In this document: positions 1-64,000 of the stretch, in pieces
Layout of the letters: each line of letters starts with the position of its first letter
How positions within the stretch are numbered: the first letter of the stretch is position 1
Origin: Candidatus Dormiibacterota bacterium
Lineage (GTDB): Bacteria; Chloroflexota; Dormibacteria; Aeolococcales; Aeolococcaceae
Length of the DNA stretch: 64,000 bases
Direction of reading: 5' to 3'
NCBI GenBank assembly: GCA_019245575.1
Contig: JAFARE010000004.1
Location: 1-64,000, forward strand
Translations under genes and position numbers: made by a program
Notes under the pieces: model-generated
The model's database searches: none
What the model saw: the letters and a program-made list of their open reading frames with translations, nothing else
What the model was told of the DNA's origin: nothing

Positions 1-316
1 AGTACTTCTGCCGCCCGCTGATCAGCCTGGCGGTCAGGTCGTCGCGGTCGGCGCCCAGGGTCTCGGCCGCGCTGTACAGGTACATGCCGTGCCCCGCCTC
101 GTCCTGCACCTTGGCCAGCAGCACGGCCTTGCGCCGCAGCGAGGGCGCCCGGGTGATCCAGTTCCCCTCGGGCTGCATGCCGATGATCTCGGAGTGCGCG
201 TGCTGGGCGATCTGCCGTACGAGCGTGCGCCGGTAGCCCTCCGGCATCCAGTCGCGCGGCTCGACGCGCTGGTCCGATTCGACGATCGCGTTGAAGCCGG
301 CCTCGAGGTCGTTCAC
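1..316 (-). CDS. paaA: PaaA, phenylacetyl-CoA epoxidase subunit A (3' part outside window)
   Basis: This is the N-terminal 105 residues of the catalytic di-iron subunit of the phenylacetyl-CoA 1,2-epoxidase complex, which epoxidises the aromatic ring in aerobic phenylacetate degradation. The translation contains the family hallmarks [35 protein letters not shown] and [20 protein letters not shown]; the E-x-x-H metal-ligand region lies in the last of these. The GTG start at 316 is chosen because the N-terminus VNDLEAGF aligns with the family and AGGTGAG lies about 10 bases upstream. The gene runs off the left edge. Thioesterase gene paaI lies upstream on the same strand, with a palindromic operator between them. 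Confidence 0.9.
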
Positions 317-335
317 TGGGGGCTCACCTAATCCG

Positions 336-351
336 CCAACCGTTCGGTTGG
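336..351. promoter_or_regulatory. Palindromic operator upstream of paaA, TetR/PaaR type
   Basis: The 16-mer CCAACCGTTCGGTTGG has 7-bp perfect arms around a 2-base centre, 20 bp upstream of the paaA start and 28 bp downstream of the paaI stop. TetR-family PaaR repressors of phenylacetate genes are known to bind palindromes built on ACCG/CGGT half-sites, so this is most likely a PaaR-type operator. The regulator itself is not in the window. Confidence 0.65.
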
Positions 352-379
352 TAAGTGTAAGTCGAAGCAGGCACCCTGG

Positions 380-817
380 TCAACCGTCGCTCGACGGCTC
401 GCGCATGCGCCGGCTCTGGCCGCGGAACTCGGCCACCACATCGCCGTCCATGCCGCGCACCGTGACGTCGTAGACGCCGCTGCTGCCCGAGAGCGCGCGC
501 TCGCGGGCTTCGGCCACCAGCTCCTCGCCCTCGCGAACTGGACGCAGGAAGACGATGTCCGCGGAGCCGGCGACGCGCGCGCCACGCGTGTTGCAGGCGA
601 ACGCGAACGCGGTGTCGGCCACGAGAAAGATGTAGCCGCCGTGGGCGATCGCGTGGCCGTTGACCATTGCCGCCGTCACGCGCATGCGCGCGGTCGCCGC
701 GCCCGGCGCGACGTTCTCGATGGTGATGCCCAGCGACTGAGACGCCACGTCGTCCGCGTACATGCGGTCCGCCGCGTTCTGCGCCAGCCGCTGCGCCTCG
801 CCGGGCTCCGCCGTCAC
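380..817 (-). CDS. paaI: PaaI-type hotdog thioesterase
   Basis: A 145-residue hotdog-fold acyl-CoA thioesterase, the usual size for PaaI, which hydrolyses dead-end hydroxyphenylacetyl-CoA products during phenylacetate catabolism. The family motif NGHAIAHGGYIFLVADTAFA is present, with Asn53, the His-Gly-Gly turn and catalytic Asp68. The GTG start at 817 gives VTAEPGEAQRLA; a longer reading frame to 949 would overlap the upstream gene and adds only low-complexity sequence. The stop lies 63 bp before paaA on the same strand, so the two probably belong to one paa operon, with an additional operator in the gap. Confidence 0.85.
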   Translation of the reverse strand: MTAEPGEAQRLAQNAADRMYADDVASQSLGITIENVAPGAATARMRVTAAMVNGHAIAHGGYIFLVADTAFAFACNTRGARVAGSADIVFLRPVREGEELVAEARERALSGSSGVYDVTVRGMDGDVVAEFRGQSRRMREPSSDG

Positions 818-852
818 ACGCGCAGTATCGGGCGGCGCCGCGTCCCCGCGAC

Positions 853-2703
853 TCAGTCCGAGGTGTTCGCGGCCTGCTCGCGCAGCAGGTCCTCGAGGGC
901 GTCGGTGGCCATGGGGCGGGCGAAGAAGTACCCCTGGCCCAGCTCGCACGCCAGCTCCTGCAGGTGCTCCACCTGCGCCTGTTCCTCGATGCCCTCCGCC
1001 ACGGTGCGCAGGTTGAGCGACTGCCCGATGCGAACCACCGCCTGCGCCAGCCGCGCCCGCTGCGGATCATCCAGGCTGCTGGTGAACGTGCGGTCCACCT
1101 TGAGGATGTCCAGCGGGAAGCGCTGCAGGAACCCGAGCGACGAGTACCCGGTGCCGAAGTCGTCGACCGCGATGCCGACGCCGAGATCCTTCAGCTGCTG
1201 CAGCACATGCAGGGTCTGCTCGGTCTCGCGCACCAGCATGCTCTCAGTGATCTCGATGATCAGCCGCCGCGCGGGCAGCTGCGACTCACGCAGAGCGGCG
1301 CGGACGTCGTCGATCAGCGCGCTGTCACTGAGCTGCCGCGCCGAGACGTTGACGCTGAGCGTGAGGTCGCGCGCCGCCGGGTGGCGGCCTTCCCACTCGT
1401 GCAGCTGGAGGCACGACTGCTGCAGCACCCAGCGGCCGAGCGGGACGATCAGGCCCGTCTCCTCCGCGAGAGGGATGAACTCCAGGGGCGAGAGCAGGCC
1501 GCGCACGGGATGGCGCCAGCGCAGCAGCGCCTCCACGCCGATCATGCGCTGCGTCGTGAGGTCGACGACCGGCTGGTAGTGCAGCTCCATCTCGCCGCCG
1601 GAGCGCAGAGCTGCGACGAGGTCGGTTTTGAGCTGCATGCGGTCGTGGATCGCCAGCTGCATGCCCGGCTCGAAGAGGACGTATCCCGCCTTGCCGCGCG
1701 CCTTGGCCACGTACATGGCCACGTCCGCATTGCGCACCACGTCGTCGGCGCGTTCCGTCTCCGAGGTTGCCAGCGCGATGCCGATGCTGGCGGTCACCGG
1801 GAGCGTGCGGTCGGCCAGCGTGAACGGCGCGTTGAACGCTTCGCACGCGCGCTTGCACGTCTCGAGCACCGCGTCCATGCCGGCCACGTTCTCCAGCAGC
1901 ACGGCGAACTCGTCGCCGCCGAGGCGGGCCACCGTGTCTGCAGAACGCACGCGGGAGCGCATGCGCAGCGCGATCTCGACGATGAGGCTGTCGCCGGTGC
2001 TGTGGCCGAGGCTGTCGTTGATGGCCTTGAAGTCGTCCACGTCGATGATCATCACGGCGATCGTCTCGCCGACCCGGCGCTGCCGGGCCAGCGCGTGCTC
2101 CAGGCGGTCGCCGAACAGCGCGCGGTTGGCGAGACCGGTGAGCACGTCGTGGAACGCGAGGTGACGCAGCTGGTCCTCGAAGAGCCGGCGCTCCTCGCTG
2201 ACCGCATGCAGCTGCCGGTCGAACTCGGCGTTCATGCGCATGAGGCCGGCGTCACAGCTGGCGCGCACCGAGGCGAGCGCCTGGTGGAGGACAGCGTTCG
2301 GCGTTCCCTGCAAGCGCGCTTCGTCCTCCAGGATCGCAATCGCGACATCGCGCCACACGAGGTATCCGCGCGCCACATTGATGATGGAGAGCCCCTCCTC
2401 GGCGGCGAGGCGGCCGCGCAGGCTGCCCCAGGCCATCTCCGCGTCCTCGGGGGTGATGGCGGAGGCAAGCCAGCGCGCCACCAGCATGGTGGCGAACCAC
2501 GTCACCTCGCGGCGCCCGCGCAGATATGCGTCGCTGGGCTGCTTGCCGACCCACTTGGCGGTGGCCATGCGCTGGTCGACCGCGTCCGCGCACTCCTCAG
2601 CCCGTCGTCCGAGTGCGAGCCCCAGCGCGCGTCGCGACTCGGCCGGCGTGGCCTCGGCATCGCGGCGCTCGGGTGCGATCGAAAGCTCACGGCTCGTTTG
2701 CAC
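853..2703 (-). CDS. GGDEF-EAL cyclic-di-GMP signalling protein
   Basis: A 616-residue cytosolic protein with three parts. Residues 1-175 are helical, resembling the RsbRD-type N-terminal helical sensor (weak resemblance). Residues about 180-340 form a GGDEF diguanylate cyclase domain with intact GGDEF at about 262-266 and an RxxD inhibitory site (RSAD) five residues ahead. Residues about 355-600 form an EAL phosphodiesterase domain with EALLRW at about 391 and DDFGTGYSSL. Both catalytic signatures are intact, so it may make or degrade c-di-GMP, or use one domain for regulation. No membrane segment is visible. The GTG start at 2703 gives MQTSRELS. It stands alone, divergent from the NRDE gene. 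Confidence 0.93.
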   Translation of the reverse strand: MQTSRELSIAPERRDAEATPAESRRALGLALGRRAEECADAVDQRMATAKWVGKQPSDAYLRGRREVTWFATMLVARWLASAITPEDAEMAWGSLRGRLAAEEGLSIINVARGYLVWRDVAIAILEDEARLQGTPNAVLHQALASVRASCDAGLMRMNAEFDRQLHAVSEERRLFEDQLRHLAFHDVLTGLANRALFGDRLEHALARQRRVGETIAVMIIDVDDFKAINDSLGHSTGDSLIVEIALRMRSRVRSADTVARLGGDEFAVLLENVAGMDAVLETCKRACEAFNAPFTLADRTLPVTASIGIALATSETERADDVVRNADVAMYVAKARGKAGYVLFEPGMQLAIHDRMQLKTDLVAALRSGGEMELHYQPVVDLTTQRMIGVEALLRWRHPVRGLLSPLEFIPLAEETGLIVPLGRWVLQQSCLQLHEWEGRHPAARDLTLSVNVSARQLSDSALIDDVRAALRESQLPARRLIIEITESMLVRETEQTLHVLQQLKDLGVGIAVDDFGTGYSSLGFLQRFPLDILKVDRTFTSSLDDPQRARLAQAVVRIGQSLNLRTVAEGIEEQAQVEHLQELACELGQGYFFARPMATDALEDLLREQAANTSD

Positions 2704-2797
2704 GACCCAATGACGCTCGCATGGCGTTCTCGCGAACCGCGGGTGCGGGAGCGAGCCGTTTACTCAGCGCGACAGCGGTGTGACAACCTTCTCACGC

Positions 2798-3538
2798 GTG
2801 TGCACGATCCTCATCGCCTGGCGCTGTCTCGATGACGCGGGCTACGTGGTGGCCGGCAACCGCGACGAGCTTGTCGCGCGACCGTCCGCGGGCCCGGCGC
2901 TGCTGAGCGACACGCCGCGGATTCATGGGGGACGTGACCTGCTCGCGGGGGGCACGTGGCTCGCGGTGCGCGAGGACGGCGCCCTGGCGGCGGTGACCAA
3001 CCGCCGGTCGGACGAGCAGGACGAGGTTGTCCGTGACCCGGCGCTGCGCTCGCGAGGCGATCTGCCGCTGCTGCTGCTGCGCGACGCGGCGGGCGTGCGT
3101 CCCGCACTCGAGCGGATCGATGCGCGCGCGTACAACCCGTTCAACGTGCTCGCCGTGGACGGTGGCGCGGCGGTGGTCGCGCATGCGGCGGGCGGCGACT
3201 CGATGCGTCTCCTGGACCTGGAGCCTGGATTGCACGTGCTCTGCGTCCACGATGTCGACGACGGCACGCATGCGAAGGAGCTGCGCATCCGCGAGCGCCT
3301 CCGCCACGAGCTCCGCGACGTGCGCGACGCGGAGACCGCCGTCGAGCGGATGGTCAGGCTGCTCGGCCATCACGACTCGGGCGGCGACGATGCGCGCGGC
3401 GCGGTCTGCATCCACGGCGATGAGTACGGCACCGTGTCGGCGTCGGCGGTGTGGCAGGCAAACGACGGCGCCGTGCGGTACCTGCACGCGGCGGGACGGC
3501 CCTGCACGACACCGTTCCAGCCGGTGAGCCTCGCGTGA
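2798..3538 (+). CDS. NRDE (TANGO2-like) family protein
   Basis: A 246-residue protein of the NRDE/TANGO2 family, which has an Ntn-hydrolase-like fold and is of uncertain biochemical role. The family signature GNRDE occurs near residue 22 (VVAGNRDELVARP), followed by LLAGGTWLAVREDGALAAVTN, which matches the family's GGTW motif. I chose GTG at 2798 so that Cys is residue 2 (MCTILIAW), as is usual in this family, where it is the candidate N-terminal nucleophile. The longer start at 2780 adds only six residues. The next gene begins 17 bp downstream with its own -10 element. Confidence 0.8.
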   Translation: MCTILIAWRCLDDAGYVVAGNRDELVARPSAGPALLSDTPRIHGGRDLLAGGTWLAVREDGALAAVTNRRSDEQDEVVRDPALRSRGDLPLLLLRDAAGVRPALERIDARAYNPFNVLAVDGGAAVVAHAAGGDSMRLLDLEPGLHVLCVHDVDDGTHAKELRIRERLRHELRDVRDAETAVERMVRLLGHHDSGGDDARGAVCIHGDEYGTVSASAVWQANDGAVRYLHAAGRPCTTPFQPVSLA

Positions 3539-3543
3539 TCCGG

Positions 3544-3549
3544 TAGGCT
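3544..3549 (+). promoter_or_regulatory. -10 element TAGGCT, leaderless promoter
   Basis: TAGGCT ends 6 bp before the ATG at 3556 and no ribosome-binding site is present. Transcription from it would start at or next to the ATG. Confidence 0.5.
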
Positions 3550-3555
3550 CCGCCC

Positions 3556-4809
3556 ATGCCACCGAGGCGCAAGTATGACGTCACCCTCTTCGGGGCGAGC
3601 GGCTTCGTGGGCAAGCTCACCGCCGCATACCTCGCGGAGCACGCTCCAGCGGAGGTGCGGATTGCACTCGCCGGGCGCTCGCGCGAACGCCTCAAGAGCG
3701 TGCGTGATGGTCTGGGCGCCGGGGCAAAGTCGTGGCCCATCGTGGTCGCAGACTCGGCGGAGCCGGAGTCGATCGATGCACTGGCGAAGAGCACCTGGGT
3801 CGTGGTGACGACGGTGGGTCCGTATCGCAGTCGCGGCCTTCCGCTGGTGGCGGCATGCGCGCAAGCGGGCACCGACTATGCAGATCTCACCGGCGAGGTG
3901 CTGTTCATGCACGACAGCGCCGCGCAGTATCACGCGGCCGCGGAGCATTCGGGCGCCCGCATCGTGCACTCGTGTGGATTCGACTCCATACCGTCCGACC
4001 TGGGCGTCCTGCTGCTGCACGAGGCAGCGACCGCCGACCGCGCCGGCGACCTGGAGGACACGACGCTCGTCGTCACCGGCCTCAAGGGTGGGTTGAGCGG
4101 CGGCACGATCCAGTCGATGCGAGGCCTCATGGAGGAGCTGCAGGAGCACCCCGAGCTGCGCAGCGTCCTGGTGGATCCGTATGCGCTGAGCTCTGACCGG
4201 GAGCGGGAGCCCGACCTCGGCGAGCAGCGCGAGCTGGCCGGCGTGCAGCGCGACGATGAGCTCGGCATGTGGGTGGGGCCGTTCATCATGGCGCGCACCA
4301 ACACCCGGGTTGTGCGCCGCAGCAACGCGCTCCTGGACTGGGCGTATGGACGCCGTTTTCGCTACAGCGAGGTGATGGGCTTCGGCACCGGGGCCACCGC
4401 GCCGATCAAGGCGGGTGCGATGAGCGCCGGGCTGGCGATGTTCAGCACAGCCATGTCGTTCCGCCCTTCGCGCGAGGCCGTGGGCCACGTGCTGCCCAAG
4501 CCCGGCGAGGGACCGGACGAGGAGCTGCGCCGCACCGGCTTCTTCCGCATCGACATCCACACGCGCACGTCGAGTGGACGGCGATACGTGGCGCACATCG
4601 CCGCGAAGGGCGACCCCGGATACGCCGCGACCTCGGTGATGCTGGGCGAGAGCGCGCTGTGTCTCGCGCTCGATCGCAACCGGCTTCCCGCGCGCGCCGG
4701 CGTGCTCACGCCCGCGACCGCGATGGGCGATGTGCTGGTGGAGCGTCTTCGCGCGGCGGGGCAGACGTACAAGGTGTCGCGGCGCCGCCGCAAGGCCGCA
4801 AAAGCGTGA
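3556..4809 (+). CDS. Saccharopine dehydrogenase-like NAD(P)-binding oxidoreductase
   Basis: A 417-residue protein of the saccharopine dehydrogenase-like/trans-acting enoyl reductase group. The N-terminal Rossmann motif GASGFVGKLTAAYLAEHAP (residues about 13-31) binds a dinucleotide. The middle contains CGFDSIPSDLGV, typical of this group, in which bacterial members reduce C=C bonds of lipids or remain uncharacterised. A hydrophobic stretch near residues 285-310 (KAGAMSAGLAMFSTAMSF) could be membrane-associated. The stop overlaps the next start by four bases (GTGA), so it is translationally coupled to the DapA-like gene. The substrate cannot be read from the sequence. Confidence 0.8.
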   Translation: MPPRRKYDVTLFGASGFVGKLTAAYLAEHAPAEVRIALAGRSRERLKSVRDGLGAGAKSWPIVVADSAEPESIDALAKSTWVVVTTVGPYRSRGLPLVAACAQAGTDYADLTGEVLFMHDSAAQYHAAAEHSGARIVHSCGFDSIPSDLGVLLLHEAATADRAGDLEDTTLVVTGLKGGLSGGTIQSMRGLMEELQEHPELRSVLVDPYALSSDREREPDLGEQRELAGVQRDDELGMWVGPFIMARTNTRVVRRSNALLDWAYGRRFRYSEVMGFGTGATAPIKAGAMSAGLAMFSTAMSFRPSREAVGHVLPKPGEGPDEELRRTGFFRIDIHTRTSSGRRYVAHIAAKGDPGYAATSVMLGESALCLALDRNRLPARAGVLTPATAMGDVLVERLRAAGQTYKVSRRRRKAAKA

Positions 4810-5690
4810 CGCAGCGCCGCACACTTGCTGCGGCCGTGACACCGCTGACCGCAGGCGGAGCTGAACCGGACGCCGACGGGATCGGGCGGGTTGTCGACTT
4901 CTACGCGGAATCGGGCCTCGACGGTGTGCTCGCCCTGGGCACGACCGGTGAGGGGGTGCTGCTGTCGCTCGAGCAGCGCCGCGTCGCCGCACAGCGATTC
5001 GTCGAAGCGTCGAACGGGCGGCTGGTGGTGTTCGTGCACTGCGGGGCGCTGTCAACGCACGACACGGCCGCGCTCTGCGCCGATGCGGCGGCCGCGGGTG
5101 CATCCGCCGTGGCGGTGATCGCGCCGCCGTACTACGCCTTGGACGAGGCCTCGTTGCTCGCGCATTTCGCGGAGGCGGCCGCCGCGTGCGCTCCGCTGCC
5201 GTTCTATGTGTACGAGTTCGCGGCGCGCAGCGGCTACGCGGTGCCGCCGGCGGTGCTGGCGGAATTGCGCGAGCGCGCCGCCAACTTCTCCGGCCTCAAG
5301 GTGTCGGACAGCCCGTACGACGCGGTGCGCCCCTACATCATCGACGGACTCGAGGTGTTCATCGGCGCCGAGCAGCTGATCCACGACGGGCTGCGCGACG
5401 GTGCAGCCGGCGCCGTCTCGGGACTCGCCGCAGCGCTGCCCGAGGTCGCGCTGCGCGCCGTGCGCAGCGGGTCCGCTGAGGACAGCGCCGCCGCCGCGCG
5501 CTGCCGCGCCGCGATTCAGCGCTTCCCGTTCCAGGCCGCGCTGAAGGTCATCCTGCGGGCGCGTGGCGTGCAGATCAACGGGGACGTGCGCGCGCCGCTG
5601 CGCACCCTGACGGTTGACGAGCAGCGCGATCTCGAGGCGTGGCTGGCGGGTCAGAGCACCGCGGTCTCGGCAGCCGTCGCGCCCTCCTGA
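4806..5690 (+). CDS. Dihydrodipicolinate synthase/N-acetylneuraminate lyase family aldolase
   Basis: A 294-residue class I aldolase of the DapA/NanA family. GTTGEG near residue 45 is the family's carboxylate-binding motif. The catalytic Tyr is in FYVYEF, and the Schiff-base Lys is in FSGLKVSD. The length is typical. The GTG start overlaps the upstream stop (GTGA). Family members condense or cleave pyruvate with different aldehydes. Because this gene is paired with a reductase rather than dapB or lysA, I would not assume it is the lysine-pathway enzyme. The 3' end overlaps the convergent oxidoreductase gene by 40 bp. Confidence 0.85.
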   Translation: MTQRRTLAAAVTPLTAGGAEPDADGIGRVVDFYAESGLDGVLALGTTGEGVLLSLEQRRVAAQRFVEASNGRLVVFVHCGALSTHDTAALCADAAAAGASAVAVIAPPYYALDEASLLAHFAEAAAACAPLPFYVYEFAARSGYAVPPAVLAELRERAANFSGLKVSDSPYDAVRPYIIDGLEVFIGAEQLIHDGLRDGAAGAVSGLAAALPEVALRAVRSGSAEDSAAAARCRAAIQRFPFQAALKVILRARGVQINGDVRAPLRTLTVDEQRDLEAWLAGQSTAVSAAVAPS

Positions 5691-6823
5691 AACCGCGCCG
5701 GGCGCAACGGCGACAGGTCGAAGGTCGCGCACGTGCCGTGACGCGCCAGCTCGCTCACCGCTCGCCCCGCGGCAAGCGAGTGCATGATGCCGTGGCCGCC
5801 GAATCCGCAACACTGGATGAACCACGGCGCGCTGTTGAACGTGCCGATGATGGCCGCGTGGTCCGGCGTCTCCGGGTAGAGGCCGGCCCAGCACTTGCGC
5901 ATGTTGATGGACGCGACGTCGAGGAGCGGGAAGCGGTTGCCGACGCGCGTCGCGAGGAGCTCCAGGTACAGCGGGTCGAATGTCGTGTCGGTGGTGGGTG
6001 TGCGGGCCGGATCAGGGCAGCCGATCAGCGCGCCACCGGCCTCGCCGCGCACGTGCAGGCCGGTGTCCATGTCCACGCACATGGGGGTCGACGGCATGAT
6101 CCCGGGCACCGGTTCCGTGACGACGAGGTTGTGCCGGTGGGGGTGGACCTCGAGCTCGAGCCCGGCCAGCGATGCAACTTGCGCAGCTGCCGGGCCGGCT
6201 GCATTCACGACCCAGCTCGCGTCGACAGCGCCTGAATCGGTGTGCACGCGGGCGCCGGCTCGTGTTTGCTCCAGCGCGGTCACGCGGGTGGACGTCCTGT
6301 ACCGCACACCGAGCTCGCGCCCCGCGTCGCAGAGAGCGGCCGCCACGCCGTGCGGGTCGATGACGCCGTCGTCGGGGCAGAACGACGCTGCCAGAAGGCC
6401 CGCGATGCGCACGAACGGCGCCAGCTCGAGCACCGCGGACGCCGGCAGCATCCGCACGGCAACCCCCATGTCCTGCTGCAGCGATACGTTGGACTGAAGC
6501 TGCGCCGCGGTGCTCTCGCCGGCGAGGAAGAGATAGCCGATGCGGCGCAACCCGACGCGGCCGCCGCTGCGCTCGTCGAGCCCGGCCAGCTGCTCGATCG
6601 TGAACTGCGAGAACGCGATGTTCGCCGCCGTTGCGAACTGCGCGCGCACACCACCGTTCGCCCGCGCCGTCGAGCCCATGCCCGGCGCGGGCTGCGCCTC
6701 GAACACGACGACGTCGCGCACGCCGGCGCGGCGCAGCTCATAGGCCACCGCGAGACCGATGACCCCCGCGCCGATGACCACGACATCCGCACCGTCGCGC
6801 GACGCGGAGTCAGCCGGTGGCAT
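5651..6823 (-). CDS. FAD-dependent oxidoreductase, DAO/sarcosine-oxidase-like
   Basis: A 390-residue flavoenzyme of the D-amino-acid-oxidase superfamily. The N-terminal FAD-binding motif is VVVIGAGVIGLAVAYELRRA (residues about 14-33). It is followed by STARANGGVRAQF, the family's substrate-side loop. The C-terminal CCGFGGHGIMHSLAAGRAVSE contacts the flavin in relatives. Members oxidise secondary or primary amines such as sarcosine, glycine or dimethylglycine; the actual substrate is not evident. It is transcribed towards the DapA-like gene, overlapping by 40 bp. Its start is 3 bp from the stop of the 148-residue gene upstream, so the two likely share a transcript. Confidence 0.88.
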   Translation of the reverse strand: MPPADSASRDGADVVVIGAGVIGLAVAYELRRAGVRDVVVFEAQPAPGMGSTARANGGVRAQFATAANIAFSQFTIEQLAGLDERSGGRVGLRRIGYLFLAGESTAAQLQSNVSLQQDMGVAVRMLPASAVLELAPFVRIAGLLAASFCPDDGVIDPHGVAAALCDAGRELGVRYRTSTRVTALEQTRAGARVHTDSGAVDASWVVNAAGPAAAQVASLAGLELEVHPHRHNLVVTEPVPGIMPSTPMCVDMDTGLHVRGEAGGALIGCPDPARTPTTDTTFDPLYLELLATRVGNRFPLLDVASINMRKCWAGLYPETPDHAAIIGTFNSAPWFIQCCGFGGHGIMHSLAAGRAVSELARHGTCATFDLSPLRPARFQEGATAAETAVL

Positions 6824-6826
6824 CCC

Positions 6827-7273
6827 TCACGCGCGCCGGCGCCCGGGAGGAGGCGTGTCCTGCTGCGCTCGCCGCGCGCGCCGGGGCGAGCGCAGCAGCG
6901 GAACCCGGTCGAACCGCTCCTCGACCAGCATGCGCATGCCGCGCACCTCGGCCTCGATGGCGTCCATCCGCTTGCGAATGGCGCTCGTGTCCTCGTGCAT
7001 TCGCGCGAGCACATCGAGCGACTCGCTCAGCCGCTGCACGAAGTCTGGATCGAGCTCGTCGAGGTGCACCGTCGCGCGCTCCAGACGCTCGAGCATCGAC
7101 GTCGCCTGCTCGATGGCGCCCGTGAGCCGCTCAACCGCGCGCAGCGGCAGGTTCAGACCCGCCGCGCCGACCATGCTGTTGACGGAGCCGCGCAGCATGC
7201 TGCCGAAGCCGCTTGCGGCGGGATCCGGGGCCTCGCGGCGGGTGCGGCGCGACGTGGACGTTGTGCGGGCCAT
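6827..7273 (-). CDS. Hypothetical coiled-coil protein
   Basis: A 148-residue protein I do not recognise. It has a basic N-terminus, a short glycine- and serine-rich segment, and then a long heptad-like helical region from about residue 45 to 115 (LTGAIEQATSMLERLERATV and onward) that should form a coiled coil. It ends in a basic, proline-rich tail. No transmembrane helix or enzyme motif is seen. A -10 element TATCCT lies 8 bp upstream of the ATG. It precedes the flavoprotein gene on the same strand. This could be a phasin-like or cytoskeletal accessory protein, but nothing in the sequence decides. Confidence 0.6.
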   Translation of the reverse strand: MARTTSTSRRTRREAPDPAASGFGSMLRGSVNSMVGAAGLNLPLRAVERLTGAIEQATSMLERLERATVHLDELDPDFVQRLSESLDVLARMHEDTSAIRKRMDAIEAEVRGMRMLVEERFDRVPLLRSPRRARRAQQDTPPPGRRRA

Positions 7274-7281
7274 CGCCGCAG

Positions 7282-7287
7282 AGGATA
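7282..7287 (-). promoter_or_regulatory. -10 element TATCCT, leaderless promoter
   Basis: On the minus strand TATCCT ends 8 bp before the ATG at 7273, with no purine-rich ribosome-binding site between them. Confidence 0.45.
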
Positions 7288-7300
7288 CGGGACGCAGCCG

Positions 7301-7585
7301 TCAGCGACGGGGCGAGGTGTCGGCCTGCTGGTTGCGGTCGTTGTCGAACGACATCAGGCAGATGACCGACACCGCGGTGGTGGCCACCAGTCCGAAGAGC
7401 GCAAAGCCAAGACGGATGCCGACGTCGGCTGCGACGGGGATGCCGGGCATGACGCCGAAGAGCACGCCGATGACCATGCCGGAGACGGCGGGGATCGCCC
7501 AGACCCAGACGGTTCGGCCTTCACGGTTGATGCCCAGGCGCCGCTCCAGCCCGCGCAGACCGCGCTCCACGCTCTGCATGGCCAT
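7301..7585 (-). CDS. Small membrane protein, two TM helices
   Basis: A 94-residue hypothetical membrane protein. An amphipathic N-terminus (RGLRGLERRLGI) precedes two predicted membrane helices, at about residues 28-48 (AIPAVSGMVIGVLFGVM) and 55-78 (FALFGLVATTAVSVICLM), with a polar C-terminal tail. I chose the ATG at 7585. The frame stays open to 7651, but that extension would overlap the start region of the divergent 126-residue gene. An alternative ATG lies at 7579. No family was recognised. Confidence 0.55.
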   Translation of the reverse strand: MAMQSVERGLRGLERRLGINREGRTVWVWAIPAVSGMVIGVLFGVMPGIPVAADVGIRLGFALFGLVATTAVSVICLMSFDNDRNQQADTSPRR

Positions 7586-7643
7586 ATCCTGACGCGCCGT
7601 ACCGCCGTACGGTCCCCGCACAGCACGTGAGGAGGCACGCACC

Positions 7644-8024
7644 ATGCCCAAGGAGCACTGGAAGCAAGAGCCGGATGCTCACGACTTCCCCGCCGCGCAC
7701 GACTACCTGAGCCTTGTGCTCCCGGAGGCGCAGGCGACGGCAGCAGTGGCAGCGTTGGAGAAGGCGCCGCTGGAGCACCGCAAGGCCAAGGACCTGCTGC
7801 GCGCGAGCGCGCTGCCGCTGCTGCCGCAGGACAACGTGCACGTGGCCAAAGACCTGGGCAAGGTCAAGCGGGGAGAGCTGCTGTCACCCGTGCTGCTGCT
7901 GCGCGGCGACGCGCGCTCGGGGCGGCCGCTCACGGTCGCCGACGGCTACCACCGCATCTGCGCGAGCCATCAGCTGGACGAGGACGCCGACATCCCCTGC
8001 CGGTTGGCTGACGCGTTCCACTAG
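7644..8024 (+). CDS. Conserved hypothetical protein, ParB/Srx-like motif
   Basis: A 126-residue soluble protein with a good ribosome-binding site (GAGGAGG) ahead of the ATG. The C-terminal half reads KVKRGELLSPVLLLRG, then VADGYHRICASHQL. The DGYHR segment resembles the [DE]G-x-HR nucleotide-binding motif of the ParB/Srx fold, so it may be a small single-domain member; this is inference from one motif. The N-terminal half is acidic and helical. It lies 9 bp before ftsH, but ftsH has its own -10 element inside this gene's stop region. Confidence 0.65.
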   Translation: MPKEHWKQEPDAHDFPAAHDYLSLVLPEAQATAAVAALEKAPLEHRKAKDLLRASALPLLPQDNVHVAKDLGKVKRGELLSPVLLLRGDARSGRPLTVADGYHRICASHQLDEDADIPCRLADAFH

Positions 8025-8027
8025 GCT
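8022..8027 (+). promoter_or_regulatory. -10 element TAGGCT, leaderless promoter of ftsH
   Basis: TAGGCT overlaps the TAG stop of the upstream gene and ends 6 bp before the ftsH ATG at 8034. The 6-bp spacing is the same as at 3544 and 10033. Confidence 0.5.
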
Positions 8028-8033
8028 TGCCTC

Positions 8034-9968
8034 ATGGCCACCATGCGCACGTCGCGCTTCTGGGTGATCCTGCTGGGCTTGCTCGTCCTCAACTTCGTCA
8101 TCACCAACGTCATCCTCGGCTCGGGCCAGCCGAAGACGGTGACCATTCCATACAACGTCTTCATCCAGCAGGTCGATGCAGGCAATGTGACCAGCATCAC
8201 CAGCACCGCGGACTCGATAACGGGCGTGGCGAAGACCGCTGTGAGCGCGGGCCCGGGCCAGGACAGCTCGACGAACTTCATCACGCAGCGCCCGTCGTTC
8301 GCGGGCGACGACCTGGAGACACTGCTGACCAAGCACGGCGTGACCATCAACGCGCAGAACCCGAATCCTGCGACGCCGCTGTGGGAGACGCTGCTGTTCA
8401 GCTTCGGGCCGACGCTGCTGCTGGTGTTCGGGTTTCTCTATCTGATGCGCCGCAGCGCCGCGCTTGCCGGGGGCGGCGCGGGCGGCATCCTTGGGCGCTT
8501 CGGCCAGTCGAGCGCGCGCCTGTACGACGCGGAGCGGCCGACCACGACGTTCGCCGACGTTGCCGGCATCGACGAGGTGAAGGCCGAGCTCATGGAGGTC
8601 GTCGACTTCCTGAAGGAGCCGCAGAAGTACCAGCGTCTGGGCGGGGCGGTGCCCAAGGGCGTGCTGCTCATCGGCGCGCCCGGAACCGGCAAGACGCTGC
8701 TCGCGCGCGCAGTGGCCGGCGAGGCGGGCGTGCCCTTCTTCTCGATCTCCGCATCCGAGTTCATCGAGGCGATCGTCGGCGTCGGCGCCGCGCGCGTGCG
8801 CGACCTCTTCGAGAAAGCTCGCGCAGCGGCGCCCGCGATCATCTTCATCGACGAGCTGGACGCGATCGGGCGCTCGCGCACCGCGGCGCTGCGCGTGGGC
8901 AGCAACGACGAGCAGGAGCAGACGCTCAACCAGATCCTGACCGAGATGGACGGCTTCGACACTCGCGAAGGCGTCATCGTGCTGGCCGCGACCAACCGCG
9001 CGGATGTGCTCGACCCCGCACTGTTGCGGCCGGGCCGGTTCGACCGGCGCGTGGCGGTGCAGCCGCCGGATCGCCGCGGCCGCGCCGCAATCCTCGCGAT
9101 CCACACGCGCAACATGCCGCTGGCCAAGGACGTGGACCTTGAGCTGGTTGCGTCGCTGACCGCCGGAATGGTGGGCGCGGATCTGCGCAACCTCGCCAAC
9201 GAGGCGGCCCTCGCCGCAGCCCGGCGCGGCGCGGCCGAGGTGACACAGCAGGACTTCGCGACGGCGTTGGAGAAGATCGAGCTCGGCTCGGAGCGCAAGC
9301 TCACGCTCAGCCCGCGCGACCGCGAGCGCATCGCATACCACGAGTCCGGTCACGCGCTGCTGGGCCTGCTGATGCCCGGCGCGGACCCGGTGCGGCGCGT
9401 CTCCATCATCCCGCGCGGTCAGGCGCTCGGCGTCACCATCCAGACGCCGGTCGACGACCGCTTCAACTACGGCGAGGACTACCTGCGCGGGCGCATCGTC
9501 GGCGCGCTCGGAGGTCGCGCCGCGGAGCAGCTCGTGTACGGCGTCGTCACAACCGGTGCGGAGAATGACCTGCGCCAGGTCACCGCAATCGCGCGGCAGA
9601 TGGTGGTGCGCTGGGGCATGAGCCCCAAGGTGGGAGCGCTCAACTATGCGGAGGACGGAGACGGCGCCTCCCCGCTGCTGGGCGCCGCGCGTGCCTACAG
9701 CGACGAGACCGCCGCGCTCATCGACTCGGAGGTGAAGCGCATCTCTGACGAATGCCTGACCCAGGCGAAGGAGCTGCTCACGCAGAATCGCGGCAAGCTC
9801 GACGCGCTGGTGCGCGCGCTGCTGGAGCACGACACGCTGACCGAGAGCGAGATCCTCAGCGTGACCGGCCTCACATCGCCGGGCGACGGAGTGGCGCCCG
9901 CCGCCGAAGCGGCGGCGACACCCGCGCGGGAGCAGGCGCTGGCGCCGGCGGCGCCCACCTCATCCTGA
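8034..9968 (+). CDS. ftsH: ATP-dependent zinc metalloprotease FtsH
   Basis: A 644-residue membrane-anchored AAA+ protease that unfolds and degrades membrane and cytosolic proteins. TM1 is at residues about 8-28. The extracytoplasmic domain follows, and TM2 is at about 118-138. The AAA domain has Walker A GAPGTGKT (214-221), Walker [10 protein letters not shown], and the SRH region [18 protein letters not shown]. The protease domain has HESGH at 436-440, with a third zinc ligand in GAENDLRQ. The pore-1 loop reads EAIVGVG, with Ile247 where the canonical enzyme has Phe (MFVGVG). This would weaken the usual aromatic grip on substrates and suggests a specialised paralogue. The C-terminus is Ala/Pro-rich. 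Confidence 0.95.
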
Positions 9969-10032
9969 GGGAGGAGCGACGAAGCGCGAAATTTCGTGCT
10001 CGCGCCCGATGTGCGCCGCCTCACGTCGCGGA

Positions 10033-10038
10033 TAGCCT
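10033..10038 (+). promoter_or_regulatory. -10 element TAGCCT, leaderless promoter of ABC operon
   Basis: TAGCCT ends 6 bp before the ATG at 10045 and no ribosome-binding site is present. It would drive the four-gene ABC and two-component operon. Confidence 0.5.
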
Positions 10039-10044
10039 CGGCAC

Positions 10045-10995
10045 ATGACAACCACCACTTCTGCCGCACCCCTGGTTGAGACGCGCGGGCTGACGCGGCG
10101 CTTCGGCGCGCGCGCGGCCATCGACGGGGTCGACCTGCGCATACCATCCGGCGTCGCGTTCGGGCTGCTCGGACCCAACGGCGCCGGCAAGACGACGCTC
10201 ATCCGCGTGCTGCTGGGGCTGATCAAGCCGAGCGCGGGTGACGCGTGGCTCATGGGCCACGCCATGCCCGCGGAGCATGCCGCGGCGCTGGCGAGCGTGG
10301 GCGCGGTCGTCGAAGAGCCGCGCTTCCACACGCACCTGACGGGGCGGGAAAACCTGGCGATCGTCGCGGCGTGCATCAGCGATGCGGCCGAGGCGCGCAT
10401 CCCGTCCGTGCTCGCACGCGTCGGGCTCGCGGAGCGCGCGGACGAGCGCGTCGGCACGTACTCGCTCGGCATGCGGCAGCGCCTCGGCATCGCGCGGTGT
10501 CTGCTGAACGACCCGCAGCTGCTGATCCTCGACGAGCCGATGAACGGCCTGGACCCCGCCGGCATGCTCGAGGTGCGCGACTTCATCCGGAGCTTCGTCG
10601 ACGAGGGCCGCACCGTGCTGCTCTCCTCGCATCTGCTCGATGAGATGGAGCGGACGTGCGACATGGTTGCGATCATCGACCGCGGGCACCTGGTGCGGCA
10701 GGGCCGGCTCTCCGAGCTGCGTGGCGGCGAGAACCGCGTCATCGTCGAGTGCAGCGACGTCGCGCGTGCACGGACCGTGCTGCAGTCCGTCAACGGGATC
10801 GAACACGTCGCCGGCGAGGACTCGCGGACGCTGGTGTGCACGCTGCCCGACGGCACCTCGCCCGCGCAGCTGAACCGCGCACTGGTCACCGCGGGCATCG
10901 ACGTTTCCCGGCTGGAGCGCTCCCAGGCATCGCTGGAGGAGCGCTTCCTCGACCTGACAACCCGGCTGCAGACGCCGGAGGAGGCAATCGCATGA
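10045..10995 (+). CDS. ABC transporter ATP-binding protein, ABC-2 type
   Basis: A 316-residue ATPase. Walker A is GPNGAGKTT (about residues 43-51). The signature YSLGMRQRLGIA replaces the canonical LSGGQ, as is common in drug- and antibiotic-resistance exporters. Walker B is LLILDEPMNGLDPAGM, and the H-loop is SSHLLDEME. A C-terminal domain of about 90 residues follows, typical of the CcmA/bacitracin-exporter group. It is coupled by an ATGA overlap to the permease, and then to a histidine kinase and response regulator. That arrangement resembles cell-envelope-stress or antimicrobial-peptide exporters controlled by their own two-component system. The substrate is unknown. Confidence 0.92.
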   Translation: MTTTTSAAPLVETRGLTRRFGARAAIDGVDLRIPSGVAFGLLGPNGAGKTTLIRVLLGLIKPSAGDAWLMGHAMPAEHAAALASVGAVVEEPRFHTHLTGRENLAIVAACISDAAEARIPSVLARVGLAERADERVGTYSLGMRQRLGIARCLLNDPQLLILDEPMNGLDPAGMLEVRDFIRSFVDEGRTVLLSSHLLDEMERTCDMVAIIDRGHLVRQGRLSELRGGENRVIVECSDVARARTVLQSVNGIEHVAGEDSRTLVCTLPDGTSPAQLNRALVTAGIDVSRLERSQASLEERFLDLTTRLQTPEEAIA

Positions 10996-11777
10996 GCCGG
11001 ATCGTCCCCATGATCAACGCTGAGTTCCTCAAGCTGCGCAAGCGGCGCGGCATGCTCGCGCTGGCGATCGTGCTCACCGTCGGCGGCGTCGTGGTGGCGA
11101 ACGTCTTCGAAGCGATCTACCACGCCACATCCCCGCTCAAGTACGCCGCCGCGGGTGGCATGCATGGCTTCCTGACGAATCTGACGCTGTTCAACATCAC
11201 CGCCACGCTGGCCGCGGTGATCCTCGGCGCCACCGCGGGCGCGCAGGACACCGGCTCCGGCGTGTTCCGCAGCCTGGTGGCCACCGGCCAGTCGCGGCTC
11301 AAGCTGGCGGGGGTGCGCATCCCGGGCGGTCTCATGCTGCTGCTGCCCGTCCTGCTGGTGGCGTATGGCGTGGAGCTGGCCGGTGCGTTCCTGTTCGCCT
11401 CGGGGACCCCCACACCTGACGGCACCACCATGCTCGTGGGCCTCGGCTGGCTCATGGCGGTGGCGGTGCTGAACTTCTGCGTTGCGCTCGGCCTGGCGGT
11501 TCTGCTGCAGGCCCGGGGCACCGCGATCGGCCTGCTGATCGCATGGCACCTCGCGCTGTCGCGGCTCATCGAAACGGCCGCTCCGCTGGGCAACTGGCGA
11601 GTGCTCGTGTCGTCTGTGGCGACGGACCGTTTCCTGCCCAACGCGACCGACCTGGTCACAATGCGCGAGGGCAACACAATCACCGTGACCATCGCGGTCG
11701 CCCTCGTCGTGGTGGTCGCCTGGATCGCGGTCGCGACGGCACTGGGCATGTGGCGCACGGTGACGCAGGACGCGTGA
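10992..11777 (+). CDS. ABC-2 type transporter permease
   Basis: A 261-residue integral membrane protein. Six hydrophobic segments can be picked out, beginning with LALAIVLTVGGVVVANVF at about residues 18-35 and ending with VALVVVVAWIAVATALGMW. A conserved basic cytoplasmic N-terminus (EFLKLRKRRG) is typical of ABC-2 permeases. It is the membrane partner of the preceding ATPase. The ATG overlaps the upstream stop (ATGA), and its stop overlaps the kinase start (GTGA). Confidence 0.85.
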   Translation: MSRIVPMINAEFLKLRKRRGMLALAIVLTVGGVVVANVFEAIYHATSPLKYAAAGGMHGFLTNLTLFNITATLAAVILGATAGAQDTGSGVFRSLVATGQSRLKLAGVRIPGGLMLLLPVLLVAYGVELAGAFLFASGTPTPDGTTMLVGLGWLMAVAVLNFCVALGLAVLLQARGTAIGLLIAWHLALSRLIETAAPLGNWRVLVSSVATDRFLPNATDLVTMREGNTITVTIAVALVVVVAWIAVATALGMWRTVTQDA

Positions 11778-12976
11778 CGTCGAGCGCAGCGTCCCTCGAC
11801 CCCGGGCCCTGGTGGCGCTTCCGCCGGTGGCCCGGGCGGCTGTTCGACGTGGGCGTGGTGCTGGCGCTGCTCGCCGTCGGGGCAGCCATCGTGCTCTCGA
11901 CGACGAACGCGATCCCGCGGCTCAACCGCGACCACGCGGTGGTCTTCGCGGTTGTGCTGGCGGCGCTGGCGGGGCTGCTGGTGCGGCGCAGCCATCCGCT
12001 GTTGATGCTGGGGCTGGTCATCGTCGCGCTGGTCGCCGAAGGCCTGCTGCGCGCGTCGGCCATCGTGACGCCGATCGTGCTGGTGGCGGTGTACACGCTC
12101 GCGGCGCGGCTCACCTGGCGGCTGGCGCTGCCGCTCACCACGCTGACGTTCGCCGCCTTCCTCGCCGCGGGCTCGGTGTCGCGCGGCGAGCTGTCGTTCT
12201 CGAACTTCGTCGCCTCGTTCATCCCCATCGCGGGCGCGTACGCGGTCGGCGCGTATGTGGGCACGCGCGTCGCGTACATCGACGCGCTGCGCGCGCGCGC
12301 CGAGCAGCTGACCAGGGAGCAGGATCTGCTCGCGCGCCAGGCTGTCGCCGACGAGCGGGTGCGCATCGCGCGTGAGCTGCACGACGTGGTGGCGCACAAC
12401 CTCAGCCTCATCACGGTCCAGGCGGGGGCGCTGCAGACGCAGGTGGGTGCGAACTCGCCGGCGCGCGCCACCGCCGACGTCATCGCGCGCACCGGGCGCC
12501 AGGCGATGGATGAGATGCGTCGCATGCTCGGGGTGCTGCGCCTCGGCGACGCCGCGGATATCGCCGGCCGCGCGCCGCAGCCGGGCATCGCCGACATCGA
12601 TGCGCTGGTCGAGGAAACGCGGCGCGCCGGTGTCGATGTCGTGCTGCGCATGGACGATGTTCCCGCCGCGCTGCCACCCGGGGTCGATCTCTCCGCGTAC
12701 CGCATCGTGCAGGAGGCGCTGACCAACGTGCTGCGCCACGCCGGACCCGCGCACTGCACCGTCGACGTACGGCGCGCCGACGGGGCGCTGCAGCTGCGCA
12801 TCACCGACGACGGACGCGGTGCGCCCGCGGGGGCGCCCGGCTCGCGCGGCCACGGGCTGGTGGGCATGCGCGAGCGCGTCGCCCTGTTCGGCGGCGAGCT
12901 GTTCGCTGGTCCCGTGCCGGGCGGCGGCTTCGCCGTGCAGGCGACGCTGCCGCTGCACGTGCAGGCGCGCGCGTGA
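11774..12976 (+). CDS. Sensor histidine kinase, NarL/HisKA_3 type
   Basis: A 400-residue membrane kinase with four or five N-terminal transmembrane helices (residues about 20-155) and little extracytoplasmic sequence, as in intramembrane-sensing kinases. The HisKA_3 dimerisation box ERVRIARELHDVVAHNLSLI carries the phospho-acceptor His. The HATPase domain has EALTNVLRHA (N box), ITDDGRGAP and GHGLVGMRERV (G boxes). The GTG start overlaps the permease stop. It should phosphorylate the adjacent NarL-type regulator, and its lack of a sensor loop fits sensing through the ABC transporter encoded upstream. Confidence 0.92.
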   Translation: MTSSAASLDPGPWWRFRRWPGRLFDVGVVLALLAVGAAIVLSTTNAIPRLNRDHAVVFAVVLAALAGLLVRRSHPLLMLGLVIVALVAEGLLRASAIVTPIVLVAVYTLAARLTWRLALPLTTLTFAAFLAAGSVSRGELSFSNFVASFIPIAGAYAVGAYVGTRVAYIDALRARAEQLTREQDLLARQAVADERVRIARELHDVVAHNLSLITVQAGALQTQVGANSPARATADVIARTGRQAMDEMRRMLGVLRLGDAADIAGRAPQPGIADIDALVEETRRAGVDVVLRMDDVPAALPPGVDLSAYRIVQEALTNVLRHAGPAHCTVDVRRADGALQLRITDDGRGAPAGAPGSRGHGLVGMRERVALFGGELFAGPVPGGGFAVQATLPLHVQARA

Positions 12977-13623
12977 TCCGCGTCCTCATCGTCGACGACC
13001 AGGAGCTGGTGCGCGCCGGCTTTCGCATGATCCTCGAGGCGCAGGAGGGCATCAGCGTCGTCGCCGAGGCGGGTGACGGGGAAGAGGCGGTCGACGTGGC
13101 ACGCACGGCCAGACCCGACGTCGTGCTCATGGACATCCGCATGCCCCGGCTCGACGGGGTCGAGGCGACCCGCCGCCTGCAGGACACGCGGGTGATCATC
13201 CTCACAACTTTCGACCACGACGAGTACGTGGTGGAGGCGCTGCGCGCCGGCGCGAGCGGATTCCTGGTGAAGGACGCGCCGCCGGAGGAGCTGGTGCGCG
13301 CGGTGCGGGTCGTCGCCGCGGGTGACGCGCTGCTGTCGCCGACCGTGACTCGTCGTCTCCTCGACGGTGTGATGACGCGACTGCAGGTGCGCCGAGACCC
13401 GCCGGGCTGGGATGACCTCACCGACCGCGAGCGTGACGTGCTGCGGCTGCTTGCCGCGGGACGCTCCAACACGGAGATCGCAGCCGATCTGCATGTGAGC
13501 GAGACGACCGTGAAGACGCACGTGTCGCACGTGCTCGAGAAGCTCGGGCTGCGCGACCGGGTGCAGGCCGTGGTGCTTGCCTACGAGACCGGGCTGGTGA
13601 CTCCGGGCGCGGCCAGTCCTTAG
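12973..13623 (+). CDS. NarL/LuxR-family response regulator
   Basis: A 216-residue regulator. The receiver domain has the acidic pair DD (VDDQE), phospho-acceptor Asp in VVLMDIRMPRLDG, the switch Thr in ILTTFDHDEY, and Lys in LVKDAPPEEL. The C-terminal LuxR helix-turn-helix is LTDRERDVLRLLAAGRSNTE followed by SETTVKTHVSHVLEKLGLRD. The start is GTG at 12973, overlapping the kinase stop. It is the cognate partner of the kinase and probably regulates the ABC operon. Confidence 0.94.
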   Translation: MIRVLIVDDQELVRAGFRMILEAQEGISVVAEAGDGEEAVDVARTARPDVVLMDIRMPRLDGVEATRRLQDTRVIILTTFDHDEYVVEALRAGASGFLVKDAPPEELVRAVRVVAAGDALLSPTVTRRLLDGVMTRLQVRRDPPGWDDLTDRERDVLRLLAAGRSNTEIAADLHVSETTVKTHVSHVLEKLGLRDRVQAVVLAYETGLVTPGAASP

Positions 13624-13638
13624 ACTTGGAGCAGCGCC

Positions 13639-13794
13639 ATGTGCCTCCTGATCGGCTTTCTGATCCTCACCGCGGCTCTGTTCGGCTTCGGCGCCGCGCT
13701 GCACGCGCTGTGGTGGGTTGCGCTGGCGTTTCTCGTCATCTGGCTGCTGGGGTTCCTGGTCCGTCCGCGCCGCGGCCGCTGGTACTACTGGTAG
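13639..13794 (+). CDS. Small hydrophobic protein, 51 residues
   Basis: A short ORF with an ATG at 13639 and a GGAG ribosome-binding site in its leader. The product is almost entirely hydrophobic (MCLLIGFLILTAALFGFGAA at the start), with two membrane helices separated by LHALWW. It ends in a basic and aromatic tail, RPRRGRWYYW. This pattern of two helices with a WW turn, LGFLVRP and a C-terminal W matches a family of roughly 50-residue hydrophobic proteins common in Actinobacteria. The function is unknown. It follows the response regulator by 15 bp and is probably part of that operon. TAGACT overlaps the upstream stop and could provide a separate promoter. Confidence 0.75.
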   Translation: MCLLIGFLILTAALFGFGAALHALWWVALAFLVIWLLGFLVRPRRGRWYYW

Positions 13795-13804
13795 CAGCCG
13801 GCGG

Positions 13805-14515
13805 TCACGGGCGCCGCCCCACAGCGCGCCAGATCCGCTCCGCGTGCTCCTCGGGCAGGTGGTAGATGCACACGGCGGCCGCCAGCCTGCGGTTGGCGCG
13901 AAGGTCCGGCAGGACCATCTCGATCGCGTCCTCGTCGGCGGCGCGGAGAAAGTCCTCGAGGAGCCCGGTGCCGATGGCGGTGCTCTGGTGCGCGTCGGCG
14001 CGGCGCAGCGCTTCCTTGAAGAGCTGCCATGCCGTCGGCGCGGCGCCCTTTTCGTTGGCGAGCTGGTCCATCACCTGCCACGCCCAGAAGCTGGCCGGAC
14101 GCGAGGCGTCGCCGGCGTCGAAGGAGCAGTGGCGCAGATAGCCGTCGATGGTGTGCGCGTAACCCAGAGCACGCACCATCTCGCGCGCGTTCATGCGCGA
14201 CGACAGCGCGCCGGCGGCCAGGCTGGCGAAGCGATCGTCGTCGCGCGCCAGGCCGAGCAGCTTGAAGCGCACACCGTCATCCACGTCGATGAGCACTCGC
14301 AGCGGACCGGCGGCGACGTCGTGCAGTCGCGGCTCCGCGGAGCGGTCGTCTGGCAGCTCGCGCACCAGCGCGACCACCGCGTCCCACCAGCCCGCGACAT
14401 CGGACGCGACATGCGGCCGCATGCGCGTGAGCGTGGACGTCGTGTCGACGCGCTTGCCGCGCAGCCACCGTCGCAGCTGCGACGCAGGTGTCGCTGCGGT
14501 GGTGCTCGCCATCAT
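13805..14515 (-). CDS. Hypothetical protein, DUF6869-like C-terminal half
   Basis: A 236-residue soluble protein with many Arg, Asp and Ala residues. The segment FWAWQVMDQL followed by AIGTGLLEDFLR resembles the WAWE...IGAGPLEDLL pattern of DUF6869-type proteins of unknown role; I recall this pattern and have not compared sequences. The N-terminal half has no recognised motif. The start is uncertain. ATG 14515 is used, but a GTG at 14521 sits 5 bp after a TAGTGT hexamer and would suit a leaderless start. It is transcribed towards the 51-residue gene and divergent from the PH-domain genes. Confidence 0.6.
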   Translation of the reverse strand: MMASTTAATPASQLRRWLRGKRVDTTSTLTRMRPHVASDVAGWWDAVVALVRELPDDRSAEPRLHDVAAGPLRVLIDVDDGVRFKLLGLARDDDRFASLAAGALSSRMNAREMVRALGYAHTIDGYLRHCSFDAGDASRPASFWAWQVMDQLANEKGAAPTAWQLFKEALRRADAHQSTAIGTGLLEDFLRAADEDAIEMVLPDLRANRRLAAAVCIYHLPEEHAERIWRAVGRRP

Positions 14516-14540
14516 CGTCACGGGCCACACTATCAGCAGA

Positions 14541-15023
14541 ATGCTTCGCGAACCGCGCGCGCCCGCTGAGTTCAGGCGCGTGTCGCCCCGCTTCTGGATG
14601 GCGCGCCAGACCGTGATCGCGCTCGTGTTCGCCCCGCTGCTGGGCGGCGCGCTCGCCGTCATGGCCGCCCTCGGCGGCGGCGGCTGGGTGCTGCTGCCCG
14701 CCGGGGTGGCCGCCCTGGCGGTGCTGCAGTGGGTCATCGAGCTGGGGCGCTATCGCACCTGGGGCTACGCGGAACGCGAGGATGACCTCATCGTGCGACG
14801 CGGCCTGATGTTCCGCCGCGTCTCCGTCGTGCCGTACGGGCGCATGCAACTGATCGACGTGACCGCCGGCCCGGTCGACCGGGCCTTCGGCCTGGCAACG
14901 GTGCAGCTGCACACGGCAGCCGCCGCCACCGACGCGCGCATCCCCGGCCTGCTCCGGGCCGACGCGGACCTGCTGCGCGACCGCCTCGCCGCGGTGGGCG
15001 AGGCCGAGGCGACCGGGCTGTGA
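14541..15023 (+). CDS. Bacterial PH-domain membrane protein (YdbS-like)
   Basis: A 160-residue protein. A pair of membrane helices spans residues about 22-60 (ALVFAPLLGGALAVMAALGG and LLPAGVAALAVLQWVIELG). A bPH2 (formerly DUF304) domain follows: REDDLIVRRGLMFRRVSVVP, YGRMQLIDVTAGPVDRAFGL, then VQLHTAAA. This is the standard YdbS layout. YdbS-type proteins occur next to the larger YdbT, as here (GTGA overlap with the next gene), and in Bacillus the pair has been linked to resistance to antimicrobial compounds. The ATG at 14541 has no clear ribosome-binding site; a GTG at 14580 is possible. Confidence 0.82.
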   Translation: MLREPRAPAEFRRVSPRFWMARQTVIALVFAPLLGGALAVMAALGGGGWVLLPAGVAALAVLQWVIELGRYRTWGYAEREDDLIVRRGLMFRRVSVVPYGRMQLIDVTAGPVDRAFGLATVQLHTAAAATDARIPGLLRADADLLRDRLAAVGEAEATGL

Positions 15024-16405
15024 GCGACGCTGCCCTGCCAGTCGGCACGTCGTGGCGCCGCCTGCACCCGCTTTCGCCGCTGGTGCGCTTCGCCCGCATC
15101 GTCGTCGGGCTGATCGTGGTGGCAGTGCCCACGCTGGAAGCCGCCCGCGGCGGGGCCGCCGGCCGCGGCCGCAGCCTGACCACATCGCTGATTGTGTGGG
15201 CGGCGCTGCTCGGCCTCAGCATGATCGGTGGCGTCGTCTCCTGGCTGGTCACGCGCTGGCGCATCGGCGACGGTGACCTGCAGATCGAGACGGGGCTGAT
15301 CCGGCGCCAGTCGATCCGCATTCCGCTGGCCCGGATCCAGGCGGTGGACATCGTCGCCCCGCTGCTCGGGCGCATCCTCGGTCTCGCCGAGGTGCGCGTA
15401 GTGTCGGCCGGGCGCGGCGGCGAGCACGGCCGCCTCGCCTACCTCACCGCCGCCGAGGCCACCGCGGCGCGGGCGCGGCTCCTGGCGCTGGCCCACGGCC
15501 TCGCCGCCGAGACGCCCGAGCCACCCGCGCAGCCGCTGGCCGTGGTGGACAACCTCCGGCTCGTGCTTGCGCTCACCCTTCGCGCCGGTATCGCCGTCCC
15601 CCTGCTCCTGATGATCGCGGCGGCGGTCGTGCTGATCGTGGCGCCGCGGGCCGGCGCGATCGTCCTGAGCACGTGCCTGCCCATCCTGTTCACCAGCGCG
15701 GTGACCATCGCGCGCACGTTCAACGAGGAGTTCGAGTTCTCGGTCAGCGAGGCGGGCGACGGGCTGCGCCTCGACCGGGGCCTGCTGCAGCGTCGCCACG
15801 AGACGATCCCGTTCGGCCGGATCCAGGCGCTGCGGGTGGTGCAGCCCCTGCTGTGGCGGCCGGCGGGCTGGCTTCGCCTCGAGGTGGACGTGGCCCGCCA
15901 GCACGGGGCGCAGCAATCGCGCGACGACCCCCAGCGGGTGGCGCGCACGCTGGTGCCGGTGGCCCCGCGCGCCGAGGTCCTCGCCCTCCTGGGGCGGGTG
16001 TTCGCCGAGGCGGGTGTGGAGCAGCCTCCGGGAGCGAAGCCACCGCGCCGCGCGATGCTCAAGGCGCCGCTCTCATACCACTTCCTCGCGGCCTGGCACG
16101 GGGCGCGGTACGCGTGCGCGCGAACCGGCCGGCTGCAGGCGGCCACGGTGGTGGTGCCCCTCCACAAGGTGCAGAGCGTCCGGCTCAAACGCGGCCCGGT
16201 GCAGCGGATGCTCGGCCTCGCCTCCGTGCACGTGGACACCGCCGGGCAGCGGTGGCAGGCGTCCATGCGCTGCCGCGACGAGGGCGAGGCGGAAGCCTGG
16301 CTGTGGGACATCAGCGCGAAGGCCCGGCTGGCGCGGCGCCATTCCAGTCCTGGCTCGCGGCAGCGGGCGGCGCCGCCGGGTGTCGCGGGTCCGGTGATCG
16401 CGTAG
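15020..16405 (+). CDS. Bacterial PH-domain membrane protein (YdbT-like)
   Basis: A 461-residue multi-pass protein and partner of the preceding YdbS-like gene. Repeated bPH2 units are visible: LQIETGLIRRQSIRIPLARI near residue 90, LRLDRGLLQRRHETIPFGRI near 245, and a third, weaker unit near 370 (ATVVVPLHKVQSVRLKRGPV). Pairs of membrane helices lie between them. Three PH repeats with intervening helices are characteristic of YdbT. The GTG start overlaps the upstream stop. The role is unknown beyond its membrane location. Confidence 0.82.
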   Translation: MSDAALPVGTSWRRLHPLSPLVRFARIVVGLIVVAVPTLEAARGGAAGRGRSLTTSLIVWAALLGLSMIGGVVSWLVTRWRIGDGDLQIETGLIRRQSIRIPLARIQAVDIVAPLLGRILGLAEVRVVSAGRGGEHGRLAYLTAAEATAARARLLALAHGLAAETPEPPAQPLAVVDNLRLVLALTLRAGIAVPLLLMIAAAVVLIVAPRAGAIVLSTCLPILFTSAVTIARTFNEEFEFSVSEAGDGLRLDRGLLQRRHETIPFGRIQALRVVQPLLWRPAGWLRLEVDVARQHGAQQSRDDPQRVARTLVPVAPRAEVLALLGRVFAEAGVEQPPGAKPPRRAMLKAPLSYHFLAAWHGARYACARTGRLQAATVVVPLHKVQSVRLKRGPVQRMLGLASVHVDTAGQRWQASMRCRDEGEAEAWLWDISAKARLARRHSSPGSRQRAAPPGVAGPVIA

Positions 16406-16408
16406 CAT
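16403..16408 (+). promoter_or_regulatory. -10 element TAGCAT
   Basis: TAGCAT overlaps the TAG stop of the YdbT-like gene and ends 8 bp before the ATG at 16417. This is the recurring leaderless arrangement. Confidence 0.4.
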
Positions 16409-16416
16409 CAAACGCG

Positions 16417-16614
16417 ATGGCCGTGCTCGAGCCGTGCGACTGCTGCGGGCGGCCCACGCCCATCTTCCGCCTCGCCGGGGTGATCCTGGACGGGCACGTC
16501 GCCCGGGTGTGCCCCCGCTGCGTGGCCACGCAGAAGGAGCGCATCGAGCTTCCGTACGCACCGCGCCAGGACCAGGGCGCCATCCAGCCGAGCACCTCGC
16601 GAGACGTCTGGTAG
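16417..16614 (+). CDS. Small four-cysteine protein, probable zinc ribbon
   Basis: A 65-residue protein with CDCC at residues 7-10 and CPRC near residue 33, a spacing suited to a small zinc-binding knuckle. It has no other recognisable feature; the C-terminus is polar. It ends 4 bp before pyrF on the same strand, so it is probably cotranscribed with it. It may be a nucleic-acid- or protein-binding accessory, but no family was identified. Confidence 0.6.
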   Translation: MAVLEPCDCCGRPTPIFRLAGVILDGHVARVCPRCVATQKERIELPYAPRQDQGAIQPSTSRDVW

Positions 16615-16618
16615 CGGC

Positions 16619-17410
16619 ATGACGTTCGCCGAACGCCTCGACGTGTGCGTCGAGCGGGCGGACTCCCTTCTGTGCGTGGGCCTCGACCCGGCCGGCATGG
16701 AGAGCGCCGAGGCGGCGGAGCGGCAGTGCCTCGATGTGCTCGACGCCACCCTCGACCTGGTGTGCGCGGTGAAGCCGAACGTTGCCTTCTTCGAGCAGTT
16801 CGGCGCGGCGGGCTACGCAGCGCTGGAGCGGCTGCGGCCGCGCATCCCCGAGGACCGGATGCTCATCCTCGACGCCAAGCGGGGCGACGTGGGCAGCTCG
16901 GCGGAGGCATACGCCCGGGCGCTGTTCGACGTGCTGGGTGCGGACGCGGTCACCGTCAACCCGCTCCAGGGAGGCGACGCTGTGGCGCCGTTCCTGTCCC
17001 GCGCCGGCCGCGGCGCCTTTCTGCTCACGCGCACCAGCAACCCGGGGGCGGCAGACCTGCTCGACCAGCAGCTGGCGGACGGAACGCCGGTGTACCGGCG
17101 CATCGTCCAGCTCGGGCTCGGCTGGGACCAGGGGGGCCGGGTGGGCTTCGTCGTCGGGGCCACGGACCCCGCAGCGGTCGCCGCGGTGCGGGCGGCGGCG
17201 CCCGAGGCACCCCTGCTGGTGCCGGGCGTGGGCGCGCAGGGTGGCGCGCTGGAGGAGTCGGTGCGAGCCGGGTTGGATCCGTGGCGCCGCGGCCTCGTGG
17301 TCAATGTGAGCCGCGGCATCGCCGGAGCCGCGGAGGGCCCTCGCGCCGCCGCCGTCAGCTTCCGCGACCGCATCAACGCGGTGCGTGTGGCCGCGCCCGC
17401 GTCGGCATGA
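16619..17410 (+). CDS. pyrF: Orotidine 5'-phosphate decarboxylase, type 2
   Basis: A 263-residue enzyme that decarboxylates OMP to UMP, the last step of de novo pyrimidine synthesis. The active-site motif DAKRGDVGSSAEAYA (Asp and Lys of the catalytic tetrad) is intact at about residues 81-95. The substrate Asp is in LCVGLDPAG, and KPNVAFFEQFG precedes the motif. The length and the FLLTRTSNPGA segment place it in the longer type 2 subfamily typical of Actinobacteria, Myxococcus and Chloroflexi. Its ATGA overlap couples it to the deacetylase gene. Confidence 0.95.
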   Translation: MTFAERLDVCVERADSLLCVGLDPAGMESAEAAERQCLDVLDATLDLVCAVKPNVAFFEQFGAAGYAALERLRPRIPEDRMLILDAKRGDVGSSAEAYARALFDVLGADAVTVNPLQGGDAVAPFLSRAGRGAFLLTRTSNPGAADLLDQQLADGTPVYRRIVQLGLGWDQGGRVGFVVGATDPAAVAAVRAAAPEAPLLVPGVGAQGGALEESVRAGLDPWRRGLVVNVSRGIAGAAEGPRAAAVSFRDRINAVRVAAPASA

Positions 17411-18360
17411 GCGTTCCCCTCGCGCTGGTGCGCAACGACGGCCACGGGCAGCACTTCATGCCAGGGCACCCGGAGCGGCCCGAGCGAGTAATGGCCATCC
17501 TTGACCACATCAAGTCGCAGGCGGACCTCGCCGCGCTGCCGTGGCTCCAGGTGGAGGAGGGGAGGGCCGAGCTGCCCCTGCTGGTGCACTCGGAGGACGA
17601 GGTGCGCGCCGTTGAGGCGATGAGCCGCGCGGGGGGCGGATGGTTCGACGCCGACACGTACTGCCGCGCCGAGTCGTACGCCATCGCGCTGCAGGCGGCG
17701 GCGTGCGCCGCCCTCGCGGTGGAGGCGGTGGCGGGGGAGGAGGCACTTTCGGTGTTCGTGCTGGCGCGGCCTCCGGGACACCATGCAACCGAGTACGTGC
17801 CGATGGGCTTCTGCCTGTTCAACAACGCGGCGATAGCGGTCCGCGCCGCCCAGCTTCGCGGGCTGGCCCGGGTTGCCGTGGTGGACATCGACGTGCACCA
17901 CGGCAACGGCACGCAGGACATCTTCGCCGCCGACCCGACCGTACTGTATTGCTCGCTGCATCAGTTTCCCTTCTACCCGGGCACCGGCCTGGAGACCGAG
18001 CGTGGCGTGGAGGAAACCGTGGTCAACGTGCACATGGCGGCGGGCAGCGATGCGGCGACGTGGCTGGCCCGCTTCGAGGAGCGCGTGGTGCCGGCTGTCG
18101 ATGCGTTCCGCCCCGACCTGCTGCTGGTGAGCGCGGGCTTCGACGCGCACCAGGCCGACCCGCTGGCGGAGCTCGGAATGACAGCCGACGCGTACGCAAC
18201 GGTGGCCCGGCGCATCCGCGAGCTCGCTGAGCGGCATGCCTCAGGACGCTCCGTGTGGCTGCTGGAGGGAGGCTATGACCTGCGCGCGCTCGCCGAGTCC
18301 TCGGCTGCCGTGCTGCGCGTGCTAATGGCGGAGCCGGGGGATGACACTGCGGCTGCGTGA
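17407..18360 (+). CDS. Histone-deacetylase-superfamily hydrolase
   Basis: A 317-residue zinc deacetylase of the HDAC/AcuC/acetylpolyamine amidohydrolase superfamily. The HH pair is in RPPGHHATEYVPMGFCLFNN, zinc ligands are in VDIDVHHGNGTQD, the third ligand is in SAGFDAHQADPL, and the catalytic-Tyr region is in LLEGGYDL. All active-site residues are present. Bacterial members deacetylate polyamines, acetoin-pathway acetyl-CoA synthetase or unknown metabolites; the substrate is not evident. The ATG overlaps the pyrF stop. Its 3' end overlaps the lipoprotein gene by 20 bp. Confidence 0.92.
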   Translation: MSVPLALVRNDGHGQHFMPGHPERPERVMAILDHIKSQADLAALPWLQVEEGRAELPLLVHSEDEVRAVEAMSRAGGGWFDADTYCRAESYAIALQAAACAALAVEAVAGEEALSVFVLARPPGHHATEYVPMGFCLFNNAAIAVRAAQLRGLARVAVVDIDVHHGNGTQDIFAADPTVLYCSLHQFPFYPGTGLETERGVEETVVNVHMAAGSDAATWLARFEERVVPAVDAFRPDLLLVSAGFDAHQADPLAELGMTADAYATVARRIRELAERHASGRSVWLLEGGYDLRALAESSAAVLRVLMAEPGDDTAAA

Positions 18361-19183
18361 CGCGTCGCGGTCTGCCCGCGCGCTCTTGGCCGGCGCCGTG
18401 CTCTTCGTCGCGGCATGCGGTGGCAGCACGGCCGCGCCGCCATCGAGCGGAACGCCGGCGAGCTCGGCGTCGTCCGGCTCCAGTGCCACGCCGCAGCTGG
18501 CGGGCACCACGCGCACCGTCCTCACGCAGCTGGGGCTGAACATGCACAGCGACGCGTCGCGAAGCGCGCCGGTCGTCGGCGTGCTGGGGCAGGGCGCCCA
18601 GGTGACGGTGCTGGACTACAGGGCGTCCGACGGTGGCTGGTTCAAGGTGCAGGGCCAGACGGTGACGGGCTGGATCGTCGGGGATCCGACGCTCACCGCC
18701 GCCGGTGCGTTGACGTCCTACTCGTCGACGGACCGCGGCTTTTCGCTGCTGTACCCATCGACGTGGACCTTCGCTGAGGAGCCCGCCGACACGCTGTTTC
18801 GGCCGCAGTCGACGGGTCAGCAGAGCCTGGTGGTGCGCGTGGCAGGCAGCATCGCCGCGCTGGGGCAGCCCGTGCCGCCCGGCTACGCCTCGACGTACTC
18901 CAACCAGGAGATCGTGTGCGGCTACACCGGCGAGCTGGTCGAGTATCAGCGCGCGAGTGGCGCCTCAGCGCCGGCCAGCCCCAACATCGCGGGCAGCAGT
19001 GCGAGGTGGCTTTCGCGCTACGCGCAGATCCGCCTGACGTTCGATTCCATGCACGCGATGGAATTGGCCTTCAACTACGAGAACCAGAGCGACCTCGACA
19101 CATTCGCCGACGCGTACAACTCCATCTCGTTCCCGTACCCGCTGTGCCAGGCGCCGCAGAGCCCTGCGCCGATGCCGACGTGA
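18341..19183 (+). CDS. SH3-domain lipoprotein
   Basis: A 280-residue secreted lipoprotein. The signal peptide (residues 1-26) has a basic start, a hydrophobic core ALLAGAVLFVA and lipobox VAAC, with Cys26 lipidated. A Ser/Ala/Gly linker follows. A bacterial SH3 domain lies at about residues 58-122 (LGLNMHSDASRSAPVVGVLG and VTGWIVGDP). The C-terminal 150 residues are unclassified but contain a PsbP-like start (RGFSLLYPSTWTF). It is expected on the outer face of the membrane. It overlaps the deacetylase gene by 20 bp. Confidence 0.8.
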   Translation: MTLRLRDASRSARALLAGAVLFVAACGGSTAAPPSSGTPASSASSGSSATPQLAGTTRTVLTQLGLNMHSDASRSAPVVGVLGQGAQVTVLDYRASDGGWFKVQGQTVTGWIVGDPTLTAAGALTSYSSTDRGFSLLYPSTWTFAEEPADTLFRPQSTGQQSLVVRVAGSIAALGQPVPPGYASTYSNQEIVCGYTGELVEYQRASGASAPASPNIAGSSARWLSRYAQIRLTFDSMHAMELAFNYENQSDLDTFADAYNSISFPYPLCQAPQSPAPMPT

Positions 19184-19193
19184 GACCGCATTG

Positions 19194-19595
19194 ATGCGCA
19201 CCAGCGATCTGCACGTCGACACATCGCGCAGCGAGGTCACGGACATCACCGACGACGCGGAGGCGTTCGTCGCGGGTCAGGGCGACGGGCTCCTGAACGT
19301 CTTCGCTCCACACGCGACAGCGGGCGTCGCGCTGATGGAGACCGGCAGCGGCAGCGAACGCGACCTCGTCGACGCCCTGCGCCGCCTGCTGCCACGCGAC
19401 GACCGCTACAAGCACCGCCACGGTGCGGCCGGCCACGGCGCCGACCACCTGCTGCCGGTCATCGTGTCACCGTCGTTGACCATCCCGGTGCGCGATGGTC
19501 GCCTGCTGCTGGGCACATGGCAGCGTGTCGTACTCGTCGATCTCAACGCAGACAACCCGCGCCGCACCATAAGGCTGAGCTTCGTCAGCGGCTGA
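19194..19595 (+). CDS. YjbQ/UPF0047 family protein
   Basis: A 133-residue protein of the YjbQ (UPF0047) family, small trimeric proteins with a metal or phosphate site and reported secondary thiamine-phosphate synthase activity. Key motifs are FAPHATAGVALMETG, HRHGAAGHGADHLLPVIVSP and LLLGTWQRVVLVDLN; the conserved His cluster is complete. I use ATG 19194 over the TTG at 19191. It follows the lipoprotein by 10 bp. Confidence 0.88.
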   Translation: MRTSDLHVDTSRSEVTDITDDAEAFVAGQGDGLLNVFAPHATAGVALMETGSGSERDLVDALRRLLPRDDRYKHRHGAAGHGADHLLPVIVSPSLTIPVRDGRLLLGTWQRVVLVDLNADNPRRTIRLSFVSG

Positions 19596-19782
19596 CGCGA
19601 TTCGACGCGCCCGTGCCACGCCGGCAGCGGAATGTCCGGAGCGAGGGCGTCACGGAGGCGAGACGGCACGACTAGGAGCGTGAGTCCAGCCGAGTGTCGA
19701 GCCGCGGGCCCCCAGCGGGGGTCCGACGGCGTACCTCGCGCAGCGACATACCGCTGCCGGCAGTGCGCGGCACGCGCAAGCG

Positions 19783-20721
19783 TCAGGCGCTGCCGGAGCT
19801 CTGGCCTACATGGGGCACGAAGTTGGACTGCACGATCGACGAGTGCGACACTGACATGCCGATCAAGCAGATGGCGATCATCGTCACCCACGCTGCGCCG
19901 ATGGCGAGACGAGTGGCCGGCGGCACCGCGGCGGGTTCGAGGCCGTGCTGCCGGTTGCGGAAGCGCTGGTATGTGGTGAACGCGCCGAGGATCAGGATGA
20001 TGAACGCGAACGGATTCGAGAGCCAGAACGCGACCACCAGCATGATGGCGAGGCCGACGACGTTCATCCAGATGGAGATGGCGTTGGCCACCCGTCCGCC
20101 GTCGAGCGGGCTGAGCGGGATCAGGTTGAAGAGGTTGATGAAACAGCCGAAGTAAGCAAGCGCGAGGAGCAGGAAGTGGAAGCTGCCTGACGGCCCCGCC
20201 TGCGCCCAGATGAAGCAGATGAACGCAGCGGCCGTGCCGAACACCGGACCGCCGATGGCGATGATGGCCTCCTGGCGTGCGTCGGTGAACGGCCGAGCCG
20301 AGCGCGTGAATGCGCCGAAGGGCCCGAGGAACACGGGCAGCGACATGGGGATGCCCTGCCACCGCGACACGATGACATGGCCTGATTCGTGCACAAGGAT
20401 CAGGAGCACGACGCCGATGGCGAACTGCCAGCCGAAGAACAGCGTGTAGAAGAACAGCGCCACCACCATCGAGATCAGCGTTGGGCCCAGCTTGGCCGCC
20501 TTCAGCAGCACCACGCCGTACTTGAGGAACGCGGCGAGTCCCGCACCGATCGCGGTGATGATGCCGCCCTCGCGGCGCCGCTGCGGCGCCGTGGGCGAGT
20601 GCTGCTGCTGCGTTGCCCCTTGTGCATACGGCGCCGGGAGCCAGCCCGGCGGCTGCTGCGGCTGCCACGTGTACATCGCCGGCTGCTCGCCCTGGGGCTC
20701 GCTTGGATTCAGGTCGCTCAT
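19783..20721 (-). CDS. M50-family site-2 metalloprotease
   Basis: A 312-residue intramembrane zinc protease. After a Pro/Gln-rich cytosolic N-terminus (residues 1-50), it has about six membrane helices. The zinc motif HESGH is in LILVHESGHVIVSRW near residue 110, and the third ligand is in NLIPLSPLDGGRV. No PDZ or CBS domain is attached, so it belongs to the short M50 group. Relatives cleave membrane-bound anti-sigma factors or membrane proteins; the substrate here is unknown. It has its own GAGGATTTGG leader and is 8 bp upstream of the methyltransferase stop. Confidence 0.88.
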   Translation of the reverse strand: MSDLNPSEPQGEQPAMYTWQPQQPPGWLPAPYAQGATQQQHSPTAPQRRREGGIITAIGAGLAAFLKYGVVLLKAAKLGPTLISMVVALFFYTLFFGWQFAIGVVLLILVHESGHVIVSRWQGIPMSLPVFLGPFGAFTRSARPFTDARQEAIIAIGGPVFGTAAAFICFIWAQAGPSGSFHFLLLALAYFGCFINLFNLIPLSPLDGGRVANAISIWMNVVGLAIMLVVAFWLSNPFAFIILILGAFTTYQRFRNRQHGLEPAAVPPATRLAIGAAWVTMIAICLIGMSVSHSSIVQSNFVPHVGQSSGSA

Positions 20722-20729
20722 CCAAATCC

Positions 20730-21500
20730 TCAGCGCACGGCGAGAAGCACGCGGTTCGCCAGCCGCTGCCAGATGGTGCCCACCTCGGCGAATCCCGCAG
20801 CGAGCAACGCGGCCCGGTGAAACTCGTAGCTTTGCGCGTCGTTGTCGTGCGGATGATCGTGGTGGCGGCGCTTGCGCTCGGCCGCTGAATCAGCCAGCGC
20901 GGGCTCACTCATCGCGGCGCTCCACCACGTGTCGTAGTCCTCAGCCCCTTCTGGGGTGGGCGGCCATTCCGGTTGCACCTCGCGCGAGACGGCGGCGATG
21001 GTGCGCTGGTCGTGGTCGAAGTCGAGGCGGTCACCGTCCAGGAGGACACCGCGCGGGCGCAGCAGCTGGGCGAGCGTGCCGTACAAGCGCAGCAGCTCGG
21101 GCAGCCCGAGCCAGTGCAGCGCGGTCGTCGAGATCGCCGCGTCAAAGGGTGGTTCCAGTGGCAGCTGCGAGGTCCAGTCGCCGCGCATGTCGGCGTCGAC
21201 GAAGTGCAGCCGCTCGTGGCCCGCGAGAGCGCCGCGGCCGATGGTGAGCAGGACGGGATCCGTATCGATGGCCACGATCTCGGCATCGGGCATGCGCTGG
21301 AGCACGCGCGCGCTGAGCGAGCCTGGCCCGCAGCCCAGGTCGAGCAACCGTGGCGAGGTGCCGACGAACGCCACGAGCGCATCCACCATCGCGGTGAAGC
21401 GCGCCTCTCGATCGGGGATGTGCAGCTGCTGCTGGGCGTCCCAGCGGCGCAGCCAGCTGGCCCAATCGATGGCGGTTGGCGGCGGAGACGTGGTGGCCAT
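20730..21500 (-). CDS. Class I SAM-dependent methyltransferase
   Basis: A 256-residue methyltransferase. Motif I is LLDLGCGPGSLSARVLQRMP near residue 52, followed by the acidic IVAIDTDP. The post-I region FDAAISTTALHWLGLPELLR is typical of small-molecule methyltransferases of the trans-aconitate/UbiE type. The ATG at 21500 is chosen; the frame continues far upstream, but that is antisense to proC. A His/Asp-rich insert (RKRRHHDHPHDNDAQ) is unusual. The substrate is unknown. Confidence 0.82.
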   Translation of the reverse strand: MATTSPPPTAIDWASWLRRWDAQQQLHIPDREARFTAMVDALVAFVGTSPRLLDLGCGPGSLSARVLQRMPDAEIVAIDTDPVLLTIGRGALAGHERLHFVDADMRGDWTSQLPLEPPFDAAISTTALHWLGLPELLRLYGTLAQLLRPRGVLLDGDRLDFDHDQRTIAAVSREVQPEWPPTPEGAEDYDTWWSAAMSEPALADSAAERKRRHHDHPHDNDAQSYEFHRAALLAAGFAEVGTIWQRLANRVLLAVR

Positions 21501-21551
21501 GTGCCCATTGTGGCCGCCGGTGGCGTCCGGCGGCGGTTTGCGATGACCCGC

Positions 21552-21557
21552 TATCGT
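21552..21557 (+). promoter_or_regulatory. -10 element TATCGT of proC
   Basis: TATCGT ends 7 bp before the ATG at 21565. No ribosome-binding site is seen. Confidence 0.4.
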
Positions 21558-21564
21558 GCGGCGG

Positions 21565-22440
21565 ATGGACGCTGAGAATTCGCTGCACGGCGCGCGGATC
21601 GGCATCGTGGGCACTGGCGTGATGGCCGAGGCGATGCTCTCCGGCCTGCTCGACCGCCGTCTGGTCGACGCATCGCGGATCGTGTGCAGCCACCCGCGGG
21701 CGGAGCGTCGCGCTGCGCTGGAGCGCGAACACGGCGTCGTCACGACATCCGCCAACGCGGAGGCGGTGCGCGACGCGGACGTCGTGCTGCTGGGCGTGAA
21801 GCCGCAGATGCTGGCCGAGGTGATGCCCGAGCTGCGCGGTTCGATACGCGCGCAGCAGCTGGTGCTCAGCATCATCGCCGGGGCCAGCACGCGGGCGGTG
21901 GGAGACGGGCTGCAGCATCCGGCGATCGTGCGCTGCATGCCCAACACGCCGGCGCAGATCGGCCAGGGCGTCAGCGTGTGGTTCGCCACGGAGAGCGTCG
22001 ATGAGGCCGGCAAGGCGCGCGTGCGCGCCATGCTGTCGGCGCTGGGCCGCGAGTTCGAGGTGCACGACGAGCGGCAGGTGGCAATGGCCACGGCGGTGAG
22101 CGGCACCGGCCCCACGTACATCTTTCTGTTCATCGAAGCGCTCACCGACGCCGCCGTGCACCTCGGTTTCCCACGCCACGTGGCGCGCGAGCTCGTGCTC
22201 GACACGATGCAGGGCTCGGCGGCCTTCGCGTTGCACAGCGGCAAGCACGTCGCTGAGCTGCGTGACATGGTGACGTCCCCGGGAGGCACATCCGCGGAGG
22301 CGCTGTACCAGCTCGAGAAGGGGCGTCTGCGCACCGTGGTCAGTGACGCCGTGTGGGCGGCGTTCGAACGCACGCTGCGGCTCGAGGCAACCCTCGAGAA
22401 TCGCGATGACAACAGCACGTCGCGTGCGTCACGCCGGTGA
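21565..22440 (+). CDS. proC: Pyrroline-5-carboxylate reductase
   Basis: A 291-residue NADPH-dependent enzyme catalysing the final step of proline synthesis. The N-terminal Rossmann motif is RIGIVGTGVMAEAMLSGLL. Further family motifs are VLLGVKPQ, RCMPNTPAQIGQGVS, SGTGPTYIFLFIEALTDAAV and TSPGGTSAEAL; the last two form the dimerisation and active site. The ATG at 21565 is preferred over GTG 21556. The stop overlaps the next start (GTGA). Confidence 0.94.
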   Translation: MDAENSLHGARIGIVGTGVMAEAMLSGLLDRRLVDASRIVCSHPRAERRAALEREHGVVTTSANAEAVRDADVVLLGVKPQMLAEVMPELRGSIRAQQLVLSIIAGASTRAVGDGLQHPAIVRCMPNTPAQIGQGVSVWFATESVDEAGKARVRAMLSALGREFEVHDERQVAMATAVSGTGPTYIFLFIEALTDAAVHLGFPRHVARELVLDTMQGSAAFALHSGKHVAELRDMVTSPGGTSAEALYQLEKGRLRTVVSDAVWAAFERTLRLEATLENRDDNSTSRASRR

Positions 22441-23165
22441 GGCGGTACGGCCTCTACCTCGAATCCGGGCCCAAGCGGCGCACCACGATGGTGCACGTGC
22501 TCGACCTGCTGGGCTGCATCGCCAACGGACCTACGACCGATGCGGCGATGGAGGCAACGCCGGGGGCGATCAACGCATACCGTCGCTTCCTCGCTGCGCA
22601 CGGTGAGACCATCAAGGCCGACGAGCCCTTCGAGGTGCGGGTCGTCGAGCACATCACCGAAGGGGATTGGCTGGGCAACGGGTCGCCGTACCTGGTGTTT
22701 CCTCCGGATCTTCAGCCGCTGACACCGGTGGAGGCGAAGCGTTACCTGCAGCGCTTCGCGTTCCTCAGCGAGGCGCTCGCGGCATGGGCCGAGACGCAGT
22801 CCGGCCGCGCCCTCGACGCGAAGCCGCGCGCCGGCGGCCGCACCGCGCGCGCAGTGCTGCTGCACGCGCTGGGCTCGCCGGGGGCGTACCTGAGCAGCGC
22901 GCTCGGCGGCGCGCCCGGGTTCAGCCGTCTCGCCACAAGCGCCGAGCGGGGCGAGACACCGTTGCCCGAGGCGTTTCGCCAGGTGGCCGACATGGCTTCG
23001 TCGCTGGTCAGTTCCACCACGCCGCAGCAGCGCGCCGCAGTGCGGGCGCTCAGCGGCGGGGAGCGCCGCTACACGCTGCGCAAGGCGGTGCGCCGCATGC
23101 TCGAGCACCACTGGGAGCACCTGGCGGAGCTGTCCCGCAGGCCCGGAGGACCGGGGCTGGTCTGA
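22437..23165 (+). CDS. HicB-like / DinB-like two-domain protein
   Basis: A 242-residue protein. Residues 1-60 (YGLYLESGP, then LLGCIANGPTTDAAMEAT and AINAYRRFLAAHG) resemble a HicB-type antitoxin domain. The C-terminal half (LLHALGSPGAYLSSALG, then RKAVRRMLEHHWEHLAELS) resembles a DinB/YfiT four-helix bundle with its conserved His positions. The fusion is recognised only by pattern. It is coupled to proC by a GTGA overlap and lies 17 bp ahead of the ATP-grasp-like gene, so it may open the amide-ligase locus or simply belong to proC. Confidence 0.6.
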   Translation: MRRYGLYLESGPKRRTTMVHVLDLLGCIANGPTTDAAMEATPGAINAYRRFLAAHGETIKADEPFEVRVVEHITEGDWLGNGSPYLVFPPDLQPLTPVEAKRYLQRFAFLSEALAAWAETQSGRALDAKPRAGGRTARAVLLHALGSPGAYLSSALGGAPGFSRLATSAERGETPLPEAFRQVADMASSLVSSTTPQQRAAVRALSGGERRYTLRKAVRRMLEHHWEHLAELSRRPGGPGLV

Positions 23166-23182
23166 GCGATACTCAGCAGGCC

Positions 23183-24427
23183 ATGGCCGGCACGCATCTC
23201 ATCGGTCTGCTGCTTGGGGTGGAGGAGGACTGGCCGGGCGCCTTCGAGTCGCTGCTGCGCCGCCTCGACCCGGCGATCACGGTTGACGGTGAGACGCACC
23301 GGTTCGCCACGGAGCGCGTGACCATCGAGCCGTTCAACCTGCGCGCCGTGCCGCGGTACTCGCTCGTGATCGACCGCCTCGCCTGGTGGTACGACATGCC
23401 TCGCGAGTGGCTGAAGAAGGTGACGCTGATGAACCCCGTGCACCTGCTCAACAATCCGTTCACGTTCGAGGCGATGCAGAAGCACGCGGCCTACTGCGCG
23501 ATGATCCGGCTCGGGCTGAAGGTCCCCGAGACCTGGATGCTCCCCAACAAGAAGCCGCCGGCCAACCCTCGCTTCGAGGGCACCGCGCAGCGGTACCTGC
23601 GCTACTTCGACCTTGACGAGGTGGCACGCGCCGTCGGGATGCCGCTGTACATGAAGCCGTTCGACGGCGGCGCCTGGGTAGGGGTGAGCCGCGTCGAGGA
23701 CACGGCGACGCTGCACCGCGCCTACGACGAGTCGGAGGAGCGGCTGATGCACGTGCAGGCATCGGTGGACGGTTACGACGCGTTCGCGCGCAGCCTCGGA
23801 GTGGGCGCCGAGGTGATGGTGATGAACTTTCACCCAGAGCGGCCGATGCACGACCGCTACTCCGTCGACTACAACTTCCTGAGCCCCGAGGTGGGCGAGG
23901 AGGTCGTGAGCATCCTGCGCATCGTCAACGGCTTCTTCCGCTGGGAGCTCAACAGCTGCGAGACGCTGGTGCGCGGCAGCGAGGTGGTGCCCATCGACTA
24001 CGCCAACGCCACGCCGGACCTCGCAATCACGAGCCTGCACTACTACTTCCCCTGGGCAATCCGCGCCCTGGTGAAGTGGGTCATCTTCTGCTGCGTGACG
24101 GAGCGGCGCCAGACCGTCGACATGGACACCCAGCGGTACTTCGCCATCGCAGATCGCGACGACCTCAGCTATGCGGAGAAGATCAAGCGCTACCGCGCGC
24201 TCGCCGACGAGCAGCTCCAGGTGGAGCGGTACCACGAGTTCTGCGCGCGGCACCTGCCCAACATCGACGAGGTGACGCTCAGCTGGGTGGAGAGCGACGA
24301 GTTCGACCGCCTCGTGGTGGACACCGTGCGCAGCACGTTCCCGGCGCACGAGCACGAGCAGTTCATCGCGCATTTCCGCGGCCTGCTGGAGCTGTGGGCC
24401 AAGGATCAGCGCGCGCTGGTCGCGTAG
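23183..24427 (+). CDS. Divergent ATP-grasp-like ligase (RimK-like)
   Basis: A 414-residue protein unlike the three other ligases in this locus. The core shows an ATP-grasp pattern. MPLYMKPFDGGAWVGVSRV (Lys158) corresponds to the lysine plus glycine-rich loop of the ATP-binding half. WELNSCETLVRGSEVVPIDY followed by ANATPD corresponds to the acidic metal-binding strand. The N-terminal 120 residues would be a pre-ATP-grasp domain. A conserved NPVHLLNNPFTFEAMQKHA segment lies between them. It is followed at 15 bp by the GCS2 ligase, an adjacency that suggests joint action on one product. The reaction (acid plus amine plus ATP) is inferred from the fold only. Confidence 0.72.
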   Translation: MAGTHLIGLLLGVEEDWPGAFESLLRRLDPAITVDGETHRFATERVTIEPFNLRAVPRYSLVIDRLAWWYDMPREWLKKVTLMNPVHLLNNPFTFEAMQKHAAYCAMIRLGLKVPETWMLPNKKPPANPRFEGTAQRYLRYFDLDEVARAVGMPLYMKPFDGGAWVGVSRVEDTATLHRAYDESEERLMHVQASVDGYDAFARSLGVGAEVMVMNFHPERPMHDRYSVDYNFLSPEVGEEVVSILRIVNGFFRWELNSCETLVRGSEVVPIDYANATPDLAITSLHYYFPWAIRALVKWVIFCCVTERRQTVDMDTQRYFAIADRDDLSYAEKIKRYRALADEQLQVERYHEFCARHLPNIDEVTLSWVESDEFDRLVVDTVRSTFPAHEHEQFIAHFRGLLELWAKDQRALVA

Positions 24428-24442
24428 GATGCGTCGCTGAGC

Positions 24443-25615
24443 ATGCCGATCCAGTTCGCTGCCAGCCCGCGACCAACCATCGGCGTCGAGGTCGAGCTCG
24501 AGCTGGTCGACGGGAGCACGCGCGAGCTGGTGAGCGCCGCCGCGTACGAGATCCTGACCGAGATGAAGAGCAAGCACGCCGACGGCGTGCATCCCAAGGC
24601 CAAGTCGGAGCTCCTGCAGTCGACGGTCGAGATCATCACGGGCATATGCGGGACCGTGCGCGAGGCATACGCCGATCTGGCTGCGACGCTCGACGAGCTG
24701 CGCACGTACACCGACCGCGAGGGCGTGCAGATCATGTGCTCGGGCACGCACCCGTTCAGCGACCCGGCGAAGCAGCGGATCACGCCCGATCCCCGCTACA
24801 TCCGCCTGGTGGACGAGATGCAGTGGCCGGCGCGGCAGATGCAGATCTTCGGCATCCACGTGCACGTGGGCGTGCGCAGCGGCGAGAAGGCGATCGCGAT
24901 GGTCAACGCGCTGTCGGGCTACATCCCGCACTTCCTCGCGCTGAGCGCGTCGAGCCCGTACTGGATGGGGCACGACACCGGGCTCGCCTCGTGCCGCTCC
25001 AAGGTGTTCGAGGGATTGCCCACGGCAGGGCCGCCCTGGCAGCTCACCGGCTGGGCCCAGTTCGAGCGGCTCATGGACACGCTGATCGCGGCGCGCACCA
25101 TCAGCAGCATCCGTGAGATCTGGTGGGACATCCGGCCCCATCCGGGCTTCGGCACCATCGAGCTGCGCATCTGCGACGGCATCCCCACCTTGCGTGAGAT
25201 CGCGGTCGTCGCGGCCATCAGCCAGTGCCTGGTGCACCGTTTCGACACCATGATCGACCGCGGTTACTCGCTGCCGACCACCCGAGCCTGGCTGGTGCGC
25301 GAGAACAAGTGGCGCGCCGCGCGCCACGGCCTTGACGCGCACATCGTCGTGGACGAGGAGGGCACCACCGTGCCGCTGCGCGACGCCATCCAGGAGATGG
25401 TCGAGGACCTCATGCCGGTGGCGGCGCGGCTGGGGTGCACCGAGGAGCTGCGCCGCACGTTCGAGGTGATGGAGCGCGGCCCCAGCTACATCCGGCAGCG
25501 TGAGGTGGTGGCGGCCGGCGGCACGCTCACCGATGTGGTCGACGGCCTGGTGCAGGAACTGCGCAGCGACCAGCCGGCACCGCGTCCGGCAGCGCTCAGC
25601 GCCGCGGCGACCTAG
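24443..25615 (+). CDS. GCS2-family carboxylate-amine ligase (YbdK-like)
   Basis: A 390-residue member of the GCS2 branch of glutamate-cysteine ligases, which form gamma-glutamyl or similar amide bonds using ATP. The start PTIGVEVELELVDGSTREL holds the metal-binding Glu cluster. QIFGIHVHVGV near residue 135 and FGTIELRICDGIP near 235 are family hallmarks. Genuine glutathione or ergothioneine-pathway neighbours are absent; instead it sits among ATP-grasp ligases, so an undetermined carboxylate and amine are more likely than Glu plus Cys. It ends 9 bp from the convergent ATP-grasp gene. A TAGGAT hexamer lies 12 bp before the ATG. Confidence 0.88.
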   Translation: MPIQFAASPRPTIGVEVELELVDGSTRELVSAAAYEILTEMKSKHADGVHPKAKSELLQSTVEIITGICGTVREAYADLAATLDELRTYTDREGVQIMCSGTHPFSDPAKQRITPDPRYIRLVDEMQWPARQMQIFGIHVHVGVRSGEKAIAMVNALSGYIPHFLALSASSPYWMGHDTGLASCRSKVFEGLPTAGPPWQLTGWAQFERLMDTLIAARTISSIREIWWDIRPHPGFGTIELRICDGIPTLREIAVVAAISQCLVHRFDTMIDRGYSLPTTRAWLVRENKWRAARHGLDAHIVVDEEGTTVPLRDAIQEMVEDLMPVAARLGCTEELRRTFEVMERGPSYIRQREVVAAGGTLTDVVDGLVQELRSDQPAPRPAALSAAAT

Positions 25616-25624
25616 CTCGGTAGC

Positions 25625-26845
25625 TCAGGCCGCGTAGAGACGGAGGTCGCTGGCGAACCGGTCCGATATCTCGATGCACCGCTCCAGCTCGGGATGGCGC
25701 ACGAAGACGATGCCGTCCGAGAGCAGCGTCTGCATCCAGTCGCGCCGCGGCGACCCCACCGGCAGCAGGTCGATGGCGCAGACCCACTCGTCGTACTCCG
25801 CGAGCAGGTGGGAGAGTCCGTCGATGCGACGGATGTGCCCCTGCCCCTCGGCCCGCTTGGTGATCGAGGCCGCGTTGTACGCGCGCGTCACCGGCTGCGA
25901 GAGGGAGCCGTGCGTCACCGCCTCGGCCCAGCGCTGGAACAGATCGGCATCGGTGGTGAAGTTCATCAGGTCCACCGTGCGCGCACCCGGGGGCCGCGAA
26001 GCGATCTCGCCGAACACCACCTCGCCGTCGGCCTTGCGGTACCACTCCATGTGCGTGAACCCGTCCGTGAACCCCATCGCGCGCAGCACGGCCCGCCCCA
26101 TCGCGCGCCCACCGGCGAGATAGTCGACGTCGATGGTGCGCAGCGCGAGGGTGATCGGGCTGATCCACTCCAGCGAGCGGGCGATGAGCGGCCGGGGCCG
26201 GTACCAGCACATGTTCTCGAAGAGCGGCTCGCCGCGCGCGCAGATCGTGTCGTAGGTGAACTCCTCCGCGTCGACGAACTCCTCGACGCTCACCTGCGGC
26301 ACGTGGAGGAGGCGCGGCATGACCTGCTCCAGCTCCGCGATTGAGTCCACGCGGTACGTGTTGGCCGATCCCGCGCCGGCGATCGGCTTGACGATGAGGG
26401 GAAAGCCGATGCGCTCCGCCGCTTCGCGGACTCCGGCCGCGGTGGTCGTGCTCTCGTGGTAGGGCGTGCGGATCCCGGCGGCGTCGAGCGTGCGCTTCAT
26501 CGCCTCCTTGTCGCGGAACGGAATCGTCTGGCCCACCGTCATGCCGGGCAACCGCAGCGCCTCGCGGATGCGTGCGGCGAGGATCATGGTCGGCTCCCAC
26601 AGCGACTCCACCTGGTCGATGGGTGTGTGGTCGGCGCGGCGCATCACCTCGTGCACGATGCCCAGCTCGTCGCTGAACGACGGCACCTGCCAGTAGTCGG
26701 CGAGGTGCTCGCGCGCCATTTGGGGCAGCGCGTGCACGGACTGGTCGCCGACGCCGATCACGCGCGCTCCCGCGTAGGCGAGGCCGCGCGTGAAGAGCGG
26801 CATCTCGCCGGGGTAGCCGGGGGAGATCAGCAGCACGCTGCCCAT
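25625..26845 (-). CDS. ATP-grasp ligase, paralogue B (406 residues)
   Basis: One of three paralogous ATP-grasp proteins of nearly identical length. An N-terminal Rossmann-like pre-grasp domain comprises residues 1-100 (VLLISPGYPGEMPLFTRGLA). FRDKEAMKRTLDAAGI near residue 111 marks entry to the ATP-grasp. IGFPLIVKPIAGAGSANTYR (about 146-165) is the ATP-binding strand and loop, and VEEFVDAEEFTYDTIC follows. HMEW (265-268) and FGEIASRPPGAR (278-289) form the metal-binding region. The glutamate is kept, but the usual E-x-N-P-R is replaced by E-[IV]-x-x-R-P-P-G. It starts 4 bp after paralogue C stops, so the two form an operon. It should activate a carboxylate as acyl phosphate and join it to an amine. 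Confidence 0.85.
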   Translation of the reverse strand: MGSVLLISPGYPGEMPLFTRGLAYAGARVIGVGDQSVHALPQMAREHLADYWQVPSFSDELGIVHEVMRRADHTPIDQVESLWEPTMILAARIREALRLPGMTVGQTIPFRDKEAMKRTLDAAGIRTPYHESTTTAAGVREAAERIGFPLIVKPIAGAGSANTYRVDSIAELEQVMPRLLHVPQVSVEEFVDAEEFTYDTICARGEPLFENMCWYRPRPLIARSLEWISPITLALRTIDVDYLAGGRAMGRAVLRAMGFTDGFTHMEWYRKADGEVVFGEIASRPPGARTVDLMNFTTDADLFQRWAEAVTHGSLSQPVTRAYNAASITKRAEGQGHIRRIDGLSHLLAEYDEWVCAIDLLPVGSPRRDWMQTLLSDGIVFVRHPELERCIEISDRFASDLRLYAA

Positions 26846-26849
26846 GACG

Positions 26850-28070
26850 TCAGGCCCCGGCCAGCTCGACGCGGGCCACGTCGACGACGCGGCGCAGCGC
26901 CGCTTCCACCACTGACGTTTCCGGATGGCGCAGGATCACGTAGCCCTCGCCCTCGTAGGTGCCGCTCGGTGCCTGCCCGGCCGCGGGCAGGCGGGCTTCG
27001 ACCACAAGGTCGCCCAGCTCGTGCTGCAGGGTGTCGAGGCCATGGATCGCCCGCACCCGTCCCGATCCCTGCCCGCGCAGGTACGCCGCGCCCACCGCGT
27101 AGTGGCGCTCCGGCGGGTCGAATGCCCCGAAGATCTCGAGGCCGGCCCAGGCGCGATACATGTCGACGTCGTGGGAATAGGACATCAATGTCATGAACTG
27201 GGCGCCCGGCGGACGAGCGGCAACCTCGGAGATGGCGATGCCGTCGGCACCGCGGTTGAACCACTCCATGTGGCTGAGCCCGGTGTCCATGCCGAGGACA
27301 CGAAGCGCGCGCTCGCCCGCCTCGCGGATGGCGTGATAGCCGCCGATCTCGCGAGGCAGGAGCACCGCCCACTGGATCCAGGGATTCTCCAGCACCTCCA
27401 GCGGCGTGGGGAGGTAGCGGGAGACGGAGTGCCAGACGAGGCGTCCGCCGGCCATCACGCTGTCGAAGCTGTGCTCCTCGCCGCTGACGGCCTGCTCGAG
27501 CAGCGCCGGCGCGTCCGGCGATGGCGCGTCGAACCGCAGCCAGCCGTGCAGCTGGCCCTCGGTGTCGACGCGGAACGTGCCCCGAGCACCGGCGCCGGCG
27601 GGCGGCTTCACCACGAGCGGCAGGCCGAGTGCGCGCGCCGCCCGCAGCGCTTCCTCAGGTGAGGCCGCCAGCGCGTGCCCGGCGCACGGCACGCCGTGGT
27701 CGCGCATCACCGACTTCATGCGCGCCTTGTCGCGGAAGTTCTGCGCCGCCTCGACGCGCATGCCGGCGATGTCGAACCATTCGCGGACGCGTGCCAGCGG
27801 CACCTGCAGCTGCTCCAGCGTGCCGATGACACGATCCACGCCGCCGAGATGGCGGCGGAACCGTTCGACGGCGCCGGCGATCTGCGCTGCATCGGTGCCG
27901 TCGTCGATCCTGTAATGGCCGGCGAGCTGCGACCGGATTGCCTCAGGCAGCCGCTCCTGGGGGTCCTGGCTGATCAAGCCCACCTGCGCCCCGGGCAGCG
28001 ACGCGGCGGCTCCGATGAATCGATTGGTCGCCTCCAGCAGGAAGGGGGCGACGAACACCGCGTTGGGCAT
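26850..28070 (-). CDS. ATP-grasp ligase, paralogue C (406 residues)
   Basis: The second of the three paralogues. It has the same architecture: an N-terminal domain (NAVFVAPFLLEATNRFIGAA), then FRDKARMKSVMRDHGV near residue 113, LGLPLVVKPPAGAGARGTFR at about 149-168, HMEW at 267-270 and SEVAARPPGAQ at 281-291. The ATG at 28070 is chosen because it restores the family length and lies 6 bp downstream of a TACACT -10 element; the frame continues upstream into the divergent gene. By eye it shares motifs rather than overall identity with B and D, which suggests different substrates. Confidence 0.85.
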   Translation of the reverse strand: MPNAVFVAPFLLEATNRFIGAAASLPGAQVGLISQDPQERLPEAIRSQLAGHYRIDDGTDAAQIAGAVERFRRHLGGVDRVIGTLEQLQVPLARVREWFDIAGMRVEAAQNFRDKARMKSVMRDHGVPCAGHALAASPEEALRAARALGLPLVVKPPAGAGARGTFRVDTEGQLHGWLRFDAPSPDAPALLEQAVSGEEHSFDSVMAGGRLVWHSVSRYLPTPLEVLENPWIQWAVLLPREIGGYHAIREAGERALRVLGMDTGLSHMEWFNRGADGIAISEVAARPPGAQFMTLMSYSHDVDMYRAWAGLEIFGAFDPPERHYAVGAAYLRGQGSGRVRAIHGLDTLQHELGDLVVEARLPAAGQAPSGTYEGEGYVILRHPETSVVEAALRRVVDVARVELAGA

Positions 28071-28076
28071 GGCGGG

Positions 28077-28103
28077 AGTGTAGGCCGCGGCTCCGCCTAC
28101 ACT
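28077..28103. promoter_or_regulatory. Palindromic bidirectional promoter
   Basis: A perfect 9-bp inverted repeat, AGTGTAGGC / GCCTACACT, around a 9-bp centre fills most of the 40-bp gap between divergent genes. Each arm supplies a TACACT -10 hexamer to one gene: on the minus strand 6 bp before the ATG at 28070, and on the plus strand (28098-28103) 7 bp before the ATG at 28111. The symmetry could also serve a dimeric regulator that controls both directions. Confidence 0.6.
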
Positions 28104-28110
28104 CGGCGCG

Positions 28111-29304
28111 ATGGCGGAGGCGATCAGGAGGTGGACGGGGCCGGCGGCGTGGACCGCGGCCCTCGCGGTGCTCGCGTACACGGCGCTGCACCACATGCTC
28201 ACGATGCCCGTGGCGGCGCACGCGTGGAATGACACCTACGTCTATCTCGAAGCAGCGCAGCGGTTCCTGGCCCATCCCGCGCACCTGTACGACGGCGCGC
28301 TCGCGCAGCTCCACCGGGCCACAGCGCAGAACGCATTCCTGTACCCGCCCCTTGGCATTCTGCCCTTTCTCGCGCTGGTGCCACTGCAGCACGCCGCCGG
28401 GATGCCACTTGCCGCCGGCGTATGGACCGTTGTGGACACGGTGGCGCTTGCCGCGGCAGTGGTGCTCTTCAGCCGCCGCGCCGGGTGCAGCTGGGCGCTG
28501 AGCGGCGTGGTTCTGCTGATCGCGGCGCTCTCGCTGCCCGCGCAGTGGGAGATCAACTCCGGTCAGGTCGACGGCGTGGAGCTGCTCCTGCTCGCGCTGT
28601 CGTTGCGCCACGCTGAGCGCGCCGTCTCCGGCGTGTGGCTCGGTCTCGCCGTCGCGTTCAAGCCCATCGCTGTGGTCGTGCTGCTGCTTCCGCTGCTGCG
28701 GCGGCAGCCACAGGTGGCGGCGGTGGCGTGCGGCGTGGCGCTTGCGGTGAATGCGGTGTGGATCCCCTTCCTCGGACTCCCCGTGGCGAGCGAGTATCTG
28801 ACCCGCGTGCTGCCGTTCACGATGTTCAGCGTCGTGCACGATCCCAACAACATCTCGCTTGCGACGCGGCTGCAGGACATCCTCGGCGGCGTGCAGGTCA
28901 CAAAGCGAACGCCGGCAGGCTTCGCGGTGCCGCATCCGGTCGACGCGCTGGCGCTGCTGTGGACGATCCGCGTGCTCACGCTGGCGGTGTGGGCGCGCAC
29001 CGTCACGCGGCATGGCGTCGACGACGTGACGGCGCTTGCCGTCACGCTGGCGACGGTGCCCCTGCTGGCGGCCACGCTCTGGCCGCACTACTTCCTGTTC
29101 CTGCTGCCACTCGGCATCGTGCTGATCCGTTCGCCCCTCGTTGCCGCGCGCATCGCCGCCTGGGCCGGGCTGACCCTGACGGTGTACCGATGGAGGTCGG
29201 AGGTCCTCTGGGTCAGCGTGCCCGTGCTCTGGTGCGCGGCGCTGGCCGCGACGCAGGGGGAGAGGATGAGCGCCCGGATAGCCACCCCTGCCCATGCCCA
29301 TTAG
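28111..29304 (+). CDS. GT87-like (DUF2029) membrane glycosyltransferase
   Basis: A 397-residue integral membrane protein with about ten hydrophobic helices. The GT-C features of the GT87/DUF2029 group (polyprenyl-phosphate-mannose mannosyltransferases) are visible: acidic loop HAWNDTYVYLEAAQRFLAHP after TM1, FLYPPLGILPFLALV, and NSGQVDGVELLLLALSL, matching the family's GQVN motif. It is divergent from ligase C across the palindromic promoter and 12 bp upstream of ligase D, so it probably decorates or exports the product on a lipid carrier (inference). Confidence 0.78.
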   Translation: MAEAIRRWTGPAAWTAALAVLAYTALHHMLTMPVAAHAWNDTYVYLEAAQRFLAHPAHLYDGALAQLHRATAQNAFLYPPLGILPFLALVPLQHAAGMPLAAGVWTVVDTVALAAAVVLFSRRAGCSWALSGVVLLIAALSLPAQWEINSGQVDGVELLLLALSLRHAERAVSGVWLGLAVAFKPIAVVVLLLPLLRRQPQVAAVACGVALAVNAVWIPFLGLPVASEYLTRVLPFTMFSVVHDPNNISLATRLQDILGGVQVTKRTPAGFAVPHPVDALALLWTIRVLTLAVWARTVTRHGVDDVTALAVTLATVPLLAATLWPHYFLFLLPLGIVLIRSPLVAARIAAWAGLTLTVYRWRSEVLWVSVPVLWCAALAATQGERMSARIATPAHAH

Positions 29305-29307
29305 GAT
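29302..29307 (+). promoter_or_regulatory. -10 element TAGGAT
   Basis: TAGGAT overlaps the TAG stop of the glycosyltransferase gene and ends 9 bp before the ATG of ligase D at 29317. Confidence 0.35.
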
Positions 29308-29316
29308 CACCGGCGC

Positions 29317-30540
29317 ATGAACGTCATCTTCATCGAGCCTGCCTTCCCGCCCAACCAGCGCGAGTTCGTGCGTGGCCTGGCGGCCGTCGGCGCCACCGTG
29401 ATCGGCATCGGAGAGCGCTCCCTCGACCAGATGGATGCCGACCTCAGGAGCTGGATGCTGCACTACCACCAGGTGGGCAACGTGACCGATGTGCAGCAGC
29501 TCGCCGGTGCGGTGCGCTGGGTGCAGGAGCGGCTGTGGGTGGACCGGCTCGAGTCGACAATCGAGGCACACACGCTCGCGGCTGCGCAGGTCCGCGAGTG
29601 GTGCAACATCCCCGGGACGTCGGTGCGCACCACGTACCTCTGCCGCGACAAACCTTCGATGAAGGACACGCTGCGTGAGGCCGGCGTGCCCACTGCGCAG
29701 TCAGCCGGGGCGGACAGTGCGGCGGAGGTGTGGGCGTTCGCGGACTCGGTCGGTTTCCCGCTCATCCTCAAGCCGCGCGCAGCCGCGGGAGCGAGCGGCA
29801 CACGCCGGGTGGACAGCCGCGAGGAGCTGGAGCGGGCATTGGGGGAGCTGGGCGCGAGTGGCTCGGACTCGATCGCGGTGGAGGAATTCGTGGAGGGGCA
29901 CGAGGGCTTCTACGACACCATCTGCATCGACGGGCGGCCGGTGTACGACTTCATCTCGCACTACGACCCCAACGTGCTGGAGGCGATGCGCGAGCGGTGG
30001 ATCAGCCCGCAGTTCATCGCCACCAACCGCATCGACTACTCGGAGGCGTACGCAGAGGTGCGCGTGATGGGCAAGCGCGTCATCGACGCCCTCGGCATCG
30101 GCACCTCCGCCACGCACATGGAGTGGTTCTTCGGGCCCAAGGGGCTGCGCTTCAGCGAGATCGGCTGCCGCCCGCCCGGGGTCCGCGCCTGGGACCTGTA
30201 CGCGGTGGGCAACGACATCGACATCTATCGCGAGTGGGCCAATGCGGTGGTGCACGCGCACGTGCAGGCGGGCCTCTCGCGCCGCCTGGCCGCGGGCATT
30301 GTGGCGCTCCGTCCTGACCACGACGGGCGCATCAGCCATTACGACGGCGCCGACGCCATCCAGCAGCGTTACGGGCCGCACATCATCGACGCGTACCTGC
30401 CCTCGCCGGGCACGCCCACGCAGCCGGTTGAGGCCGGGTACATGGCCAACGCGTGGGTGCGCATGGCGCACCCCGACTACGACACGCTGCGCGGCATGCT
30501 CAACGACGTCGGCGAAACGCTGCACGTGCGCGCCGCATGA
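29317..30540 (+). CDS. ATP-grasp ligase, paralogue D (407 residues)
   Basis: The third paralogue, first in a tightly coupled run of seven plus-strand genes. The N-terminal domain is NVIFIEPAFPPNQREFVRGL. CRDKPSMKDTLREAGVP lies near residue 109, VGFPLILKPRAAAGASGTRR at about 145-164, and VEEFVEGHEGFYDTIC follows. HMEWFF is at 267-272 and FSEIGCRPPGVR at 279-290. The E-[IV]-x-x-R-P-P-G motif is shared with B and C. Its stop overlaps the S51-like gene (ATGA). Co-expression with a peptidase-like hydrolase and esterases suggests the product is an amide or peptide that is later trimmed, released or turned over. Confidence 0.85.
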   Translation: MNVIFIEPAFPPNQREFVRGLAAVGATVIGIGERSLDQMDADLRSWMLHYHQVGNVTDVQQLAGAVRWVQERLWVDRLESTIEAHTLAAAQVREWCNIPGTSVRTTYLCRDKPSMKDTLREAGVPTAQSAGADSAAEVWAFADSVGFPLILKPRAAAGASGTRRVDSREELERALGELGASGSDSIAVEEFVEGHEGFYDTICIDGRPVYDFISHYDPNVLEAMRERWISPQFIATNRIDYSEAYAEVRVMGKRVIDALGIGTSATHMEWFFGPKGLRFSEIGCRPPGVRAWDLYAVGNDIDIYREWANAVVHAHVQAGLSRRLAAGIVALRPDHDGRISHYDGADAIQQRYGPHIIDAYLPSPGTPTQPVEAGYMANAWVRMAHPDYDTLRGMLNDVGETLHVRAA

Positions 30541-31466
30541 CGGCGGCGATTCTGCTCGGGCCGCAGCCACCGGCGCCGCGGCTGGACGCGGACGTCGCTG
30601 CGCTGGGCGTCGATGGTCCGGTCGCGCTGGTCACGGCCGGCTACGAGGAGGCCGAGCGAAACGACGCCCACCTGGACCGTGCCCTGGGCGGTGGCACGCG
30701 CAACCTGGGCTTGTACGGCAGGCGGCTCGACATCCTCGAGAGCGACACCGACTTCGCCGCGGCGCTGCACCGCCTGCGCATCGAGCTGGCTGAACAGCAG
30801 ACGCTGTACCGCGCGCGCCTCGTCCACGGGCTCGCCGCCGTCGACGCGGTGCGGCGTCTGGGCGGCAGCTCGCGGCGCAGCCTGGGCACGCAGCTCGACG
30901 ACGCCATCAGCGACGTGCGCACCCTCGACGACAACCATGCGGCGGCGATGGCTGCCGCGGTGCGCCGTTTCGAGGACGAGTGGCCGGTGCACGAACGCGA
31001 CGTGATCCTCGCCCACCGCGGCGCGGTTGCGGCACAGCTCGAGGAATGCGCGGCGATCGCCGTCGCGGGTGGTCATGTGGGCGTGCTCCTCGAGTGTGTC
31101 TGGCTCTGCGGTGTGGGCCCGGCGACGGTGCGCATGCCGCTCATCGCCTGGTCCTCCGGCGCGATGGTGGTCACGGAACGCGTGATGGTGACCGACGAGC
31201 ACGAGATCGGGGCGCGGCCGGCAGAGGTGATGGGAACAGGGAGCGCGGCGGTGTGCGGCGTGGTGGTGATGGTGGACTCGCAGGCGCGGCTGCGCATCGA
31301 TGACGGCGACAGCCTCGCCCTCCTGGCGCGGCGCTGCGCACCGCGCGCGTGCGTGCTGCTGGACGATGGCGACCGCCTCGCGTGTGCCGACGGTGCGCCC
31401 GATCTGGACAGCGCGCGCGTCATCGGCCTCGACGGCGTCATCCGCAGGCCAGCCGAGGCTGCGTGA
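30537..31466 (+). CDS. S51-like serine hydrolase (cyanophycinase/PepE type)
   Basis: A 309-residue protein resembling the class-I-amidotransferase-like S51 peptidases. It opens with a short strand, AAILLGPQPP, followed by VALVTAGYEEAE, the family's first core strand and loop. AIAVAGGHVGVLLECV corresponds to the GGNQ segment. MPLIAWSSGAMVV (residues 200-212) matches the nucleophile elbow of PepE/cyanophycinase (WSAGA), making Ser206 the likely nucleophile. Residues about 60-165 form a helical insertion not found in standard cyanophycinase. Known relatives cleave cyanophycin or Asp-X dipeptides, which fits a locus of amide-forming ligases. It is coupled to both neighbours by 4-bp overlaps. Confidence 0.68.
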   Translation: MTAAILLGPQPPAPRLDADVAALGVDGPVALVTAGYEEAERNDAHLDRALGGGTRNLGLYGRRLDILESDTDFAAALHRLRIELAEQQTLYRARLVHGLAAVDAVRRLGGSSRRSLGTQLDDAISDVRTLDDNHAAAMAAAVRRFEDEWPVHERDVILAHRGAVAAQLEECAAIAVAGGHVGVLLECVWLCGVGPATVRMPLIAWSSGAMVVTERVMVTDEHEIGARPAEVMGTGSAAVCGVVVMVDSQARLRIDDGDSLALLARRCAPRACVLLDDGDRLACADGAPDLDSARVIGLDGVIRRPAEAA

Positions 31467-32647
31467 TCGTACGGCGCGCACGCTCGGGCCGCGCAGTCGC
31501 GCGGCTGCGAGAGGCTGCCGGCTCGCCGGAGGATGTGGAGCGCATCCTGCAGGAACAGCCGGTGCCGATCGTGGAGGGCACGCTCTCCACATTCGTCTGG
31601 CGGGGTGAGGCGGACGCGGTTGCCGTGGAGCACCGCATCGTTGGATTGCAGGAGCCGCTGCCACTGCGCCGCATCCGCAACAGCGACGTGTGGTTCGCCA
31701 CCGTCGAGCTGCCGCCCGGGTCGCGCGTGGAGTACCGCATGCTGCTGCGGTACGGCGACCACATCGAGAACGTGCTCGACCCGCGCAACCCGCGGCAGGT
31801 GTCGGATCCCAGCACCACGAAGTCCGTGCTCGAGGCGGGCGGCTACGCAACGCCGGACTGGGCGTTGCCTGACCCAGATGTTGTGCCCGGGGAATTGATC
31901 GAGACGCGGGTTGCGAGCAAGCACCTGGGACGCGACGTCCGCCTCACGCTGTATCTGCCCATGCGGATGCGGCGTCACGACCGCCTTCCCGTGGTGGTGA
32001 TGCACGACGGCAGCGACTTCATCCGCTACGGCGGCGTGACCACGGTGCTGGACAACCTCATGCACCGGCGGCTGATGGCGGACGCCGTGGTGGCGCTGCT
32101 GCATGCGGGCGATCGCTTCGTCGAGTACACCGGCAATCCCGCGCACGCGCGCTTTCTGACCGCCGAGCTCATCCCCCAGCTGGAGCGGTCGCTCCCGCTG
32201 CGCGGCGACCCGCATGGCCGCATCCTCGCCGGTGCCAGCCTGGGCGCCATCGCCGCCCTCTCGGCGGCCGCGCGAGCGCCGGGCTTCTACGGAGGGCTGC
32301 TGCTGCAGTCGGGGACGTTCATCTACTCGTCGGTGGGGCGGGGGAGCGGAGCGCCGCCACCCTGGTGGCCCCCGGCCGGCGCGCCGGCGCTGGAGCGCGT
32401 GCTGCGATTCGTCAACAAGCTGCGCGCTGATCCGGCGTTCCTGTGCGACCGCATCTTCCACAGCCTCGGGGCATTCGAGCCCTCGGCCGACCGCAACCGC
32501 GCCATGGCGGCGACGCTGCGCGCGATGGCCGCGTCCTACCGGATGGAGGAGGGGCTCGACGGGCACAACTGGATCAGCTGGCGTGACTGCCTGCACGACG
32601 GGTTCGCGTGGCTGCTGCCCGGCGACGCCCGGTCCATCTACCCCTGA
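31463..32647 (+). CDS. Enterochelin-esterase-like alpha/beta hydrolase
   Basis: A 394-residue enzyme with an N-terminal immunoglobulin-like domain of the Fes/CBM48 type (residues about 40-140, TFVWRGEADAVAVEHRIVG and VWFATVELPPGSRVEYRML). An esterase-D alpha/beta hydrolase domain follows: LPVVVMHDGSDFIRYGG, the nucleophile elbow ILAGASLGAIAALSAA, and a C-terminal GHNWISWRDCL supplying the His. Fes hydrolyses trilactone siderophores. No siderophore synthetase is present, so an ester or amide made by this locus is the more plausible substrate. The GTG start overlaps the S51-like stop. Confidence 0.85.
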   Translation: MIVRRARSGRAVARLREAAGSPEDVERILQEQPVPIVEGTLSTFVWRGEADAVAVEHRIVGLQEPLPLRRIRNSDVWFATVELPPGSRVEYRMLLRYGDHIENVLDPRNPRQVSDPSTTKSVLEAGGYATPDWALPDPDVVPGELIETRVASKHLGRDVRLTLYLPMRMRRHDRLPVVVMHDGSDFIRYGGVTTVLDNLMHRRLMADAVVALLHAGDRFVEYTGNPAHARFLTAELIPQLERSLPLRGDPHGRILAGASLGAIAALSAAARAPGFYGGLLLQSGTFIYSSVGRGSGAPPPWWPPAGAPALERVLRFVNKLRADPAFLCDRIFHSLGAFEPSADRNRAMAATLRAMAASYRMEEGLDGHNWISWRDCLHDGFAWLLPGDARSIYP

Positions 32648-32677
32648 CCCCATGCGTTTGGGCGAGACTTCGCAGCC

Positions 32678-33409
32678 GTGAAGCTGGTTCAGCGCTGGTA
32701 CTCGGAGCGGATGTACCGCGATGTGACCGTGGCCCGCTGGGGCCATTTCGGCCTGCCCGTGATCGTCTTTCCGACCGCGGGCGGCGACGCGGAGGAGATC
32801 GAGCGCATGCACCTGGTGGACGCGCTCGGTGGCCTGCTCGAGGCCGGCCGCATCAAGGTGTACTCCTGCGACAGCACCGCGGGCGCGGTGATCATGCGGG
32901 GTGAGGGCTCACCCGGCTTTCGCGGCGCAATGCTGAAGGCGTACCAGGAGTTCGTCCGCTACGAGCTGATTCCCGCGATCCGCGCGGACTGCAACTGGCC
33001 GGATGCCACCGTGATCACGGCGGGCGCGTCGGTGGGGGCCTTCAACGCCGTGGCCGCGCTCTGCCGCTTTCCCGACGTGGTGCACGCCGCTGTGGGCATG
33101 AGCGGTACATACGACCTGGCGCGCTTTGTCGGCGACGGCGCCGGCATGGAGCTGTACTTTGCCACGCCGCTGTACTTCCTGCCCGGCCTCGACGGCGACC
33201 ACCTGAGCCAGCTGCGGCATCGCTTCGCCATCCTCGCGTCGGGCCAGGGGCGCTGGGAGAACGCGGGCGAATCCTGGCGCATGGCCGACGTGCTGGGGAC
33301 CAAGGGCATCCCCAACCGCGTGGACGCATGGGGTCACGAGTACGACCACGACTGGCCCACCTGGCGGCGGATGCTGCCTCAGTATTTGACAGAGTTGACC
33401 GGAGGCTGA
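32678..33409 (+). CDS. Esterase, alpha/beta hydrolase fold
   Basis: A 243-residue single-domain esterase. LPVIVFPTAGGDAEEIER starts the fold. VITAGASVGAFNAVAAL is the nucleophile elbow (GxSxG, Ser in GASVGA). HAAVGMSGTYDL follows, and the C-terminal WGHEYDHDWPTW supplies the His. It resembles the esterase domain of the preceding gene but lacks the N-terminal domain, so the two may process the same compound at different bonds. The start is GTG at 32678. It is 30 bp from the upstream gene and 2 bp from the next. Confidence 0.82.
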   Translation: MKLVQRWYSERMYRDVTVARWGHFGLPVIVFPTAGGDAEEIERMHLVDALGGLLEAGRIKVYSCDSTAGAVIMRGEGSPGFRGAMLKAYQEFVRYELIPAIRADCNWPDATVITAGASVGAFNAVAALCRFPDVVHAAVGMSGTYDLARFVGDGAGMELYFATPLYFLPGLDGDHLSQLRHRFAILASGQGRWENAGESWRMADVLGTKGIPNRVDAWGHEYDHDWPTWRRMLPQYLTELTGG

Positions 33410-33411
33410 GC

Positions 33412-33999
33412 GTGGCGTCCAGCTTCCAGGCCACATACCTCGCCGGTGCGCCGCCGTGGGACATCGGCCGGCCGCAGGGCATCTTCGTGCATCTCGTCGA
33501 CGCGGGCGCGGTGCGCGGGCGCGTCATCGACCTGGGCTGTGGCACCGGCGAGAACGCGCTGTACGCGAGCGCTCACGGTTTGGACGTGATGGGCGTGGAC
33601 CTTGCGCCGGAGGCCATCCGGCAGGCGCGTGCCAAGGCGCAGGAACGCGGCGCTGCCGTGGACTTCCGGGTTGCCGACGTTCTCGAACTGAACGGGTACG
33701 GCGGCACGTTCGATGCCGCGATCGACAGCGGGATGTTCCACACGCTCCGCGAGACAGATCGCCCGCGGTATGCGAGCAGCGTGCACGGTGCTCTGCGTCC
33801 GGGCGGCCGCCTGTTCATCGCCTGCTTCAGCGAGCACGAGCCGGGTGACTGGGGCCCGCGCCGCGTCACGCAGGCGGAGATCCACGAAACATTCCGCGAC
33901 GGCTGGACGGTGGACTCGATCGAGGCGGCGGTGTTCGACACGACGCTCGCCGAGGCGTCGAAGGTGAGCGCGTGGCTGGCGTCGCTGACATCGCGGTGA
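33412..33999 (+). CDS. SAM-dependent methyltransferase, thiopurine-MT-like
   Basis: A 195-residue methyltransferase. FQATYLAGAPPWDIGRPQ at the N-terminus is characteristic of the small thiol/tellurite/thiopurine methyltransferase group. Motif I is VIDLGCGTGENALYAS, followed by MGVDLAPEAI; DAAIDSGMFHTL is post-motif II. The GTG start has a strong GGAGG ribosome-binding site overlapping the upstream stop. It probably methylates the product or a thiol/amine precursor of the locus, but it could also be an independent detoxification enzyme. Confidence 0.82.
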   Translation: MASSFQATYLAGAPPWDIGRPQGIFVHLVDAGAVRGRVIDLGCGTGENALYASAHGLDVMGVDLAPEAIRQARAKAQERGAAVDFRVADVLELNGYGGTFDAAIDSGMFHTLRETDRPRYASSVHGALRPGGRLFIACFSEHEPGDWGPRRVTQAEIHETFRDGWTVDSIEAAVFDTTLAEASKVSAWLASLTSR

Positions 34000-34259
34000 G
34001 CGTGCCGCGCACCGAGGGCGCGGTGACATGGTTCACCGTGCGGGTTGGCGGACGCTCATACGACGTCGGGGTGACGGCCGAGGACGCGGGGCGGCTGGCG
34101 CCGGGTGTGGACCCAGCGACGCTGGTGCGCGAGTCATTCGCGTTCTTGCTCGAGCGCGAGTCGCCGGCATCGATCCTGGCGAGGTTCGATCTGCCCGTCA
34201 TCGCCAGTTACTTCCCCGAGTATCCGGCCGAGATCAAGCGGAGGCTGGCACATGGCTGA
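33996..34259 (+). CDS. Small hypothetical protein
   Basis: An 87-residue protein. It begins VSVPRTEGAVTWFTVRVGGR, has a beta-rich N-terminal half and a helical C-terminal half (LVRESFAFLLERESPASILA). No family was recognised. The GTG at 33996 overlaps the methyltransferase stop (GTGA) in the style of neighbouring genes; the longer start at 33972 overlaps by 28 bp. Its own stop overlaps the MBL gene by 8 bp. Confidence 0.6.
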   Translation: MSVPRTEGAVTWFTVRVGGRSYDVGVTAEDAGRLAPGVDPATLVRESFAFLLERESPASILARFDLPVIASYFPEYPAEIKRRLAHG

Positions 34260-34986
34260 GGTGGTCCCGGGCGTGCGCAAGCTCAGCAACGGCGTGAGCA
34301 ACTGGTACGTGGTCGGCGAGGGTGGCAAGCTCACGCTCGTGGACGCCGGCAAGCCCTCGGACTGGAAGGCGTTGCTGCGTGAGCTGGAGGTGATGGGCCT
34401 GCCGCTGGACAGCGTGGACTGCGTGCTGCTCACGCACGCGCACAGCGACCACACCGGGTTCGCCGAGCGAGCCCGCACTGAGGCCGGCGCGACCGTGCGC
34501 GTGCACCCGGCGGACGCGGAGGCGGCGCGATCCGGCAAATCGGGCAAGGCGGAATCCGGCGTGGCGCGGTATCTCGTGCACCCCGAGGCGTACCGCACCC
34601 TGTTCGGGCTGATGGCGGGCGGCGGCCTGCGCATCGTGCCGGTGGCGCAGGTGTCGACGTTCGCGGAGGGGGAGGCCATCGACGTGCCCGGCCATCCGCG
34701 CGCCGTGCACGTGCCCGGCCACACGCCGGGCAGCTGCGCGCTGTGGTTCGAGGCGACGTCAGTGCTGTGCACGGGCGACGCGCTGGTGACGCGCAACCCC
34801 ATGACCGGACGGCGTGGTCCCCAGATCATGCCGTCAGGGCTGAATGTGAGCTCACAGGACGCACTGGATTCCCTGACCGCGCTGGAGGAGACACGCGCGA
34901 CACTCGTGCTGCCGGGCCACGGTGAGCCGTGGCGCCAGGGCGCCGAGGCAGCGGTGCGCGCGGCGCGCGCCGCGGGAATGTCGTAG
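34252..34986 (+). CDS. MBL-fold metallo-hydrolase
   Basis: A 244-residue metallo-beta-lactamase-fold enzyme. THAHSDHTG (residues 61-69) holds the first metal ligands. VPGHTPGSCALW gives the next His, LCTGDALVT the bridging Asp, and LPGHGEP the last His. All ligands for a dinuclear site are present. This group includes glyoxalase II-like thioesterases and lactonases. It is the last gene of the coupled run starting at 29317; within the locus it might hydrolyse a thioester or cyclised intermediate (inference). Confidence 0.85.
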   Translation: MAEVVPGVRKLSNGVSNWYVVGEGGKLTLVDAGKPSDWKALLRELEVMGLPLDSVDCVLLTHAHSDHTGFAERARTEAGATVRVHPADAEAARSGKSGKAESGVARYLVHPEAYRTLFGLMAGGGLRIVPVAQVSTFAEGEAIDVPGHPRAVHVPGHTPGSCALWFEATSVLCTGDALVTRNPMTGRRGPQIMPSGLNVSSQDALDSLTALEETRATLVLPGHGEPWRQGAEAAVRAARAAGMS

Positions 34987-35016
34987 CCCTTGAGTCGACT
35001 GGAGGCCGAGCAGGGG

Positions 35017-35022
35017 TAGGCT
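35017..35022 (+). promoter_or_regulatory. -10 element TAGGCT
   Basis: TAGGCT ends 8 bp before the ATG at 35031 and has the same hexamer as the promoters at 3544 and 8022. Confidence 0.45.
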
Positions 35023-35030
35023 GGGCGCCG

Positions 35031-35600
35031 ATGCGACGCTTCGCCATCCTCAGCGGGGTCATCGCCTTTGTCGCTGACGGCGTGTACGTCTACATCGTTA
35101 CGCGTCAGGGGGGCGACGACGGAACGCTGCGCGTCCCATTCGTGATGGCATTCATCGCTGTGTGCGGCATCGTTTGCCTGGTCAGCGTGGTGGTTCCGCT
35201 GAAGGGTGCCCGCTTGGTGCTGCTCAGCTTCAGCAGCATCGGCATGCTGGTGCTCGGGTTTCTCGCGGCGTTCTCCATCGGTCTGCTGCTGTGGCTGGCG
35301 GCTGTGCCTGCGCTGATCGCATCCTTCCGGCTGCTCGTCTCGCCGCTGCCACGCATCCTCTCGTTCGTCACGGGCGGTGTCATCGCGCTGCTCGTATTGG
35401 CCGCGGGAATGTGGGCGACACAGTTCCCCGTCCGGTGTCCGCCGGGAGGCGCGAGCAGCGGCTCAGGCGTCGGGTTTCTGACCGGCGACTACCACTGGAC
35501 CTGCGTCAACGGCAAGCTCACGGTCGCGCCCGGCGAGTGCCAGAGCTGGAGTGGCAGCGGGTCGCCGAACGGCCAGACGACGGTCATCTGCAATCACTGA
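35031..35600 (+). CDS. Membrane protein with extracytoplasmic Cys-containing tail
   Basis: A 189-residue protein with four membrane helices in residues 1-130 (FAILSGVIAFVADGVYVYIV, then FVMAFIAVCGIVCLVSVVV and others). A polar C-terminal tail has three Cys and Trp/Gly/Ser-rich sequence (DYHWTCVNGKL, then ECQSWSGSGSPNG). No family was recognised. It has its own -10 element. Its last 138 bp overlap the 3' end of the convergent glycosyltransferase gene. Confidence 0.6.
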   Translation: MRRFAILSGVIAFVADGVYVYIVTRQGGDDGTLRVPFVMAFIAVCGIVCLVSVVVPLKGARLVLLSFSSIGMLVLGFLAAFSIGLLLWLAAVPALIASFRLLVSPLPRILSFVTGGVIALLVLAAGMWATQFPVRCPPGGASSGSGVGFLTGDYHWTCVNGKLTVAPGECQSWSGSGSPNGQTTVICNH

Positions 35601-36782
35601 GGCAACCACGACGACCAACGCAGCCAGCAGGGCGGCTGAGGCAGCGATTCCCTGGGCTGAAGTTGACAGCACCCGGGGCAGATCCACGCCGAAGTCCGCG
35701 ATGAGCGTGGCCAGGAGAACGAATGCGGGTGCCCAAAGTGCGGATGTGCGCGGCGCTCGATCCATTGCCAGCGCCCAGATGGCGGCGAAGACGAACGGCT
35801 CCAGCATGTAGTAGGCGAACGCGGTCTTCGCCAGCATGGGAAACGTGACCGCCGCGATCGCGAGCATCGCCAGCAGGCGTTCGCCGCCGGCGCGGCCTTC
35901 GCGCGCGTAGCGCCGCAGCCCCAGGCAGGCCGCCACCAGGACGGCGGCCACGATGAGCGTGTCGCCGTGCTGCACGGCGGCCGCGATGGGGGAGTCCCGC
36001 AGCGCATACCAGAGCGTGTCGCCGTCGATGGGCAGCGCGCCGCGATACGCGAGCAGCGAATGGACGACGTTGCTCGTGTCTGTGATGAGAAATGGCGCGA
36101 TGCCCGCGGCGGCAGTAAGGAATGCTGCGCCTAGCGTGATAGCGGTGCGCCGCCACCGTCCGTTCGTCAGGAGGAACATCGCGATGGCGATGAGGTACAG
36201 GAGCGTCGTGCTACGCGTGAGCAGCGCAAGGCCGAGGGCCATGCCGGCGACGCCGGCGGGGCGCTCCTCCAGCAACAGGCGGACGCCGAGCAGGACCAGC
36301 CACAGCTGCAGTGGCATCTCGACGTGGCCGTAGCCCGTGGTCGCCAACCAGAGTGGCGGCGCAAGCAGCACGGCCCCGGCCGCGATCAGCGGAACGCGAT
36401 CGTCCAGGCGGTTCCCGCGAAGCCGCCGAACGGCTCGCGCCGCTTCCAGCGCGAGCAGCAGCGTGAACATGCTGAACACGGCCAGGGTCAGCGCGGCCCG
36501 CGGCACCGGCTGCACCGCGAATCCCAGCTGTCGGGCGGCCCACGCGACCAGCGACAGTGGCAGCAGGCTCAGGGGACCGTTCGCGTTCGGGTAATCAGCC
36601 TGCCCGGCGACGCTGTACGCGTGCAGCGGATCGCCGTGCGCCGCCACCAGCGCCGACGGCCAGAAGCTGATGTCGAGGTCGGTGCGCGCGCTGATCAGCA
36701 GCGCGCTGGCCGCGGATGCGCCAGCGTAGCCCACCGCCCCTGCCACCCCCAGAGCCAGCCGCCGGCGCCCGTTTGGATCCAT
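35463..36782 (-). CDS. GT-C type membrane glycosyltransferase (GT87-like)
   Basis: A 439-residue polytopic protein with about ten helices. It follows the GT-C plan: acidic loop ARTDLDISFWPSALVAAHGD after TM1, DYPNANGPLSLLPLSLVAW, then YGHVEMPLQLWLVLLGVRLL. It resembles mannosyltransferases using polyprenyl-phosphate sugars. The ATG at 36782 gives MDPNGRRR. The C-terminal 45 residues past the last helix are low-complexity and antisense to the convergent membrane protein. It is the second glycosyltransferase in the locus and may work with the one at 28111, or be unrelated. Confidence 0.75.
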   Translation of the reverse strand: MDPNGRRRLALGVAGAVGYAGASAASALLISARTDLDISFWPSALVAAHGDPLHAYSVAGQADYPNANGPLSLLPLSLVAWAARQLGFAVQPVPRAALTLAVFSMFTLLLALEAARAVRRLRGNRLDDRVPLIAAGAVLLAPPLWLATTGYGHVEMPLQLWLVLLGVRLLLEERPAGVAGMALGLALLTRSTTLLYLIAIAMFLLTNGRWRRTAITLGAAFLTAAAGIAPFLITDTSNVVHSLLAYRGALPIDGDTLWYALRDSPIAAAVQHGDTLIVAAVLVAACLGLRRYAREGRAGGERLLAMLAIAAVTFPMLAKTAFAYYMLEPFVFAAIWALAMDRAPRTSALWAPAFVLLATLIADFGVDLPRVLSTSAQGIAASAALLAALVVVVASVIADDRRLAVRRPAATPALALAGRDRELAVDAGPVVVAGQKPDA

Positions 36783-36817
36783 CGCTTGAATGGTGACAAG
36801 AGGAGTGATTACCGGAC

Positions 36818-37174
36818 GTGGGTCGCCGAATCCGCCGGGTTGGCTGCCCAAATTCCGATGATCCGCGGCGCCGCGAGGGTCGCCATCAGGTCGTCGCGGC
36901 CTTCGACACCGAGCGGGAGTTTCGAAAGTCGTTTCGAGAGCTAACCCGCGATCTGGAACGTCGGCGCGCTGAGGGTGCGCCTATCGATGCTCGGGAGCAC
37001 TACGCGAGCATCATTCTCGCGCCCGGTGCCCGCCGCCGAGAGAAGGATGCGCGGCTGCTGCGACAGGCCTCTCGGCGAGGCGTGGCGTTGTCTGAGGATC
37101 TCGTCAAGCAACTCGATGTGCCACCCAGCGCCGTCGCTCTACGCTCCGTGGCTCGGAGGGGTCGCCGCACCTGA
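36818..37174 (+). CDS. Hypothetical protein, uncertain
   Basis: A 118-residue Arg/Glu-rich ORF (FRKSFRELTRDLERRRAEG, then REKDARLLRQASRRGVALSE). Base composition is less GC-rich than in the flanks and no family was recognised. The GTG start is weak, and the real start may lie further in, near VVAAFDTERE. It sits between the glycosyltransferase and the toxin-antitoxin genes, in what looks like a foreign islet. It could be a fragment. Confidence 0.35.
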   Translation: MGRRIRRVGCPNSDDPRRREGRHQVVAAFDTEREFRKSFRELTRDLERRRAEGAPIDAREHYASIILAPGARRREKDARLLRQASRRGVALSEDLVKQLDVPPSAVALRSVARRGRRT

Positions 37175-37239
37175 CCGGATATCGGACCCGGGCGCAATCT
37201 CGGGGCGCTTACTGGCCCGAACCCCTGCCGTGTTTGATG

Positions 37240-37255
37240 TATACTGCGCTGTATA
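37240..37255 (+). promoter_or_regulatory. Overlapping promoter and operator of the vapBC-like pair
   Basis: TATAC-TGCGCT-GTATA is a 5-bp inverted repeat that contains a near-consensus -10 (TATACT, 37240-37245) 9 bp ahead of the antitoxin ATG at 37255. Binding of the ribbon-helix-helix antitoxin here would block its own promoter, as is usual for toxin-antitoxin operons. The transcript would be leaderless or nearly so. Confidence 0.5.
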
Positions 37256-37497
37256 TGGCGTCCTCCACTAGAACCCAGGTGTATTTCACGGCGTCCCAGC
37301 GTCGCCGTCTCGACGTCATTGCAGAGCGCCGAAAGGTCCGGATGGCCGAGGTGGTTCGCGAGGCTGTGGACGCCTACCTGGGAGGGATGGAGGCAGAAGA
37401 GGAGGCGGCCGTCTTGGCGGAAACCTTCGGCGCGTTACCGGACCTCACCGTCCCAAGCCGAGATGAGTGGGACCGTGCGCGTCCTCGTCGACACTGA
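37255..37497 (+). CDS. Ribbon-helix-helix antitoxin (VapB/CopG-like)
   Basis: An 80-residue protein. Residues 6-50 form a ribbon-helix-helix DNA-binding domain: strand TRTQVYFTASQRRRLDVIA, then RKVRMAEVVREAVDAYLGG. The acidic C-terminal part (ALPDLTVPSRDEWDRA) is the usual toxin-binding arm. The downstream PIN-domain gene overlaps by 35 bp, the standard antitoxin-toxin order. ATG 37255 is chosen over 37237 because the promoter element lies between them. Confidence 0.8.
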   Translation: MASSTRTQVYFTASQRRRLDVIAERRKVRMAEVVREAVDAYLGGMEAEEEAAVLAETFGALPDLTVPSRDEWDRARPRRH

Positions 37498-37825
37498 CAT
37501 CTTCATTGACCACCTGCGTGGCGCAACTGAGTTTCGACGCGGCCCGAACGACGTGAGCTACTCGGTTGTGACGCGTTGTGAGCTCTACGCCGGCCGAACC
37601 ACGCGCGAAGCGGTGATAGATCGGCTGCTGGCGCCGTACGACGAGCTGCCCATTGATCGCGCAATTGCCCAGCGGGCTGGGAGACTTCGTGGTGGTACCT
37701 TCATCCGTACGCCCGACGCTCTCGTGGCCGCCACGGCGATCGAGCATCGACTGACGCTACTCACGCGAAATGTCCGCGACTACGCCGAAGTCCGCGGACT
37801 GCACATGAGCCGGCGTTCGGTCTGA
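37463..37825 (+). CDS. PIN-domain toxin (VapC-like ribonuclease)
   Basis: A 120-residue PIN-domain endoribonuclease. The first acidic residues are in VLVDTDIFIDHLRG, the conserved Glu in VTRCELYAG, the third acid in TPDALVAATAIEH, and the last in LLTRNVRDYAEVRGL. All four acids expected for Mg-dependent RNA cleavage are present. A GTG at 37475 is an alternative start. It is neutralised by the protein encoded just upstream. Composition is less GC-rich than the flanking DNA, which fits horizontal acquisition. Confidence 0.85.
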   Translation: MSGTVRVLVDTDIFIDHLRGATEFRRGPNDVSYSVVTRCELYAGRTTREAVIDRLLAPYDELPIDRAIAQRAGRLRGGTFIRTPDALVAATAIEHRLTLLTRNVRDYAEVRGLHMSRRSV

Positions 37826-38320
37826 GCCGCTTAGCGTGAGCCAGGACGCCTGCGCTCGAATCGCATGTCCATCGACTCGGACGGGGCCGACGGAAAGGCG
37901 ATTGCGGCTGCGGCCGACAGCGATGGGGGAGTGGGGGGCAGCGGCGCGGGGCGCCCTGCGCCCTGGACGCCGCCATCTCCTCGAAATCGGTCATCCCAGG
38001 GGCGGGAGCCGAAGGCCACCTTCCTTCGCCGCCGGCCGAGAGCGCGCTCGATGCTTCGGAACCACGCGCTGATGCGCGCGTGCACCGAGAGAGGCCGGTT
38101 TCGCCCTTGGGCTGCGAGCTCGACCCGGGCGTCCGCAACCGCGACCGATGTATCCGCCGCCACCCCCGCCGGCGGGCGCGCCGCCGCAGCCTCCCGCTGC
38201 GCCTCCGACGTATCAGCGCTTCGAGGCGGAGGGCGACTTGGCCAGGGATCCGGCGATCAGTTTTGGCGTCGCTTCAGGTCTGAATCCTCGTACCGATCAA
38301 CCGGCCACGAGGAGAGCACC
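37826..38320. other. 495-bp stretch without a confident gene
   Basis: No convincing gene was found between the toxin and the reductase. It holds a hairpin (CGAAGG/CCTTCG near 38010-38030). It also holds a Pro-rich ORF at 38148-38324 (58 residues, starting MYPPPPPPAGAPPQPP), whose stop overlaps the reductase start by four bases (ATGA) and which may be a remnant or a small coupled gene. Open frames on the minus strand are Arg/Pro-rich and look non-coding. Confidence 0.4.
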
Positions 38321-38902
38321 ATGACCGCCACCTACACCTTCGACGTCTTTTCCAGTCTCGACGGCTTCGGCTCCGCCAGCGGTGGCGACTGGGGTGGCTA
38401 CTGGGGCAAGCAGGGCCCAGAGCTGCTCGACCACCGGCTGGCCATTTACGGCGGGGAGCAGCGCATGGTGTTCGGCGCCAACACGTACCGCCTCTTCGCC
38501 GAGATGCTGGCCTCGAGCAGCGAACCGGAGCTCGGCGACCCGTGGGTCAGGCGGATGAGGGACATGCCCGCTACGGTGGTCTCGACCACGTTGCAAAGGC
38601 CGCTCGAGGGCTGGCCCAATGCGACCATCGTGAGCGGCGACGCCGTCGATGTCGTCGCTCGGCTGAAGGAGGAGTCCGGAGTGCCGCTGCGCTCACACGG
38701 CAGCCTCGCGATGAATCGCGCATTGATGGCCGCCGGTTTGGTCGACCGCGTGCAGGTGACAGTCTTTCCGGTGATCACCGGAAAGAACGGATCCTCACCG
38801 ATCTTCAAAGGTGCGGCCGACTTCGACCTTGAGCTGATCGAGACCCGCACACTGGACCGCAGCATCCAAGAGCTGGTCTATCGGCCGACGCTGCACGTCT
38901 GA
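38321..38902 (+). CDS. RibD C-terminal/DHFR-like reductase
   Basis: A 193-residue protein of the dihydrofolate-reductase-like RibD C-terminal family (YyaP/YwjB type). It opens with TYTFDVFSSLDGFGSASG. The central segments are MVFGANTYRLFAEML and ATVVSTTLQRPLEGWPN, and the C-terminal part has LVDRVQVTVFPVITGKNG. These match NADPH-binding and active-site positions of the family. The substrate of stand-alone members is unknown. The ATG has an AGGAG ribosome-binding site 8 bases upstream. Confidence 0.85.
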   Translation: MTATYTFDVFSSLDGFGSASGGDWGGYWGKQGPELLDHRLAIYGGEQRMVFGANTYRLFAEMLASSSEPELGDPWVRRMRDMPATVVSTTLQRPLEGWPNATIVSGDAVDVVARLKEESGVPLRSHGSLAMNRALMAAGLVDRVQVTVFPVITGKNGSSPIFKGAADFDLELIETRTLDRSIQELVYRPTLHV

Positions 38903-39051
38903 GTGCGCATACGCATAACCGCGAGGCGGCCGAGTGCAAGCGGCACTCAAGCTCCTGATAATGCATATTCTCAGGAACTAAGGCGAGGGGGACGAGGCGT
39001 CCGAGCCATCACCTGCTCCACTTTGGGCGGCCGCATATCACAATCGCGGCG

Positions 39052-40203
39052 ATGCGTGTTTGGGCCTTCTGCGCCGTCAGCTCCGCCGCGATTGCAGTGA
39101 ACGCGTGCGGGTCGAGCACCGGCGCTTCGTCGACAACACCGACGGCCAGCCACACGGCGACCGCGTCAGCCACGCCGTCAGCCGGCCCGCCGCTCGTCGT
39201 ATGGACGGTCACCTCGGGCGGATCAACCGCCATACGCACGCTGACGCCCACCGGCGGATCGCCGCACACGATCGCCACCATCCCGTCGAACTCGACGATC
39301 CTGGGCGTCGGCGGCGGCAAACTCGTCTACATGACGAGCCCGACGGCGCTGCACGTGGTGTCGCTCGCCAGCGGTGCTGACGCCAGCTTCACCACGGGTG
39401 CGTCGGGCAGCGACACGCTGTTCGGCGGCGCCGTGAGCCCGGACGGCACGAAGGTCGCGTACACGGTGGCGACCATGTCGAGCGGCTCCAGCCTCAAGGT
39501 GCTGACCGTGGCCACAGGCGCCTCCTCCACCGTCCACATGTACTCGGGCGGGCCCGTGCCCGCACCCGTCCTGTGGACGACGTCGACCATTGTCGCCACC
39601 GACGTCGTGCCCTACAGCGACGCCGGGCCGCAGGCGGCCGCCGGCCTCAATCCGACGACTGGCGACGAGATCGCCAACACATCGGTCGCGGGCGCCGCCG
39701 GACCGGTATATGGAGCTGACGGGACGCACGTTGCCAACGCGATCCACACGCCGACCCTCGGCGACGACGGCGACTCACAGGGCGGCCCCGGTCCGCAGAT
39801 GCCCTTCAACACGCTGCGCACCTTCAGCCTGGGGGGCACCCCGGCCATCGTCTACCAGAAGCCGCACCACAACGTCAACACGCTCGCGGTGTCGACCGCC
39901 GGCACCAATGTGCTGTTCTTCAACGACTCCTCGGTCGGCGGCTTCGCCGGCATCAGCATGAGTCCCGACTTCGGGCTGTTCATGTACGCGTCCGGCGCGC
40001 CGCCGGTGCAGGTCGAGAAGCTCGACGGTCCGCGCTGGGACGGTGCGGCGTTTGCGGAGGACAGCACGGCCTTTGCCGCGCGCCACGTCGGGAGCCGCGA
40101 AGAGCTCACGCTGATCGCGGGGAGCCACTCCTCCCCCAACGTCGTGGATACGGTGAATGCCGGCGACCAGCCGGTGTTCGTGGGCTTCTCCCCCATCTCG
40201 TAA
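39052..40203 (+). CDS. Beta-propeller-like lipoprotein
   Basis: A 383-residue secreted lipoprotein. The signal peptide ends in AVNAC with the lipid-bearing Cys at about residue 19, followed by a Ser/Thr/Ala linker. The body contains TolB/WD40-like repeat traces: GGAVSPDGTKVAYTVATMSS, SMSPDFGLFMYASG and WDGAAFAEDSTAFAARH, each with the SPD/ED plus hydrophobic strand pattern. It is expected to be anchored on the outer face of the membrane. The function is unknown. The 149 bp upstream contain nothing recognisable. Confidence 0.7.
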   Translation: MRVWAFCAVSSAAIAVNACGSSTGASSTTPTASHTATASATPSAGPPLVVWTVTSGGSTAIRTLTPTGGSPHTIATIPSNSTILGVGGGKLVYMTSPTALHVVSLASGADASFTTGASGSDTLFGGAVSPDGTKVAYTVATMSSGSSLKVLTVATGASSTVHMYSGGPVPAPVLWTTSTIVATDVVPYSDAGPQAAAGLNPTTGDEIANTSVAGAAGPVYGADGTHVANAIHTPTLGDDGDSQGGPGPQMPFNTLRTFSLGGTPAIVYQKPHHNVNTLAVSTAGTNVLFFNDSSVGGFAGISMSPDFGLFMYASGAPPVQVEKLDGPRWDGAAFAEDSTAFAARHVGSREELTLIAGSHSSPNVVDTVNAGDQPVFVGFSPIS

Positions 40204-40286
40204 GCCACCCCGACTGATCCGGCGAGCGTCTGCAGCCGTATTCCTCCGCGGGCACAGGGTCCATAGGCACCACGTGGAGGGTTGGC

Positions 40287-41270
40287 ATGGCAGACCACCT
40301 GGACGCGCCCGGCTTGAAGTCGCCGTTCGGTGACGCCAAGACGGACATCACCGACATCTACATCTTTCAGAAGCCGGGTGACGACGACAAGTCGATCCTG
40401 ATCCTCAACGTCAATCCCCTGGCGCCGACGCTGGCGACCGAGTTCCAACACAGCGCTGCGTACGACATGCTGATCGACACGGACGGCGATGCCCGGGCAG
40501 ACATCGGCTACCGCATCACCTTCACGGAGAAGGACGACGGCAAGCAGTGGGCCGACGTCGAGAAGACTCGTCGCGCGCCGAGCATGGAGCTCGATCACGA
40601 CGGCGAGGACCACGAGCCGATCATCGACCACGCGCCCGTGTCCTTCGGGTCGAGCGAGCACATCACCGAGGGCGAGGACGGCTACAAGTTCTTCGCCGGC
40701 TTTCGCAGCGACCCGTTCTTCTTCGACCTGCTTGCGTTCCTTGCCGGATTGAAGTTCCACAACCCCGGCAGCGACTTCTTCATCGACAAGAACGTGTTCA
40801 GCATCGTGCTCGAGGTGCCGAACCGGCGCGGCCTCGGCGAGAACCCGAACGTCGGCTACTGGGCGCGCACGCTGATCCCGATGGGCAACGGAGACGACCT
40901 CGGCCAGGACGACCAGATGGGCCGTCCGGCGATCAACACCGTGTTCAACCACGGCACGGCCAAGAACCTGTTCAACGCGACACCGCCGGACCAGCAGCGC
41001 GCACTCTTCCTGAGCAGCTTTGTCAGCACGCTCGAAGCTCTGGGTGGCTACAGCGCGACGCAGGCGACGGGCATCGCTGACATCCTGCTGCCCGACATCC
41101 TCACCTACAACTACAACAACTCCAGCGGCTTTCTCAACGGGCGCAAGCTCACGGACGACGTGATCGACGCCGAGCTGTCCCTGGTCAGCAACGGGGCGAT
41201 CACGAGCGACTTCGTGGGGCCCCACACCGACTACCTGACCCACTTCCCCTACGTGGGCAAGCCGCACTGA
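40287..41270 (+). CDS. DUF4331 family protein
   Basis: A 327-residue protein of the DUF4331 family. It begins ADHLDAPGLKSPFGDAKTDI, the family's SSHREAP-type start, and shows DITDIYIFQKPGD, then ILILNVNPLAP and FHNPGSDFFIDKNVFSIVLE, with VGYWARTLIP further on. No signal peptide is visible, although many relatives are exported. A GGAGGG ribosome-binding site precedes the ATG. It is followed at 11 bp by a protein with a Tat-like signal, so the pair may be cotranscribed and, speculatively, co-exported. Function is unknown. Confidence 0.85.
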   Translation: MADHLDAPGLKSPFGDAKTDITDIYIFQKPGDDDKSILILNVNPLAPTLATEFQHSAAYDMLIDTDGDARADIGYRITFTEKDDGKQWADVEKTRRAPSMELDHDGEDHEPIIDHAPVSFGSSEHITEGEDGYKFFAGFRSDPFFFDLLAFLAGLKFHNPGSDFFIDKNVFSIVLEVPNRRGLGENPNVGYWARTLIPMGNGDDLGQDDQMGRPAINTVFNHGTAKNLFNATPPDQQRALFLSSFVSTLEALGGYSATQATGIADILLPDILTYNYNNSSGFLNGRKLTDDVIDAELSLVSNGAITSDFVGPHTDYLTHFPYVGKPH

Positions 41271-41281
41271 GGAGAGGACAC

Positions 41282-41749
41282 ATGCAATCGATGAATCGCC
41301 GCAAGTTCCTTGGTGTCGTCGGGGCTGGCGCGGGGACAGCCTTCGTCACCGCGGCGGGGGCCGCTTCTGTAGTGTCGCTCGCGACCAATGCCAACACGCT
41401 TCGGTTCCACGCGCGGACCGGCGCTCCCGCGAAGCCATGGCCGGCGTACGCGACCGCCGTGGTCGACGGATCGGTCGATCTCGCAGCCGGCACCGGCACG
41501 GTGGTGACGCGGTACCTCGCCGGTCAGCCGAGCAGCCCGTCCGACATCGCGTTTCCGGGGATGACGCGCGTCGTGAAGATCACCAAGGCCGTGTCGAGCG
41601 GCAGCGAGGTGCGCATGGAGGGCGTGGTGGAGGATCGCTCCTCGCTGGCGCCGGGCGAGTCGGCCCGCGTCCACCTCGTGCTCGACCGCGCCGCGCGCAC
41701 GCTCCGCTCCAGCGTGGGCGGCAGCGACGCGACGCTGTCGGTCCAGTGA
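41282..41749 (+). CDS. Small exported protein with Tat-like signal
   Basis: A 155-residue protein. NRRKFLGVVGAGAGTAF at the N-terminus has the twin arginines and following Phe-Leu typical of a Tat signal, then a hydrophobic stretch ending near ASVVSLATNA. The mature part is beta-rich with no recognised domain (VDLAAGTGTVVTRYLAGQPS, then MTRVVKITKAVSSGSEVRME). A GAGGAGAGGA ribosome-binding site precedes the ATG at 41282; a second ATG lies at 41291. It likely forms an operon with the DUF4331 gene. Confidence 0.65.
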   Translation: MQSMNRRKFLGVVGAGAGTAFVTAAGAASVVSLATNANTLRFHARTGAPAKPWPAYATAVVDGSVDLAAGTGTVVTRYLAGQPSSPSDIAFPGMTRVVKITKAVSSGSEVRMEGVVEDRSSLAPGESARVHLVLDRAARTLRSSVGGSDATLSVQ

Positions 41750-41843
41750 GGCGACGCAGCTCCGCTGATTGACTGACGCCGTGGCTGTGGCGCACGCCAG
41801 CAAGGTGCGCCACAGTCCGGCAATCGCCTCGATAATGCGGGTC

Positions 41844-42890
41844 ATGGCGGGTCCTCGCGCAGCCGCACGCCGGCCCACCGCGCCGAAGGCCCGCCGATTG
41901 CCCGCGTGGGCGAGCAGCGTGCCCGGGCCGTCGGACCCGCTGCCCGACGAGATCGAGCAGTACCTCGACTGGCTGCGCGTCCAGCGCAACCGTCCCGCGA
42001 CGACAGCACGCGCGTACCGGCAGGATCTGGCCAAGTTTGTCGCATACATGCGGACGCGACCGCTCGGCGACAGCTTCTGCGCCGGCGTCGACCGCGCGGT
42101 GCTGCGCCGCTACCAGATCGAGCTGGCCGAGGTGCTGCCCAACCCGCGCAGCCGCGCCCGCGCGCTGGTGGCGCTGCGGCGGTTCCTCGCCTACGCCTAC
42201 GACGAGGGCTGGATCGCGCCGGAGCTGAGCCGCCAGGTGACCGTGCCGCGCTACGTCGTCGGCGATCCACATCCGGTGCCCACGCCCGACGTTCCCCGCC
42301 TGCTCGCCGCCCTTCCCCGCGCCGACCTTCGCGACGTGCGCGACCGCGCGCTCGTCCACTTGCTCATCACCACCGGGTGCCGCATCTCGGAAGCGTGCGC
42401 GCTGAATCGCGGCGACGTTCGCCCCGAGGGCTTTCGCGTTCTGGGCAAGGGTGGCAAGCACCGCACCGTGTACTGCACCGAGGAGGCATACGCGGCTGTC
42501 GAGGACTACCTGCGGATGCGCGGGCCCGACGACAGCGACGCGCTGTTCATCAGCGTCGCCCGGGCGGATCTGCCCCACGGCCGCGCCCACGCCGCCAACC
42601 GGCTGACGCCCGACGGGGCGCGCCGCGCCCTGGCGGCCCTGCGCCGCCGGCTGGGTGGCGACAGCACCGTGTTCAGCGTCATCCGCCGGCTGCGCAGCCC
42701 CCACGTCGCGCGCCACACCGCCGCGACGACGCTGCTCGAGGCCACCGACGGCGACGTGCGCTTGGTGCAGGAGGTGCTCGGCCACGCCACGCTGGAAACG
42801 CTCCGCGTGTACACGGAGATCACCGACCGGCGCAAGCGCGCGGCGTACCAGCGTCTCGGCGAGTACCTGCAGGAGGTCGGCGGCCGCTGA
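41844..42890 (+). CDS. Tyrosine recombinase, XerC/XerD-like
   Basis: A 348-residue tyrosine recombinase. The N-terminal SAM-like domain is EIEQYLDWLRVQRNRPATTA. Catalytic residues are visible in order: Arg in TTGCRISEACALNRGDV, Lys in VLGKGGKHRTVYC, HxxR in SPHVARHTAATTLL, His in LGHATLETL, and nucleophile Tyr in RVYTEITDRRKRAAY. The length is longer than classical XerC/D (about 300) because of an extra N-terminal segment and a small insert. Chromosome-dimer resolution is likely given the SOS and ftsK neighbourhood, but it could be an integrase; no attachment site was seen. The start is uncertain (41835 or 41844). Confidence 0.88.
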   Translation: MAGPRAAARRPTAPKARRLPAWASSVPGPSDPLPDEIEQYLDWLRVQRNRPATTARAYRQDLAKFVAYMRTRPLGDSFCAGVDRAVLRRYQIELAEVLPNPRSRARALVALRRFLAYAYDEGWIAPELSRQVTVPRYVVGDPHPVPTPDVPRLLAALPRADLRDVRDRALVHLLITTGCRISEACALNRGDVRPEGFRVLGKGGKHRTVYCTEEAYAAVEDYLRMRGPDDSDALFISVARADLPHGRAHAANRLTPDGARRALAALRRRLGGDSTVFSVIRRLRSPHVARHTAATTLLEATDGDVRLVQEVLGHATLETLRVYTEITDRRKRAAYQRLGEYLQEVGGR

Positions 42891-42902
42891 CGCTCCGGCG
42901 GT

Positions 42903-43367
42903 TCAGGCGTCGGCCGGCAGCGCCGGGCGCCAGACGTTGCCCAGCACGCGGACCGGTCCGACGAACGCCTCGTCCCAGCTGGCGGCGATCTCATCGGCAA
43001 CCGGCGGGAACACCTGGCGGCTGAGCAGCTCGTCGCGGGAGCACCAGGCGGCGTCGCGCAGCGCCGAATCGTGTCCCAGGACGAGCGTGCCCCCGGTGCG
43101 GCGGCCGCTGAAGAACAGATTGAGGATGTGCCGCCCGCCGGGCTCGATCGCCTCGCAGATGAGGAAGAGCCGGCCCACCTCGGCCGCGTAGCCCGTCTCC
43201 TCGGCCAACTCCCGCGCGGCCGCCTCGAGGAGGGTCTCTCCCCGCTCCACTCCACCCCCGGGCAGCAGCCAGTATCGGGCGCCCCGCTTCTCGTGCTGCA
43301 CCAGCAGCACCTGGCCGTCCTCCACGAGGCAGACGGCCACCCGGACACGGATGCCCGCGTCAGCCAT
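42903..43367 (-). CDS. Nudix hydrolase
   Basis: A 154-residue Nudix enzyme. The complete Nudix box [20 protein letters not shown] plus TGY occupies residues about 38-60, with the catalytic Glu pair. Substrates of the family are nucleoside diphosphates linked to another group; the exact one cannot be told. It starts 49 bp from the divergent LysM gene, so the SOS boxes in that gap might also affect it. It converges with the recombinase gene 12 bp away. Confidence 0.9.
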
Positions 43368-43380
43368 CGCCGCCGGGGTG

Positions 43381-43410
43381 TTGACTCGAACACCCGTTCC
43401 TTGCTACGGT
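43381..43410 (+). promoter_or_regulatory. SOS-controlled promoter of the LysM gene
   Basis: The -35 TTGACT (43381-43386) and -10 TACGGT (43405-43410) are 18 bp apart, and the -10 ends 6 bp before the ATG at 43417. A LexA box CGAACACCCGTTCC occupies 43387-43400 within the spacer, where bound LexA would exclude RNA polymerase. Confidence 0.72.
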
Positions 43411-43416
43411 ACGCAC

Positions 43417-43755
43417 ATGGAACAAACGTTCGGTGCAGGGACGTTGGTCCGCGACGCGTCCGCTCCCCATCGCTGTCGCCGCTACACGCCGGCGCGGCGC
43501 CGGCCGCGCGCCTGGGTCGTGGCGATCGGTGTGGCCTTCACCGCGCTCGTGGGCTTGGGCGGAGCCGCGTACGGCGGCGCCACCAGCGGGCCGCAGCACG
43601 TGACGGTGCACAGCGGCGACACCTTGTGGGCCATCGCCGGGTCACATTACCCGGGCGACGACGTCCAGGCACGGGTGGCCCAGCTGGAGGTGGTGAACCA
43701 CCTCTCGGGTGCCGCGATCAGTCCCGGCCAGGTCCTGATCCTGCCGGCTCCCTGA
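43417..43755 (+). CDS. LysM-domain membrane protein, YneA-like SOS cell-division inhibitor candidate
   Basis: A 112-residue protein with an N-terminal cytosolic segment, one membrane helix (residues about 31-53, WVVAIGVAFTALVGLGGAAY) and a C-terminal LysM peptidoglycan-binding domain (TVHSGDTLWAIAGSHYPGDD, then NHLSGAAISPGQVLILP). This is the layout of Bacillus YneA and its actinobacterial counterparts (for example mycobacterial ChiZ/Rv2719c), which stop division during DNA damage and are encoded near lexA. Two LexA boxes flank the start, and lexA is 1.5 kb away. The promoter suggests a leaderless transcript. The role is inferred from context and architecture. Confidence 0.8.
   Translation: MEQTFGAGTLVRDASAPHRCRRYTPARRRPRAWVVAIGVAFTALVGLGGAAYGGATSGPQHVTVHSGDTLWAIAGSHYPGDDVQARVAQLEVVNHLSGAAISPGQVLILPAP
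43419..43432 (+). promoter_or_regulatory. Second LexA box, inside the LysM coding start
   Basis: GGAACAAACGTTCG contains a perfect GAAC-N4-GTTC palindrome, with its centre 32 bp (about three helical turns) from the upstream box. It covers codons 1-6, so bound LexA would also sit at the predicted transcription start. Confidence 0.65.
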
Positions 43756-44659
43756 CGCGCGGGCCTCTCGGCAGCTTCGGTTCCGCCACGGTGCGGCCTC
43801 GGGCCACGTCGAGCAACCAGCGCGGCGTGCCGGACGGCAGCGGCTGCGGCTCGATGACTTTGTGCAGGCCACCGTCGCCGCCGCCGTCATCGGTGTCGGG
43901 TGCGTTCTCCAGCGCGTGCATGAAGATGACGATGAACGCGGCGAACAGCGCCACCTTGCTCACCAGTGCGATGGAGGCGCCCGCGATCTGCTGATCGGTG
44001 AGCACGTCCAGCCCGAGCAGCCGCGGCGCCGTCGCATACACCGGGAACAGGGAGTGGTGGGCCAGCGCAACCACGAGTCCACCGAAGGTCTGGGGGATGG
44101 TGGCCAGCAGGATGTAGCCCATCTTCATCAGCGGCGTCATCGCCCGCTCGGGAGGCGAGAACGGCGTGATGATGGCCCACCAGAAGGCGATCGACGTCAG
44201 CAGCAGCGATATCTGCGCAGCTGCGTTGACCCAGTCGTTCTGCATCGCCGCGCTGTACGCACCAGTGGTGTGCCACCCGAAGAACGCCCCGTTGACGGCA
44301 ATGATGGCCACAACTGGGTGCGAAAGCACGCGGAGCAGGCGGCGCACAGCGCGCGGCGGCGAGAGATGTGGATCGCGCGGCAGCGCCAGCAAGAGAAGGG
44401 GTGGAACGGCGCCCATCAGGAGCGTGACCTGCAGGAGGTGCGCCGAGAGCAGGTAGTGCTGCGCCACGACGGCGACCGGGCTGAACCACACGGCCACCAG
44501 CAGCGTCACCGCCAGCCCCAGCGACAGCAGCCGGCGCCCTCGCACATGTCGCTCCTCCCCGCCACGGCGGATGAGCCACACCGTCCCCGCGGTGAGGGCC
44601 ACCGCGACGCCGATCAGCAACGGGTCAGCGTTGACCGACGCGGGAGGAGGCAGATCCAC
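43718..44659 (-). CDS. CtaG-like (caa3-type) cytochrome c oxidase assembly protein
   Basis: A 313-residue membrane protein with about seven helices. It resembles the Caa3_CtaG family, which delivers copper or otherwise assists assembly of heme-copper oxidases: VVAQHYLLSAHLLQVTLLMG with the conserved His pair, LALAHHSLFPVY, and DQQIAGASIALVSKV are typical. The GTG at 44659 is chosen because a TACGGT -10 lies 6 bp upstream; a TTG at 44677 is an alternative. No oxidase genes are nearby. It overlaps the convergent LysM gene by 38 bp. Confidence 0.85.
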   Translation of the reverse strand: MDLPPPASVNADPLLIGVAVALTAGTVWLIRRGGEERHVRGRRLLSLGLAVTLLVAVWFSPVAVVAQHYLLSAHLLQVTLLMGAVPPLLLLALPRDPHLSPPRAVRRLLRVLSHPVVAIIAVNGAFFGWHTTGAYSAAMQNDWVNAAAQISLLLTSIAFWWAIITPFSPPERAMTPLMKMGYILLATIPQTFGGLVVALAHHSLFPVYATAPRLLGLDVLTDQQIAGASIALVSKVALFAAFIVIFMHALENAPDTDDGGGDGGLHKVIEPQPLPSGTPRWLLDVARGRTVAEPKLPRGPRVREPAGSGPGRD

Positions 44660-44665
44660 GGGGAC

Positions 44666-44671
44666 ACCGTA
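44666..44671 (-). promoter_or_regulatory. -10 element TACGGT of the CtaG-like gene
   Basis: On the minus strand TACGGT ends 6 bp before the GTG at 44659. The same hexamer and spacing occur at the LysM gene. Confidence 0.45.
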
Positions 44672-44747
44672 GCGCAACTGTTCCGGGCAACTTCCACGAG
44701 AATTGGCAGAACCCCGTCGCGACGCGGTACAACTGCAAACGGTGCAG

Positions 44748-45233
44748 ATGTTCCGTTGGAGCCGGCGGCCGGCGCGTTCCTACCAGTTCACCCTGCGCAC
44801 CGCCCGGCCGGCCACCGAGGTCCTCGAGGAGTTCGCTGAGCGGCGCCTTCCCGGCATCGCGGTGGCGGAGCGCGGCGAGAACTACCTCATCCTCCGGCCC
44901 CAGAAGCGCATCCGCTACGGCGGCGACATCGCCGCGCTGCTGGCCATCGTGATCGTGCTGGCGGTGCTCATCCTCACCGCCGTGACCCCGGTGTTCATCG
45001 CCCTGCTGCCCGCGGCCATCATCCCGGCGTTGCCGATGCTGCTGGACCAGCGACCGGACCTGGCGATCAGCGCGATACGGGACGACACGGGCGGCTCCCG
45101 GGTGACAGTGCACGGCCTGGCGTCGCCCGAGTTGGCGGCTGCGCTCGACGCCTATCTGGGCTCCCTCCCCCGCTACCTGCCGCCGGTGGCCGTGTCCAGC
45201 CCGGCGCCGGCCGTCAGCCGAGCAGCCGGATGA
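44748..45233 (+). CDS. Hypothetical membrane protein
   Basis: A 161-residue protein with a small N-terminal alpha/beta segment (YQFTLRTARPATEVLEEFAE, then YLILRPQKRIRYGGD). Two closely spaced membrane helices follow at about residues 60-100 (LAIVIVLAVLILTAVTPVFI and LLPAAIIPALPMLL). The C-terminal domain (SRVTVHGLASPELAAALDAY) is soluble. Not recognised. The ATG at 44748 is used; a TTG at 44703 is possible. It overlaps convergent lexA by 20 bp. Confidence 0.55.
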   Translation: MFRWSRRPARSYQFTLRTARPATEVLEEFAERRLPGIAVAERGENYLILRPQKRIRYGGDIAALLAIVIVLAVLILTAVTPVFIALLPAAIIPALPMLLDQRPDLAISAIRDDTGGSRVTVHGLASPELAAALDAYLGSLPRYLPPVAVSSPAPAVSRAAG

Positions 45234-45861
45234 CCGCCGTGACGACGCCTTCCAGGCTCACGTCGCGCGCATAGATCGGATCGAGCGAGGGGTTCTCGGG
45301 CTGGAGGCGGACCCGGTCGGACTCGCGGAAGAACCGCTTGACCGTGACCTCGCTCTCCCCTGTGTTGCCGTTCTCCACCCGGGCCACGACGATCGTGCCG
45401 TTGGGCGGGGCGTCGCGCCGGGGCCGCACGACGACGATGTCGCCGTCGTTGATGCCGGCGCCGATCATGCTGTCGCCGTGGACGGTGAGCGCGTAGGAGT
45501 CGCCACTGCCGCCGATCTCGGGGCCGACCGTGAGCGTGTTCTCGATGTTCTCCGCGGCGAGGATCGGCGTGCCCGCCGCCACGCGGCCGACCAGCGGCAG
45601 CTGGATGATGTTGCCGAGACGCTGCGGCGCCGCCCCAGCGGCTTCGCTGTCGACGATCTCGACCGTGCGGGACTTGGAGGGGTCGCGCTTGATGAACCCG
45701 CGGGTCTCCAGCGTGTTGAGGTGGTTCTGCACCGTGGACGACGAGCTCAGCCCGACTGCCTGCCCGATCTCGCGGACCGTGGGCGGGTACGCGTGCGTCT
45801 GCGAATGGTCGCGCAGGAAGTCCAGGATCTGACGCTGCCGTGCATTGAGATGGTTCGGCAT
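45214..45861 (-). CDS. lexA: LexA repressor
   Basis: A 215-residue SOS repressor. The N-terminal winged helix spans residues 1-65 (NARQRQILDFLRDHSQTHAY and LSSSSTVQNHLNTLE). The self-cleavage site Ala96-Gly97 is in VGRVAAGTP. Catalytic Ser131 is in HGDSMIG, and the Lys is in EVTVKRFF near residue 175; a short insertion lies between them. A GGAGG ribosome-binding site precedes the ATG at 45861. An SOS box overlaps its promoter, indicating autorepression. Predicted targets in the window are itself, the LysM gene and possibly recA. Confidence 0.97.
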   Translation of the reverse strand: MPNHLNARQRQILDFLRDHSQTHAYPPTVREIGQAVGLSSSSTVQNHLNTLETRGFIKRDPSKSRTVEIVDSEAAGAAPQRLGNIIQLPLVGRVAAGTPILAAENIENTLTVGPEIGGSGDSYALTVHGDSMIGAGINDGDIVVVRPRRDAPPNGTIVVARVENGNTGESEVTVKRFFRESDRVRLQPENPSLDPIYARDVSLEGVVTAVIRLLG

Positions 45862-45897
45862 TTGAATCGGTTTCCTCCGACCGAGTGGGTGAGCCGG

Positions 45898-45937
45898 ACT
45901 GTAACACGGGTCCGCGCAAAACGCAAACGTATGTTCT
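45898..45937 (-). promoter_or_regulatory. lexA promoter with LexA box
   Basis: On the minus strand the -35 TTGCGT (45926-45921) and -10 TACAGT (45903-45898) are 17 bp apart. The box AGAACATACGTTTG (45937-45924) overlaps the -35. It matches the Bacillus/actinobacterial CGAAC-N4-GTTCG consensus with one change in each half. Confidence 0.65.
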
Positions 45938-45969
45938 GGCGGAGGCGATTGCAGTCGGCGGCTCCAGTG

Positions 45970-46905
45970 TCAGCGCACGGCGACAGCGGCGATGACCTCG
46001 GCCGCTTCGTCGGCCAGCGCCCCCGCATGGCTGCTGTCTGCCTCGAGCCAGCGGATGCGCTGGTCACGCCGGAACCAGGTGCGCTGCGCCTTCGCGTACC
46101 GCCGCGTGCGCTGCACCGTCCGGGCCACCGCCTCCTCGGCATCGACCTCGCCGGCGCGCAGGGCCAGCCCTTCCGCATAGCCGATCCCGCTGCCTGCGAT
46201 CGCCTCCGATGACACGCCGGCAGCCAGCAGACCATCGATCTCCCTGAGCAGCGACCCATCTCGAAAGATGCGGCTGACGCGCTCCTCGATCCAGCGACGG
46301 TGGGTCGCCGGGACGGTGTCGAGGCCGATGAGCACCCAGCCGCCGGTGGCAGGCTGAGACCGTGCGTCGCGCAGCGGCCCCGGCCGGGCGTCCAGGATCT
46401 CGAGGGCGCGGATCACCCGTCGCGGGTTGCGCAGGTCGATGGTCGCGGCCGCGTCCGGGTCGCGCCGGGTGAGCTCGGCCGCCAGCGCCCGCACGCCCTG
46501 AGGGCTCGCTGCCGCGGCGGTGCGCGCCGAGCGCGCGGCCGGGTCCGGCGGTGCGCCGCCGAAGTCCAGGCCGTCGACAAGCGCGCGGACGTACAGCCCG
46601 CTCCCGCCCACGACGATCGGCAGCGCGCCGCGCCGGTCCACCTCCACCAGGGCAGCCCGCGCCGCCGTGGCGTACTGCGCCACCGTGTACTCGGCGCCGG
46701 GAGGCGCCAGGTCGAGCAGGTGGCAGCGCACGCCCTGCAGTTCCTCTGGCGTCGGCCGGAAGGTGGCCACGGCCGTGCCGCTGCGCAGCTGCCGCGAATC
46801 GGCGTTGAGCAGCTCCGCCGGCTGGCGGCGCAGCGCGAGCCCGACGGCCAGGCGGGTCTTGCCGGTGCAGGTGGGGCCGACGACCGCGACGCGAGGGCGG
46901 CTCAC
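45970..46905 (-). CDS. miaA: tRNA dimethylallyltransferase
   Basis: A 311-residue enzyme that adds the dimethylallyl group to N6 of A37 in tRNAs reading UNN codons. The P-loop VAVVGPTCTGKTRLA is at the N-terminus, with Cys-Thr in place of the more usual Ala-Ser. LNADSRQL, VVGGSGLYVRALVDG, RNPRRVIRALEIL and TRRYAKAQRTWFRRD are family motifs for tRNA and substrate binding. The GTG start overlaps the mutL stop. Its product is further modified by MiaB, encoded three genes upstream in the same run. Confidence 0.95.
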   Translation of the reverse strand: MSRPRVAVVGPTCTGKTRLAVGLALRRQPAELLNADSRQLRSGTAVATFRPTPEELQGVRCHLLDLAPPGAEYTVAQYATAARAALVEVDRRGALPIVVGGSGLYVRALVDGLDFGGAPPDPAARSARTAAAASPQGVRALAAELTRRDPDAAATIDLRNPRRVIRALEILDARPGPLRDARSQPATGGWVLIGLDTVPATHRRWIEERVSRIFRDGSLLREIDGLLAAGVSSEAIAGSGIGYAEGLALRAGEVDAEEAVARTVQRTRRYAKAQRTWFRRDQRIRWLEADSSHAGALADEAAEVIAAVAVR

Positions 46906-48608
46906 ATCGGAGGGCGGCGGAAGGCGTGACGAAGGGTTTCGTTGGACAGCACGAGCACCGTCGGCCGGCCGTGGGGGCACGTCATCCCGCCCGGCGTGGC
47001 CACCAGCCGGTCGAGCAAGGCCTGCTGTGCGGCGGCGTCGAGCCGGTCGCCGAAGCGGACGGCGCTGTGGCATGCGACCAGCGCGGCCAAGCGATGCTGC
47101 CGTTCCTGTCTCGACACGCCGCCTTCGTGCAGCGCGTCGAGCAGATCGGAGACGAGACGCCCCGCGTTCGCGCCGGCGCTCATCGCCGGCACGGCGGTGC
47201 AGCGCACCGTGGCCGGGCCGAACTCCTCGACGAGGAATCCCAAACGCTCGACGTCAGCATGGTGGTCGGCCAGCGCCTGGAGCTGCGCCGCATCGCACTC
47301 GACCACCGCGGGAATCAGCAGCAGCTGCGCCTGCGGATTCACATCCCACGCCTGCAGCAGCTCCGTGTACAGCACCTTCTCGTGCGCAGCGTGTGGATCG
47401 ACCAGGACGATCGCGCTATCGCTCGCTGCCGCGATCCAATCGCCCTCACGCTGCCCAAGTGCGCGCAGCGGCGCGAGGCCGGCCAGCGTGGCGGCTGCCT
47501 CGCCGTCCACCCGGGCACGCGCGAGGTCGTCAGTGCTGTCCTCCAGCGTCAGACTCGCTGGCGTGAACCCAGCCGCCGGCGGCGCCCACGTCGCTGCCGG
47601 CGGCGTCGCGACCGGACCCCCGCGCAGCGCCTCCCAGCACGCACGCTGCACCGCGCTGAACACCGCGCGCTCGTCGCTGAAGCGCACCTCACGCTTGGCG
47701 GGATGCACGTTGACGTCAACTTTGGCAGGATCAAGCGAAACGACCACGACGCCGTAGGGATGCCGGCCGGACGGGAGCAGACCGCGGTACGCCTCCTCCA
47801 CGGCCACGTGCAACGACCGGCTGTGGACACGGCGGCCGTTGACCACGATCACCAGCCCGGAGCGCGTGGCCCGGTGCGCGTGCGGTGCGCTCACAGCCCC
47901 GGAGACGGCGAGGTGTGCGTCGGAGCCCGCGACGTCGATCAGGTCGGTGTCGGCGCGATCGCCGTACACCGCGCGCATCGCGTCGCGCAGCGTGCCACCT
48001 GGTGCGGCGAGGCTGCGGCGGCCGTCGTTGCGCACAGTGATGCGCAGCTGCGGATTGGCCAGCGCCGTCTCGGCCGCGATCCGCACGCTCGCTGCCGCCT
48101 CGGCTGAAGCCGACCTGAGGAAACGCAGACGCGCAGGCGTGCCCGCGAAGAGGTCGCAGACCTCGATGGTGGTGCCGCCGTCGTGCGCCGCGCGGCCCGT
48201 CTCGAGCACCTCGCCCGCGCGCACCCGCAGCGTCACGGCGCGGTCCGACGCCTCATGGCGCGAGGTCACGCGAACATCCGCCACCGCGGCGATGCTCGCC
48301 AGTGCCTCGCCGCGAAAGCCCAGTGTGCGGATCCCCTCCAGGTCGTGCACGTCGGCGATCTTCGAGGTGGCGTGCCGTGTGACCGCCAGCGTCAGATCCT
48401 CCTCCGGGATGCCGCATCCGTCATCGACGACGCCGATGCGCACGAGCCCGCCTCCCTCGATGTCGACGTCGACGCGATGTGCCCCGGCGTCAACGGCGTT
48501 CTCCAGCAGCTCCTTCACCACCGACGCCGGCCGTTCGACCACCTCGCCCGCCGCGATGGCATCGGCCACCAACGGCGGCAGCAGCCGGATGCGCGCGGCG
48601 GCGATCAC
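46902..48608 (-). CDS. mutL: DNA mismatch repair protein MutL
   Basis: A 568-residue GHKL ATPase that links MutS recognition to excision. The N-terminal ATPase motifs are AGEVVERPASVVKELLENAV, VDDGCGIPEEDL and GIRTLGFRGEALASI. The C-terminal domain has the endonuclease-type ACHSAVRFGD and CPHGRP motifs. The metal-binding DQHA(x)2E(x)4E is altered: it reads DPHAAHEKVLYTE, with Pro for Gln and the final Glu displaced by one. Nicking activity is therefore uncertain. The GTG start overlaps the mutS stop, and its own stop overlaps miaA. Confidence 0.95.
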   Translation of the reverse strand: MIAAARIRLLPPLVADAIAAGEVVERPASVVKELLENAVDAGAHRVDVDIEGGGLVRIGVVDDGCGIPEEDLTLAVTRHATSKIADVHDLEGIRTLGFRGEALASIAAVADVRVTSRHEASDRAVTLRVRAGEVLETGRAAHDGGTTIEVCDLFAGTPARLRFLRSASAEAAASVRIAAETALANPQLRITVRNDGRRSLAAPGGTLRDAMRAVYGDRADTDLIDVAGSDAHLAVSGAVSAPHAHRATRSGLVIVVNGRRVHSRSLHVAVEEAYRGLLPSGRHPYGVVVVSLDPAKVDVNVHPAKREVRFSDERAVFSAVQRACWEALRGGPVATPPAATWAPPAAGFTPASLTLEDSTDDLARARVDGEAAATLAGLAPLRALGQREGDWIAAASDSAIVLVDPHAAHEKVLYTELLQAWDVNPQAQLLLIPAVVECDAAQLQALADHHADVERLGFLVEEFGPATVRCTAVPAMSAGANAGRLVSDLLDALHEGGVSRQERQHRLAALVACHSAVRFGDRLDAAAQQALLDRLVATPGGMTCPHGRPTVLVLSNETLRHAFRRPPM

Positions 48609-51262
48609 GTTCCGGCGCGCTGATGCAGCTCGGCCAGCTTGTTCAGCGCCGCGAGCGGCGACATCGTGTCCAGCTCGAGCTCCGCGAGCTCGACGAGAAG
48701 CGGATGTGACGCGGGCGCGCTGATGCCAAGCGTGAGCTGGCCCGCGGTGTCGCCGGCGCCACGCCCGGCCAGCGGGCGCGAGCGCTCGAGCTGCTCCAGC
48801 AGCTGCCGTGCCCGGGCCAGCACGCCCGCGGGCACGCCCGCCAGCTTGGCGACGTGGATGCCGTACGAGCGGTCAGCGCCGCCGGGAACGATGCGGTGCA
48901 GGAAGGCAACGCGGTCGCCCTCCTCCTCCACCTCGACGCGCGCGTTGCGCACGCGTGGCAGCGTCGCCGCCAGCTGTGTCAGCTCGTGGTAGTGGGTGGC
49001 GAAGAGCGTGCGGCAGTTGAGATGCGGCGAGTCGTGCAAGTGCTCGATGACGGCCTGGGCGATGCTGAGGCCGTCGTAGGTCGACGTGCCCCGGCCGATC
49101 TCGTCGAGGATGACGAGGCTGCGAGCCGTCGCCTGACGAAGGATGCTCGCGGTTTCGGTCATCTCCACCATGAACGTCGACATGCCGCCGCTGATGTCGT
49201 CCTGCGCGCCGAGCCGGGTGAAGATCCGGTCGCACACGCCGATGCGCGCCCGGGCCGCGGGGACGAACGACCCCACCTGTGCGAGCAGGACGATCACCGC
49301 CACCTGCCGGAGGTACGTCGACTTGCCCGCCATGTTGGGGCCGGTGAGGATGAGCACCCGCTCGGCCGCGTCGAGTGTGCAGCCGTTGGGCACGAAGCGT
49401 CCCGGTCCCAGCGCGCGCTCGACGAGCGGATGGCGGCCGGCGTCGATGTCGATCACCTCTGACCCGTCGACCGTGGGACGCATCCAGGCTTCCTCGTCGG
49501 CGACCGTGGCCAGCGATTGCAGGGCATCCAGCGTCGCAAGCCCGGCGGCGCATGCGAGTAGCGCGGGCGCTTCGGCTGCGACGGCTCGGGCTGCGTCGCG
49601 CAGCAATTCCTGTTCTCGTGCGACCGCGCGCTCACGCGCGTGGAGCACAACGGACTCCTGCTCCTTCAGCTCGGCGGTGATGTACCGTTCAGCGCCCACC
49701 AGCGTCTGCTTGCGCATGTAACCGGGCGGCACGGCGGAGCGCTGCGCGTTGGGCACCTCGAGGTAGTAGCCGAAGACACGGTTGTAGCCGGCGCGCAGGG
49801 AACGGATCCCGGTGCGCTCACGCTCCGCATCCTCCAGCCCCGCGATGTACGTCCGCGCCGCCGCACCGGCCTGCAGCAGAGCGTCGAGCTCCTGGTCTGC
49901 GCCCGGCCGAATCGAGCCACCGTCGCGGCTGGTCGACGGCGGGTCCTCGACCAGCAGCGCGCCGAGAGTGCGTGTCAGCTCGTCGGGCGCCGTGCACGCC
50001 TCGGCGGCGGCGGCGATTTCAGCGTCACCCGCGTCCGCGACGGCGGCGCGCACCGCTGCCAACGCGACGCACGTGTCGCGAATTGCTCCAAGGTCACGCG
50101 GCGTTGCCGATCCCTGCACGGCGCGGCCGATGAGGCGCTCGAGGTCGCGCGTCAGATTCAGTGCGGTGGCGAGCGCGTGGCGCGAGCCTCGGTCGATGAC
50201 CAGCGACTCCACGGCGTCGGCGCGGCGCTGGATCGCCTCGACGTCGAGCAGCGGCTCCTGCAGCCATGCTCGGACCAGCCGCGCCCCCATGGGTGTGCGG
50301 GTGCGATCGAGCAGCGACACCAACGACGGGCCGCGCGTCGAACCCAGCGGAGCCAGGAGCTCGAGGTTGCGCCGCGTCTGCGGATCGAGCCGCATGGCCG
50401 AGCCGGTGTCCTGCACGCGCACACGGAGAAACTCGGGCGGCAGCGCGAGCCGCGCGCGCTCGCAGTACGCGAGGAGCGCCCCACCCGCGCGGCGTGCCAG
50501 GGGCAGATGGTCGATTCCGACCACCGCGACGGTCACCGCCGACACCGCTCGCAGCAGGCGATCGTCGGCGCGCGCCAGGTCGAACAGTGAAACGGGAAGG
50601 CTCGTTCTAGCCACGCCTGGCAAGAACCCGGTTGGCAGCTCGAGGCCCTCGACAATGATGAGCTCGGCGACGTCGAGGCGCAGCAGCTCGTCCCGGAGCG
50701 CCGGCGTGTCCAGGTCACCGGGCAGCTCGAAGAGGCGCAGCTCCCCGGTGCTGGCGTCGAGTGCGGCGACGCCCACGCGGCCGTCGCTCGCCACCAGCGC
50801 AATGCAGCGCATGACCGTTGCCGGCGCCAGGAAGTCAGCGTCCACCGCTGTGCCCGCACTGAGCACGCGCGTGACCTCGCGGCGCACCATGCGCCCGCCG
50901 TCGGCCTCGCCGACCTGGTCCCACAGCGCCACGCGGTGTCCCGCTTCGAGGAGCCTGCGCACGTGCTGCGCAACCGCGTGGTGCGGCACGCCGCACATCG
51001 GCACGCGTCCGGCATTGCCGAACTTGCGGCCGGTGAGCGTGAGTCCGAGGAGGGGCGCCGCGACCTCAGCGTCACGCCCGAACATCTCGAAGAAGTCACC
51101 CAGCCGCGCCAGCAGGATCGCGTCCTGCTGCTGCTCCTTGACCGCGCGGTACTCGCGCAGGATCGGTGTCTCGCCTGCGTCGTCGATGTCGATGGTGACC
51201 CTCGCCGTGACCGGCGCCGGGCCGATCGCGTGGGGCGCAGTCCCCTTCCCCCGCGTTGTCAC
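48605..51262 (-). CDS. mutS: DNA mismatch repair protein MutS
   Basis: An 885-residue MutS1 protein. The mismatch-reading F-x-E motif is in RLGDFFEMFGRDAE near residue 60. Connector, lever and clamp regions follow. The C-terminal ATPase has Walker A ILTGPNMAGKSTYLRQ, signature MSTFMVEMTETASILRQAT, Walker B LVILDEIGRGTSTYDG, and His in LFATHYHELTQ. The GTG at 51262 is chosen because it overlaps the miaB stop, giving a mildly extended N-terminus. Confidence 0.96.
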   Translation of the reverse strand: MTTRGKGTAPHAIGPAPVTARVTIDIDDAGETPILREYRAVKEQQQDAILLARLGDFFEMFGRDAEVAAPLLGLTLTGRKFGNAGRVPMCGVPHHAVAQHVRRLLEAGHRVALWDQVGEADGGRMVRREVTRVLSAGTAVDADFLAPATVMRCIALVASDGRVGVAALDASTGELRLFELPGDLDTPALRDELLRLDVAELIIVEGLELPTGFLPGVARTSLPVSLFDLARADDRLLRAVSAVTVAVVGIDHLPLARRAGGALLAYCERARLALPPEFLRVRVQDTGSAMRLDPQTRRNLELLAPLGSTRGPSLVSLLDRTRTPMGARLVRAWLQEPLLDVEAIQRRADAVESLVIDRGSRHALATALNLTRDLERLIGRAVQGSATPRDLGAIRDTCVALAAVRAAVADAGDAEIAAAAEACTAPDELTRTLGALLVEDPPSTSRDGGSIRPGADQELDALLQAGAAARTYIAGLEDAERERTGIRSLRAGYNRVFGYYLEVPNAQRSAVPPGYMRKQTLVGAERYITAELKEQESVVLHARERAVAREQELLRDAARAVAAEAPALLACAAGLATLDALQSLATVADEEAWMRPTVDGSEVIDIDAGRHPLVERALGPGRFVPNGCTLDAAERVLILTGPNMAGKSTYLRQVAVIVLLAQVGSFVPAARARIGVCDRIFTRLGAQDDISGGMSTFMVEMTETASILRQATARSLVILDEIGRGTSTYDGLSIAQAVIEHLHDSPHLNCRTLFATHYHELTQLAATLPRVRNARVEVEEEGDRVAFLHRIVPGGADRSYGIHVAKLAGVPAGVLARARQLLEQLERSRPLAGRGAGDTAGQLTLGISAPASHPLLVELAELELDTMSPLAALNKLAELHQRAGT

Positions 51263-52638
51263 GCCGCGGCGGCGGGGGTGACGTGCAGCTGCCACGCGGT
51301 TGCCGCATCGACACGGCCGCGCACCAGCGAGCCGGCGCCGGCGGCGCGCGGCGGCAGCCACGCAACCTTGTTCTCTCGCGTGCGGCCGAAGCAGCGCCCA
51401 TCGGCAGCGGCGCCCTCCACGAGGACCTCGACCTCCGTGCCGACGTACCCCGCGTTGATGCGCGCGGCGATGTCGCGCTGCACCGCGAGCAGATGGTTGA
51501 GGCGGCGCTTCTTCTCAGCAGGCGGCACATCGTCGGCGCGGCGAGCCGCAGCCGTCCCCGGGCGCACCGAGTACGCGGCAAGGTGGACGGTGTCGAAGCG
51601 GATGTCGCGCAGCATTGCTTCCGAAGCGGCGAACTCCGCGTCCGTTTCGCCGCAGAAGCCGACGATGACGTCGGTGCTCACCGCCAGGCGCGGCCGCACC
51701 GTGGCGCGCGCGGCGTCGATCTTGGCGCGGTACTCCTCCACGGTGTAGAGCCGGCGCATGCGGCGCAGCAGCGAGTCGTGGCCCGCCTGCACCGGCAGGT
51801 GCAGCTGCTCGCAGACGGTCGGCAGTCCCGCCATCGCCTCGAACAGGGCGGGCACCGCGTTGCGCGGGTGCGAGGTGAGGAAGCGCAGCCGCCACAGGCC
51901 CGTCACTGAGTCCACAGCGGCGAGCAGCTCCGGCAGGCGCCCGCCGGAATCCGGGTCGCGATACGAGTTGACGTTCTGCCCCAGGAGCGTGACGTCGCGC
52001 ACACCACGAGCGACCAGCCGCTCGACGTGCTTCACCACCTCGTGCACCGGCCGGCTCTGCTCGCGCCCGCGCACGAATGGCACGATGCAGTACGTGCACA
52101 TCTCGTTGCAGCCACCCATGACCGGAACGTAGGCGCACAACCGGTCGGACGCCGGCAGCGGCATCGGGCCGTCGAGGTCGATCGCGTGCAGCGCCTGGAG
52201 CTTGGCCATGAAGCCGTCGGGCTCGCGCACGTCGAACACGTAGTCCAGCTCGGGCAGCTGGTCGAGGATCGCTTCGCCGTGCTCCACAGCCATGCAGCCG
52301 GTGAGTGCGATGGCCCTGCCCGGCTGCTCGCGCTTCCAGGGAATCAGCTCGCGGAACTTGCCGAACACCTTCTGCTCCGCATTGGCCCGCACCGTGCACG
52401 TGATCAGCACTGCCAGGTCGGCCTGCTCCAGCGGCACCTCCGGCACAAACCCGATGTCCGCGAACTGCTCGGCCAGCCCCTCGCGGTCGGCATCGTTCAT
52501 CTGGCACCCGATGTGCCACAGGTGCACGCGCGGCGCCCTGCCCAGCACCGGCACGATGGGCTGCCGCCTCGCGCGCGCGGCCATCGTCAGCGGCATGAAC
52601 CCTCGCGCCGCGTCGCTCAACACCGGCATCTGGCTCAT
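51259..52638 (-). CDS. miaB: tRNA-2-methylthio-N6-isopentenyladenosine synthase
   Basis: A 459-residue radical-SAM methylthiotransferase that adds a methylthio group to C2 of i6A37 in tRNA. The N-terminal MTTase domain has three cluster-binding Cys (GCQMNDADREG, TCTVRANAEQK and TGCMAVEHG). The radical-SAM motif CxxxCxxC is in GGCNEMCTYCIVPFVRGREQ, and a C-terminal TRAM domain ends the protein. The TACGCT -10 sits 7 bp ahead of the ATG, so miaB is the first gene of the miaB-mutS-mutL-miaA run. Confidence 0.96.
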   Translation of the reverse strand: MSQMPVLSDAARGFMPLTMAARARRQPIVPVLGRAPRVHLWHIGCQMNDADREGLAEQFADIGFVPEVPLEQADLAVLITCTVRANAEQKVFGKFRELIPWKREQPGRAIALTGCMAVEHGEAILDQLPELDYVFDVREPDGFMAKLQALHAIDLDGPMPLPASDRLCAYVPVMGGCNEMCTYCIVPFVRGREQSRPVHEVVKHVERLVARGVRDVTLLGQNVNSYRDPDSGGRLPELLAAVDSVTGLWRLRFLTSHPRNAVPALFEAMAGLPTVCEQLHLPVQAGHDSLLRRMRRLYTVEEYRAKIDAARATVRPRLAVSTDVIVGFCGETDAEFAASEAMLRDIRFDTVHLAAYSVRPGTAAARRADDVPPAEKKRRLNHLLAVQRDIAARINAGYVGTEVEVLVEGAAADGRCFGRTRENKVAWLPPRAAGAGSLVRGRVDAATAWQLHVTPAAAA

Positions 52639-52645
52639 CGCCGGA

Positions 52646-52651
52646 AGCGTA
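52646..52651 (-). promoter_or_regulatory. -10 element TACGCT of miaB operon
   Basis: On the minus strand TACGCT ends 7 bp before the miaB ATG at 52638, with no ribosome-binding site. Confidence 0.45.
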
Positions 52652-52676
52652 CCAGCGGTCCCGGCGAGGGCCCCGG

Positions 52677-52841
52677 CCGGGTCCTGACGGCGCAGGGAAC
52701 CCTCGCCGTCCTGCGCAGGATTCCACCCCAGGTCTCCGGATGCGCCCGTGGACTCTCGTGGTCAGGGGACGCGCGTGACCTTCTGACCTGGGTCCCGGAA
52801 TCCTGCTCCGGCCGGCGCTGCCCCCTGCTCCGCCACCCGGC
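52677..52841 (-). repeat. Dispersed hairpin repeat, copy 1
   Basis: A ~165-bp intergenic element between spoVS and miaB. Its reverse complement matches 61550-61713 at roughly 85-90% by eye, with flanks nearly identical and the centre variable. It can fold on itself through CAGGATTCC/GGAATCCTG and an outer GCAGGG/CCCTGC pair; in this copy the inner CCAGGTC/GACCTGG also pairs. No ORF is conserved between copies. Confidence 0.8.
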
Positions 52842-52865
52842 AGGGGCCCCGCACTGGAGCCGCTG

Positions 52866-53180
52866 TTATCGGACTTCGACGATGAGCCGGATGCCGGTGC
52901 GCTCCTCTCCGTCGATGCTGATGTCGATGAACGACGGGATGCACACCAGGTCGAGGCCGCCGGGCGCGACGTAGCCGCGCGAGATCGCGATCGCCTTGAT
53001 CGCCTGGTTGATGGCGCCGGCCCCGATGGCCTGCACCTCGACCTTTGACTGGCTGCGAACCACACCGGCAATGGCGCCGGCCACGGCGACAGGCTTGCTG
53101 GTTGCCGAGACTTTGAGGACTTCCAATGGAACAGCGGCCTCAGCAGATGTCTGCGAAAACGATTGCGGGGTTGTGGACAT
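52866..53180 (-). CDS. spoVS: Stage V sporulation protein S homologue
   Basis: A 104-residue SpoVS protein. The conserved core (VLKVSATSKPVAVAGAIAGV, then QAIGAGAINQAIKAIAISRG, VAPGGLDLVCIPSF and ERTGIRLIVEVR) is complete after an 18-residue variable start. SpoVS is an Alba-like small nucleic-acid-binding protein best known from Bacillus sporulation, but it is also kept in non-sporulating thermophiles and Terrabacteria. It sits downstream of rny on the same strand with a 105-bp gap, the same neighbourhood as in Bacillus, so a role in RNA or division control is more likely than sporulation. Confidence 0.95.
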   Translation of the reverse strand: MSTTPQSFSQTSAEAAVPLEVLKVSATSKPVAVAGAIAGVVRSQSKVEVQAIGAGAINQAIKAIAISRGYVAPGGLDLVCIPSFIDISIDGEERTGIRLIVEVR

Positions 53181-53285
53181 TATCCGCCCGGATTGTGCCC
53201 CGCCGCCGGTGCCACCACCGCCCGATGCGATGCGATCGTTACGCGGAATTCGATTCAGGCGTCAGGCACGCCGTCAGGCTGGGCC

Positions 53286-54809
53286 CTACTTGGCGTACTC
53301 GACGCTGCGCGTCTCGCGCAGCACCACGACCTTGATCCGGCCGGTGTAGCTGCCCTCGCCGTGGAGACGCTTGGCGATCTGGCGGGCCATGACCTGGGCC
53401 GCGTCGTCGTCGACCTCCTCCGGCCGCACCATCACGCGGAGCTCCTTGCCGGCCTGCACGGCGAAGCTCCGCTCCACGCCGGCGAAGTCGTTCGCCAGCG
53501 CCTCGATGCGCTCCAGCCGCTTGATCGACGCTGCCAGCGACTCGCGCCGGCCACCCACCCGGGCTGCGCTGATGGCGTCGGCGGTCATCACGATGAAGGC
53601 CGCGATCGAGCGCGGTTCCTCGTCGTAGTGGTGAGCCCGGACCGCGTGCACCACCGCCGGCTTGCGCCCCAGCCGGGTGAGGATCTCGCCGCCGATGATC
53701 GCGTGCGAGCCCTCCACGTCGTGCTCCACGGCCTTGCCGATGTCGTGGAAGAGCGCCGCCTCCTTGGCGACCTGCTCGTCGAAGCCGATCTCCGCGGCGA
53801 TCATCCCGGCGATGCCAGCCGAGTCGACCGCGTGCGCCAGCACGTTCTGCCCGTATGACGTGCGGAAGCGCAACGTGCCGAGGAGCCGCGCCAGCTCGGG
53901 ATGGACGTTGGTGACGCCCACCTCCTGCAGCGCCTGCTCGCCGTGCTGCTTGATCCGCTGCGCCAGCTCGTTGCGGCTCTTGGTGACCATCTCCTCGATC
54001 CGCGCGGGATGGATACGCCCGTCCGCAAAGAGACGCTCGAGGGCGACGCGCGCCACCTCGCGTCGCACCGGGTCGAAGGCGCTGAGCACCACCGCTTCCG
54101 GGGTGTCGTCGACGATGACGTCGACGCCGGTCGCCGCCTCGAGCGCGCGGATGTTGCGGCCCTCGCGCCCGATGATCCTGCCCTTGAGCTCGTCTGAGGG
54201 CAGCTGCACCACCGTGACCGACGCCTCGCCCGTCTCCTCCGACGCCTGGCGCTGCATCGCCGTGATCAGGATCTCGCGGCTGCGCTCGCCGGCCTCCTCG
54301 CGCACCCGGGCCTCGGCCGCGCGGATGCGCTCAGCGATCTCGCCGGTGAGCTCGCCTTCCACGTCGCGCAGCAGCTCGGCGCGGGCCTCCTCCTGCGAGA
54401 GCGAGGCGACGCGCTCCAGCTCTCGCTCGATCGATTCGCGCTCCACCTCGATGGACTGGCGCAGCTCCTCCAGCTCGGTTTCGCGCCGGCCCAGCCGCTG
54501 CTCGTTGGACTCGAGGTCGCGCAGGCGGCGCTCGATCCCCTCCTCGCGCTGGCTGGTGCGCTGCTCCAGGCGGGCCACCTCCGAGCGCCGCTCGCGGATC
54601 TCGCTCTCGACCTCGTCGCGACGCCGGGCGGCCTCCTCCTTAGCAGCGAGCAAGATGGCTTTGGCGTCCTGCTCGGCCGCCACGCGGGCCTCGTCATGGC
54701 GCGTCTGCTCGAGCCTGCCTTCGGTGCGCGACTTCGCGACGGCGTTGCGCGCATACAGCACTGCGGCCACCGCGAACGCGATTGCAATGACCAGCCCAAT
54801 CAGGGCCAC
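53286..54809 (-). CDS. rny: Ribonuclease Y
   Basis: A 507-residue membrane-anchored endoribonuclease that initiates mRNA decay. An N-terminal membrane helix (LIGLVIAIAFAVAAVLYARN) is followed by a long Glu/Arg coiled coil to about residue 200. The KH domain is LKGRIIGREGRNIRALEAAT, and the HD domain has the catalytic His-Asp in LFHDIGKAVEHDVEGSH. The length is standard. The start is GTG at 54809. It is divergent from the MFS gene across a 229-bp gap that contains a short GGGGCA/TGCCCC hairpin at 54842-54858. Confidence 0.96.
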   Translation of the reverse strand: MALIGLVIAIAFAVAAVLYARNAVAKSRTEGRLEQTRHDEARVAAEQDAKAILLAAKEEAARRRDEVESEIRERRSEVARLEQRTSQREEGIERRLRDLESNEQRLGRRETELEELRQSIEVERESIERELERVASLSQEEARAELLRDVEGELTGEIAERIRAAEARVREEAGERSREILITAMQRQASEETGEASVTVVQLPSDELKGRIIGREGRNIRALEAATGVDVIVDDTPEAVVLSAFDPVRREVARVALERLFADGRIHPARIEEMVTKSRNELAQRIKQHGEQALQEVGVTNVHPELARLLGTLRFRTSYGQNVLAHAVDSAGIAGMIAAEIGFDEQVAKEAALFHDIGKAVEHDVEGSHAIIGGEILTRLGRKPAVVHAVRAHHYDEEPRSIAAFIVMTADAISAARVGGRRESLAASIKRLERIEALANDFAGVERSFAVQAGKELRVMVRPEEVDDDAAQVMARQIAKRLHGEGSYTGRIKVVVLRETRSVEYAK

Positions 54810-55025
54810 TATTTCGATGGTGATGGGATGAACTCCGGTCTGGGGCAGGCCGTGCCCCGTGTGGGCGTCTCGTCCGGACGACAGGGCCGAGAGACGGGAC
54901 GCACTCGGTCCCGGCTCTCTGCGCGGGCCGGAGCGCCTCCGGTCGGTCGCCGCGCGAGACGCGCAGATTGTACGGGCCGGGGGGCACCCGTGGCGGGCGA
55001 TGCATCCCTTGAGCCGTTCAGGCCG

Positions 55026-55031
55026 TACGCT
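55026..55031 (+). promoter_or_regulatory. -10 element TACGCT of the MFS gene
   Basis: TACGCT ends 7 bp before the GTG at 55039, the same hexamer and spacing as at miaB, and supports that start over the ATG at 55000. Confidence 0.45.
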
Positions 55032-55038
55032 TCACAGA

Positions 55039-56406
55039 GTGAGTGAAGGTGATCAGTCAGTGGCCGGCGGCGTCGAAACCCTCAAGGTGCCACCGGGGGT
55101 TCCGGACGAAGCCCACGACGGCCAGCGGGAGTGGATCGCCGGCCTCGAGGAGGAGCTGCGCAAGCACCGGCCGGCGGCGCTGACGGCGCTGCTGACCAGC
55201 ACCGGCCTGCTCCGGGTGGCCTCCGTGGGCACGGCGGTGGCGGTGCAGCTGGACGTCAGCGCGTTCTCCGGCGACCGGCCGAGCGGGGTGGCCATCGGGC
55301 TCGTGGGCGCCTCGCAGGCGATCACGGAGATGCTCTTCGCCCCGTTCATGGCGCGCCTGGCCGACCGCTATGGCCGGTCCCGGTTCCTGGTCGGCGGACC
55401 GGTCATCGGCGCTGTCGGTGTGCTGCTCGTGGCCCTGGCCACCAACGCAGCGCACGTCGCCGGCTCGCGGCTGATCGAGGGCATCGGGGCGGCAGCATTC
55501 GTGCCGGTGGCGCTGGGCACCATCGCCGCGGCGACGTCGGGAAGCCAGCCGATCCGGGCCCGGGCGAGCGGGGCGTTCGAGGGCGCGACGCTCGCCGGCT
55601 ACGCCGGGGGATTCGCGCTGGGCACCTTCCTCTGGCCGTCGCTGCACCGCGTGTCGTTTCTCGTGCTTGCGGGTCTGTATCTCTGCGCATCACTGATCTG
55701 CGCAGTGTGGGTGCGCAACCTGCGCCCGATGCACGTGAGCCCGCTGCGCACCGTGTTGCGCGCGGTGCTGGGGCCGGGACCGATGCGCAGCTTCATGCCT
55801 GCATGGATCGCGTGCTTCGCCCTTCTGGGCGCATTCGTGGCGCACCTGCCCGCCCTCCTGCGGCACGAGCCCGTGCCGGGGCAGACGCTCATGCACCACT
55901 TCGACGCGCGCTTCATCGGCGTGGTGCTGGTCACGTGGGTGGTGCTGTTCCTGGTCGGCATCCTGCTGTGGACGCCGTACCTCTCGCGGGGTCGCCCCCT
56001 CGCCATCATGCGGCGCGCCGTCCCCGGCGCCTGGCTCATCATCGCCGCGCTCGTGGTGATCAACCACGTGCCGCTTGCCGCTGCGCCCGCGGCGTTGCCC
56101 TTCTTGGCCGCGGGCGTGTTGTGGCTCGCGGGATTCGGTCCCGCGGCCGTGGCGTACCTCGCGGACTGCACGGAACAGCTGATGGCCGACCGAGCGGCGC
56201 TCATGTCCTTCTACACGGTTGCGCTGGCGGGTGGCGGCGCGATCGGCGCCGTCCTCGGCGGCGTGGCCATCCGCTGGCTGCACGCCGACGGTCTGTTCCT
56301 GCTGGGGCTGTTGCTCTCGGCGCTTGCCTTCGGCCTGCTGGCCGTGGTGGCGCGCCGCGAGGGCGAGGCGGGCGGGCGCAGTGCCGCGGTGGCGCTGGCC
56401 GGCTGA
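55039..56406 (+). CDS. Major facilitator superfamily transporter
   Basis: A 455-residue transporter with a 45-residue polar N-terminus and about twelve helices. The loop 2-3 motif A is FMARLADRYGRSRFLVGGPV, and the helix-4/5 region RLIEGIGAAAFVPVALGTIA is typical of drug:H+ antiporters. The second half is weaker in MFS signatures (GRPLAIMRRAVPGAW). The substrate is unknown. It converges with the aldo/keto reductase gene 15 bp away. Confidence 0.85.
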   Translation: MSEGDQSVAGGVETLKVPPGVPDEAHDGQREWIAGLEEELRKHRPAALTALLTSTGLLRVASVGTAVAVQLDVSAFSGDRPSGVAIGLVGASQAITEMLFAPFMARLADRYGRSRFLVGGPVIGAVGVLLVALATNAAHVAGSRLIEGIGAAAFVPVALGTIAAATSGSQPIRARASGAFEGATLAGYAGGFALGTFLWPSLHRVSFLVLAGLYLCASLICAVWVRNLRPMHVSPLRTVLRAVLGPGPMRSFMPAWIACFALLGAFVAHLPALLRHEPVPGQTLMHHFDARFIGVVLVTWVVLFLVGILLWTPYLSRGRPLAIMRRAVPGAWLIIAALVVINHVPLAAAPAALPFLAAGVLWLAGFGPAAVAYLADCTEQLMADRAALMSFYTVALAGGGAIGAVLGGVAIRWLHADGLFLLGLLLSALAFGLLAVVARREGEAGGRSAAVALAG

Positions 56407-56421
56407 TTCAGGCCGGGCGAC

Positions 56422-57393
56422 TCACCAGGCCCACGCCTCTGGCGCGGGACCCGGTCCGGGCCAGATGGCATCCAGCTCCGCGACGACGTCGTCGGTGAGG
56501 TCGAGCGCGAGCGCCTGCAGGCTCGTGTTCAGCTGTTCGATCGTGCGCGGACCGGTGATCGGAGCGGTCACCGCGGGCTGGCGCAGCAGCCAGGCCAGCC
56601 CGACCACAGCGGGGTGTGCGCCAACACGGTTGCAGAGCTCCTCGTAGCGCTGCACCTGGTCGCGATGCTTCTCGAGGAGGCGCGTCGTGATGTCCGACGC
56701 GGAGCGGCCGGTCCGGCTCGGCTTTTGCAAGATGCCGCCCAGCAGGCCGCGCATCAGCGGGCTCCAGGGGATGATGCCGAGACCGTAGTGCTGAGCTGCG
56801 GGGAGCACCTCCTCCTCGGCGTGACGCTCCGCGAGGTTGTACAGGCACTGCTCACTCACCAGGCCGAGGAAATGACGCACGTGCGCGGTCTCCATCGCCT
56901 GCGCGATGTTCCATCCGGCGTGGTTGGAGGAGCCGACGTAGAGCACCTTCCCCTGCTGCACGAGCGTTTCCATCGCCTGCCAGATCTCGTCCCATGGCGT
57001 GTTCCGGTCGACATGGTGCATCTGGTACAGGTCGATGTGGTCGGTCTGCAGGCGGCGCAGCGAGCCCTCGCACGCGTTGCGGATGTTGCGTGCGGAGAGG
57101 AATGTGTCGTTGGGCCAGTCGCTCATCGAGCCGTACACCTTGGTGGCGATGACGACCTTGTCGCGCCGGCCACCGCCCTTGGCGAACCAGCGGCCGACGA
57201 TCTGCTCGGTGACGCCCTCGCCCTTCTTCCATCCGTACACGTTGGCGGTGTCGAAGAAGTTGAGGCCGGCGTCGAGCGCCGCATCCATGATGTCGTGCGA
57301 ATCCTCTTCGGATGCCTGCGGACCGAAGTTCATCGTGCCCAGGCAGAGACGGCTTACGGACAGACCGGAGCGGCCGAGATGCGTGTAGTCCAT
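56422..57393 (-). CDS. Aldo/keto reductase
   Basis: A 323-residue NADPH-dependent reductase of the TIM-barrel AKR superfamily, nearest to the YajO/potassium-channel-beta type. The catalytic tetrad is visible: Asp and Tyr in FFDTANVYG, Lys in VVIATKVYG, His in LYQMHHVDRN. The coenzyme loop includes YVGSSNHAGW and IIPWSPLMRGLLGG. The physiological substrate is unknown. It is monocistronic, 71 bp upstream of recX's stop on the same strand. Confidence 0.92.
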   Translation of the reverse strand: MDYTHLGRSGLSVSRLCLGTMNFGPQASEEDSHDIMDAALDAGLNFFDTANVYGWKKGEGVTEQIVGRWFAKGGGRRDKVVIATKVYGSMSDWPNDTFLSARNIRNACEGSLRRLQTDHIDLYQMHHVDRNTPWDEIWQAMETLVQQGKVLYVGSSNHAGWNIAQAMETAHVRHFLGLVSEQCLYNLAERHAEEEVLPAAQHYGLGIIPWSPLMRGLLGGILQKPSRTGRSASDITTRLLEKHRDQVQRYEELCNRVGAHPAVVGLAWLLRQPAVTAPITGPRTIEQLNTSLQALALDLTDDVVAELDAIWPGPGPAPEAWAW

Positions 57394-57464
57394 TGCGCCT
57401 ACTCTGCCACCGACCGGTATCTCGGCGGCTTGGATCAGGAGGAGCCGACGCTGGGGCGGGCTCG

Positions 57465-57956
57465 CTAGTCGAGGGAGCGCAGCGCGCGCACGATCACGTC
57501 GCCGCTGAACCCGCGGCGTTGCAGCGCTGCGCCGATCTTGCGTCGCGTCATTTGGTCGACCTCGCTGTCGCCGCCTCGCCGCGCCGCCAGCTGGTGAGCC
57601 GCGGCAACCGCCGCGTCTTGCTCGTCACCGGCGATTGCCTCTGTGGCAGCTGCGATCGCGTCAGCGTTCACGCCGCGCGCCCGCAGGTCTGCGACGATCC
57701 GCACTCGCCCATGGTTCGAGCGGCGGTGGCGTGCCGCCACCGAGGCGGCGAGCTTTGCGTCATCGACATAACCGAGCTCACGGCAGCGCTCCACCGCCGC
57801 CTGCGCCGCATCGGCTGAATAGCCGCGCTGCTGCAGGCGCCGCTGCAGCCCGTTGGCCGACTGTGAGGCGCCGCCGAGTATGCGCAGCGCGGTGGCCTCG
57901 GCGGCGCTGACGTCGTCCGGGTCGTCGACCTGCGCCGCGGTGGTGCGGCGTCGCAC
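57465..57956 (-). CDS. recX: Regulatory protein RecX
   Basis: A 163-residue RecX, a three-repeat helical protein that binds in the groove of RecA filaments and inhibits strand exchange. Diagnostic pieces are ALRILGGASQSANGLQRRLQ, YVDDAKLAASVAARHRRSNHG and RRKIGAALQRRGFSGDVI. It lies 8 bp downstream of recA, so it is cotranscribed with it and probably SOS-regulated with it. Confidence 0.92.
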   Translation of the reverse strand: MRRRTTAAQVDDPDDVSAAEATALRILGGASQSANGLQRRLQQRGYSADAAQAAVERCRELGYVDDAKLAASVAARHRRSNHGRVRIVADLRARGVNADAIAAATEAIAGDEQDAAVAAAHQLAARRGGDSEVDQMTRRKIGAALQRRGFSGDVIVRALRSLD

Positions 57957-57964
57957 TGATGTAA

Positions 57965-59011
57965 TCAGCCCACTGGCACGGGGGGTGCCGTGCCGTTCTC
58001 CGGCACGGCGACTGCGGGCACGGCTTCGGGCAGCGAGGCGATGCGCACCTTGGACGCCACCTCCTCGAGCAGTTCCGGGTTCTGGCGCAGGAAGTCGCGC
58101 ACGTTCTCGCGGCCCTGACCGAGGCGCATGTCGCCGTAGGAGAACCAGGCGCCGCTCTTGTCGATGACGCGCGCGTCGATGGCCATGTCGAGCACACTGC
58201 CCGCGTACGAGATGCCCTCGTTGTAGAGGATGTCGAACTCCGCGGCGCGGAACGGCGGCGCCACCTTGTTCTTGACCACCTTCACCTTGACGCGGCTGCC
58301 GATGACGTCGAGGCCCTGCTTGATCGAGTCGATCTTGCGGATGTCCATGCGCACCGATGCGTAGAACTTCAGCGCGCGGCCGCCGGTCGTGACCTCGGGG
58401 TTGCCGAACATCACGCCCACCTTCTCGCGCAGCTGGTTGATGAAGATGACCGAGGTGTGGGAGCGGCTGATCGCCGCGGTCAGCTTGCGCATGGCCTGCG
58501 ACATGAGCCGCGCCTGCAGTCCGACGTGGGTGTCGCCCATCTCGCCGTCGATCTCCGCCTTGGGCACGAGCGCCGCCACGGAGTCGATCACGATGACGTC
58601 GACGGCTCCGCTGCGCACCAGCACCTCGACGATCTCCAGCGCCTGCTCGCCCGTGTCCGGTTGCGAGATGAGGAGCTCCTCGGTGCGCACCCCGATGCGC
58701 GCCGCGTACTGGGGGTCCAGCGCGTGCTCGGCGTCGATGAAGGCGGCCACGCCGCCCTTCCGCTGCGCCTCGGCGATGACGTGCAGCGTGAGCGTTGTCT
58801 TGCCCGACGACTCCGGGCCGTACACCTCGATGATCCGGCCGCGGGGCACGCCGCCCACACCGAGCGCGATGTCGAGCGTCAGGGCGCCCGTGGGGATCAC
58901 CTCGACGCGCTGTGTCTGCGCTTCACCCAGCCGCATGATCGCCCCCTTGCCGTGCGCGCGTTCGATCTGGCCGAGGGCTGTCTGCAAGGCGCGATCGCGT
59001 TCTGTTGCCAC
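57965..59011 (-). CDS. recA: Recombinase RecA
   Basis: A 348-residue strand-exchange ATPase and coprotease for LexA. Walker A is [25 protein letters not shown] and [20 protein letters not shown] (Walker B) follow, then loop L1 [19 protein letters not shown] and [20 protein letters not shown]. The GTG at 59011, with an AGGGGTGAG ribosome-binding site, gives [10 protein letters not shown]. Longer frames upstream lack RecA homology. The 278-bp upstream gap holds a degenerate LexA box at 59204-59217. Confidence 0.97.
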
Positions 59012-59203
59012 CGGCTCACCCCTTTCTTTCAGCGGCGACGCTCGCCGGCCGACCACTTCTACGTCGTGTTCCAAGGTACGACTTTCTAGTGTGTTTGTCA
59101 ACGCTGTACTCCTCTGCCGGCGCACTCGGGCGGCCTGCCGTGACTGACGTGGAAGGAACTGGCGGCCCCGCTGCGGGCGGAGCATTCCGGGTTCGGCCTG
59201 GGG

Positions 59204-59217
59204 CGAACATATGTACT
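59204..59217 (-). promoter_or_regulatory. Candidate degenerate LexA box upstream of recA
   Basis: The plus strand reads CGAACATATGTACT: a perfect left half (CGAAC), a fitting ATAT centre, and a right half with GTAC in place of GTTC. It lies in the recA-cinA gap, 193 bp from the recA start, which is far for an operator unless the leader is long. Confidence 0.4.
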
Positions 59218-59289
59218 GTATCCGGGGCGGGGCCGGATGGCAACTGGTTGCGGCCGGACAGTGTGCCCGCGGGGTGCATCAAGCTCCAA

Positions 59290-59817
59290 TCATCCGCCAG
59301 CGCCCGGCCCGCTCCGCGCCGCATCGTGGATGAGGCGAAGCGCCACGCGGACCGCATTGGCCCGGTTCTCCTCGCGGCCGCGGTCGCCATCGATGCGCTC
59401 GACCCGCGTGCCGTTTGCGCCGGCGACCGCCACGAACACGAGCCCAGCCGGCTTGCCCCCCTCCGCCGCCCCGGGGCCGGCCACACCGGTGATGCCGACG
59501 CCCAGCGCGGCTCCCAGCCGGGTGCGCGCGCCAGCCGCCATCTGCTCCGCAACCTCTGCGCTCACCGCGCCGCACGTTTCCAGCGTCGCCGGATCCACGC
59601 CGAGCTGTGCAACCTTGACCGCGTTGTCGTAGGCGATGACACCGCCGCGCACGTACTCGGACGAGCCCGGGACAGATGTGAGCGCAGCGCCCAGCAGCCC
59701 GCCGGTGCAGGACTCCGCAACCGCCGCCGAGAGCCCGGCCGCGCGCAACGCCTCGCCGGCCGCGCGCGACTCCGGGAACGCCTCGGCAAGCAGCGGCGCA
59801 GCCGGCTCCTCGCTCAC
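59290..59817 (-). CDS. CinA C-terminal domain protein (PncC-type amidohydrolase)
   Basis: A 175-residue stand-alone CinA C-terminal domain. GLSAAVAESCTGGLLGAALT holds the Ser/Cys-Thr-Gly-Gly motif. GGVIAYDNAVKVAQLGV, VGITGVAGPGAAEGGKPAGL and RVALRLIHDA follow in the family order. Such proteins deamidate nicotinamide mononucleotide. The longer CinA with the N-terminal MoaB-like domain is not encoded here. The GTG start overlaps the pgsA stop, and recA follows, a frequent pgsA-cinA-recA arrangement. Confidence 0.92.
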   Translation of the reverse strand: MSEEPAAPLLAEAFPESRAAGEALRAAGLSAAVAESCTGGLLGAALTSVPGSSEYVRGGVIAYDNAVKVAQLGVDPATLETCGAVSAEVAEQMAAGARTRLGAALGVGITGVAGPGAAEGGKPAGLVFVAVAGANGTRVERIDGDRGREENRANAVRVALRLIHDAARSGPGAGG

Positions 59818-60353
59818 ATGACGAACCGGCGATACCGCCACAGGTAGTCGAGCCCGCTGGCCACGGTCGCGACCACCGCCACCACGGTGAATGCGAACGC
59901 GGCCGGCTTGATCACGGGGTACGCGGGCGTGAGGATGAGCAGCGCGATCATCAGGTTCTGCGTGATGGTCTTGGACTTTCCCCATGGCGTGGACCCGACC
60001 ACCACGCCCTGTCCCGCGGCCACGAAGCGAATGCCTGTGATGACGAACTCGCGCGCGAAGATGACCACCACCACCCAGAAGGGCACCAGGTTCGCGCCCA
60101 GCAGTATCGCGAGCACGGTGATCACGAGGATCTTGTCGGCCAGCGGGTCGAGGAACTTGCCCAGCTCACTGACCAGGTTGCGGCTTCGCGCGATGCGCCC
60201 GTCGAGCGTGTCGGTCGCGGCCGCCGACGCATAGACGGCGACGGAGACCTGGTCGTGGTACATCCACGTGGCGGTGAGGGTGTACCCGATCACCGGCACC
60301 AGCAGCAGCCGCAGGACCGTGAGCTGGTTCGGCAGCGTCAGGAGATGCTTCAC
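59814..60353 (-). CDS. pgsA: CDP-diacylglycerol-glycerol-3-phosphate phosphatidyltransferase
   Basis: A 179-residue membrane enzyme that makes phosphatidylglycerol phosphate. The CDP-alcohol phosphotransferase signature D-x2-D-G-x2-A-R-x8-G-x3-D-x3-D is perfect: it runs from TDTLDGRIAR to GKFLDPLAD (residues about 42-67). About five or six membrane helices are present. Some relatives use inositol phosphate or other alcohols, so the acceptor is assigned by genomic context with cinA and recA. The ATG overlaps the yajQ stop. Confidence 0.92.
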   Translation of the reverse strand: MKHLLTLPNQLTVLRLLLVPVIGYTLTATWMYHDQVSVAVYASAAATDTLDGRIARSRNLVSELGKFLDPLADKILVITVLAILLGANLVPFWVVVVIFAREFVITGIRFVAAGQGVVVGSTPWGKSKTITQNLMIALLILTPAYPVIKPAAFAFTVVAVVATVASGLDYLWRYRRFVM

Positions 60354-60841
60354 CTGTAGTTGCTGAACTGCAGCGGCACGTCGAGGTCCATGTCCTTGAG
60401 CTGCTTGATGACCGCTTGCAGCTCGTCCTTGTCGCGCGCGGCCACGCGCAGCTGGTCACCCTGCGTGCGCACCTGCGCCTTGGGGTGCTGCCCGCGAATC
60501 CGCTTCGTCAAGTCGCGCGCGAGGTCCTCGTTGATTCCCTTGCGCAGCTTCACCACCTGACGCACATTGCCCTTCGCCGCCGGCTCGGGCTTCTGCGCGT
60601 CGAGCACCTTCAGGTCGATGCCGCGGCGGTGCACCTTGCTCTGCAGCACATCGATGATCGACTTGAGCTGCGAATCGGTCGCTGCGGTCAGGGTGATCGA
60701 CGCGGGCTCGAGCTCGATCTCCACGGGCACACCTTTGAAGTCGTAGCGCGTGGTGATCTCGCGCCGCGCCTGGTCGACGGCGTTGACCATCTCCTGATGG
60801 TCGAACTCGCTGACGACGTCGAACGAATGGTCCTGTGCCAT
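60350..60841 (-). CDS. YajQ/UPF0234 family nucleotide-binding protein
   Basis: A 163-residue YajQ. AQDHSFDVVSEFDHQEMVNA begins the protein; REITTRYDFKGVPVEIELEP and LKVLDAQKPEPAAKGNVRQ are conserved, as is KLRKGINEDLARDLTKRIRG. Members bind nucleic acids or nucleotides, and one binds c-di-GMP, notable because a GGDEF-EAL protein is encoded in the window. TATCCT at 60852-60857 (minus) sits 10 bp before the ATG. It is coupled to pgsA by an ATGA overlap. Confidence 0.93.
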   Translation of the reverse strand: MAQDHSFDVVSEFDHQEMVNAVDQARREITTRYDFKGVPVEIELEPASITLTAATDSQLKSIIDVLQSKVHRRGIDLKVLDAQKPEPAAKGNVRQVVKLRKGINEDLARDLTKRIRGQHPKAQVRTQGDQLRVAARDKDELQAVIKQLKDMDLDVPLQFSNYR

Positions 60842-60863
60842 GGTGTGCGCGAGGATACCGCCC

Positions 60864-61502
60864 CTACGTTCTGGCTGTCTCCGCCACCACCAGCAGGTCG
60901 GCGACGAAGCGCGCGAACTCGAGGTCCCGTGTCTCGTCGTCGGGCGCGCGGAGGATCGAGGAAGGATGCACCGTGGCGACGATCGAGCGCCCGTCGCCGC
61001 GCGCGACCACCCGGCCGCGCTCCCGAGACACCCGAAACGCAGCGCCCAGCAGCGCCTGCGCCGCGGTCGCCCCGAGGCACACGATGATCCGCGGCCGCAC
61101 AGCCGCGATCTCCGCCTCCAGCCAGGGACGGCAGGCCGTCACCTCGCCGGCGCTCGGCTTCTTGTGGATGCGGCGCTTGCCCCTCGGCTCGTACTTGAAG
61201 TGCTTCACGGCGTTGGTGATGTAGACGCGGCCACGGTCGATGCCCGCCTCATGCAGGGCGCGGTCCAGCAGCCGTCCGGCGGGACCGACGAACGGATGCC
61301 CCTCGACGTCCTCGCGGTCCCCCGGCTGCTCCCCCACCAGCATCACCAGCGCGTGACCGTCGCCCTCGCCGAACACTGTCTGCGTGGCGTTGCGATACAG
61401 GTCGCACCCCTCGCAGCCGCTCGCCGCCGCGCGCAGCGAATCAAGGTTGGCGTCGGCCGGAACAAATCGGCCGGCCCCCGGGAAGCCGGTACGTGGCGCC
61501 AT
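60864..61502 (-). CDS. udgX: UdgX-type uracil-DNA glycosylase
   Basis: A 212-residue iron-sulfur uracil-DNA glycosylase. The active-site segment is VGEQPGDREDVEGHPFVGPA. Cys30 and Cys33 (CEGC) plus a Cys in VTACRPWL are candidate cluster ligands. A basic loop with KRRIH (residues 109-113) distinguishes UdgX from family 4 enzymes; in the characterised mycobacterial protein the His of this loop forms a covalent bond with the DNA abasic product. Here that residue is His113. VHPSSILRAPD is the C-terminal motif. A TAGGCT -10 lies 7 bp before the ATG. No LexA box was seen. Confidence 0.92.
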   Translation of the reverse strand: MAPRTGFPGAGRFVPADANLDSLRAAASGCEGCDLYRNATQTVFGEGDGHALVMLVGEQPGDREDVEGHPFVGPAGRLLDRALHEAGIDRGRVYITNAVKHFKYEPRGKRRIHKKPSAGEVTACRPWLEAEIAAVRPRIIVCLGATAAQALLGAAFRVSRERGRVVARGDGRSIVATVHPSSILRAPDDETRDLEFARFVADLLVVAETART

Positions 61503-61509
61503 GGCTCAG

Positions 61510-61515
61510 AGCCTA
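61510..61515 (-). promoter_or_regulatory. -10 element TAGGCT of udgX
   Basis: On the minus strand TAGGCT ends 7 bp before the ATG at 61502. No ribosome-binding site is present. Confidence 0.5.
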
Positions 61516-61549
61516 GGCTCGATGTCCCACGGCAGAGGAGCGGTTCCGC

Positions 61550-61713
61550 CCGGGTGGCGCCGCAGGGGGCAGCGCCGACCGGAGCAGGATTCCGGGACCC
61601 AGGTCAGAAGGTCATGCGCGCCCACATCGCCACGAGAGTCCCCGATCGCGTCCATGACCTGGGGTGGAATCCTGCGCAGGGCGGCGAGGGTTCCCTGCGG
61701 CGGCAGGACCCGG
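61550..61713 (+). repeat. Dispersed hairpin repeat, copy 2
   Basis: A 164-bp intergenic element between ftsK and udgX, inverted relative to the copy at 52677-52841. Stem segments are 61585-61593 with 61666-61674 (CAGGATTCC/GGAATCCTG), 61599-61606 with 61655-61662 (CCAGGTCA/TGACCTGG), and an outer pair at 61562-61567 with 61693-61698. The loop between about 61612 and 61654 is the part that differs most from copy 1. It could be a non-autonomous mobile element or a structured RNA. Confidence 0.8.
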
Positions 61714-61721
61714 GCGAATGA

Positions 61722-64000
61722 CTACTCTTCGCCGAGGGACTCGAGCAGCTCGTCCACCTGGAACACGTCCATGCGGACCTCCCGGGACTTGCTCCCTTCG
61801 TACGGGCCGACCACCCCGTGCTCGGCCAGTTGGTCGACGAGGCGCGCGGCGCGGGTGTATCCGACGTTGAGCTTGCGCTGCAGCAGCGACGCCGCGGCGC
61901 GCCCCTCGGCGGCGACGGTGTGCGCCGCCTTGGCGAAGAGCGGGTCGCGCTTGGTCGCCTCCTTGGCCCAGGACACGGTGGCCTCGACGCTGAAGATCTC
62001 CTCCTGGTACTCGGGCAGGCCCTGCGCCTTCCAGTGGCCGATGAGCGCGTCGAGCTCGCGGTCGCTCACGTACGCGCCCTGCAGCCGGCGCGGCTTGCCC
62101 TCGTCGATGGGGAGATACAGCATGTCGCCGCGTCCCAGGAGCTTCTCCGCGCCCATCTCGTCGAGGATCACGCGTGAGTCGACGCCGGAGGAGACGGCGA
62201 ATGCGATGCGGCTCGGGATGTTCGCCTTGATCAGGCCGGTGATGATGTCGGCGGACGGCCGCTGCGTGGCGACCACGAGGTGGATGCCGACCGCGCGTGC
62301 CAGCTGCGCGATGCGGCAGATGAGGTCCTCGATCTCACCCGCGGCCACCATCATCAGGTCGGCCAGCTCGTCGACGACGATCACGATGTACGGCAGCGGC
62401 GCCAGGCCGAGACCGGAGGCGCGCTCGTTGAAAACGGCGATGTTGCGCGCGCCGTGCGAGGCGAACAGCTTGTAGCGCTCCTCCATCTCCTTCACGGCCC
62501 AGCGCAGGGAAGCGACGGCCGCTTCCGGCTCGACCACCACCGGCACGAGCAGATGGGGCAGGTCACCGAAGTTGGACAGCTCGACCCGCTTGGGGTCGAT
62601 GAGGATGAGCTTCAGCTGCGCCGGCGTCGCCTGCAGCAGAAATCCGCCCAGGATCGCGTTGATGCAGACCGACTTGCCGCTGCCCGTCGCGCCTGCGATG
62701 AGCAGGTGCGGCATGCGCGTGATGTCGCCCACCACCGGGTGGCCGCTCACGTCGGCGCCGAGCGCGACGCTCAACCGGTTGCGCGCATCTGCGAACGGCG
62801 AGGAGCTGACGATCTCCTTCAGGCTGACGAGTTGGGCCGCCTTGTTGGGCACCTCCACCCCGATCGCCGACTTGCCGGGAATGAACGGCTGGATGCGGAT
62901 CGGTGCGGCGAGCGCCAGGGCAAGGTCCGTCTGGTAGCCGAGGATCTTGCGCACCGGCACACCCACCGCCGGCTGCAGCTCGTACTGCGTGACCGTGGGT
63001 CCGCTGTTGGCTCCGACAATCCGCGTCTCGATGCCGAAGGACTGGAGCGTCGAGACGATCTTGTCACCGGTGACACGAACTTCGGCCTGCAATCGCTCCC
63101 GCTTGCCGGTGACCGTGTCGAGCAGGTCGGCAGCGGGGAGCACCCACACCTTCTCCTGCTCCTCCGCGCCCGACGCCTCGGCTGCGTGCGCGGCCGTGAG
63201 CTCCGGCACCGGTCCCAGCTCCGGCGGCGGGCTGACCACACCCTCGAACTGCCGCGGAAACGCGATGCCCTCGGGCTCGGCCACATCCTCGACGGGCGCA
63301 TCCTCCTCCACCAGCGGCGGCTTGGCGTCGGGGAAGAACGCCTCCGGGGGCAGCGTCACGCTCTGGGGAGCCTCGAAGGGCAGCTGCACGGGGATGCCGG
63401 GAAGCTCCGCGACCGTGCCGGCCTGTGGCGGGTTGAAGCGCCTCGGCTGGGAACGCTCCTGTTCCTGCGGTGAGGACTCGCGGAGCCGGGCGAGCCATGC
63501 GGCGGCGGCCTGCACCATCGGCCACACGCGCAGGTCGGTGGCCATCACCAGGCCGATGACCGCCAGGGCGATGAGCAGCGCTCCGGCGCCGGCGCGCCCC
63601 AGGCCGTGGGCGATGCCCGGCCCCAGCCAACGGCCGACGTCGCCCGCCGAGCCGGGTGAGACCAGGCCTGTGAGGCCAAGGAGCGACAGCACGGCGACGA
63701 ACGAGCCGGCCGCGGCGGCCTCGCCGGTACGCCAGTGGGCGGTGGCCACCAGGCGGATGCCGGTGACGGCCAGCCCGGCGACCGCCAGCCACGCGCCGAT
63801 CCCGAGCACGTTGTAGAGGGCGTCGTGCACCGGTCCCGCCACGGCGCCTCCGCCGGGCAGCGCCAGGACCGCCGCGACGACCAGGCCCAGCCCGATCGCA
63901 CCCACACCCACGAGCTCGCGCCGCAGGGATTCGCTGAACAGCGGCGTGCGCGAGACACGGCCGCGTGCCGGGGTGGCTCGCGGCCTGCGCGGCGCGGGCC
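61722..64000 (-). CDS. ftsK: DNA translocase FtsK/SpoIIIE (5' end outside window)
   Basis: At least 759 residues of a membrane-anchored DNA pump that moves chromosome ends through the division septum. A basic N-terminal segment (RGRVSRTPLFSESLRRELVG) continues in frame to the window edge, so the true start lies beyond it. About four membrane helices and a Pro/Glu-rich linker follow. The motor has LLIAGATGSGKSVCINAIL (Walker A) and YIVIVVDELADLMM (Walker B), and the C-terminal gamma domain includes LLQRKLNVGYTRAARLVDQL for reading KOPS-like sequences. It ends in FQVDELLESLGEE. Confidence 0.96.
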   Translation of the reverse strand, partial: PAPRRPRATPARGRVSRTPLFSESLRRELVGVGAIGLGLVVAAVLALPGGGAVAGPVHDALYNVLGIGAWLAVAGLAVTGIRLVATAHWRTGEAAAAGSFVAVLSLLGLTGLVSPGSAGDVGRWLGPGIAHGLGRAGAGALLIALAVIGLVMATDLRVWPMVQAAAAWLARLRESSPQEQERSQPRRFNPPQAGTVAELPGIPVQLPFEAPQSVTLPPEAFFPDAKPPLVEEDAPVEDVAEPEGIAFPRQFEGVVSPPPELGPVPELTAAHAAEASGAEEQEKVWVLPAADLLDTVTGKRERLQAEVRVTGDKIVSTLQSFGIETRIVGANSGPTVTQYELQPAVGVPVRKILGYQTDLALALAAPIRIQPFIPGKSAIGVEVPNKAAQLVSLKEIVSSSPFADARNRLSVALGADVSGHPVVGDITRMPHLLIAGATGSGKSVCINAILGGFLLQATPAQLKLILIDPKRVELSNFGDLPHLLVPVVVEPEAAVASLRWAVKEMEERYKLFASHGARNIAVFNERASGLGLAPLPYIVIVVDELADLMMVAAGEIEDLICRIAQLARAVGIHLVVATQRPSADIITGLIKANIPSRIAFAVSSGVDSRVILDEMGAEKLLGRGDMLYLPIDEGKPRRLQGAYVSDRELDALIGHWKAQGLPEYQEEIFSVEATVSWAKEATKRDPLFAKAAHTVAAEGRAAASLLQRKLNVGYTRAARLVDQLAEHGVVGPYEGSKSREVRMDVFQVDELLESLGEE

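Follow-up and report, generated by a model that had tools for sequence, protein, structure and literature searches.

Closest described systems

In the L-amino-acid ligase pathways, represented by rhizocticin (RizA), bacilysin (BacD), BL00235 and phosphonoalamide (PnaB/PnaC), stand-alone ATP-grasp enzymes form successive amide bonds without an NRPS; the phosphonoalamides, for instance, are tripeptides made by two ATP-grasp ligases in sequence (PMC11867202). Glutathione and glutathionylspermidine biosynthesis likewise relies on a GCS2-type first ligase, followed by one or more ATP-grasp ligases. Neighbourhoods that mix ATP-grasp enzymes, other amide ligases and peptidases were reportedly predicted by Iyer et al. 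in 2009 to yield novel metabolites (a study cited in PMC8939145), and the locus described here is of the same general kind.

The new analysis concerns a gene set of uncultured Dormibacteria from soil and permafrost, found in a window of 64,000 nucleotides (the whole stretch of DNA that was analysed). Five carboxylate-amine ligases (AG1, a GCS2/YbdK-type enzyme, AG2, AG3 and AG4) lie within 23183-33409, beside an orphan protein with S51-like motifs and two PF00756 esterases (Fes-like and Est2). The data are best explained by a model, to which we assign a probability of roughly 0.7, in which this core encodes a dedicated ribosome- and NRPS-free pathway to a short amide-linked, peptide-like metabolite.

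Unlike the L-amino-acid ligase pathways, to whose RizA/BL00235/BacD family AG2-4 are assigned below, the locus combines three such ligases with a GCS2 enzyme and a second kind of ATP-grasp, carries no head-group biosynthesis genes (e.g., for a phosphonate) and conserves two esterases and an orphan protein. In contrast to glutathione and glutathionylspermidine biosynthesis, no model identifies its AG1 as GshB, the locus has three additional ligases of the dipeptide type, and an MshC-like thiol enzyme is encoded elsewhere in genomes that carry such a locus. No description of this gene combination was found in searches of openly accessible papers, in agreement with the first-pass annotation, which had recognized no known pathway in it.

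Locus layout and conservation

The genes and the one intergenic element of interest are as follows:

23183..24427, plus strand: AG1, divergent ATP-grasp ligase, 414 aa (orthologues and ATP-grasp residues)
24443..25615, plus strand: GCS2/YbdK-type carboxylate-amine ligase, 390 aa (NF010043, PF04107)
25625..26845, minus strand: AG2, assigned to the L-amino-acid-ligase (dipeptide ligase) family of ATP-grasp enzymes, 406 aa (PF18130 above cut-off; profile; active-site residues)
26850..28070, minus strand: AG3, assigned to the same family, 406 aa (PF02786 above cut-off; profile)
28071..28110, no strand: divergent gap between AG3 and GT87 (inverted repeat and TACACT boxes, read by eye)
28111..29304, plus strand: GT87-type membrane glycosyltransferase, lineage-specific, non-core (PF09594, E 7.6e-20)
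29317..30540, plus strand: AG4, assigned to the L-amino-acid-ligase family, 407 aa (AF2 model, RizA fold, orthologues)
30537..31466, plus strand: orphan protein of ~310 aa with S51-like motifs (no family match)
31463..32647, plus strand: Fes-like esterase with an enterochelin-esterase-like N-terminal region (PF00756, E 7.8e-22)
32678..33409, plus strand: Est2, short PF00756-type esterase (28.5 bits against a cut-off of 22)
33328..33999, plus strand: class-I SAM methyltransferase, peripheral, with two possible starts, 33328 (in overlap with Est2) and GTG 33412 (PF13649, E 2.3e-21)
34252..34986, plus strand: MBL-fold hydrolase, peripheral (PF00753, E 5.9e-27)

All genes named by the first-pass annotation are long open frames, and its GCS2 ligase, AG2-4 and its two esterases are borne out by family matches, as are its GT87, methyltransferase and MBL calls; the core genes can be taken as real because they have conserved orthologues. 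Its continuous run of 4-bp overlaps is seen in part: AG4 and the S51-like gene overlap at 30537-30540, and the S51-like gene and Fes at 31463-31466, but Fes and Est2 are separated by 30 bp and the MBL gene lies 252 bp downstream of the methyltransferase. An Rfam search of the window returned no match and no riboswitch.

The eight core genes recur with identical order and orientations (AG1 and GCS2 forward, AG2 and AG3 reversed, then AG4, the S51-like gene, Fes and Est2 forward) in 13 genomes, which span four genera of a single Dormibacteria family; every genome with the full form is a member of this family. Scattered homologues, the outcome that the first-pass annotation had set against its own proposal, are thus not what was found; moreover, the S51-like gene is confined to genomes with a window-type AG1 (Fisher p 4e-8 across 32 family genomes, uncorrected for kinship). 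A fourteenth genome, G205, which is sister to the window, carries the short form AG1-GCS2-AG4-Fes on a contig that stops within Fes, and AG2, AG3 and the S51-like gene were not found anywhere in this 85% complete assembly. About half of the family genomes lack the locus; the assemblies examined are fragmentary. All eight genes are under purifying selection, with dN/dS of 0.03-0.24 except for a single AG3 value of 0.53, for which dS is only 0.013. The flanks are rearranged and the core is not: proC lies 5' of AG1 in some relatives and 3' of Est2 in others. An AG4-like/Est2-like pair recurs on its own in a further genome, G104.

A contig scan with GCS2, restricted to narrow patterns, returned only loci from Dormibacteria or from MAGs labelled 'Chloroflexi bacterium'. 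On plasmids, no AG1 homologue was found, and AG4 had only ~24-29% matches among those listed. The nearest plasmid GCS2 proteins are 46% identical (Nocardia, Tsukamurella), and the Tsukamurella gene has a superoxide dismutase gene on one side, iron ABC genes on the other and no ATP-grasp in its neighbourhood.

Ligases and hydrolases of the core

The GCS2 enzyme scores 575 bits against a cut-off of 409 for the curated equivalog model NF010043, 326 against 176 for TIGR02050 and 214 against 21 bits (E 3.5e-63) for PF04107. Its orthologues are 71-83% identical, and ligases of the same class are also found outside such clusters.

For AG2-4, a joint profile matches RizA (4wd3, E 3.9e-35), BL00235 (3vot, E 9.9e-26) and BacD (E 5e-19). 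The AF2 model of AG4 (pLDDT 87.6) has RizA 4wd3 as its best PDB fold (E 9e-29, TM 0.76), with RizA, BL00235 and BacD all among its top folds (TM 0.75-0.77). Across 11 sequences, the ATP-binding lysine K152, the metal-binding pair E269 and E281, and R285 of the ExxxR motif are invariant; as in BL00235, ExxxR is present and the Asn of ExN absent. Judged by these matches, AG2-4 are members of the L-amino-acid ligase family, with dipeptide synthesis as their predicted activity. Orthologues of AG4, which the short form also retains, are 72-79% identical. A recent tandem triplication of AG2-4 was considered and is ruled out, since the three are deep paralogues (30-34% identical to one another) and the tree places AG3 with an ATP-grasp of a different genome, G161 (support 0.998).

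AG1 has orthologues in 13 other family genomes (72-80% identity over matched parts) and ~30% homologues in ~49 genomes across the phylum, relative to which the window-type protein has its own C-terminal extension of ~110 aa. On its own, it matches no curated family above cut-off (best Pfam score 13.8 bits against 24). One homologue (L061) just passes PF02655 (23.6 against a cut-off of 23.2), and the family profile matches the D-Ala-D-Ala ligase 3r23 (E 1e-8). The conserved nucleotide and metal residues K158, G162-G163, E260, D272 and N275 are invariant between AG1 and 12 divergent homologues.

These distant homologues belong to a broad module, seen in other families of the phylum, of Est2-like, AG1-like, circularly permuted (CP) ATP-grasp and GCS2 proteins, sometimes with Fes, that has four functional classes in common with the window locus. 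A CP-ATP-grasp gene lies near AG1 in 19 of 19 broad AG1-family loci, GCS2 in 16 and Est2 in 12. The window locus differs in that its AG1 is only ~30% identical to the AG1-like protein, its GCS2 best fits NF010043 whereas one broad-type GCS2 best fits NF010039, it lacks the CP-ATP-grasp, and it has three L-amino-acid-ligase-type enzymes and an S51-like protein. Tblastn with five CP-ATP-grasp queries gave hits only in the broad-type locus L092; the 64-kb window and all window-type loci were negative. Because the ~30% kin of AG1 neighbour CP-ATP-grasp, GCS2 and Est2 genes phylum-wide, the window locus appears to be a lineage-specific expansion of a wider ligase module.

The S51-like protein has no Pfam or NCBIfam match and no significant sequence or fold match in the PDB, the fold model being weak past about residue 200. 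The annotation's S51-like call is tentative and based on peptidase-E/S51-like motifs: GGHVGVL and AWSSG are invariant, and a profile comparison with local S51 peptidases places both in register, at P = 0.19 (0.38 and 0.41 for unrelated controls). The usual catalytic His appears to be missing: no His is conserved in the stretch of eight orthologues that corresponds to the NPH motif, where the alignment is weak. Fes and Est2 are both assigned to the PF00756 esterases by model scores above cut-off and retained catalytic residues, namely the Ser of GASxG and the His of GHxW in Fes, and the Ser and HDW of Est2, which broad-type homologues share.

A proposed pathway and its alternatives

ATP-grasp enzymes act by ATP-driven formation of an acyl phosphate, which is then attacked by an amine. 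What we infer of the order of action, the substrates and the cellular role of a dedicated pathway is a scheme in which each ATP-grasp of the core would work in this way and the ligases would join carboxylates and amines sequentially into a short peptide-like amide. The common core of the product may come from GCS2 and AG1, since both classes co-occur in the broad module, and AG4 would attach one residue. A further sub-module, present in most lineages and jointly missing in one, could consist of AG2, AG3 and the S51-like protein and would add or trim residues. Fes and Est2 would act on the product in ester or thioester form, hydrolysing it for release, recycling or editing. The conserved core contains no dedicated transporter and no amino-acid-modifying enzyme.

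The absence of an exporter would also suit an intracellular compound, such as a low-molecular-weight thiol or a glutathione- or glutathionylspermidine-like cofactor, with GCS2 acting as a gamma-glutamyl-cysteine-type ligase, AG1 as a GshB-like second ligase, and the esterases and MBL protein as thioester hydrolases of adducts. GCS2 does fall in a 'glutamate--cysteine ligase' model, plasmid homologues of the broad-module CP-ATP-grasp are annotated as glutathionylspermidine synthase family, and PF00756 includes S-formylglutathione hydrolase. However, every family genome searched, with or without the locus, has a match to the MshC model TIGR03447, nearly always strong (273-403 bits, below the 485 cut-off, and not the same as a weaker, CysS-like one). 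This suggests that thiols are made by a pathway of their own and weakens the cofactor reading. The absence of the locus from about half of the family argues against a core cofactor, and three dipeptide-type ligases exceed the needs of such a thiol; we consider this explanation unlikely. An EgtD search revealed no ergothioneine pattern tied to the locus.

Alternatively, the ligases might tag a protein or macromolecule (RimK-like, or as a cell-wall or capsule peptide) rather than produce a free small molecule, with the S51-like protein and esterases removing the tag. The broad homologues of AG1 score weakly with the RimK model, the pairing of ligases and hydrolases is akin to tag/untag systems, and a GT87 gene adjoins in the window. 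Yet the closest kin of AG2-4 are free-amino-acid dipeptide ligases, the core has no conserved carrier protein, precursor peptide or polymer gene, and GT87 is not conserved, which leaves tagging distinctly unlikely. Finally, that individually acting, unrelated enzymes adjoin only through shared descent is very improbable: the single-family range and the varying GT87, methyltransferase, MBL and proC positions would fit a drifting neighbourhood, but the core is kept beside rearranged flanks, AG2, AG3 and the S51-like gene are jointly missing from G205, the broad module brings the AG1, GCS2 and Est2 classes together again in an arrangement of its own, and the AG4-like/Est2-like pair recurs alone in G104. 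Common descent within one family could nonetheless account for part of the core synteny.

Within the preferred reading of a dedicated amide-forming pathway, the five distinct amide ligases and the orphan S51-like protein may, tentatively, constitute an NRPS-independent system for a previously unknown oligopeptide or peptide-amine typical of a single Dormibacteria family, alongside simpler modules of three ligases phylum-wide; we would put this at a little under even odds. If true, the five-ligase set would rank among the richest NRPS-independent peptide pathways, and its enzymes would be useful for making amides. The broad module suggests that the wider phylum has a class of metabolites not yet described. 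A soil survey covering Dormibacteraeota relied on antiSMASH, with no mention of ATP-grasp (PMC7298704). Since standard cluster mining is built on NRPS, PKS and RiPP signatures, a locus without them would easily be missed.

Peripheral genes

GT87, the methyltransferase and a DinB-like ORF are all missing from the corresponding position in relatives, and the MBL gene adjoins Est2 in only two of them (G151 and G204). This variable presence rules out GT87, the methyltransferase and the MBL protein as core tailoring enzymes, and the glycosylated or methylated product that the first-pass annotation had considered possible is therefore unfounded. A sigma-70 consensus scan of the gap between AG3 and GT87 found nothing. 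On reading by eye, the gap (28071-28110) contains a perfect 10-bp inverted repeat and a TACACT box near each start codon, possibly marking divergent leaderless promoters.

The window lies on contig 45 of a 2.6-Mb genome in 46 contigs, whose closest named relatives are Candidatus Dormiibacterota genomes, including Ca. Aeolococcus gillhamiae and Ca. Amunia macphersoniae. Open reading frames and, except for AG1 and the S51-like gene, family searches bear out the gene list that the first-pass annotation had drawn up for the locus.

Genes of the ligase locus (window coordinates, strand)
23183-24427, +, AG1, divergent ATP-grasp
24443-25615, +, GCS2, carboxylate-amine ligase
26845-25625, -, AG2, ATP-grasp
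28070-26850, -, AG3, ATP-grasp
28111-29304, +, GT87, glycosyltransferase
29317-30540, +, AG4, ATP-grasp
30537-31466, +, S51-like, orphan protein
31463-32647, +, Fes, esterase
32678-33409, +, Est2, esterase
ends 33999, +, methyltransferase
34252-34986, +, MBL, MBL-fold hydrolase

The 4-bp overlaps proposed for the run of hydrolase genes hold for AG4/S51-like and S51-like/Fes, and for no other pair. Nearby lie a second membrane protein, weakly GT87/PMT-like (35466-36851, -), and, by eye, a VapC-type PIN-domain toxin (37319-37825) with a short ORF upstream (36818-37174).

GCS2 scores 575 bits against the 409-bit cut-off of a curated equivalog model. Taken singly, AG2-4 match generic ATP-grasp models weakly; their joint profile best matches the characterised L-amino-acid ligases RizA and BL00235, with BacD close behind. 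RizA is also the top structural match of an AF2 model of AG4 (pLDDT 87.6), and Lys152, Glu269, Glu281 and Arg285 are invariant across the three. AG1, the most divergent ligase, shares ATP-grasp residues with its homologues elsewhere in the phylum, and a profile of these homologues reaches D-Ala-D-Ala ligase. As for the hydrolases, Fes and Est2 are probably active, judging by sequence, because both retain the GASxG serine and a near-C-terminal histidine, which broad-type homologues also keep. The S51 call is tentative: GGHVGVL and AWSSG occur at peptidase E spacing, and the NPH histidine lacks a conserved counterpart. When profiles of the protein and of local S51 peptidases are compared, the two motifs line up, though not significantly (P 0.19; unrelated controls 0.38 and 0.41). 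The protein could have an S51 fold that has degenerated or been put to a new use.

The annotation had set a conserved neighbourhood against scattered homologues, and the former is what is found. Window-type AG1 occurs in 14 of 32 family genomes searched (five genera), and in 13 of these, from four genera, mostly incomplete metagenome assemblies and several with the locus split over contig ends, order and strands are identical. The S51-like gene occurs only in the same 13 among 50 genomes of the order, and in a 201-genome phylum sample only in the three with window-type AG1; its co-occurrence with AG1 within the family gives Fisher p 4e-8, counting genomes as independent despite their relatedness. 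Since the scan of named genomes used narrow patterns, carriers in other phyla may exist. GT87, a DinB-like ORF and the methyltransferase are absent from this position in the relatives' loci compared, G151 and G204 are the only relatives with MBL next to Est2, and proC precedes AG1 in some genomes and follows Est2 in others; the flanks thus move while the core stays. All eight core genes, including the S51-like gene, show dN/dS of 0.03-0.24 (Nei-Gojobori), with one exception: AG3 of G151 versus G224 (L119 14187-15413, L120 12434-13660) gives 0.53, resting on a dS of only 0.013, against 0.27-1.02 in neighbouring genes. AG3 alone was probably recently exchanged or converted between these two genomes.

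Elsewhere in the phylum, AG1 homologues (~30% identical) sit in a compact module in other families. Specifically, in 19 such loci, several ending at contig edges, a circularly permuted ATP-grasp of 450-460 residues lies next to or near AG1 in all 19. Close to AG1, 16 of the loci also hold a GCS2, 12 an esterase of the Est2 type and three one of the Fes type. The permuted ATP-grasp distinguishes this broad module, being found neither in the window nor in window-type loci, and no family genome searched carries both AG1 forms. In G104, a distant member of the phylum, an AG4-like ATP-grasp and an Est2-like esterase make up a two-gene unit (L186:8420-10336). With the broad module, this pair shows the functional classes of the window locus recurring together in separate arrangements, the best indication that they belong to a single pathway. 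A ~1020-residue frame (L185:6978-10046) ends in an AG3-like ATP-grasp (36% identity) that makes up its last third; the remainder matches no Pfam family, and the frame may be a fusion.

A short form occurs in G205, sister of the window in the GCS2+AG4 tree (support 0.984), where AG1-GCS2-AG4-Fes directly abut and the contig stops within Fes. Genome-wide searches of this 85% complete genome did not find AG2, AG3 or the S51-like gene. G205 is nested among full-form carriers, which favours loss as a block over original absence, and we infer that the three form a sub-module working together.

In the most likely pathway, GCS2 and AG1, which recur jointly, would make the first amide bonds of a core compound; AG4 would then lengthen it, and AG2/AG3 would extend it further in most lineages. 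The esterases would hydrolyse an ester or thioester intermediate, or the product as it is turned over. A transporter is missing from the conserved core, a slight argument for an intracellular compound. Production of a thiol cofactor is possible, yet MshC-model matches occur in 31 of 31 family and order genomes searched, and in nearly all family genomes the match is strong though below cut-off, locus present or not. One such mycothiol-ligase-like match (G000:C34:34915-36090; ~390 bits versus 485), with counterparts across the family, is distinct from a second, CysS-like copy; a mycothiol-like thiol in these Dormibacteria is possible. The ligases could also tag a macromolecule, but no acceptor is conserved. 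That the genes cluster by chance is improbable, given the fixed core order and strands between moving flanks and the recurrence of the functional classes.

NRPS-independent ligase clusters are an established kind, and Iyer et al. 2009 reportedly made a general prediction of neighbourhoods mixing ATP-grasp ligases, other amide ligases and hydrolases. That work is cited in PMC8939145. Sequential ATP-grasp ligation is described for the phosphonoalamides: dipeptides formed by a first ligase are coupled to a head group by a second (PMC11867202). E-64 biosynthesis in fungi combines an ATP-grasp enzyme and an amide bond synthetase (PMC12568646). Neither the gene combination nor the orphan S51-like protein nor the link to the broad module appears to have been described in the literature searched.

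TAGGAT boxes lie shortly upstream of the AG4 start codon (29305-29316 and the final bases of GT87) and of the GCS2 start codon (24425-24442). Before AG4, GGTAGGATC is present in all eight relatives shown (loci L112, L117, L119, L120, L122, L124, L125 and L128). Both boxes are candidate promoters for leaderless transcripts. Between the divergent starts of AG3 and GT87, positions 28071-28110 hold a perfect inverted repeat, GAGTGTAGGC-N9-GCCTACACTC, with a TACACT box inside each arm.

Follow-up and report, generated by a model that had tools for sequence, protein, structure and literature searches.

Does a pair of short palindromes at the start of a gene for a small LysM protein place a putative cell-division inhibitor under the control of LexA in the Dormibacteria? 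The locus lies in a 64-kb stretch of DNA (the window) from a soil bacterium of this class of the Chloroflexota, with a genome of 2.6 Mb that is 89.6% complete. A search of the open-access literature found no paper on LexA in Dormibacteria. The operator pair on the YneA-like gene is real and conserved, and the locus adds a well-supported case to a class of DNA-damage checkpoints that is already known.

Operator pair and promoter

A preliminary description of the window had placed one palindrome between the -35 and -10 elements of a promoter and another at the ATG that follows it. Both were found at those positions, 32 bp apart from start to start (Table 1). Box 1 fills the 18-bp spacer between the two promoter elements, and the ATG at 43417-43419, six bases past the -10 element, adjoins box 2 (the box-edge start). 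Each box has a perfect GAAC-N4-GTTC core and a single mismatch to CGAAC-N4-GTTCG. An exact pattern search of the 2.6-Mb genome gave 29 copies of the core, among which box 1 and box 2 are the only pair less than 350 bp apart. When two mismatches were allowed, CGAAC-N4-GTTCG was found 54 times in the window, compared to 44 expected, a difference that is uninformative.

Table 1. Position and supporting evidence of the features discussed (numbering of the window)
Feature	Position	Strand	Evidence
-35 element TTGACT	43381..43386	+	TTGAC[A/T/G] kept at the same place across four families
LexA box 1 CGAACACCCGTTCC (predicted site), within promoter spacer	43387..43400	+	perfect GAAC-N4-GTTC core; kept in relatives; matrix rank 5 in window
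-10 element TACGGT	43405..43410	+	TAnnnT in relatives, 17-18 bp from -35
LexA box 2 GGAACAAACGTTCG (predicted site), at box-edge start codon	43419..43432	+	kept in relatives; matrix rank 3 in window
Gene of 112-aa TM-LysM protein P0001, probable SOS division inhibitor	43417..43755	+	LysM 37.6 bits; best curated match YneA, below cut-off; alternative in-frame start TTG 43444-43446
Hydrophobic helix codons (residues 33-51)	43513..43569	+	hydropathy; AlphaFold2 helix 30-51
LysM domain codons (residues 63-110)	43603..43746	+	PF01476 37.6 bits (cut-off 20.9)
lexA	45214..45861	-	TIGR00498 194 bits (cut-off 111); PF01726 and PF00717
LexA box of lexA AGAACATACGTTTG (predicted)	45924..45937	-	matrix rank 2; kept at lexA in relatives
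recA	57965..59011	-	PF00154 467 bits; start set near 59011 by inspection, open frame reaches 59185
LexA box of recA AGTACATATGTTCG (predicted)	59204..59217	-	matrix rank 1; kept at recA in most family-f1 relatives

A scoring matrix was trained solely on boxes from the promoters of lexA and recA in other, related genomes. The top five sites that it returned in the 64 kb are, in descending order, those of recA (59204) and lexA (45924), box 2, a site at 60820 and box 1. When the window was simulated 300 times with a first-order Markov model, 3 of the simulated sequences had two such sites within 60 bp of each other. Box 1 is the weaker site, with a matrix score of 12.1 compared to 19-22 for the others. 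The product of the lexA gene scores above the TIGR00498 cut-off and contains both the DNA-binding domain and the S24 peptidase domain, and the lexA and recA promoters of the relatives carry conserved versions of the box 1/box 2 palindrome.

Further LexA-like sites were seen away from this promoter. A weaker one in the window (CGAACGAATGGTCC, 60820-60833), which ranks fourth with the matrix and thus above box 1, lies just within the 5' end of a minus-strand ORF (60350-60841). In the same genome (G000), a perfect core is found near the start of an imuA/imuB-like pair, of two DUF222-HNH genes and of the genes for YebC and a RadA-like protein. Genes of the ImuA/ImuB and DUF222-HNH kinds are well known from SOS responses. 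The imuA/imuB-like pair, on the minus strand, is a probable SOS mutagenesis operon; its box (CGAACGCATGTTCG; contig 38, 11740; L192 2241-2252) precedes the first gene, for an ImuA-like protein with a RecA fold, by ~77 bp, and the ImuB-like gene comes second. The two DUF222-HNH endonuclease genes (L173 1316 and L193 1267, on contigs 4 and 39) each have a perfect box within ~50 bases of the predicted start, and CGAACATCCGTTCG is located ~20 bases upstream of the RadA-like gene (L182 1278, contig 28).

Conservation and linkage to lexA

Homologues of the LysM protein were found in 52 of 61 relatives. Their upstream regions, which were scanned with orientation by strand and include one that is ended by a contig edge, contain at least one box in 51 of the 52 cases and at least two in 46 (at most one mismatch), compared to 9 and 1, respectively, of 250 control pieces from the same loci. 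These counts are not independent, because the genomes are related; chance retention of the boxes is unlikely, given their occurrence in more than 20 genera from four families. This conservation is the strongest evidence for the operator pair.

The layout kept in the four families comprises TTGAC[A/T/G], box 1 in a spacer of 17-18 bp, a TAnnnT -10 element and a start codon associated with box 2; TAnnnT is also present at the common -10 position in G028 and G006. The spacing of the boxes had initially been read as three helical turns. Most members of the window's family have 32-34 bp from box to box, and elsewhere the distance is 28-29, 24-25 or 22 bp, so phasing is not conserved, and helical phasing was rejected as a conserved constraint that would account for the presence of two boxes. 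The conserved feature is the place of each box in the promoter, not the spacing between them. Families f3 and f4 have three or four boxes at the promoter. In their lexA/LysM intergenic regions (e.g. L025, L026 and L019) these 3-4 boxes lie between the divergent genes, and the lexA side carries a conserved AAACACTTGTTC or AAACCTTTGTTC.

The LysM gene of the window is located 1.5 kb from lexA, with a CtaG-like gene and a small gene in between. In most genomes in which both genes were found, the LysM gene is near lexA on the same contig, and in families f3 and f4 and in some members of f2 the two are divergent and within a few hundred bases of each other. This genomic proximity to lexA is the linkage looked for in SOS-controlled TM-LysM inhibitors, and the genes for SOS division inhibitors of Gram-positives are often neighbours of lexA (PMC6851548). 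A metagenome-assembled genome (MAG) of the Actinobacteria (L120) also has lexA and a TM-LysM gene in divergent orientation, with boxes in the region that separates them, and the TM-LysM product is 33% identical to P0001 over 88 residues. In the two genomes of genus g14, which belongs to the same family (G013 and G018; 91% and 84% complete), neither a clear LexA nor a LysM protein was found, which suggests a joint loss of repressor and target. An alignment search of the wider phylum gave just weak, LysM-level matches outside the class, mostly within longer reading frames, and we therefore claim no orthologue there.

The LysM protein and its likely function

The membrane helix plus LysM layout proposed for the product is borne out by hydropathy, the PF01476 match and the AlphaFold2 model: P0001 has one N-terminal transmembrane (TM) helix (~30-51), followed by one LysM domain, and the promoter of its gene carries the predicted LexA boxes. 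The net charge of the first 32 residues is +6, from which we infer the topology. In the model, the helix (residues 30-51) leads to a strand-helix-helix-strand LysM unit whose block pLDDT is 84-89 (residues 61-110); the model as a whole is of modest confidence (mean 68.5, pTM 0.45). YneA (NF010723) is the best curated family for P0001, and no other curated family matches all 13 aligned members. The match (38.9 bits, E 6.4e-10, residues 54-111) does not reach the cut-off of 60 and lies largely within the LysM half, a part that P0001 has in common with many cell-wall proteins. In the LysM GDT motif, D68 and T69 of P0001 correspond to D46 and T47 of YneA, the LysM residues needed for peptidoglycan binding (PMC13396833), and I81 of YneA has no certain match. 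T69 is kept in at least 90% of the alignment rows, and D is replaced by Q in some f2 members.

Both the regulator and the function could be read otherwise. Short palindromes are bound by many regulators, and the assignment of these boxes to LexA is a prediction; nevertheless, it is most improbable that they are the sites of another repressor, given that the same motif is kept before lexA and recA of the same genomes, that a matrix trained on lexA and recA recovers both boxes, and that the palindromes match the actinobacterial LexA motif tCGAAC-N4-GNNCGa, described in Streptomyces venezuelae (PMC9380542). The LexA control proposed in the preliminary description, through the two boxes, therefore gains strong support from their conservation, from the occurrence of like boxes before lexA and recA and from the linkage to lexA, and on these sequence features LexA almost certainly controls the P0001 gene.

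The product of a LexA-controlled gene might instead act on the cell wall during the SOS response, perhaps by scaffolding or regulating wall hydrolases, and impose no division block. LysM is a general peptidoglycan-binding domain, the match to the YneA model is below cut-off and mostly over LysM, and ChiZ is reported to act as a wall hydrolase (PMC6851548), all of which would be compatible with such a role. We nonetheless consider it unlikely: a domain search found no catalytic domain in the 112 residues of P0001, YneA is the one curated family common to all 13 members, and lexA linkage is typical of division inhibitors (PMC6851548). P0001 is most likely an inhibitor of the YneA/ChiZ type, and by analogy with the known proteins we judge it probable that it inhibits division.

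Start codon and possible upstream ORF

A leaderless transcript had also been predicted for this gene. In most of the window's family, 4-7 nt separate the -10 element from a start codon at the box edge, a position that would suit a leaderless transcript, and leaderless SOS genes have a precedent, as the start of M. tuberculosis LexA itself is leaderless, at the transcription start (PMC2897130). The box-edge codon is the only usable start seen in G015 (GTG) and G001 (ATG), and G020 has a GTG at the box edge whose frame is open. Genus g7 keeps a start codon at this place, with varying identity (ATG, GTG or TTG), and in families f2, f3 and f4 an ATG lies within box 2 (GAACNNATGTTC or GAACNNATGTAC).

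In several close relatives a stop lies between the box-edge ATG and the LysM frame, and the ATG there therefore opens just a short ORF ahead of the inhibitor gene. This frame ends after 9-10 codons in G009, G003 and the g6 genomes, with a stop that overlaps the next start (ATGA or GTGA); in G010 it stops after 19 codons. A one-base difference leaves the ATG frame of the window open, so that ATG 43417 and TTG 43444 are both possible starts. If the TTG were the true start, the protein would have 103 residues and the mRNA a leader of ~27 nt or an upstream ORF. This would agree with G009, G003 and the g6 genomes, where the box-edge frame is closed and an ATG or GTG at the position of the window's TTG begins the LysM frame, and with the N-terminal pattern MI.D of the relatives, which aligns with LVRD in the window. 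Against it stand the frame that is open from ATG 43417, the lack of another usable start in G015 and G001, and the retention of a box-edge start codon in genus g7 though its identity changes. The TTG start is a serious contender, if not quite the one we would choose. A leaderless transcript from the box-edge ATG, six nt past the -10 element, remains plausible for the window, but the ATG is not the sole candidate start.

The operator of the Dormibacteria inhibitor might even double as a translation-initiation sequence, with the start in or at the edge of box 2 and a (nearly) leaderless mRNA. In several genera it would then encode a tiny ORF, ATGA- or GTGA-coupled to the inhibitor, as a translational brake atop LexA repression. 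We offer this as speculation that is considerably more likely to fail than to hold.

Proposed mechanism

The boxes, the promoter layout and its conservation, the boxes of lexA and recA and the layout of the protein can be read from the sequences. We infer from them LexA binding, induction by DNA damage, membrane topology, division arrest and the target of P0001, in the following scheme. In the undamaged cell, LexA bound to box 1 in the promoter spacer and to box 2 at the transcription start and start codon would exclude RNA polymerase. Upon DNA damage, RecA would become active, LexA would cleave itself and P0001 would be made. The protein would span the membrane once through its helix, with the basic N-terminal end on the cytoplasmic side and LysM on the outer side. 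In B. subtilis, YneA has one TM helix and an external LysM domain; the TM helix binds FtsW, and peptidoglycan binding by LysM is required (PMC13396833). By analogy, the helix of P0001 would engage the septal synthase FtsW and its LysM domain nascent peptidoglycan, and septation would be delayed until repair is complete. The source genome was found to encode one FtsW/RodA-type protein, on contig 27 at 22924-23976, as a possible target, and on this analogy we lean slightly towards FtsW as the partner of P0001.

Comparison with known systems

Like YneA of Bacillus subtilis and Listeria (NF010723), P0001 is small, has an N-terminal TM helix and a LysM domain that would be external, contains the LysM GDT motif and is predicted to be under LexA control; the gene is divergent from lexA, as with YneA, in part of the Dormibacteria. 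P0001 differs in scoring below the curated cut-off, in its longer basic N-terminus and in the two genes between it and lexA in the window, and the Dormibacteria start codon is touched by, or lies within, a LexA box. ChiZ (Rv2719c) of Mycobacterium tuberculosis, likened here by its description, also combines TM and LysM, lies next to lexA and is SOS-linked (PMC6851548), and the divergent arrangement is present in the Actinobacteria MAG. Wall hydrolase activity is reported for ChiZ, whereas no catalytic domain is seen in P0001. SosA (Staphylococcus) and DivS (Corynebacterium) are likewise single-TM, SOS-controlled division inhibitors encoded next to lexA, but they have no LysM domain (PMC6851548). 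The LexA boxes of Streptomyces venezuelae share the palindrome and its 4-bp spacer (PMC9380542); in contrast, Dormibacteria have two to four boxes at one promoter, and Streptomyces is reported to be without clear homologues of the known division inhibitors.

The Dormibacteria, which are little studied and mainly metagenomic, thus gain a predicted LexA motif, several candidate regulon members and a putative division checkpoint, and a lexA-linked TM-LysM inhibitor is placed in the Chloroflexota besides the Bacillota and Actinobacteria. The promoter layout kept in four families provides a handle on how a short piece of DNA can accommodate a start codon along with two LexA sites; of most note are the operator-embedded start codon and the possibility of a coupled leader ORF.
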